DNA from: a virus
Length of the DNA stretch: 27,830 bases
Virus record (IMG/VR): IMGVR_UViG_3300043099_000752
Location: 1 to 27,830 of that record
Direction: 5' to 3' (one strand)
The notes beneath the pieces were generated by a model. The model was not told the DNA's origin, made no database searches, and was given only the letters and a program-made list of their open reading frames with translations. A program made the position numbers and the translations under genes. Positions 1 through 27,830 of the stretch are shown piece by piece (the stretch's first letter is position 1; every line of letters begins with the position of its first letter).

Positions 1-1
1 T

Positions 2-310
2 GAATTTGCTACATATATATCTGGCGGTATACTTCAGTATTATGAACCTGTTAATATGTCAGGCATGACTGCTAGAATGCAAATTAGAGCTACTATTAAT
101 AATTCAAATGTGTTGCATAGCATGACCACTGAAAATGGTGGCATTGCAGTTGATAATATCAATAAAACAATTGATCTTTTAATTTCTAGCTCTGTTACTC
201 AAAATTTTACTTTTACAAATGCTGTTTACAGTTTAGAAGTTGTCCTTAATAATAATATCATCCCTTTATTAAATGGTAATATTATATTAGAAAGAGAAGT
301 TACAAGATGA
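2..310 (+). CDS. Phage tail/baseplate-type protein, C-terminal part (5' end outside window)
   Basis: The reading frame is open from base 2, so this is the C-terminal 102 residues of a gene that begins upstream; the internal ATG at 56 is not a convincing start because the residues before it continue the same fold pattern (YEPVNMSGMTARMQIR). The pattern 'PV-(D/N)LSG-xTARMQIR ... NGGI ... YSLEV ... L-NGNIILEREVTR' is one I associate with small beta-sandwich phage baseplate or tail-tip proteins that sit in front of fibre genes. The stop overlaps the next start (ATGA at 307-310), which implies translational coupling. Role in the distal tail is inferred from motif and neighbourhood; no enzymatic residues are visible. 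Confidence 0.6.
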   Translation, partial: EFATYISGGILQYYEPVNMSGMTARMQIRATINNSNVLHSMTTENGGIAVDNINKTIDLLISSSVTQNFTFTNAVYSLEVVLNNNIIPLLNGNIILEREVTR

Positions 311-552
311 CACAATTAGTCGTTATTAGCGATAAAGTAAACAATATTATACAAACTAATTCCAAGATAACTAGCATTGTACATAGTGGAATTCCTGGAA
401 TACAAGGTCCACAAGGGGAGCCTGGCGAAAGCAATATTGGTGGTTATCCCTTTGAATTGAGTACTTTGCAAAACAATGATACACTTGTTTTTGCTACAGA
501 CAAATGGATAAATAGAGCTCAAGAGCTTTTAACTGATGGTGGAAATTTTTAA
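307..552 (+). CDS. Small collagen-like phage tail protein
   Basis: An 81-residue protein with a short collagen-type Gly-X-Y segment (GIPGIQGPQGEPGE, about residues 29-42) between an N-terminal beta-rich part and a short C-terminal globular part. Phage collagen-like segments form trimeric triple helices in tail fibres and baseplate spikes, so a small trimeric linker or fibre-attachment role is likely. Its ATG overlaps the stop of the preceding gene (ATGA) and it ends 9 bases before the next gene, so it is translated in the same block. Function beyond structural tail component is inference. The minus-strand frame over the same bases is a shadow. Confidence 0.6.
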   Translation: MTQLVVISDKVNNIIQTNSKITSIVHSGIPGIQGPQGEPGESNIGGYPFELSTLQNNDTLVFATDKWINRAQELLTDGGNF

Positions 553-561
553 GGCGTTAAA

Positions 562-2070
562 ATGGCAAATACTCTGCGTATTAAAAGAAGAGCTAGTGGT
601 GCAGCAGGCTCTCCGGCTTTACTTGCAAATGCTGAATTAGCTTTTAATGAAGTCGATAATGTACTTTATTATGGTAAAGGCACAGGCGGGGCTGGTGGCA
701 CTGCAACAACAGTAGAAGCAATTGCTGGTAATGGTGCTTTTCTTGCATTGACTGGTAGTCAAACAGTTTCTGGTAATAAAATATTTTTAGGTAGTACAAC
801 TTTAGGTACTGCTACTGCTACAACTGTTAGTAACTCTGATAATAGTACTAATCTTGCAACTACAGCTTTCGTAAAAAATCAAGGTTATTTAACAGCAAAT
901 CAAAACATTACAATTTCTGGTGACGCTACAGGTAGTGGTTCTACTGCGATCGTCTTAACCCTAGCTAATACTGGAATTTCTGCGGGCACTTATACAAAAT
1001 TTACAGTTAATTCAAAAGGTCTTGCAACGGCTGGTACGACTTTAGCAGATACTGATATTCCTTCTTTAACTGCTGCAAAAATTACTAACTTTGATACACA
1101 AGTCAGGACTAACCGTCTTGATCAAATGGCGGTACCTACAGCTTCCGTTAGCCTTAATAACCAAAAAATTACAGGACTTGCAGAACCTACAGCGGCTACT
1201 GATGCAGCTACTAAAAATTATGTTGATTCTGCTAGATCAGGTCTTGATGTTAAGCAAAGCGTAAAAGCTGCAACAACAGCTAATATCACTTTAAGTGGCA
1301 CTCAAACAATTGACGACATAGCTGTTGTAGCTGATGATCGCGTACTTGTTAAAAATCAAAGCACAGCTTCTCAAAATGGTATTTATTTAGTACAAGCAGG
1401 CTCATGGGTTAGAGCCAATGACTTCGATAGCGATGCTGAAGTGACTCCTGGAGCATTTACATTTGTTGAAGAAGGGACTGTCAATGCTGATAGTGGATGG
1501 GTACTCACGACCAATGCTACTATATCTATAGGTTCTACAAGTCTTACATTTGTTCAATTCAGTGGAGCAGGGCAGATTGAAGCCGGTGCTGGCTTAACAA
1601 AAACTGGAAATACGTTTGATGTCGGCGCAGGTACAGGTATTATCGTTGGTGTAGATAGTATCGGTCTTACAGGTCAAGCTTTAGCTTTGCATAATTTAGC
1701 TGATAATGGTATTTTTGTAAGAACAGGTTCTGGAACTGTTTCAGCTAGATCAGTTGCAGTTACTGGAAATGGAATTACAGTTACTAATGGTAATGGTGTT
1801 TCTGGGGATCCTACTTTAGCTTTAAATGCTTCTATTGCAGCATTTAGCGGTGTGACGTTAGCTGCAGATAAGTTACCTTATTTTTCAAGCTCTTCAGCTG
1901 TATCTACTACAGATTTTTCTGCATTTGGTCGGTCTTTAATTGATGATGCTGATGCGTCTGCTGCAAGAACTACTCTTGGCTTAGGTACAATGGCTACTCA
2001 AGCTTCAAGTAATGTTTCAATTACTGGTGGTACTATCGATAGTATTACTATCGATGGCGGTACATTCTAA
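562..2070 (+). CDS. Tail fibre protein
   Basis: A 502-residue tail fibre. The N-terminus (LRIKRRASG...ANAELAFNEVDNVLYYGKG, residues 5-39) is a motif shared with the next gene and widespread at the start of phage fibre proteins, probably the attachment region. Residues 60-110 carry the fibre repeat pattern 'GTATATTVSNSDNSTNLATTAFV', and residues about 205-330 carry 'AATKNYVDSARSGLDVKQSV ... LVKNQSTASQNGIYLV', both typical of long fibre shafts. Composition is rich in Thr, Ser, Ala and Gly with almost no Cys. It likely contacts the host surface or links the baseplate to a receptor-binding tip. A purine-rich RBS (aaggcg) lies about 5 bases before ATG 562. Confidence 0.85.
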   Translation: MANTLRIKRRASGAAGSPALLANAELAFNEVDNVLYYGKGTGGAGGTATTVEAIAGNGAFLALTGSQTVSGNKIFLGSTTLGTATATTVSNSDNSTNLATTAFVKNQGYLTANQNITISGDATGSGSTAIVLTLANTGISAGTYTKFTVNSKGLATAGTTLADTDIPSLTAAKITNFDTQVRTNRLDQMAVPTASVSLNNQKITGLAEPTAATDAATKNYVDSARSGLDVKQSVKAATTANITLSGTQTIDDIAVVADDRVLVKNQSTASQNGIYLVQAGSWVRANDFDSDAEVTPGAFTFVEEGTVNADSGWVLTTNATISIGSTSLTFVQFSGAGQIEAGAGLTKTGNTFDVGAGTGIIVGVDSIGLTGQALALHNLADNGIFVRTGSGTVSARSVAVTGNGITVTNGNGVSGDPTLALNASIAAFSGVTLAADKLPYFSSSSAVSTTDFSAFGRSLIDDADASAARTTLGLGTMATQASSNVSITGGTIDSITIDGGTF

Positions 2071-2099
2071 TTTCAAGATCACCTGTATAAAGGTGGATC
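2071..2099 (+). promoter_or_regulatory. Hairpin covering the ribosome binding site of the 2100 gene
   Basis: GATCACC and GGTGGATC pair around an 8-base loop with one bulged G. The 3' strand contains the Shine-Dalgarno-like aaggtgga that serves ATG 2100, so the start would be partly hidden when the fibre gene upstream is not being translated. This could set the ratio of the two fibre proteins. Seen directly in sequence; regulatory effect is inference. Confidence 0.35.
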
Positions 2100-2585
2100 A
2101 TGCCAAATACAATACTTTTGAAAAGATCGGCTACTGCTGGAGACTCTCCTACCGCTGGTGAATTAGCTTATGGTGAATTAGGCCTTAACTACACTGATGG
2201 TTTGTTGTATTATAAAGATAATGTAAATACTATAAAAACATTAAATACTCAAAGAAGTCTAGTAAGCTCTGCTACATCTAGTAGTTCACCATTCTCGTGG
2301 AATAGCGATAATTATGATACTTATATTTTAACAGCTTTAGCTGAAAATATTACAATATCTGCTGATAGTGGTTCTCCTCCAAATGGCGAAAAGGTTATAT
2401 TTAGGTTTAAAGATAATGGAACTGCGAGGACATTAACTTGGACAACAGGTTCTAGCAAATCTTTCAGAGCTATTGGTGTTACTTTGCCAACATCTACAAC
2501 TCCAAATAAAACTCTATATGTCGGAGTTATTTATAATTTAAATGATGTCAGATGGGATGTTATTGCTGTAACAACAGAAGTATGA
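2100..2585 (+). CDS. Small tail fibre / appendage protein
   Basis: A 161-residue protein whose first 40 residues (NTILLKRSATAG...AYGELGLNYTDGLLYYK) match the N-terminal attachment motif of the 562 gene: 'xKRxAxAG...LAxxELxxN...LYYxxx'. The rest is a compact beta-rich domain ending in WDVIAVTTEV, a pattern of small carbohydrate-binding or fibre-tip domains in phages. It therefore looks like a short alternative appendage that docks on the same site as the larger fibre. There is no catalytic signature. It is followed 7 bases later by the next gene. Confidence 0.65.
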   Translation: MPNTILLKRSATAGDSPTAGELAYGELGLNYTDGLLYYKDNVNTIKTLNTQRSLVSSATSSSSPFSWNSDNYDTYILTALAENITISADSGSPPNGEKVIFRFKDNGTARTLTWTTGSSKSFRAIGVTLPTSTTPNKTLYVGVIYNLNDVRWDVIAVTTEV

Positions 2586-2592
2586 GGATATA

Positions 2593-2886
2593 ATGTATAA
2601 AATTGAGTTCGAATTTCAAACTAAATATGGTGTATTTAAAGATGCATTATATTTACCATATGATCATTCTTTTTCAAATGATGAAATCCAACAAATGAAG
2701 CAGCAAAGACTTGATAATTGGATTTCAGTCTTAGAAAATCCAACAATTAATCAAATCTCGGAAGTTCCTTTAATTACTGATGATATTGAAATTTCTGGCG
2801 AGGCTTATAAAAGACTAACAGGTGTTCCGCCAACCGGAGCTAAATTAATAGAAGTTAACGGTACATGGTACTTTAAGGTGCAATAA
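2593..2886 (+). CDS. Small conserved-type phage tail-region protein
   Basis: A 97-residue soluble protein with no signal peptide or membrane segment. The central part (SNDEIQQMKQQRLDNW) is helical and the C-terminus is beta-like, ending in ANGxWYFKVQ-type residues. I recognise the style of small proteins found among phage fibre genes, but no specific family. Its stop overlaps the start of the giant protein (TAATG at 2884-2888), so the two are likely translationally coupled, and it could act as a chaperone or adaptor for that protein. This partner assignment is inference from coupling only. Confidence 0.55.
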   Translation: MYKIEFEFQTKYGVFKDALYLPYDHSFSNDEIQQMKQQRLDNWISVLENPTINQISEVPLITDDIEISGEAYKRLTGVPPTGAKLIEVNGTWYFKVQ

Positions 2887-5800
2887 TGGCAGATAGATAT
2901 TGGGTCGGTGGCACAGCAAACTGGGACGGTACTGCTGGGACGAAGTGGGCTACTGCGTCTGGTGGCGCTGGAGGAGCAAGCGTCCCTACTAGTGCTGATG
3001 ATGTGTTCTTTACGAACCTGTCCACCGGCACCTGCACCATCTCTACCGGCAACACTGGTGCCAAGTCCATCAACTGCACAGGATTTACGGGAACGTTGGC
3101 GGGTAGCTCAGCCATTACCGTGTCTGGTAGTATCACGCTTGTGGCGGGGATGACGGTGACGTACAGCGGCACGCTGACGTTGAATGCAACGGCTACGCTG
3201 ACCACGGCAGGGAAAACTATCGGACCGTTGACGATCAACGGGGCTGGTATCACTGTGACGCTTGGTGATGCTTTGACATCTTCAGGCGCGATAACCGTCA
3301 CTCAAGGAACATTTACTACGGCAAATTTTAATGTTACGGCCGCTTCTTTTCAATCTAGTAATGTTAATCTTAGAACAATAAATCTGGGCAGCAGCACAGT
3401 AACACTGTCATTAAATATTGATTTTGCAAACGCTACTAATTTAACATTTAATGCAGGAACATCGCAAATTATATTTACTGCCGCGAGTGCCTTTAATTCT
3501 TGTGGCAATCAAACATTCTATAATGTTTCGTATACATCAACCGGCGCAAATACTCACTCAATAGGTGGATTAGCTACTTACAATAATTTGTCTATTACCG
3601 CTCCTTCTTCTGCCGGAGTCCGTCAAATAACCTTCGACTCCCGCCAGACCATCAACGGCACCCTCTCCACCACCGGCACAGCAGGTAACCGCCGAGTCTG
3701 GTTCCGTGGTGTAACTTACGGACTAGCCCAAACCCTCACCATCAACAGCGCCCCAAGCCTGACCGACGCAGACTTCCGAGACATCTACGTTATTGGCACA
3801 GCCGCGCCCATCAGCGGCACGCGTGTTGGCGACTTGAGAGGCTGCAGAGGCATCACCTTCAGCACGCCCAAGACGGTGTATTGGAATCTTGCCGGGTCTA
3901 ATAACTGGAGTGCCAATGGCTGGTCTGATACTAGCACAGGCACGCCCAGCACCGACTTTTTCCCGCTGGCACAAGACACAGCCACGTTCACTAACGCAGG
4001 AGAGGTTAGCCAAGTAGTGATGAACTCTGCTGTGCCTTATACAGGTACAGTGGATATGTCCAGTCGGACTACTGCCATGAACCTGACTATTAACGGATTC
4101 ACAATCTACGGAGATTGGAAGAACGGCTCCGGTACGGCACTGTCCGGATCGTCCGAGCTGACGTTCTCTGGACGGAATACTCAGACCATCACCAGCGCAG
4201 GAAAGACGTTTTGGAATATCGTGATTGATACCCTTGGAGGGACTGTTCAACTTGCGGATGCGCTCTCGATATTTACCCCTCCTAATTTTCGCCTTTTTAT
4301 TAACAACGGCACCTTCGATACCAAGAACTTCAACGTTACGGCTGCGGGGCTGGTGTCTAATAATTCTAACGTTAGAACTATTAAGCTTGGTTCGAGTACG
4401 GTGACATTGACACTTGGTAATTTTCCAAATCCTACAATTTCATTAGACAGCACAAATTTAACATTTGATGCAGGCACATCAACAATTGTTTCGTCTGCTG
4501 ATGCCCCACAACTCAATCTTGCTAATCAAACTTTTTACAATCTTTCATTTACCAGTGCTTTCGTCAACTCTATAACTATAACAGGGTCAAATATATTCAA
4601 CAATCTGTCAGTAACTGCGCCTTCTTCTGCGGGTCTGACTGTGTTGCCCCTTAGCGCAAACCAAACCATTACCGGCACCCTCACCGTTGCCGGAGCCTCT
4701 CCCGTCCGTCGCATCTTCGTTTGCTCTAACACCCTTGGCACCACCCGCACGCTCAGCGTAGGCACGCTCAGTGCCACAGACTGCGACTTCAGAGACATTG
4801 CCATCACAGGGGCTGCTGCCGGGTCTTCTCTTGCCCGTGCAGGCAACTGTGGCGGTAACAGCGGCATCACGTTTCCTGCGGCAAAGACTGTTTATTGGAA
4901 TCTTGCCGGCACGCAGAACTGGTCTGCTACGGCATGGGCGCCTTCTTCTGGCGGCACGCCTAACATCAACAACTTCCCGCTGGCTCAGGACACGGCGGTG
5001 TTTGACAACACGGGTGGTGCAGGGACGGTAACAATAGAACGGGCGTGGAATATAGGCGCATTTGATGCTTCTGCGCGAACCAGCGCGATGACGTTGAATG
5101 TAACTGGAGGTGTTTTACCTCGTATACATGGTGATTGGAAACATGGAAACATTAGCTCAAGTACGACAAGCAAAATAACGTTTTCCAAGCGCGGCAGCCA
5201 GACAATCACTAGCAATGGTAATGCTTTTAGTTGCAATGTATACATTGATAGCATCAATGGTACAGTGTTACTTGCTGATGCAATAACACTGAATGGTGGT
5301 AACACAGAATTGGCACTAGAATCGGGGACTTTTGATGCTGTAACATTCAATGTCACGACAAGAGTCTTCATTAGTTCTTTTTCTGCGACAAGAACCTTAA
5401 AAATGGGGACGGGGTTATGGACACTTACAGCAGCGCAAGGTAATAACGTATGGAACGTTAATACGAGTCTTACACTTATTAAAGGTACAGCAAATATACT
5501 CTTATCAGCTAATACTACGGATTCAAGAACTTTTATTGGTGGATTTAAGTCTTACAACAAACTTACCATCGGCGGTACTACAGGCACCAGTACAACAACA
5601 ATCATCACTAACAATCAATTTACCGAACTCGCCAGCACCAAGACCGTAGCGCATACCATTGCGTTAGGCACTACAAACCAGACTTTTGGCAAGTGGACTG
5701 TCACAGGGACGGTGGGTAATGTGGTCACTCTTACTGGCACAGGCACCAGCCATGTTCTCGCAGGAGCATGTACCAGCGGCATTGACTACCTTGCTATGGG

Positions 5801-8117
5801 CTCGATTGGATTCGCTGCCACTAGCCTAGGTGAGTTCTATGCCGGTGCCAACAGCACAGGCACGGCGGCAGCGCCTGTCTACCGCACAGCCAAGCCAGCC
5901 GACAGCACACGCTACTGGGTTGGCGGCACAGGCAACTGGAGCGACACCGCTCGTTGGTCTACTGTGTCTGGTGGCGCTTCTGGCGCTTCTGTACCTCGCA
6001 GCCATGATGATGTTGTCTTTGACAGTTTGTCCAACACCACAGCCTACACAGCCACGGTGAATGCTGTCACTGGTGGCATTAGGATGAAGTCGTTGACCAT
6101 TGCAGGACCAGCGAGCGGCAACGTGACATTGGCAGGCAGCACTGCTATTGACGGCATTTACGGCAACGTGACGCTGCCTGCGACGGGGCTGACAAGGACG
6201 TACACAGGCGCTATTACTTTGTCGGGATCTACGTCTGGGTTGACGCTAACGACGAATGGTGTTGCCTTATCATCATCACTTGGAATCAACGGAGTAGGAT
6301 GTGAGTGGACACTTGGTAGTGCATTGAATAACAGCGCAGCCGCAGTTAGCGTCGCAAATGGGACATTTAATTGCAACACATATAATCTCACTGCTGGATC
6401 TTTTAGTTCTGATAATGAAAATCCAAGGAACGTTAATTTCGGATCCGGGACTATTACGTTGTCACTTGCAACAGCTTTTAGTTTTGGGACAAGTGAAATT
6501 TCTAGAGCAAATTTGACTTTTGCTTCAGGCACGGCTCAAATCAATTGCTCTAACGCAAGCCCCACTTTCTTCGGCAACAATCAAACCTTTTACAACGTTG
6601 CCTTCACAAGCACCTCTACAGGCACTGTAACTCTTAACGGAACCAACAGCTTTAACAATCTGTCCTTCACCGGCATCACCTCTGCTGTCTTTAAGAACAT
6701 AGTCCTTGCCGCCAACCAAACTGTCACAGGTACGCTCACTTTCTCCGCAGGAACTGACGCTACTATGCGGCATTTTTGCCGCAGCGACACCATCGGCACC
6801 ACCCGTACCATTACAGCCGCTGCTGTATCAATGACCGACGTTGACTTCTGCGACATCACCATTGCTGGTGCTGCTGCGCCTGCATCTGGTACGCGCATTG
6901 GGAACTGCAAAGGCAACTCTGGAATTACATTTACCGCACCAAAGACAGTATATTGGGTTGGACCGAGCGATTTTGTGTCTTGGAATGGAAATTATTGGGC
7001 CACTATGAGCGGTGGAACAGCAAATCTTGTTAATTTTCCTCTTGCCCAAGATACAGCAATTATTGATAATAATTCAGGAGGTGAAGCGGTAATAGCTTCA
7101 GGAACTTCGTATAACATTGGAACTTTTGACGCTTCTGCACGAACAAATAGCAGTTTGACTATTGCTCCACAATTCACAATACATGGCGATTGGATTACAA
7201 GTTCTAGAATATCTTATACAAGTTCAAGTATAAACGTAACTTTTGCTGGCAGAACAACGCAAAGCATTCGAACTTCAGGCGTTCCCTTTAGCACGTTTGG
7301 TGTTATTATTAATTCTCCTGGCGGATCAGTTGTATTGCAGGATGCCCTTTCTATAGGTACTGTCGGATCTTCCGGTATTACACTAACTGCAGGGACTTTG
7401 AATTGTAATGGTTACAACGTTTCATTCACCAGTGGAAATTTCACTTCCACAGGAGACGTTGCAAGAACTATTAATATCGGATCAGGAACCTTTTCAATAT
7501 TTACGCAAATTGGTGGGACACGTTGGAATATAACAGGTTCAAATGTATCAGTAATTGGAAATGGTGGAACCATTCAACTTAGCACAGCAAGTTTTGCATT
7601 TACAACAAATACTTTCGCTGGAAATAATCTAGATTATTCTAATATTAATCTCAAATTTGGTAACACAGGACCCATTGTAGTAACCGGTAATAATATATTC
7701 AATGAATTAATTATTGAGGGTGGTGGTCTTAATAATGGCGGTGGTGGAGGTGTAATATATCTAACTGGTAACAATACATTCACTAGGATCAGTAGCAATT
7801 TAAGTGGACTCAAAGCCCTTTCACTGGGGAATACAACACAAAAAGTCGGTACGTTTACTGCCACGGGTATTGATTCTAGCCGGGCTTTAACAATCACAGG
7901 TACCTCAGCAACATCACCAGCAACACTAATCCTTACTGGTTTAGGTCCGGTGTCTTCAGATTTCTTAACAATTACTGGGATCCGTGCATATCCTCCAACA
8001 GATAAGTGGTATGCAGGCACTAATTCAACTAATAATGGCACTTTAGGGTGGACATTTAAAACTCCACCTGTATCAGTTATCACATCTTTTGGAAATTTTT
8101 TAATGTTTTACAATTAA
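2886..8117 (+). CDS. Giant repeat-containing tail / receptor-interaction protein
   Basis: A 1743-residue protein, almost entirely Thr/Ser/Gly/Asn/Ala beta-forming sequence. Two copies of a YWVGGT module occur (near residues 4 and 1009: 'RYWVGGTxNW...W.T.SGGA.GASVP...DDV.F'), and three copies of a module 'DF-DI...G-SGITF...KTVYW' occur near residues 296, 634 and 1320. A short motif of the form GTF-x4-FNVTA recurs at least five times. This fits a parallel beta-helix or stacked beta-domain extended fibre on the tail surface. Base composition alternates sharply between GC-rich and AT-rich blocks inside the frame. Long frames on the other strand across this gene are shadows created by its composition. 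No catalytic motif is recognised; surface adhesion is inferred. Confidence 0.75.
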   Translation: MADRYWVGGTANWDGTAGTKWATASGGAGGASVPTSADDVFFTNLSTGTCTISTGNTGAKSINCTGFTGTLAGSSAITVSGSITLVAGMTVTYSGTLTLNATATLTTAGKTIGPLTINGAGITVTLGDALTSSGAITVTQGTFTTANFNVTAASFQSSNVNLRTINLGSSTVTLSLNIDFANATNLTFNAGTSQIIFTAASAFNSCGNQTFYNVSYTSTGANTHSIGGLATYNNLSITAPSSAGVRQITFDSRQTINGTLSTTGTAGNRRVWFRGVTYGLAQTLTINSAPSLTDADFRDIYVIGTAAPISGTRVGDLRGCRGITFSTPKTVYWNLAGSNNWSANGWSDTSTGTPSTDFFPLAQDTATFTNAGEVSQVVMNSAVPYTGTVDMSSRTTAMNLTINGFTIYGDWKNGSGTALSGSSELTFSGRNTQTITSAGKTFWNIVIDTLGGTVQLADALSIFTPPNFRLFINNGTFDTKNFNVTAAGLVSNNSNVRTIKLGSSTVTLTLGNFPNPTISLDSTNLTFDAGTSTIVSSADAPQLNLANQTFYNLSFTSAFVNSITITGSNIFNNLSVTAPSSAGLTVLPLSANQTITGTLTVAGASPVRRIFVCSNTLGTTRTLSVGTLSATDCDFRDIAITGAAAGSSLARAGNCGGNSGITFPAAKTVYWNLAGTQNWSATAWAPSSGGTPNINNFPLAQDTAVFDNTGGAGTVTIERAWNIGAFDASARTSAMTLNVTGGVLPRIHGDWKHGNISSSTTSKITFSKRGSQTITSNGNAFSCNVYIDSINGTVLLADAITLNGGNTELALESGTFDAVTFNVTTRVFISSFSATRTLKMGTGLWTLTAAQGNNVWNVNTSLTLIKGTANILLSANTTDSRTFIGGFKSYNKLTIGGTTGTSTTTIITNNQFTELASTKTVAHTIALGTTNQTFGKWTVTGTVGNVVTLTGTGTSHVLAGACTSGIDYLAMGSIGFAATSLGEFYAGANSTGTAAAPVYRTAKPADSTRYWVGGTGNWSDTARWSTVSGGASGASVPRSHDDVVFDSLSNTTAYTATVNAVTGGIRMKSLTIAGPASGNVTLAGSTAIDGIYGNVTLPATGLTRTYTGAITLSGSTSGLTLTTNGVALSSSLGINGVGCEWTLGSALNNSAAAVSVANGTFNCNTYNLTAGSFSSDNENPRNVNFGSGTITLSLATAFSFGTSEISRANLTFASGTAQINCSNASPTFFGNNQTFYNVAFTSTSTGTVTLNGTNSFNNLSFTGITSAVFKNIVLAANQTVTGTLTFSAGTDATMRHFCRSDTIGTTRTITAAAVSMTDVDFCDITIAGAAAPASGTRIGNCKGNSGITFTAPKTVYWVGPSDFVSWNGNYWATMSGGTANLVNFPLAQDTAIIDNNSGGEAVIASGTSYNIGTFDASARTNSSLTIAPQFTIHGDWITSSRISYTSSSINVTFAGRTTQSIRTSGVPFSTFGVIINSPGGSVVLQDALSIGTVGSSGITLTAGTLNCNGYNVSFTSGNFTSTGDVARTINIGSGTFSIFTQIGGTRWNITGSNVSVIGNGGTIQLSTASFAFTTNTFAGNNLDYSNINLKFGNTGPIVVTGNNIFNELIIEGGGLNNGGGGGVIYLTGNNTFTRISSNLSGLKALSLGNTTQKVGTFTATGIDSSRALTITGTSATSPATLILTGLGPVSSDFLTITGIRAYPPTDKWYAGTNSTNNGTLGWTFKTPPVSVITSFGNFLMFYN

Positions 8118-8127
8118 AGATGAAAAA

Positions 8128-8360
8128 ATGAATGAAGTAAGGCTAATTGACACATTAATTAGCTTAGTGTTAATCTTGTTTGGATGGATATTACGTATCA
8201 TGTGGATAGCTTTACGAGATTTACAAAAATCAGATACTAAGCTTGCTGAGAAGTATCAAGCATAGAAATATTAGTTGCAGGTACTTATGTCAAAAAAGAA
8301 GATTTTGACAAGCTAAGTGAAGCTATATTTAAAAAGCTTGATAGAATTGAAGATAAATAA
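8128..8360 (+). pseudogene. Small membrane-anchored phage protein, apparently frameshifted
   Basis: The first frame (8128-8265) encodes 45 residues: a short head, one hydrophobic segment (LISLVLILFGWILRIMWIAL), then LRDLQKSDTKLAEKYQA and a stop. The -1 frame takes over at 8262 and continues IEILVAGTYVKKEDFDKLSEAIFKKLDRIEDK to a stop at 8358-8360, with no start codon of its own. Joined, the 77-residue product matches a pattern common in phages: '...LxxVEVLVAGxYVxRxDFEKLxxALFxKLDRIEdK'. The slip must lie between 8250 and 8265, where I see no canonical slippery heptamer. A 1-nt deletion, sequencing error or unusual recoding are all possible. It sits in the usual place for small accessory or lysis-related membrane proteins. 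Confidence 0.6.
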
Positions 8361-8417
8361 AGCTACAGGCTTAATAAAATTCTTTTTTAAACTTCTAGAC
8401 GTTTCGTTGGAATAACT

Positions 8418-8615
8418 TTGCCATGGGGTATTTATATTCTTGAAGAACATTTGAATAATAAAGTTTTAGTAAAACATGAACTTGCACACGCTAGGCAAAT
8501 AAAAGAGGAAGGCGTTATAAAGTTTTACTTAAAATATTTATACTATACTTTAAGATATGGCTACAAAAACAACCCTTACGAAATAGACGCTCGTCGATCA
8601 AGTTTGGAGTTTTAA
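8418..8615 (+). CDS. Mini zinc metallopeptidase-like protein (HELAH), non-ATG start
   Basis: The 65-residue product carries an HExxH motif (KHELAHARQ, HELAH near residues 20-24) followed by a hydrophobic helix and NPYEIDARR, where the downstream Glu is placed as in gluzincin-type metallopeptidases. Small phage proteins with this layout are known, usually without demonstrated activity. There is no ATG: the frame is open back to 8391 after a stop at 8388-8390, reading RRFVGI just before TTG 8418, which looks like part of the domain, so the true start may be a rare codon or the gene may have lost its 5' end. A possible RBS (gttgga) precedes the TTG. It ends immediately before ATG 8616. Processing of virion proteins is one possible role, not shown. 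Confidence 0.55.
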   Translation: MPWGIYILEEHLNNKVLVKHELAHARQIKEEGVIKFYLKYLYYTLRYGYKNNPYEIDARRSSLEF

Positions 8616-8927
8616 ATGTTGGAGGATATCCCATTGTTAAACCATAAAGTTGATAGCTTAAATGAAGCTGTTAGCGATATGAAACAAAGTATTAAGGAGC
8701 TTACCGTTGCTATTACAAAATTAACATTAATTGAAGAGAGACAACTTCAAATTACTTTGTCTATAGAAAAAGCATTTAATAGCATATCCAAAATTGAGGA
8801 GAGGTTGTCTAAGCTAGAATTACAAGCTCCTACAACCAAGAAGCTTGCCCTATGGTATGATAGAGTTACTTGGGCTGCACTTGGCTTAATTGTAATGTTT
8901 GTTTTAAAAAGATCAGGATTAGTTTAA
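8616..8927 (+). CDS. Coiled-coil protein with C-terminal membrane anchor, holin/XhlA-like layout
   Basis: This 103-residue protein has about 70 residues of heptad-rich helix (NHKVDSLNEAVSDMKQSIKE ... ISKIEERLSKLEL), then a single hydrophobic segment (WAALGLIVMFVLKRSGLV) ending in positive charge. The layout resembles XhlA-type lysis accessory proteins and other small phage membrane proteins placed between tail and head genes. The topology would leave the coiled coil on one face of the inner membrane. Together with the broken 8128 gene it may be part of a lysis or membrane module, but no endolysin is visible in the window, so the lysis role is an inference. Confidence 0.55.
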   Translation: MLEDIPLLNHKVDSLNEAVSDMKQSIKELTVAITKLTLIEERQLQITLSIEKAFNSISKIEERLSKLELQAPTTKKLALWYDRVTWAALGLIVMFVLKRSGLV

Positions 8928-8928
8928 A

Positions 8929-9135
8929 ATGGTAGATATTAAAATTAACAATATTGTTGATCCGCCTGTAGATGATCAAGAACAGCCTAAAGTGGTGGTA
9001 ATTCCTTTTGAAAATAGGATACCTTCAAATTGGCAAATTCATCCTACGGACGATGGTATCACAGCTTACAACAATGCTTCTCGTGAGCATTTTTCAGGTA
9101 CAATTGAGGAGTTCAATCTCAGACTGCGAGGCTAA
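8929..9135 (+). CDS. Small hypothetical protein upstream of portal
   Basis: A 68-residue acidic protein starting one base after the preceding stop. The N-terminus is Pro/Asp-rich (VDPPVDDQEQPKVVVIPFENR) broken by charged residues, and the C-terminus reads like a small beta domain (GITAYNNASREHFSGTIEEF). I do not recognise a family. Tight spacing to the portal gene (2 bases) suggests expression with head genes. An overlapping 64-residue frame at 9008 is a shadow. Confidence 0.5.
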   Translation: MVDIKINNIVDPPVDDQEQPKVVVIPFENRIPSNWQIHPTDDGITAYNNASREHFSGTIEEFNLRLRG

Positions 9136-9137
9136 TT

Positions 9138-10718
9138 GTGGCCATTATAAATGCAGCACAAGCTCCTGTAAAAACCGTAGCGGATCCAAATGCCTCTTTT
9201 GAGTCCTTAAAACCGCTCTGGAACAGGAGCAGAGCGGTTTGTAGCGGTGAACGGTATGTAAAAGCATATGATAACTATCTTGATAGACTTTCTTTTACTA
9301 ATTTCTTAATACCATTCTCTCCCAAAATGTCCCAGGAACAGTATGAGTTCTATAAGGCAGAAGCAGAACTTCCTGGGATAACCTCTGAATTTGCTAAAAT
9401 GATTGTAGGTGGGCTTCTTAGAAAGAAGCCCTTACTCGAATTACCCGCATCAGTTCCTGCAGACGCTTATAATTGGATCATGAATGAGTTTGGAAAAGAT
9501 GACTCATCTTTGACAGCTTTTCTTGACTTAGCATTGTGGGAAGAAGTTCAAACAAGCAGAGCATGGATCTTTGTTGATTATCCTAATATTCCTGATGAAA
9601 ATAATCTAAGTGCAGATGATAAACTAAATTACAAACCTTACCCTATACTACAAAAAGCAGAATCAATTATAAATTGGAGAATTAGTGAAAATGAATACGG
9701 TAAATCAATACTTAACAGGGTAATTATTCGTGGTTTTAAAGAAGACTATTCTCAATATGAATTTCATCCTACTTACCGTGATACAGTATGGGTTCATGAA
9801 TTAGATAAAGATGGCTACTATCAAATACGTATTTTTCAAAAGAAGGCTGATACGACTCAACTGCCTGTCGTTGCAGGGCAACAAGTTTTAAGGCCTTCTG
9901 AACATAAAGATATTTTTGATCTTGTTGAGACAAAGACTAATATTCTTTTAGAAGGCGAACGTCTAAGATTTATTCCAGCATGGCCTCTTAATGGTTCTAT
10001 TGATCCAGTAGAACCAATGCTTTCTCAAATTATTGATAAAGAATTAAGCTTGTATAATAAAATAAGCCGAAGAAATCATTTACTTTATGGTGCTTCAACA
10101 TATACTCCGGTCATCATTTCAGACATGTCTGATGATGACTTTGATAAGTTAGTCAATAGCGGTTTAGGCACTTGGTTACGCCTTAGACAAGGCGATGATG
10201 CAAAAGTACTAGAGACTCCTACAGATGCTCTATCTGACATGGAAAAAGCTATTGCCAGCGGCATTGAAGAAATGGCAAAGCTTGGCATTAGAATGCTGAG
10301 CCCTGAAACATCTCAATCAGGCATTGCATTAGAAATTAGAAACGCTGCTCAAACAGCCAGACTTGGTACATTAAATAGCAAGATTAGCTCTATAATGTCT
10401 CAAGTGATTGCGTTTATGATAAGCTGGCGTTATTCGATTGGTATTAAAGCATCAGATGTGAAGTTTAGTTTATCTGATGATTTTAATCCAGTACCTCTTG
10501 GTGCTGATTGGTTGAGACTTGCCACAGAATGGTATCAACAAGGCTTAATTCCTAGATCTATTTGGATTATGTTACTCAAACAAAATGACTTAATGCCGCC
10601 CGATTATGACGATGAAGCTGGTAAACAGGAGATAACAGCTGATATGGAAGCTGTAATGAAGGCTCAAGCACCAAATCGGGTTCTTGAAGGTATTGCAAAT
10701 GGTGATGGAGTAGCTTAA
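9138..10718 (+). CDS. Portal protein (DUF4055-type)
   Basis: A 526-residue protein whose N-terminal third (W-x-RSRAVCSGERYVKAYDNYLDR ... FYKAEAELPGITSEFAKMIVGGLLRKKP) is the signature I know from DUF4055 portal proteins. Portals form the dodecameric ring at one capsid vertex through which DNA is packaged and ejected, and on which the MuF-type minor head protein binds. The later part contains the helical stretch ISRRNHLLYGAS and the SxSGIALEIRNAAQTARLG region expected near the clip/stem. The start is GTG at 9138; no in-frame ATG fits the N-terminal family pattern. It is the first gene of the head module. A strong hairpin lies at 9210-9240 inside its 5' coding region. Confidence 0.88.
   Translation: MAIINAAQAPVKTVADPNASFESLKPLWNRSRAVCSGERYVKAYDNYLDRLSFTNFLIPFSPKMSQEQYEFYKAEAELPGITSEFAKMIVGGLLRKKPLLELPASVPADAYNWIMNEFGKDDSSLTAFLDLALWEEVQTSRAWIFVDYPNIPDENNLSADDKLNYKPYPILQKAESIINWRISENEYGKSILNRVIIRGFKEDYSQYEFHPTYRDTVWVHELDKDGYYQIRIFQKKADTTQLPVVAGQQVLRPSEHKDIFDLVETKTNILLEGERLRFIPAWPLNGSIDPVEPMLSQIIDKELSLYNKISRRNHLLYGASTYTPVIISDMSDDDFDKLVNSGLGTWLRLRQGDDAKVLETPTDALSDMEKAIASGIEEMAKLGIRMLSPETSQSGIALEIRNAAQTARLGTLNSKISSIMSQVIAFMISWRYSIGIKASDVKFSLSDDFNPVPLGADWLRLATEWYQQGLIPRSIWIMLLKQNDLMPPDYDDEAGKQEITADMEAVMKAQAPNRVLEGIANGDGVA
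9210..9240 (+). repeat. 11-bp perfect inverted repeat inside the portal gene
   Basis: AAACCGCTCTG (9210-9220) and CAGAGCGGTTT (9230-9240) are perfect reverse complements around a 9-base loop, inside codons about 25-35 of the portal gene. The T-run after the stem is too short for a convincing intrinsic terminator. It may be an mRNA structure or protein-binding site. Confidence 0.6.
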
Positions 10719-10727
10719 GGAGTAATA

Positions 10728-11294
10728 ATGGCAACTGGTAAAACTAACAACCCAGAAGGTATAAATCAATACACTGGCAAGCCTAAATCTACATTCGAAG
10801 CTGCTAAAACAAGAGTTGGAGGCGCATTTGCAAGTGCAAAAGAAAGAACTAAAGAAAATTGGGAAGCAGTCGATAAAACCGTTAAATATGCTGCGGCCGG
10901 AGCAGCTATAGGCGCGGCAAGCGGTGTTATAGGCAATGCTACTACTCGAATTTTTCTAGATAAGGTAAAAAATACTTCGAATGCAGCAAAACTCTATGGA
11001 GCTGCAGGTGCAATTGCGGGCGGTACATCAGGCGCATCAATTGGTTCTACTCCTAAGGGAAAAGCAATAGGTGCTGCATCTTTAGGTATTCCAACAGCTG
11101 CGATGGGAGCCGGCATTGGAGCTCTTGTATTCAAATCTGCTCAGATGGTTGCTAAGATGAATCCTGCACTCAAAATAGGCATAAATACTGTGGGCGGTGC
11201 CGTTACTGGTGGATATTTAGGTTACAAGATTGACAGAGAGGAAGAAGCTGTTAGAAAAGCGACAGGCCATCAAAGGCAGTTTAAGCAAACTTAA
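10728..11294 (+). CDS. Glycine/alanine-rich membrane-active protein, candidate virion (ejection) protein
   Basis: A 188-residue protein with a polar N-terminal tag ([18 protein letters not shown]), a charged helix (about residues 20-45), then four glycine-zipper-like hydrophobic segments (AAAGAAIGAASGVIG, GAAGAIAGGTSGASIG, LGIPTAAMGAGIGALVF, INTVGGAVTGGYLGYK) and a charged tail. Such segments form pores or membrane hairpins. It sits between the portal and the MuF-polymerase gene, where phages often encode internal proteins ejected with DNA. The N-terminal tag and the RBS-start region (taaggagtaataatggcaac) are nearly identical to those of the next gene. I infer a packaged, membrane-inserting role; a membrane accessory protein or holin-like function is the main alternative. 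Confidence 0.55.
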   Translation: MATGKTNNPEGINQYTGKPKSTFEAAKTRVGGAFASAKERTKENWEAVDKTVKYAAAGAAIGAASGVIGNATTRIFLDKVKNTSNAAKLYGAAGAIAGGTSGASIGSTPKGKAIGAASLGIPTAAMGAGIGALVFKSAQMVAKMNPALKIGINTVGGAVTGGYLGYKIDREEEAVRKATGHQRQFKQT

Positions 11295-11346
11295 ATAAAT
11301 TGTTTAATTTACGCTTACTAGATTATAACCAAATTAAGGAGTAATA

Positions 11347-12036
11347 ATGGCAACCGGAAAAACAAATAATCCAGAAGGTGTAAACCAATACACAAAAGAT
11401 GGTTCTTCGCCTGGATACCGTTATAGTATTGGTGGTTATTTCGCAACTAGAGAAAAACAGCAAAAATTGAATCAGAAAGCTGCTTTTTCAAAGGCGTTTT
11501 CTACGCTTTATAACCGAAACATTGAATCTGATTCTAAAGAGCTTAATAAAACTCGTGATGAGCTTAATCAATTGAATAGAGTAAAAATCAAAAATATTGT
11601 AAATGAGGATTTAATTTCAAATTATAAAGATAAGGAATTAAAATCTTATGTAAAAGATGGGGTAATTATGACAGCGCCCATGTCAGTAATATCGCCTCCT
11701 GCTGCAATTGGTGCAGCAATGACTTTTTTGGCTGCTGATGCAATTCTTAACAAAAACAGTAAAAGAAAAATTAATGAAGCTGAGCGTACCAACAGTGCTT
11801 TGCGAAGAGAAATCGATTCTAGAATTTACGAAAAAACAATTAAACAAGATTCTATCGCTAATAAGATTAATGTTGCAACAAAAGCTAAGGCTAACGAAGA
11901 TGCAATTGTTAAGCAAGCTAGAGACTATGAAAAAGTCAGCGATATTAGATCTTATAGTAAAAATCTAATTAATCAAAGTGGTTCAGATGTTAAACAAACG
12001 GCTGAAAAAATTCGTAAACGCATGTGGGGCGATTAA
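11347..12036 (+). CDS. Coiled-coil protein with shared N-terminal tag, candidate virion protein
   Basis: A 229-residue protein starting with [19 protein letters not shown], almost the same first 17 residues as its upstream neighbour. Two long charged coiled-coil regions (about residues 35-90 and 140-225) flank a hydrophobic segment ([24 protein letters not shown], about residues 105-128). The rest of the protein does not resemble the neighbour, so the tag has been attached to two different bodies. Placed directly before the MuF-polymerase gene, it may be packaged through the tag, or be a partner of the portal/MuF complex. No family was recognised; the gene has its own strong RBS (aaggag). Confidence 0.5.
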
Positions 12037-12050
12037 TTGAAAGCGCGCTA

Positions 12051-12203
12051 ATGCCTTTATCTAAAGGGAAAACTCAAAAATCAATATCTAAAAACATATC
12101 CACTCTTGTGAAAGAAGGAAAACCTCAAAAGCAAGCAGTTGCTATTGCTTTAGATGTTGCAAAAAGAGTTAAAAAGAAAACGTCTGAAAATAAACAAAGT
12201 TAA
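12051..12203 (+). CDS. Small basic phage protein (DUF6496-like)
   Basis: This 50-residue protein reads [19 protein letters not shown] then [20 protein letters not shown] and a Lys-rich tail. The pattern '[33 protein letters not shown]' is a very common small protein in phages and prophages near head genes, often annotated DUF6496. Its function is unknown; it is basic and helical and could bind nucleic acid. It starts 14 bases after the preceding stop and ends just before the GC-rich leader of the polymerase gene. Confidence 0.75.
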
Positions 12204-12325
12204 GCGGGCGCAGGTGCCACGCGAGGGTCAAGATATACCCTGGGGTATACCCTCACGAAAATCGTGACACTCTGGTCCAACCTAGTACCTAGCCGGTACC
12301 TTTCCGCGCACGTACGGAGCAATGG
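12204..12325 (+). ncRNA. GC-rich structured leader before the MuF-polymerase gene
   Basis: About 60% GC by hand count in an AT-rich neighbourhood, with no reading frame. Visible pairings: GAGGGT 12223-12228 with ACCCTC 12249-12254, enclosing ATACC 12235-12239 with GGTAT 12244-12248; CACGA 12254-12258 with TCGTG 12262-12266 (loop AAA); GTACC 12285-12289 with GGTAC 12295-12299, or alternatively GGTGCC 12213-12218 with GGTACC 12295-12300 as an outer stem, flanked by GCGC 12208-12211 with GCGC 12306-12309. TCCG 12303-12306 with CGGA 12315-12318 would hide the RBS (cggag) of ATG 12326. Mutually exclusive stems suggest a switch or processing element. No hammerhead CUGAUGA core is present; class unknown. 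Confidence 0.4.
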
Positions 12326-15300
12326 ATGGCTAACAATGCGAATACAGACATATATGATAGAACCATTGATCGAGCGGCAATGATCCGCTTGTACGAAAAA
12401 AGATTAAATAACAAAGTATCACTTGTAATTGACGGCCACGAAGTAAGAGTGGATAAGCTAATAAGAGAAGCAAGTTTATCTCAAAAAGGCTTTGAAAAAC
12501 TTCGTGAAGCTATTGATCAAGAACTACAAAAAACTTATAGAGAAGCTTATAGCATTTCAAAAAGATCTTTACTAGACTTAGTATCAGATCAGCTCTCTTA
12601 TACCTATCAAACCATAGAAACATCTATGGGTAAGATTTGGAGAGCAGAACGACCTGCCAAAAGAGTTGCTGAAGAAATTGTTTTAGAAAGACCGCTTTTT
12701 AACGATAGAACTTTGTTACAAGGTTGGGGTGGAGTTGGTGAAAGTGAAAGAAAGAGACTAGAAGCAGTAATTAGAAAAGGTATTGCAGATAATAAAACAA
12801 TTGATGAAATTGCTTTAGATGTTCGTAAGAATAATATTCACAGCATTACCAGATCTCAGTCTAGAGCTTTAGTTGTAACAGCAGTTACATCCGTTACTGC
12901 ACAAACAGATCAAGAAGTCTATAAAGCTAACGAAAAAGCTTTACAAGGCTGGCAATATGTAGCTGTTTTAGATTCTAGAACCACTCCTTTATGTGCACAT
13001 CGTGATGGAAATATTTATCCGATAGATGATAGAAAACACTTACCACCTGCGCACTTTCATTGTAGATCTACAACAATACCTGTTTTTAAGAACTGGAATG
13101 ATATCTCTAAATTAGAAGGTGCAGCTCAAGTCCGCAAACGCAATATTGAAAACTTGACTAAAGAACAGATTGTATATTATGACGGTCAGACACCTTTAAG
13201 AGAGTCTTATAATACATGGTTAAGCAGACAATCCAAAGAGATCCAATTAAAACATCTTGGTGATTATCAAAAGGTTGAACTCCTTCGTAGCGGAGAGCTT
13301 ACTGTAGATAGGTTTACAGCACCAGACGGTGCATCTGTTGGAATCAAGGAGCTCAGAGCTTTAAGTGATAGTGGATACACCTTACCAAATGACACTAAAA
13401 AGTTTGCTTTAGCTAAAGAAAAGTTAGATGCATTACAGCTAGGTGCATCAACACCGGATGATTTTATTGGAAATGATGAATTAAAGAAACGCTTAATAGA
13501 TTATTATTTATTACAATCTGGTGAGCTTAATGGAACATTGTCTTTGACCAACTATAGAGGTACTCTATTAAATGTAAAAAGAGGTGTAAAAAATAGAGTT
13601 CTAGCTAGTCCTCCTCGTGAGGACCAACTCAAATTTAACCCTATAACTGGTAGATACGAAGATGTGCGTTTGTATCAACCAAATCCAGCTGTTTTAGCAA
13701 ATAATATTAGACTCATTGATGAAAGTGAAAAACTATTAGATAGAGATAAAGCCTTTATTAAAGATATTGTTGAATCTTTAGCAGATCGTATGAGTATAAA
13801 CGAACGTGCCGTAGTTGCTGATAACTTAAGAATCATTTTTGGCAGATACAGATCTAATAATCAAATTTGGTCTAACTTTAAAGCAGTTGTTCAAGGCCAA
13901 ATCAAGTTTGATGTTATGAACGTTTCTGATTTCGTAGAAACACAGCTGCGAAAAGACTCTGATTTTCTTAAAAAGCTTTTACAAGATAATTACATAGATC
14001 CTGTTTTGGGAAGCACTCAACTGCAAGAATTACATGACGAATTTATTGAAAATATTTTAAAGAAAAACAGATGGGAAGACAAAATAGCCCCTGGAATTGC
14101 TAATGAATTACGCAATGTTTTCGATTACAAAATTCCTTTAATAATTCGAAACAGAGTCTCTGACAGAGATCTACAACAATTTTATTTAAAGTTTGCTCAC
14201 AGGCTAAGCCTTGCTGATAGCCCAGATCGCGATCAATTTGCTGTTGCTTTAGGACGTGATTTATATAATCTTGCTAATATAAATGGTAATAGACGTAAAT
14301 GGTACGAGCTAGGGATGAGTCTTTTAGAGGCTAAGAACGTTAAAAAGTTCTTTGAAATTGAAACTTTTGGTGTTCAAAAAAGAAGAATGAAAAGTATGAT
14401 GAGTGGTGCTTATTTTGGGCCATATTATGATACATTATCTTATAATATTCGAATTGTAGATCCAAGAATACAAGAATACGCTAAATTAGTAAGAAAAGTT
14501 GAATTAGGATTACGTGTTTCTGTAACTGAAGACAAAAATAGATTAGTGTTTAGAGAAGGTTATAAAACGTATTTTATCGATCGTGGTATTTTAGGTTACG
14601 AAGACACTAGAATACCAATAACATCGACTTCTAGTTTCAGTGATTTTCCAGAAGAATTTATTGATAAAGACTTTGTGGAGGCTTTAAATTGGGCAGCTAA
14701 AAGTAAATATAAGATTGATAAAGATTATCTTAATTTTGTAAAAAAGATTTTATATTTTGAGGACGATAAAGGTCAGGCTAAGAAGTATAATGACTTAAAT
14801 GAATATCGTAAATATATGGCTTCTAGAGGTGACTCATATGAACGGATTAAAGCTATGGAGTGGCTTACAGCCGAAAATAAAGCTTTTAGCAACCATCCGT
14901 TTATAGACCATCGGGCTAGAATATATGATCGTGGTTTAATTGGTCCTCAATCAGGTGAAACTTTTAGACCATTTTTAAATACTGAAATTTCACGTAAATT
15001 TAGTGAAGAAGGTTTTTATAATTTGCAAGATCAAATTGGATCTTTTTTAGGTGGACTAAGTGATTACTTTGAAGGTAACTATAACTCATTGACTTTAACT
15101 GGAAGACAAAAAATTGCAGCAAAATGGCGTCCAGAAATGATAAAACTTGGAAATCATATGCTTAAAAGTAAGCCTAATGACATTAGAGCTATTTTAGAAT
15201 CAGAGATTTTTCAAAAAATCGATGGAGAAGATCTTAATAAATTCTTAAGATTAGCTCTAGAAACTGCCAAAATTGATAATTACCTGGAAGGCTCTTATAG

Positions 15301-15570
15301 CAGAAACTCTCTTGCTAGACTTAAAGATTATGATATTTCATTAGCACTCGAGCAAGATGCTTCTTCATCTGGTGCTCAGATTATTGCTTTAACAACTAGA
15401 AATAAACAATTGGCGGAACTGTCAAATGTCATTCCAACCAATCAAAAGAAAAGACTTTACGACGAAATCGCAGCTGCAACTTACAACGATCCTAGATTTA
15501 GACTTTTGAATCAAAAATTAGGACTTTCGGAAAAAGATTTACGAAAAGCTGCTAAAGCTCAAAACATGGT
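12326..15570 (+). CDS. MuF minor head protein fused to virion-type single-subunit RNA polymerase, exon 1
   Basis: Exon 1 encodes residues 1-1081 and two bases of codon 1082 of a 1542-residue protein (join 12326-15570 with 16435-17818). Residues about 140-255 are a MuF/SPP1-gp7 minor head domain: helical part, then VLDSRTTPLCAHRDG and PPAHFHCRST, the conserved Cys/His region. Residues about 260-800 are helical and unassigned. From about 840 it is a T7/N4-type RNA polymerase: DxxGR-like motif D861-HRAR with Ala for the usual Gly, motif A D1011-ASSSGAQ (metal-binding Asp), and the start of motif B, R1073-xxx-K1077. The start is fixed by RBS cggag. Unspliced mRNA stops at 15587-15589 after five intron-encoded residues, giving a protein without motif C. 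Role inferred: packaged with the portal and ejected to transcribe early DNA. Confidence 0.88.
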
Positions 15571-16434
15571 AGAATGTTGCCATGTATAAACACCGTGAAT
15601 TCAGGGAAACCCTTCTTAAAGGGCAATCCTGAGCCAAGCTTAGGTAGGGATACCTTTGAAGGTGCAACGACTAGAACATACCATCTAGACCAGATGATGA
15701 AGTTCGTAGGAATTATGCTAATTCCGAAGCGCGGTGACGTACTATCCTGAAAAGGTGACGACGTAAGATATAGTCTGATCTGTATAGTAATATACATTAG
15801 GAGTTAAAATGGATTACGAAAAGCATTATTTGGCTTTAATTGAAAAACACGGCTTCCAACTAAAGCCATTAAAAAGTTATTATGAGCGTCATCATATTAT
15901 TCCAAAATGTATGGATGGCGGTGACGATTCATCAAACTTAATTTATCTGAACGCGAGATGTCACTTACTTGCTCATTGGTTATTAATGAAAGCTTTCCCA
16001 GAAGTAAAAGGTTTAAAAGTAGCATATGCAACAATGTGCTCTAGAGATGGCGTTAAACTATCACCATTAATGTATCAATTAGCTAAAGAAGCTGTTAGTG
16101 GTGATAACTCATTACTAGCAAGAGCTGTAATTACTCCTTTAGGTGAATTCCCGACTGTTGCGGCTGCGGCAAAAGCACATAAAGTTGTTAAAGCAGTCAT
16201 TTCTAGAAAAGCTGGTAGCAAGAGTATATTACATAAAGGTTATTACTGGAAAGATGAAGTAATTCAAGGTAAAGAGGCAGATGGAAGAAACGCACATCAT
16301 TTACGAAAAGCAGTTTCCACTCCGTTTGGCATATTTGAATCAACGCGTGAAGCCGGTAGAATGCTTGGCATTAATCATTCTACTATCACTAAACGTATTA
16401 AACGTGGTGATCAAGGCTACTCCTATCTTTAATG
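15571..16434 (+). ncRNA. Group I self-splicing intron within RNA polymerase motif B
   Basis: Splice sites: exon 1 ends in U15570 and the intron ends in G16434. P1: exon ACATGGT (15564-15570) pairs with intron GCCATGT (15579-15585), closing with the expected U.G wobble at the cleavage site. P10: exon 2 GACGTTCT (16435-16442) pairs with AGAATGTT (15571-15578), including two G.U. Core: the P-Q segment GGCAATCCTGAGCCAAG (15622-15638), and P7 GACTA (15669-15673) with TAGTC (15771-15775), the latter within the S element AAGATATAGTC (15765-15775). P9-like hairpin TGTAT/ATACA at 15781-15796. Splicing joins GT|G as Val and restores R-x3-K-x7-YG exactly. The core is about 230 nt; an HNH gene fills the rest. 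Subgroup not determined. Confidence 0.93.
15809..16432 (+). CDS. HNH homing endonuclease encoded in the intron
   Basis: A 207-residue protein. Residues 24-59 form the HNH nuclease: YYERHHIIPKCMDGG ... NLIYLNARCHLLAHWLL, with H28-H29, N43 and H52/H56 as likely catalytic and metal-binding residues. Two C-terminal DNA-binding units of NUMOD/IENR type follow: VITPLGEFPTVAAAAKAH...GYYW (about 108-150) and VSTPFGIFESTREAGRMLGI then STITKRIKRG (about 168-200). The enzyme would cut intronless copies of the polymerase gene at motif B to spread the intron. Start ATG 15809 has RBS taggag just after the intron P9 hairpin. Its stop (16430-16432) lies two bases before the 3' splice site and is in frame with exon 2, so no read-through fusion forms. 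Confidence 0.93.
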   Translation: MDYEKHYLALIEKHGFQLKPLKSYYERHHIIPKCMDGGDDSSNLIYLNARCHLLAHWLLMKAFPEVKGLKVAYATMCSRDGVKLSPLMYQLAKEAVSGDNSLLARAVITPLGEFPTVAAAAKAHKVVKAVISRKAGSKSILHKGYYWKDEVIQGKEADGRNAHHLRKAVSTPFGIFESTREAGRMLGINHSTITKRIKRGDQGYSYL

Positions 16435-17818
16435 GACGTTCTATGGCGCTGGTGAAAGAACAGGCGCATTAAATGTTGAAGGTAAACTTGCAAAAATACT
16501 TGACAAACAAGAAAATGTTCTTGTAGTAAAAGCATCAGAAAGAGATCAAGTTTTAAATGAAATATCTGCTAGAATAGCAAGATACGAAAAGTTTGACGAA
16601 GAAACAGCAGAAGAATTACGGCAATTAAGACAAAATGTAAAAGATATCTTTAATAAAGGTTTAGACCCCGGAGATGACATCTTAGAACAACTTTATTTCT
16701 TAGATCCTAAGACTCGTGACTTTGTTGAAAAAATGACTAAATCTTATGATAAAGTAATTACTCCAGAGGACTTCAAAGCTATCGCAAAAATAATGAGTGA
16801 GTATCTTGGTGAACAAGTTCCAATTTTAAAGGATTTTACCAGATACTTCGGTAGATTAGCACAAGATTATTTAGCCAATGCAAAACCATCAAATAGTGAT
16901 TTTGATTGGAAAACAATAAGCAAAATTAAGCTTTTAGGCACCAAAAAGAAAGGTTATGTTTTACCTGATAGTGTTAGCAAACTTTTTGGCTTAAAAGCTG
17001 GTGAGCCACTTAGTGAAAAGATATTAAAAAGGTTTGGTTTTTGGAAGCCTAATGGGACTCTTAGTGAAATCATTTATGGTGTAGAAACTCCCGAAACAAG
17101 ACGAGTAGGTGCTAAGTATTTAAAAACAGAGTTTTTAGAATTAAAGACTATTACAGAATTTGAAGTGCTATATGCTAACAAGCTACCTAAGAGTTGGACT
17201 AATGTACCTTGGGTAAACTTTGATGGCAAAACAATTGAGCAGAACTTCACACAAACATTCGAAGAAAAACTAATTTACAAGGACAAATATGGAAACTGGA
17301 CTACAAATATCTTACAAATACCTCAGAAAACAGAAGCAACTTGGTGGCAACAAGTTATAAATAAGTCTGGAAAGATTAATGATATTGCTGATATAGGTAA
17401 AGCTAGAACAGCTTATGCCGTTAACGGAAACCATTCTAATGATGCTGTGATTGTAAAAAGATTTCATTTATGGGGTAAAGAAAATAAAATTCCAACTTCT
17501 ACTATTCACGATGCTTTCTTCGCGAATGCATCTGACATGGTTGAAGCCAGAAAAGGCTTGAGACAGCTATATGCTGAAATGCTTAAAAATAATGTAATTG
17601 TTTTAACTCTAGAAGAAATGCGCGCGAGAGGCCTCTCGAAAGAACTGTATGATAAATATTTAAATGAAGCAATTGAGTTAGGGTTAATACCTATTCCAGG
17701 AAAGTCACGTGTAGGTGGAAAGGTACTTAAGGAATCTGATATTTTAAATAGAGATGATATCCTAAAGAAAATACCAGATGGTTTTTCAAATGATTTTAGC
17801 TGGTATGGAGTCGGCTAA
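16435..17818 (+). CDS. MuF-RNA polymerase fusion, exon 2 (polymerase C-terminal part)
   Basis: Exon 2 supplies the last base of codon 1082 and residues 1083-1542. It begins TFYGAGERTG, completing motif B: Y1085-G1086 at the T7 spacing from R1073 and K1077 (Tyr639 equivalent, which helps select ribonucleotides and clear the active site). Motif C is TIHDAFFANASDM with the second metal-binding Asp at 1441; the stretch NGNHSNDAVIVKRF before it corresponds to the conserved N-x-x-H-S-x-D segment of T7-like enzymes. The distance from motif B to motif C (about 360 residues) is longer than in T7 (about 180) or N4 mini-vRNAP (about 280), so insertions lie between. The ATG at 16733 is internal, not a separate gene start. 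A terminator follows at 17841. Confidence 0.9.
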
Positions 17819-17840
17819 CTCAAACCCGTTAAATTAACCC

Positions 17841-17871
17841 AGGTGCTACACCGTCTTGGTGTAACCTTTTT
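17841..17871 (+). terminator. Intrinsic terminator after the MuF-polymerase gene
   Basis: AGGT (17841-17844) with ACCT (17864-17867) and TACACC (17847-17852) with GGTGTA (17858-17863) make a 10-bp stem with a 2-base bulge and a 5-base loop, running into five T residues (17867-17871). It separates the polymerase gene from the scaffold/capsid genes, so the latter probably have their own promoter. The T-run overlaps the stem end, so strength is moderate. Confidence 0.65.
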
Positions 17872-17872
17872 A

Positions 17873-17909
17873 GGTAGAAATTGTATTTCTACTAAATGAG
17901 TTGTACTCA
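17873..17909 (+). promoter_or_regulatory. Two 3-nt-loop hairpins before scaffold gene, candidate promoter region
   Basis: GTAGAAAT (17874-17881) pairs with ATTTCTAC (17885-17892) around loop TGT, and TGAGT (17897-17901) pairs with ACTCA (17905-17909) around the same loop TGT. They lie between the terminator and the RBS aaagg (17909-17913) of ATG 17922. N4 virion RNA polymerase promoters are known to be hairpins with 5-7 bp stems and 3-nt loops having a central purine, which both hairpins match in form. An mRNA 5' stability hairpin is the simpler alternative. Confidence 0.35.
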
Positions 17910-17921
17910 AAGGATTTAAAA

Positions 17922-18617
17922 ATGAGTGGCGAAAATTCAAATTTGGATGGTAACAACAACGAAGGTGGCAGTGCCGAAACCAAAGTTGAAAATGAGACTA
18001 ATCTAAATTTAAATGCTGATGAAACTGCAGAACCGATTAAGAAGCTTGTAGATGAAAAGGTCAAAGACGCTGTAAAAGATATTAAGGTAAAGCTTGAAAA
18101 AGCTTACGGTGCTCGTGACGAAGCTTTAAAAAAGTTAGCTGAAATTGAATCTTTTCGGAAGCAAGAAGAGGTAAAGCGCCTTCAGGAAGAAGGTAAACAC
18201 AAAGAAGCTTTAGAAATGCAGCTTGCTGAGGAAAGAGCACAGAAGGCTGCATACGAAAAACGTGTTATTGAGCTGACTCGTGACATGGAACTTCGTGGTG
18301 CGTTATCTAGCTACACCTTCAAAAATGATAATGCTTTTAATATGGCATATCGTGAAATTGTAGAACAGCTCGCACAAGACGACAAAGGTATCTGGAGACA
18401 CAAGTCTGGCGTGTCTTTAAGAGATTTTGTACGTCAGTTTGCAGAAGCTGAAGAAAATGCATTTCTTTTAAAGCCAAAGATTTCAAGCGGTTCTGGTGGC
18501 TCCCCAGCTAAGCCTAATCAAAGTGTGTCAAGTGGTCTAGAAGGTAAATCTATCTTTTCTTTACCACAGGACGAAGTTTTAAAAATGGCGAGAGAAGGAA
18601 GACTCGCCAAACGTTAG
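17922..18617 (+). CDS. Capsid scaffolding protein
   Basis: The start is chosen as ATG 17922 (RBS aaagg 8 bases upstream) and not the TTG at 17901 that lies before the RBS. The 231-residue protein has an acidic, Asn/Glu-rich N-terminus, a long coiled coil (about residues 45-130: KVKDAVKDIKVKLEKAYGAR ... LAEERAQKAAYEKR), a helical C-terminal half and a basic end (MAREGRLAKR) of the kind that binds the coat protein. This layout and its position directly before the major capsid gene identify a scaffold, which directs procapsid assembly and then leaves. No protease domain is visible. Confidence 0.85.
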   Translation: MSGENSNLDGNNNEGGSAETKVENETNLNLNADETAEPIKKLVDEKVKDAVKDIKVKLEKAYGARDEALKKLAEIESFRKQEEVKRLQEEGKHKEALEMQLAEERAQKAAYEKRVIELTRDMELRGALSSYTFKNDNAFNMAYREIVEQLAQDDKGIWRHKSGVSLRDFVRQFAEAEENAFLLKPKISSGSGGSPAKPNQSVSSGLEGKSIFSLPQDEVLKMAREGRLAKR

Positions 18618-18627
18618 GAATAAATAA

Positions 18628-19815
18628 ATGACAGTTCGTACTAATGTCGCAGGTGCCGACAATTTTGTTTTACAAGAAGCAATTAGCGCCTATTCTGACG
18701 AAGCTTACACAACTGCCAAGAAGCTTTCGGGCACTGGTATCGTTGGTAGCAATCCTCTTATCGACACTTCTACCGAAACCTTCGTTGGTCAGGTTCGTTG
18801 GTACAAGCCTTTGAATCCCACGATCAACGTTGCGTCTCTCACAGATGCAAGTGATGGTGCTGGTACGACTTATTCGTCTGAGTACGTTAATTATGTCAAG
18901 ACCGTGCGTACGCATGGTGCGACAAAGGTTAACATGCAGCAAGTTGTTACCCAGGTCGATGGTTTAGCTAAGATTGGCCGTGATTTCGGTGAAACACGTG
19001 CGCAAGACGAGCACAATGCCATCCTTTCGGTGCTTCGCGGTGTTGCTATCTCTGAAGCCTTAAATGGTTGCGCTGCTGGTTCAGGTCAAACTGGTCTTGG
19101 CGGTCAGAGCTTTGAGAATGATCCTACAAGCCGTCGTCACGGTTTCTATGTGGATCTTGGCTCAAGCAAGCCTGTTATCGACGCTACTGCTGCAGTTCAA
19201 GGCGCTGCTCGAGCTGAAGGCTTCCTTCGTGCCTTTGGCATGGCCTACAAGGACTATGAGCCTGAGTTTGCCTATCTGATCTGCTCGCCGGAAACTGTTG
19301 CTTCACTTCGTTCAGCCAATCTTGTTGATAGCACCACTGTTGTTGATGGTAATGTGACTTTCAATACCATCTTCCAGGGTAAGTTTAGACTTATTCAAAC
19401 AAGAGCTTCACAAGGTTTTAGCACAGCTGAGCTCACAAAGCTGAATACTGGTGCTGGTGTTGATATTGTTGGTACAAAGACTTCTTTCATTGTTCTTCCG
19501 GGTTCGCTCGCAATGGAGCCTCTCATGGTTCCTGATTCTGTCGAAATTGAGCGCAAGGCTGCTGCTTATAAGGGTGGTGGTACGACTTCAGTGTGGTATC
19601 GTTGGGGCTATGTGCTGCATCCCGCCGGTTACAACTGGTCTGGTTCGCAAGATGCATTCCCTGCTGACGCTGACTATCTGAAGGTCCAAGAAGGTTCTGA
19701 TTTAAAGGCTCTTACCGCTGTAGCATCAGCTACCTTGGCATCTACTTCCGGCACTTGGGCTCGTAAGGCTACATCGGCGCTTTCCTTAGGTATCCTGCCG
19801 GTATTCCATTCCTAA
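18628..19815 (+). CDS. Major capsid protein
   Basis: A 395-residue coat protein immediately downstream of the scaffold. The segments FVLQEAISAYSDEAYTTAKK, FVGQVRWYKPLNP, VNMQQVV and KIGRDFGETRAQDEHNAI are the recurring pattern of a coat protein family found with DUF4055 portals; an HK97-type fold is inferred. A C-terminal WYRWGYVLHPAGYNW stretch fits the conserved strand region. Base composition is visibly richer in GC and in C-ending codons than the neighbouring genes, as expected for the most highly expressed gene. It has no N-terminal prohead protease region. A minus-strand frame here is a shadow. Confidence 0.9.
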   Translation: MTVRTNVAGADNFVLQEAISAYSDEAYTTAKKLSGTGIVGSNPLIDTSTETFVGQVRWYKPLNPTINVASLTDASDGAGTTYSSEYVNYVKTVRTHGATKVNMQQVVTQVDGLAKIGRDFGETRAQDEHNAILSVLRGVAISEALNGCAAGSGQTGLGGQSFENDPTSRRHGFYVDLGSSKPVIDATAAVQGAARAEGFLRAFGMAYKDYEPEFAYLICSPETVASLRSANLVDSTTVVDGNVTFNTIFQGKFRLIQTRASQGFSTAELTKLNTGAGVDIVGTKTSFIVLPGSLAMEPLMVPDSVEIERKAAAYKGGGTTSVWYRWGYVLHPAGYNWSGSQDAFPADADYLKVQEGSDLKALTAVASATLASTSGTWARKATSALSLGILPVFHS

Positions 19816-19832
19816 TCTAATGGAGATCACTT

Positions 19833-20312
19833 ATGGCACTTACCAAAGGAGTCAACTCCTACGTTACTCTTAAAGAAGCTAATTCATACTTTTTAGACAG
19901 AATTGACGTAGCTGCGTGGACTTCTGCGAATGACACTCAAAAGTCTCAAGCACTTGTCACAGCCACGTCAATGCTAGATAATTTAAGTTGGATTGGAGTT
20001 GCTGTAAGTGATTCTCAAACACTCGCGTTTCCGCGACTGGGAAGTTACTTTGACCCTCGGCTCGGGAGAACTGTTGAACTTAACAGTGCAGTAATTCCGA
20101 GCCGTATTTCAACAGCAACTTATGAGTTAGCTTATCATCTGTTAAATAACGATGGCTTGCTAGACGACACTGGTCTTGTAAAAAATATATCCATTGGCGA
20201 AGTAAATCTAACAAACGTCTTATCAGCTAATAAAATACCATCATTTATTCGTGATTTAATTGCCCCTCTCAGAGTAAATAGCGGTGCTAATCTTTGGTGG
20301 AGAGCAAATTAA
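19833..20312 (+). CDS. Head-tail adaptor (DnaT-like annotated phage family)
   Basis: A 159-residue protein: GVNSYVTLKEANSYFLDRID, then KSQALVTATSMLDNLSWIG, then AFPRLG and a helical IPSRISTATYELAYHLL. This is the pattern of a phage family often annotated 'DnaT-like ssDNA binding protein' in databases, but its position right after the coat protein and its all-helical shape fit a head-tail adaptor that docks under the portal. I prefer the adaptor role. RBS (ggag) lies 8 bases before ATG 19833. It overlaps the next gene by one base (TAATG). Confidence 0.75.
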   Translation: MALTKGVNSYVTLKEANSYFLDRIDVAAWTSANDTQKSQALVTATSMLDNLSWIGVAVSDSQTLAFPRLGSYFDPRLGRTVELNSAVIPSRISTATYELAYHLLNNDGLLDDTGLVKNISIGEVNLTNVLSANKIPSFIRDLIAPLRVNSGANLWWRAN

Positions 20313-20665
20313 TGTCTTATAAAACATTAATCGATAATGTATTAGTTAAATCTTTTACAAATCTAAAAGATTTAGCTGTTGATGTAACTTTTGTTAAAAA
20401 GACTAACCCTGATTTTAATTTTACTACTAGTGCTACAAGCTTTGGCAGCACGGCAAACGTTTCTGCTAAATGTGTAGTAGTATCTACTAAAAAGAATTCA
20501 AAAGATCGTAATACGATCAATAAAAAGATGTTAGTAAAGTCTAAAGATGTTGGAGATTTAAATAGCTATTCAACTGTACTTTTAGAATCTAAGACTTGGA
20601 ATATATCTCAAATACAAAAGAATGATGGTTTTATTTTAATTCTTGAAATATACTCAGAGGCCTAA
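20312..20665 (+). CDS. Head closure / head-tail joining protein
   Basis: The start is taken as ATG 20312, which overlaps the previous stop (TAATG) and follows ggtggag, in preference to an upstream TTG at 20294. The 117-residue product is beta-rich (VDVTFVKKTNPDFNFT ... VSAKCVVVSTKK ... WNISQIQKNDGFILILEIYS) and lies in the usual slot for a head closure (SPP1 gp16-like) protein. The family itself is not one I recognise, so the role rests on gene order, size and fold style. Two perfect 6-bp, 3-nt-loop hairpins lie inside it (20475-20489, 20504-20518). Confidence 0.6.
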   Translation: MSYKTLIDNVLVKSFTNLKDLAVDVTFVKKTNPDFNFTTSATSFGSTANVSAKCVVVSTKKNSKDRNTINKKMLVKSKDVGDLNSYSTVLLESKTWNISQIQKNDGFILILEIYSEA

Positions 20666-20666
20666 A

Positions 20667-21074
20667 ATGGGTAAATTTAAAAATTTACAAGATGATGTGT
20701 ACTCGATATTTGGCAGTAATGCATGGAAAGCTGAAAATATAAAGACCTTTCCAGCTAACTTTACTAGTACAAATCAAGGAAACGAGTTTATAAGAATTTC
20801 AGTGGTTGCAGGAAATTCTAGCGTAAATCTGCAATCAGTTTCAGGATTATTAATCATAGATATTTTTACATCTGCAGGTGATGGTTCAGCACGAACAGCA
20901 CTTATTGCAGACAAATTGGATCAGTATCTTGTAGGTAAAAGTATAAAAACTGTTGAAGGTACTTTAACACAGTTTTTAAGCAGTACATTACAGCCACGTG
21001 GTAATGATGCTGTAAATCCTGCATTATACAGATCTGTCTACAGTATACCGTTCAATTACTATGGAGTCATGTAA
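20667..21074 (+). CDS. Tail terminator protein
   Basis: The start is ATG 20667, one base after the previous stop (20663-20665) and preceded by RBS cagagg; the TTG at 20643 lies inside the upstream gene. The 135-residue protein has FPANFTSTNQGNEFIRISVV, then LLIIDIFTSAGDGSARTALI and a C-terminal RGNDAVNPALYRSVYSIPFNYYGVM, the pattern of tail terminators that cap the tail tube and join it to the head. Its stop overlaps the tail tube start (TAATG at 21072-21076). Confidence 0.7.
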   Translation: MGKFKNLQDDVYSIFGSNAWKAENIKTFPANFTSTNQGNEFIRISVVAGNSSVNLQSVSGLLIIDIFTSAGDGSARTALIADKLDQYLVGKSIKTVEGTLTQFLSSTLQPRGNDAVNPALYRSVYSIPFNYYGVM

Positions 21075-21655
21075 TGACACACTTAGCGGCAATTAGTGCT
21101 GGCGTTTATTCTGATTTAGCGTTTTCGGTTGAAAGCGTTAGTTCTGCCAGCATTCCTGCGGATTTTACAGCATGGTCTGCTCTGTTTACCACTGAGCTTG
21201 CTTTAGGCTCTGCTGTAACATCGGCAACAGGTGAATACAGACGTATTAAAAACGTTCGAGAGTTTCCTTCTCTGGGTACACCTGCTAATATCGTCAATGT
21301 GCCTGTTTATGGTCAAGACATCTCAGTACAAGTGCAAGGTCAGGCCGATGCGCCTACGATTGAAATTACATTAAACTACGTCCCTTCAGAGTGGCGAGAT
21401 GCAGCTAACTACTTAGGTAACTTAGTCGGTAAGAATACTCAGTATGCTTTCCGATTTACTCTCTTAAACGACAAGCCTGCGACATATAACTCAAATGCCG
21501 CCGGCCTTGGTGCTGTTGCCAATTCTCAGTGGTTCTGGATTGGACGTATCGAAGCTCTCGTAGTTAATCCTCAGTTGACTGATGCTATTACTGCTACTTT
21601 AACTCTTTCTACTCAGACTGACTTTTACGGGGCATTTACGAGCGATCCAGCTTAA
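21074..21655 (+). CDS. Major tail tube protein
   Basis: A 193-residue protein with an extended N-terminus, then EYRRIKNVREFPSLGTPANI, VPVYGQDISVQVQGQADAP, IEITLNYVPS and C-terminal beta strands (ITATLTLSTQTDFYGAF). This matches the tail tube fold (gpV-like beta sandwich) of siphophages: the protein polymerises around the tape measure to make the tube. Its size and location between the tail terminator and the chaperones agree. Codon use leans to GC like the capsid gene, consistent with high expression. It is followed by the structured RNA element. Confidence 0.85.
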   Translation: MTHLAAISAGVYSDLAFSVESVSSASIPADFTAWSALFTTELALGSAVTSATGEYRRIKNVREFPSLGTPANIVNVPVYGQDISVQVQGQADAPTIEITLNYVPSEWRDAANYLGNLVGKNTQYAFRFTLLNDKPATYNSNAAGLGAVANSQWFWIGRIEALVVNPQLTDAITATLTLSTQTDFYGAFTSDPA

Positions 21656-21663
21656 TAACTTTA

Positions 21664-21749
21664 TAAGGGAGTATTCCTTGGTGAAGAATACTTAAATAAT
21701 CTCCCACCAGCACGTAGTAACTGAAATAGCCGTGCGGAGATGTCCCTTA
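21664..21749 (+). ncRNA. Pseudoknotted three-way-junction RNA element between tail tube and chaperone genes
   Basis: Outer stem TAAGGGA 21664-21670 with TCCCTTA 21743-21749. Inside, hairpin GTATTC 21671-21676 with GAATAC 21686-21691; linker TTAAATA 21692-21698; stem ATCTCC 21699-21704 with GGAGAT 21736-21741; and stem GCACG 21710-21714 with CGTGC 21731-21735, capped by a 16-base loop. The hairpin loop TGGTG (21679-21683) is complementary to the 5-base bulge CACCA (21705-21709) between the last two stems, giving a pseudoknot. Topology and the linker resemble pistol self-cleaving ribozymes, but the expected G^U cleavage internal loop and the catalytic GCG are not seen. There is no reading frame. 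The RBS aaagga of the next gene lies just 3' of it. Confidence 0.55.
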
Positions 21750-21762
21750 ATTAAAGGATCAT

Positions 21763-21996
21763 ATGGTAACAATCGAAAAACCTTTTAGTATGGGCTATGT
21801 CCTAAGGACAACTGCCAAACACATGCGAAAAAGCATAGATATTAGTATAAGAAAAACATTTGAGCGTGTTGCAGAATTCGAAGGTAATCCTGAAAAGTCA
21901 CAGGAAGTTTTCAAGACCTTAGCATTTTTGCACACAATGCGTAAACAGCTTGATGATTTTCAAGCTAAAAATTCAGAAGAGTTTAAGGATATTTAA
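21763..21996 (+). CDS. Small helical tail-region protein
   Basis: A 77-residue helical, charged protein (IEKPFSMGYVLRTTAKHMRK ... FKTLAFLHTMRKQLDDF). It sits between the tail tube and the chaperone pair and stops immediately before ATG 21997. I do not recognise a family; size and placement would suit a chaperone-associated or tube-associated accessory. Its RBS (aaagga) lies just downstream of the structured RNA, so the RNA could control its translation. Confidence 0.55.
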   Translation: MVTIEKPFSMGYVLRTTAKHMRKSIDISIRKTFERVAEFEGNPEKSQEVFKTLAFLHTMRKQLDDFQAKNSEEFKDI

Positions 21997-22302
21997 ATGG
22001 CTGAAGGCATTAAAAGCTTAGTTGGGCGTCGTATAGATCGCTCTGTAAAGTTTATGGGTCAAGACATTAAGATCTGTAAGCTAACAGTTTCGGAAGTCTT
22101 GCAGATTCAAGCTGACGCAAAGAATGTAAAAGAGGATGATGATTCTGGCTTTGAAATTCTTAAGAAAGTTATCAGGCTGTCTGTTGTAGGTGCATCAGAG
22201 CTTTCTGATGAAGATTTCTCAACATTTCCGATGGATGAATTGACGAAGCTTTCGCAGGAAGTAATGAAGTTTTCAGGAATGGTGGCTGAACAGGGAAAGT
22301 AA
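21997..22302 (+). CDS. Tail assembly chaperone, short form (gpG-like)
   Basis: A 101-residue acidic helical protein: GRRIDRSVKFMGQDIKICKL then VSEVLQIQADAKNV and an acidic stretch, the typical look of phage tail assembly chaperones. These bind the tape measure before tube assembly and are absent from the virion. The last codons contain G-GGA-AAG followed by a stop, the same slippery heptamer as lambda G/T. It starts right after the preceding stop. Most ribosomes would end here to give the short form. Confidence 0.8.
   Translation: MAEGIKSLVGRRIDRSVKFMGQDIKICKLTVSEVLQIQADAKNVKEDDDSGFEILKKVIRLSVVGASELSDEDFSTFPMDELTKLSQEVMKFSGMVAEQGK
22293..22299 (+). promoter_or_regulatory. GGGAAAG -1 ribosomal frameshift site
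   Basis: In the zero frame the heptamer reads G GGA AAG, one codon before the TAA at 22300-22302. Slipping back one base continues GTA ATT CTG into the next open frame. The -1 frame is open from 22290 to 22625. The sequence is identical to the lambda G-GT slippery site. Confidence 0.88.
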
Positions 22303-22625
22303 TTCTGTCAACGGAAGAGCAATTGCTTTATGAGATTGCTTTTTCGTTGAGGATCCCTGTCTATCAGCTCACTCAAGAAATGCCGTATGACGAGTTTTTA
22401 AAGTGGGTTAACTATTTTGAGAACAGACCTTATGAATGGCGTTCTGATTTACGTACGGCATACGTAATGAAAACTTTTGGTGATAAAAGATCGCCTACTG
22501 AAATCTTTCCTAGCTTGTCTGCTGTATTTAGTAAGAAAAACGAAACAGTTGGTGCAAATCTAGCAGGTTCGGCTTTATTAAATAAATTAATGTCTTCTAA
22601 AAGTGGAAAACTTTTGGAATTCTAA
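22299..22625 (+). CDS. Tail assembly chaperone, frameshifted extension (gpGT-like)
   Basis: This is the T-domain of the chaperone, reached by -1 frameshifting; the full product is join 21997-22299 with 22299-22625, 209 residues. The extension starts VILSTEEQLLYEIAF and contains PVYQLTQEMPYDEFLKWVNY and NRPYEWRSDLRTAYVM, a pattern of GT-type C-terminal domains that recruit the tail tube subunit to the tape measure. There is no convincing separate start: the TTG at 22323 has no good RBS. The last codons lead directly into ATG 22626. Confidence 0.82.
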   Translation, partial: VILSTEEQLLYEIAFSLRIPVYQLTQEMPYDEFLKWVNYFENRPYEWRSDLRTAYVMKTFGDKRSPTEIFPSLSAVFSKKNETVGANLAGSALLNKLMSSKSGKLLEF

Positions 22626-22949
22626 ATGTTAAAAATTTCTATTAAAAATACAAATTCAGTGTTTGATAAATTAAATAGAGATTCTTTAAATTTAATTGAA
22701 AAAAACCGAGCACAAGAATCCGAAAAATTAAAATCAGATTTAATTGAAGTTACCCCTATTGATACTGGATTTGCAAGATCTAGTTGGAGTATTCAGCATT
22801 TTAAAGATAAATCTGAAATAGTTAATGATGCTCCTTATATAAATTATTTAAATGAAGGAACTTCTACGCAAGCTCCTGCAAGATTCATCGAAACTACAGC
22901 ATTAAAATATGGAAAACCACTCGGAACAATTGTTCAGGAGAAACCGTAA
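22626..22949 (+). CDS. HK97 gp10-like tail completion/joining protein
   Basis: A 107-residue protein whose core reads VTPIDTGFARSSW ... NDAPYINYLNEGTSTQAPARFIET. The 'TPIDTGxaRxSW...nxapYi.yLn.GtS.QaPa.f.e' pattern is the signature of the HK97 gp10 / minor tail completion family. These proteins usually lie before the tail terminator; here it is displaced to just before the tape measure. The gene starts one base after the chaperone stop and is followed by a strong terminator. Confidence 0.8.
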   Translation: MLKISIKNTNSVFDKLNRDSLNLIEKNRAQESEKLKSDLIEVTPIDTGFARSSWSIQHFKDKSEIVNDAPYINYLNEGTSTQAPARFIETTALKYGKPLGTIVQEKP

Positions 22950-22956
22950 GGTTATA

Positions 22957-22988
22957 CCCAGAGTCCTAATAAGGACTCTGGGTTTTTT
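22957..22988 (+). terminator. Strong intrinsic terminator before the tape measure gene
   Basis: CCCAGAGTCC (22957-22966) and GGACTCTGGG (22973-22982) form a perfect 10-bp stem with a 6-base loop, followed directly by six T residues (22983-22988). This is a textbook Rho-independent terminator. The tape measure RBS (tgagg) and ATG 23002 follow within 20 bases. Confidence 0.92.
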
Positions 22989-23001
22989 ATTGAGGTAAAC
23001 A

Positions 23002-26000
23002 ATGGCGTTGTTAGTTGAAACCAGATCAGATAGTAAGCAAGCGCAAGCTGATCTGAAGAAATTGAAAGATTCTGTAGAAAGTATACAGTCTAGTATAGAA
23101 AATACTACAAGCAAATTTTCAAATTTTGCAAAAGTAATTGCTGGTACGTTTGCAGCATTAAGTGCAGGTGGCGGTTTAATTAGGCTTTCTGACGAACTGA
23201 CCAATATTAGAACTAAGATTCAACTCGTAACTGATTCACAAGAAGAATTTAATAAATCACTAAAAGATGTAAAATCAATTGCAATATCAACTAGATCTGA
23301 TCTTAGTAGTATAGCAAGCTTATATTCTAAAGTTGCAAGATCAAGCAAAGAGTTAGGTATAGGTCAAGCAGATGTAGTTAAGTTTACGAGATTAGTTTCA
23401 CAATCTGTAGCGACTTCTGGTGGAAGTCTTCAGGAAACTAACGCTGCAATAATGCAGCTAGGCCAAGCACTTGCATCCGGTAGACTTGCTGGGGATGAAC
23501 TGAGATCTATATTAGAAAATGCACCTCCGCTTGCAAATGAGATTGCAAAAGGGTTAAATGTTAGTATTGGAAAACTTAGAGAATTAGGGGAGCAAGGCCA
23601 GCTTTCCGCATCTAAGGTTTTTCAAGCTGTTATTAAAAGACAAGCAGACATTGAAAAGCAATTTGGAAAAGTTAACATTACATTTGCTTCTGCGATTGGT
23701 AATCTCAAAACTTCTTTTTCAATACTGTTTGATGAAATAAAAGTTTCTTTATTAGGCTCAAGCAATTCATTTTCTAAATTTATAAATAATATTGCAGTAA
23801 ATATATTTGAATTAAGTTCTAATATTGATTTTCTGTTTTTAAAATTAAAGTTAGAATTTAAGTCTTTTGCATTGGCTACTTTAATTGGGCTATATAATTT
23901 ACAAGATGAATTTTTGAAACTGAAAGATATTGTTGGAAATTCATTCGAAAAATTATTTTCAAACTTGTTGCCTTTATTAGGCGCTGCAATAGTTTTTATC
24001 AATACAATTTTTACGAATGTAAAGAATAATTTAATTAATATTTTTGAAAAATTATATATAAAACTTCCTAAAATTGATGTAAATAATATTTTTCCAAGTC
24101 TAGAATCTGCTTTAAACACGGTAAAGTCTTGGGTAATTAAAGTTGAAAGATGGTTTTATTGGCTTTATGATAAAGTTATTGGAAACTCTTGGATACCAGA
24201 CTTAGTAAAGCAAACTACCGCGTGGTTAAGTCAACTTACGAAAAAGCCGTTAGATATCATAAAAGAATTTGTAACTAAAGCTAATTTACAATTTGCTAAT
24301 TTAAAGTCTACACTACCGTTTACGATTGCATTAGCAGGTTTGTTAAAATATAAAGGCGTTTTATTAAGTGTTTTAGGTATCGCTGGAACGTTAGCTGGTG
24401 TGTTGGGTCTTCTATCTTTTACAGATTCAAAAGGCATTACTAAATTAAATATAGATGCTAAAATATCTGAGGCTAGTGAGACTGTTTCGAAACATTCGAA
24501 TGATATTCTGAAAAAGATTTCAGAAAATACTAAAAAGTTTTTAGATTTTAATAAAATATTAGACAATATCCGAGTTATATTTGGAGTTCAGAAAACTCAA
24601 GCAACCCAAGTACCTAAAATAGAAGTACCTAAGTATGGCACTATGGATTCTGTGCTTGATATTCTCCCAGAAAATTTAAGAGTGCCTGTATTTACTCTTA
24701 TCGCCGGCTTATTTACATTTGCACTTACCAGTGCATTTAATAACCCTACAGTAAAAACTATTGTTTTTAGTTTGGCAACTAGTGCAGCAGCAATTTATGC
24801 GGCTAGATCGATTGATCCAAAACTAATTACAGAGTCATTCTTGTCCGGTATATTCAAAGTATTAAGTGTTCTTGAAAAAGGTATTTCGGCAATATTTTCC
24901 GGTAATGTTTTAAATGATCCTTTTGGGCTTATCACTTTACTAGCAAAAACTGCACTATTGTTTAAAGCGGGTAGAGAATACTTAGGCCGAGTCGCGACTG
25001 GCGCCTTAACAGCTCCTACAACAATAGCTGAGACTACTGTGAGTGGAATACAAGCTAGAATTCTTGAAAGAAGCGTTAATAATTTAAATAGATCTATTGC
25101 AGAAACTAATGTTAGAGCTCGTGCTGATCAAAATTTGAGAAACCAAGAGAGAATAAATAGAATACAAACACTAGCGCAAATGCGCGATTTAAATGGTAAT
25201 TTAGTGGGTTATCAAAGAGCTGTTTTAGCTGTTAGAACACGTGATACTCAAGCTTTTGGCACACAGCAAACAGCTAATTTGTTAAAACAAATAAATGCTG
25301 GACGTCAATTAGATGTACAAGCTAGGCAGAATACACGAAATGCAATAACCAATTTACAACAGAATATAACAGAATCTACGGGTCGTATCACAGAGCTTAG
25401 AAATAGACTTGCACAGCAAGGGACCGTTTTTAGACAGGGTGTTGTTAGTACCTCAGCAGGTATCGGTGGAACAATAGGTGGTTTTGCTGGCTTCCAAGTT
25501 GGCGTTGAAATTGCAAGAGGTATGACAGATGCCCCTGCATGGCAACGTGTCGGAGTTGTTATCGCTAGTTCAATGGCTACTCAAGCAGTTGGTTCAGGCA
25601 TTGGCGCGGCAATTGGGTTCGGATTTATTGCGGCATTATCTGGTATAGGTAAATTATTATCTAGTGCTCTCGGACTTGCAATAAGAGGCGCTGGTATAGT
25701 AGCAGCTTTTTTAGGTCCAATAGCAGCTGGTGGTGTATTACTCGCTGCTGCGTTGTATTCTGGATTCGAGTTATTTAAACTTTTACCAGAATCCTGGAAG
25801 GAAAGAATACGACAAATGGACTTTTTTGGATTCAATCGTCCAAACAGGCCCGGTGGACCTACTACGACAAGCGAAATGGGCGGTCAAACTACAGCCGACG
25901 CTGCGAAAAAAGGTCAAGCTGTTGTTACTTCAATTACTTTTGACGAACAAGTCAAAAAAGCTTGGACAGATATTTTAAATGAAGGTATTTATATTGCTTT

Positions 26001-27830
26001 AAAAAATTTATCGACTGAATTTGAAAAAAGAACAGGCACTAAAGATGCTGTTTTTACTTACTTTAAGACTAATATACTAAAAGCTTTACAAGAGGCTTTC
26101 GAACCTACTGCTATTGGCGGTATCTATACTGGTTTAAAAATACTTACGGAAAAGATTGAAAGACTATTTAAGAGTCCTTCAGTAAAAGTAGAGCCTACTC
26201 AAATATTAAGTCCTGAAGAAAATATTACGCCTCGTTCACAATCTGCTACACCTTCAGCAGTTGTTACACCTGCACCTGCTGCTGAATTAAAGAATTTAGA
26301 AGAACAGCGAGAAAAACTTTTTGAGCATAGTCAGAAAGTGCTTAAAGAAAGAAATGAAGAGATTATAAAATTTTGGCAGTTGCAATATGAAATTATAGCT
26401 AAAACTCGCATAGTTCCTCAAAAGGAGCTCGATGATTCTATTAGGCTTATCGCACATTGGCAAAATGTACTTAATAAAGTTAAAGAAAGTTTAGATGAAC
26501 TTACAAAAAGGGCTGATAATCTTAGTAAAACAGCTACTTTAAGGAAAGCTACTGGTGGTTGGATAAGAGGACCTGGGACAGGTACATCTGACTCTATCCC
26601 TGCAATGCTTTCTAATGGTGAATTTGTTGTAAATGCTAAAGATGCACAAAAGAACTGGAATATTTTAACCGCAATTAATAGCGGACATTCTATCGGTAGC
26701 TTTAGCGAAGGTACTATAAAAGCACAAGAAGTTACGGTAGCAAATACTGAGGAAGTTGGGACTTTCTTTAATGAAATCATTAAGAATTTTAAAAAATTCT
26801 TTGAATCTATTCAAAAAATTCTACCTGGCGCAGTTAAAAATGTAGAAGGACAACTAATTCCGAATACTGAAACAGGTACTAGCCCGACCTCCTTTTCTGA
26901 ATTAGCAAAGGCTAAAAATCAAGCGGATGTAATTAAAGATATTGTGTCTTTCTTAGAATCAGCAAAATTTTCTAATATAGATGCTAAAGCATTATCGAAG
27001 TTAACGCCAACAAGTATACAAAATCTTGCATATTTAATAGATAAGTTTAAAGAGGCAGATGCGGAACTTTCTAAAATTTCTAAGGAAAGAGGCCCAGAGT
27101 CATTCGGAGCCGCTTTAGCAAAAAGCATACAACAAGATGCGGCTGCAGCAATTTCAAAAACATTAAAAGAATCTAGAGTTACTTTTACAAGCCCCTCAGG
27201 AATTTCTAGCATAACTGAATCGACACCTTTCAAAATTGCTGATATTTTACCAATAATAAAAGAAGCTTTCCCTGAATTAGATATAAATGAAGACTTATTT
27301 AAAAAGATAGACGACCAATTAAGAAAAGATTTACTTGATTCTGCTTTAAAAATAAATAAACAACGTAAAGAGTTGCTCAATAAAACAGCTGGTAGCATTG
27401 AAAATGCGTCTGACCCGAGGGTGCTAGCCGGTCTTACTGAAGCTTACGAAAAACTTTCGACAAATATTAAAAACAGTTTGGAATTAGCTACTGAAAGGGG
27501 TGGTAAATCTTTAATTGATCGTTTAAATAAGTATAAAGTTCCTTTTGAACAATTTAGAGATATTTTCGAAAAAGCTAATATAAATATAAGCGCAAACTTC
27601 TTTGATACTTTAGATAGTAATATACAGGGCACATTAATTTCCTTTGCAGAAGTTTCCCTAGATTTTCAGAAGAAAATGTCAGATACAAATCTCAAATGGC
27701 CAGAAAGACAAATTATTGCAGAAGCTTTTAGAGTATTTAACTTAAGATTAAATGAATTTGTTGAAAGTATTAGACAAGGTGTTGATCCAAATGCAGTTTC
27801 AAAGCTAGCCGCAGAACTTAGTAAAGCCCA
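23002..27830 (+). CDS. Tail tape measure protein (3' end outside window)
   Basis: The frame runs from ATG 23002 (RBS tgagg) to the window edge, more than 1609 residues, and by protein length would set a long tail. Residues about 3-40 form a coiled coil (SDSKQAQADLKKLKDSVES). Residues about 120-215 match the tape measure N-terminal family: SGGSLQETNAAIMQLGQALA, LAGDELRSILENAPPLANEI, GKLRELGEQGQLSASKVF. Hydrophobic regions near residues 455-475, 565-600 and 850-920 would form membrane segments during DNA ejection. Near residue 1184 is a motif common in tape measures, GGWIRGPGTGTSDSIPAMLS then NGEFVVNA. No lysozyme or peptidase motif was noticed in the visible part. Frames on the other strand here are shadows. 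Confidence 0.92.
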   Translation, partial: MALLVETRSDSKQAQADLKKLKDSVESIQSSIENTTSKFSNFAKVIAGTFAALSAGGGLIRLSDELTNIRTKIQLVTDSQEEFNKSLKDVKSIAISTRSDLSSIASLYSKVARSSKELGIGQADVVKFTRLVSQSVATSGGSLQETNAAIMQLGQALASGRLAGDELRSILENAPPLANEIAKGLNVSIGKLRELGEQGQLSASKVFQAVIKRQADIEKQFGKVNITFASAIGNLKTSFSILFDEIKVSLLGSSNSFSKFINNIAVNIFELSSNIDFLFLKLKLEFKSFALATLIGLYNLQDEFLKLKDIVGNSFEKLFSNLLPLLGAAIVFINTIFTNVKNNLINIFEKLYIKLPKIDVNNIFPSLESALNTVKSWVIKVERWFYWLYDKVIGNSWIPDLVKQTTAWLSQLTKKPLDIIKEFVTKANLQFANLKSTLPFTIALAGLLKYKGVLLSVLGIAGTLAGVLGLLSFTDSKGITKLNIDAKISEASETVSKHSNDILKKISENTKKFLDFNKILDNIRVIFGVQKTQATQVPKIEVPKYGTMDSVLDILPENLRVPVFTLIAGLFTFALTSAFNNPTVKTIVFSLATSAAAIYAARSIDPKLITESFLSGIFKVLSVLEKGISAIFSGNVLNDPFGLITLLAKTALLFKAGREYLGRVATGALTAPTTIAETTVSGIQARILERSVNNLNRSIAETNVRARADQNLRNQERINRIQTLAQMRDLNGNLVGYQRAVLAVRTRDTQAFGTQQTANLLKQINAGRQLDVQARQNTRNAITNLQQNITESTGRITELRNRLAQQGTVFRQGVVSTSAGIGGTIGGFAGFQVGVEIARGMTDAPAWQRVGVVIASSMATQAVGSGIGAAIGFGFIAALSGIGKLLSSALGLAIRGAGIVAAFLGPIAAGGVLLAAALYSGFELFKLLPESWKERIRQMDFFGFNRPNRPGGPTTTSEMGGQTTADAAKKGQAVVTSITFDEQVKKAWTDILNEGIYIALKNLSTEFEKRTGTKDAVFTYFKTNILKALQEAFEPTAIGGIYTGLKILTEKIERLFKSPSVKVEPTQILSPEENITPRSQSATPSAVVTPAPAAELKNLEEQREKLFEHSQKVLKERNEEIIKFWQLQYEIIAKTRIVPQKELDDSIRLIAHWQNVLNKVKESLDELTKRADNLSKTATLRKATGGWIRGPGTGTSDSIPAMLSNGEFVVNAKDAQKNWNILTAINSGHSIGSFSEGTIKAQEVTVANTEEVGTFFNEIIKNFKKFFESIQKILPGAVKNVEGQLIPNTETGTSPTSFSELAKAKNQADVIKDIVSFLESAKFSNIDAKALSKLTPTSIQNLAYLIDKFKEADAELSKISKERGPESFGAALAKSIQQDAAAAISKTLKESRVTFTSPSGISSITESTPFKIADILPIIKEAFPELDINEDLFKKIDDQLRKDLLDSALKINKQRKELLNKTAGSIENASDPRVLAGLTEAYEKLSTNIKNSLELATERGGKSLIDRLNKYKVPFEQFRDIFEKANINISANFFDTLDSNIQGTLISFAEVSLDFQKKMSDTNLKWPERQIIAEAFRVFNLRLNEFVESIRQGVDPNAVSKLAAELSKA

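Follow-up and report, generated by a model that had tools for sequence, protein, structure and literature searches.

A MuF minor head protein fused to a T7-fold RNA polymerase is a candidate virion polymerase of long-tailed phages

Why would a long-tailed phage encode an RNA polymerase as part of a protein of its head? The question is raised by the window analyzed here, a complete 27.8-kb IMG/VR record (IMGVR_UViG_3300043099_000752; 27,830 nucleotides) containing a siphovirus head-tail block of portal, MuF-RNAP, scaffold, major capsid, adaptor, terminator, major tail protein, and tape measure genes. An earlier note, made from the sequence alone, had read the locus as a candidate packaged polymerase in a siphovirus, and the siphovirus setting is borne out by this block. 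The portal protein (9138..10718; PHROG 145, E = 6e-57), the expected docking partner of MuF, the scaffolding protein (17901..18617; PHROG 206, E = 4e-6), the major capsid protein (18628..19815; PHROG 247, E = 8e-17), and the tape measure protein (23002..27828; PHROG 339, E = 2e-66) are all encoded on the plus strand. The tape measure gene, which extends past the window end and encodes 0 cysteines in 1609 residues, indicates that the phage has a long tail. A 1743-residue ORF (2886-8117) between tail-fibre-like genes and the portal gene contains 16 cysteines, unlike its neighbors, and has no match in Pfam or PHROGs.

The focal gene is broken by a group I intron, and joining its exons gives an in-frame product of exactly 1542 residues, the single spliced protein that had been proposed. 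Exon 1 (12326..15570, plus strand) encodes the MuF domain (about residues 1-346), a conserved linker (about 346-634), and the RNAP part with DxxxR (D861), D1011 of motif A, and the larger share of motif B; exon 2 (16435..17818, plus strand) encodes what remains of the RNAP, including Y1085 from motif B and all of motif C (H1440-D1441). The intron (about 15571..16434, plus strand) lies within motif B, between V1082 and T1083, as placed by Rfam RF00028 and by intron-free relatives. The RF00028 match covers 15521-15797 (75.8 bits, E = 8e-18), and the intron ends were set from the terminal G and from the P1 helix, in which exon ACAUGGU pairs with GCCAUGU and a U-G pair closes the helix. Within the intron, an HNH/NUMOD1 homing endonuclease of 207 residues is encoded at 15809..16432 on the plus strand (Pfam HNH, E = 2e-5; NUMOD1, E = 1e-5; both above cut-off). 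The splice junction and the fusion are confirmed by 15 intron-free relatives, in which NMV-TFYG runs continuously over the predicted junction and the whole protein is encoded as a single ORF of about 1540 codons. Group I introns also occupy several sites of the gene in the relatives L030, L034, L037, L038, L039, L020, and L042. Together with the window, the sites fall at about residues 1045, 1078, 1082, and 1413, within conserved polymerase motifs or close to them, and the MuF-RNAP gene is an intron hot spot.

Both halves of the product are recognizable by profile search. The MuF core with its Cys/His site (12752..13093, plus strand; about residues 143-256) contains a Pfam Phage_Mu_F match (PF04233) at residues 145-251 (E = 1e-13, above the gathering cut-off), the MuF part matches PHROG 241 (E = 3e-64), and the portal gene lies upstream. 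At the other end, Pfam RNA_pol matches residues 1380-1482 (E = 9e-11, above the gathering cut-off). The motifs of single-subunit RNA polymerases (ssRNAPs) occur in order and at the positions assigned to them before: D861 (DxxxR), D1011 (motif A), R1073/K1077/Y1085 (motif B), and H1440-D1441 (motif C). We compared 127 full-length relatives that form two clades, with at least 56% identity to the relative L004 inside its clade, about 30% between clades, and values down to 29%. None of the 127 departs from the DxxxR motif, the motif A Asp, the motif B Lys and Tyr, the His-Asp of motif C, or the Cys/His/Cys of the MuF site. The motif B Arg is the sole variable residue among those checked in these 127 proteins, being Ala in most of the DSS3-like clade.

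Structure prediction leads to the same identification, placing the motifs in a single polymerase active site. An AlphaFold model of the last 904 residues of L004, built on a 77-row alignment, has a pLDDT of 88 and a pTM of 0.86. Among the PDB matches listed for this model, all are T7 and mitochondrial RNAPs, the best being T7 RNAP (E = 3e-16), with TM values of about 0.4-0.56 for the best matches, and its matches among viral models are a 1463-residue homolog of DSS3_VP1 length and many phage ssRNAPs. An earlier run on a shallow alignment reached a pLDDT of 58, and its matches with E below 0.001 were all ssRNAPs. Estimates of dN/dS in the RNAP part range from 0.025 to 0.13 for the pairs with a usable estimate, some pairs being saturated, and this part is under purifying selection. 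The weak sequence similarity to known ssRNAPs outside the motifs might suggest a degenerate or DNA-binding relic that persists on a head protein with no catalytic role. Catalytic residues that are invariant in all 127 proteins, the confidently predicted RNAP fold, and the low dN/dS values make such a relic hardly credible. Taken from motifs and models, the protein is a single-subunit T7-fold RNA polymerase fused to MuF, with RNA synthesis as its predicted activity.

The fusion is widespread. A search of phage databases, which the earlier note had suggested, recovered at least about 580 confirmed relatives from IMG/VR in each of two scans. In GenBank, homologs of the whole fusion occur in EBPR siphovirus 1 (JF412302; 61% identical) and in the roseophages DSS3_VP1 and DSS3_PM1 (Naomviridae; 30%), where the annotations read head, minor head, or hypothetical protein and leave the polymerase unmentioned. 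As delimited by these sequence matches, the MuF-RNAP phages are a large, mostly unrecognized long-tailed group that includes cultured phages as well as hundreds of members from metagenomes. A prophage origin was considered and found unlikely, with a search of bacterial genome contigs returning only two contigs (one MAG). The 74,179-base contig L127 (JAOUJT010000001.1), assigned to a gammaproteobacterial MAG (GTDB), carries a MuF-RNAP, equals in length the IMG/VR phage contig behind L081, and is probably a misbinned phage. A lytic lifestyle would agree with the absence of the fusion from other bacterial genomes.

A possible function is suggested by the carrier. In SPP1, a few copies of the MuF protein gp7 enter the procapsid by binding the portal; gp7 supports infection, and of the virions that lack it only about 25% are infectious (PMC6316719). 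Toxins fused to MuF are thought to be delivered through this capsid route (PMC6316719, PMC5512222). By analogy with gp7, the MuF part would bind the portal inside the procapsid, and a few copies of the T7-fold polymerase would thereby be packaged. At infection, the MuF-RNAP would exit along the long tail together with the DNA, in a probably unfolded state, and refold in the cell, where it would transcribe early genes, including that of a second polymerase (RNAP2), probably from a GCG-AAAA-GTATCTTATATGA motif. The intracellular RNAP2 would then take over transcription of the replication and late genes, MuF-RNAP for new virions among them, and would probably use CCCGTTAAATTAACCC. We consider it likely, with a probability of roughly 0.83, that the gene product is a virion RNA polymerase with MuF, a minor head protein, as its carrier, and the fusion to a portal-bound carrier within the head operon supports this reading. 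Among the points against it, a polymerase of about 900 residues must traverse the siphovirus tail tube, and the motif B Arg has been replaced in most of the DSS3-like clade.

The early region and the RNAP2 gene lie outside the 27.8-kb window, and the points that concern the second polymerase and the early motifs rest on relatives. A separate T7-like RNAP gene is present in 11 of 11 near-complete relatives, which supports the virion-polymerase reading. Its neighbors in the one genome examined are genes for DNA polymerase A, an exonuclease, a Toprim-DnaB helicase, and ribonucleotide reductase. The N4 genome likewise has a second phage ssRNAP, and the two-polymerase plan of N4 and P23-45 is also that of these 11 relatives. 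MuF-RNAP and RNAP2 match each other in a profile comparison (E = 6e-6), and in the fold search the RNAP2s of related phages precede other T7-type enzymes by a small margin only; the polymerase of the fusion may have arisen by duplication of RNAP2 or may share an ancestor with the N4 vRNAP. The EBPR siphovirus 1 record contains no RNAP2 gene, which counts against the model; GenBank calls this record partial, and an ESV1 genome is listed as complete (PMC3097231).

Exact k-mer repeats in intergenic DNA yielded two promoter-like motifs common to genomes of 36-46% G+C. Motif 1, CCCGTTAAATTAACCC, occurs in about 4 to 7 copies per genome, almost all in the sense orientation and often directly 3' of the MuF-RNAP gene. 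In the window, an exact copy at 17825..17840 (plus strand) precedes the scaffold and capsid genes, and 42 of 70 relatives have the motif at the equivalent place (≤3 mismatches). Motif 2, YGCGsAAAAnnnGGTATCTTATATGAw, is distributed differently: 13 of its 18 sense copies lie within 4 kb upstream of the RNAP2 gene, mainly at 1-4 kb (5% expected, P = 2e-13), compared with just 5 of 47 copies of motif 1 in that zone (Fisher P = 3e-6). Outside the discovery set, all five further genomes with RNAP2 have an exact motif 2 about 1.4-3.6 kb upstream of this gene, whose start was estimated from the domain match, and a reversed control pattern gave 0 matches in the same five genomes. The existence of two motif classes, one of them concentrated upstream of RNAP2, supports a virion polymerase, and we infer that motif 2 would serve the virion enzyme and motif 1 RNAP2. 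Neither a good motif 2 copy in G003 nor a second motif class in DSS3_VP1 was found, both of which count against the model; the examined part of the EBPR siphovirus 1 record also contains no motif 2. Also against the model, motif 2 partly resembles a -35/-10 promoter (TTGCGN, 16 nt, TATGAW), so the host RNAP could read it.

DSS3_VP1 has a T7-like ATAGGGTGCGTTAAAGAGGGG series with a CGTTAAA core in common with motif 1; about 13 T7-promoter-like repeats, roughly ATAGGKTRCGTTAAAGAGGGG, occur in this genome (W01) at 2250, 2341, 6588, 7416, 19210, 19245, 19334, 29404, 45934, 46401, 46559, 55106, and 59204. Hairpins after motifs 1 and 2, in the style of N4 vRNAP promoters, were convincing by eye and were discarded, their folding energies being no better than those of upstream controls.

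The placement of motif 2 also bears on the possibility that the polymerase is packaged but mainly mechanical, gripping the first DNA end beside the portal and pulling the genome in by transcribing, with gene expression secondary. Transcription-driven genome entry is known for T7, and MuF, judging from SPP1, would put the polymerase beside the exit channel. Early-type motifs ahead of the RNAP2 gene nevertheless favor ordinary early transcription too, no observation here tells a mechanical role apart from the virion-polymerase reading, and we regard a mainly mechanical enzyme as very unlikely.

A further feature of the fusion is its cysteine content. Of 127 proteins about 1,500 residues long, 124 contain two cysteines and no more, both of them at the MuF site, and the polymerase part is cysteine-free in 125 of the 127. 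RNAP2 of the same genomes has 7-10 cysteines (the G006 gene is split), replication proteins mostly contain 1-2.5%, and the tape measures have 0. The N4 vRNAP likewise has 0 cysteines in 3500 residues, and the virion RNAPs of N4, DSS3P2, LIT1, and S6 together have 0 in 14,071. A polymerase part that is cysteine-free as in these N4-type enzymes, against the 7-10 of RNAP2, supports the virion-polymerase reading. We take the pattern as support and not as proof, since low cysteine content is partly general to virion proteins (the N4 capsid protein has 0 in 401 residues) and since both RNAPs of the thermophile phage P23-45 have 0 cysteines, with no contrast between virion and non-virion enzyme. The pattern nonetheless suggests a search rule, in which the lack of cysteines would flag a polymerase as possibly ejected from virions.

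These data also speak to a late-phase enzyme, which would transcribe late genes in the producing cell and would either reach the head merely through its MuF part or be cleaved from MuF before packaging. The gene does sit in the late head operon, and a hypothetical cut by the head-maturation protease could separate the domains. Every near-complete relative, however, already has a dedicated second ssRNAP, a motif 1 site already stands ahead of the late capsid genes, and a free late enzyme would need neither a conserved fusion nor a cysteine-free polymerase domain. We regard a late-phase role as unlikely. The proposal of a packaged polymerase, in turn, is strengthened by RNAP2, by the existence of two classes of motif, and by the cysteine contents, along with an exchange of MuF cargo described below, and the presence of the enzyme in virions is what these features predict.

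The closest precedents are the N4 vRNAP, which is of the same enzyme class on another carrier, and P23-45, a siphovirus with a two-barrel RNAP on its tape measure. Like MuF-RNAP, the N4-type vRNAPs (Schitoviridae gp50) are single-subunit T7-fold enzymes encoded among virion genes, and those of N4, DSS3P2, LIT1, and S6 are cysteine-free throughout. They differ in being podovirus proteins of about 3,400-3,600 residues that bring carrier regions of their own at both the N and the C terminus, whereas MuF-RNAP has about 1,500 residues, a MuF carrier, and a long-tailed phage. The N4-type family is defined by a length of about 2,800-3,800 residues (PMC10654107) and by the N4 terminal regions, and the window protein has 1542 residues and a MuF N-terminus. 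In the fold search, N4-type vRNAPs rank below T7-type enzymes, and a profile comparison of MuF-RNAP with a single N4 sequence gave no match. In its mode of action MuF-RNAP would resemble the N4 vRNAP; by length and carrier it falls outside the N4-type proteins, and in these comparisons it shows no special affinity to the N4 vRNAPs. A survey of N4-like enzymes dropped proteins under 2,500 residues (PMC10654107), a filter that would exclude the MuF-RNAP family.

The earlier note knew of no well-characterized siphovirus system built this way. That view stands for a MuF carrier with a T7-class enzyme, but fusion of a virion RNAP to another virion protein has a precedent in a long-tailed phage (PMC10770324). 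Thermus phage P23-45, like the MuF-RNAP phages, is a siphovirus with an RNAP (gp96) fused to a virion protein, a second nvRNAP (gp64), and two promoter motif classes; its vRNAP is instead a two-barrel enzyme of cellular type, unrelated in fold to MuF-RNAP and carried on the tape measure and not on a head protein (PMC10770324). The combination of carrier and enzyme class is the new part. As for the carrier, SPP1 gp7, Mu gp30, and polyvalent MuF proteins share with MuF-RNAP a MuF domain, a gene beside the portal gene, and C-terminal cargo (PMC6316719, and the considered sections of PMC5512222). Those sections describe toxins or modifying enzymes as MuF cargos in place of the RNAP seen here, confine N4-like virion RNAPs to N4-like phages and prophages, and leave MuF-RNAP fusions unmentioned (PMC5512222). 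We found no published MuF-RNAP fusion in the literature searched, which left out most subscription papers. If the virion-polymerase reading is true, this would be, as far as our searches reached, the first T7-class virion polymerase outside N4-like phages, and also the first that a long-tailed phage carries on a head protein. It would offer a second siphovirus route to host-independent early transcription beside that of P23-45 and a new ssRNAP pair with candidate promoters, and would open to experiment the passage of large enzymes through a siphovirus tail.

The Pelagibacter phage Kolga has, at the same place, a related MuF protein (gp59; L263:19992-21893) with an HExxH metallopeptidase-like C-terminal domain and no RNAP; it also has a relative of RNAP2. 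With this domain in place of the RNAP, the cargo on MuF appears exchangeable, and such an exchange also supports a packaged polymerase. Somewhat better than an even chance can be given to a broader proposal in two joined parts: that these proteins are an independently evolved class of virion RNAP, arising when an ssRNAP was put on MuF in a long-tailed lineage with T7-like transcription and replication and conferring independence from the host RNAP, and that MuF-RNAP is a platform for further injected effectors, such as GNAT acetyltransferases and others.

In some relatives the polymerase is interrupted by extra domains, either shortly ahead of motif A or beyond motif B (L037:232-651, L041:7776-9014, L027:10994-11476, L034:4652-5380, and L043:11324-12016). 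Two of them hold GNAT acetyltransferase domains above the Pfam cut-off and the others match nothing known, and the idea that the inserts near motif A are inteins was dropped for most of them. The inserted domains are possibly further injected effectors. At the second MuF cysteine of L041, an insert of 340 residues (L041:4527-5600) is intein-like (CYDNDTKILTRDGFK ... IIWGSN-C), with a weak Pfam Hint match (E = 0.09).
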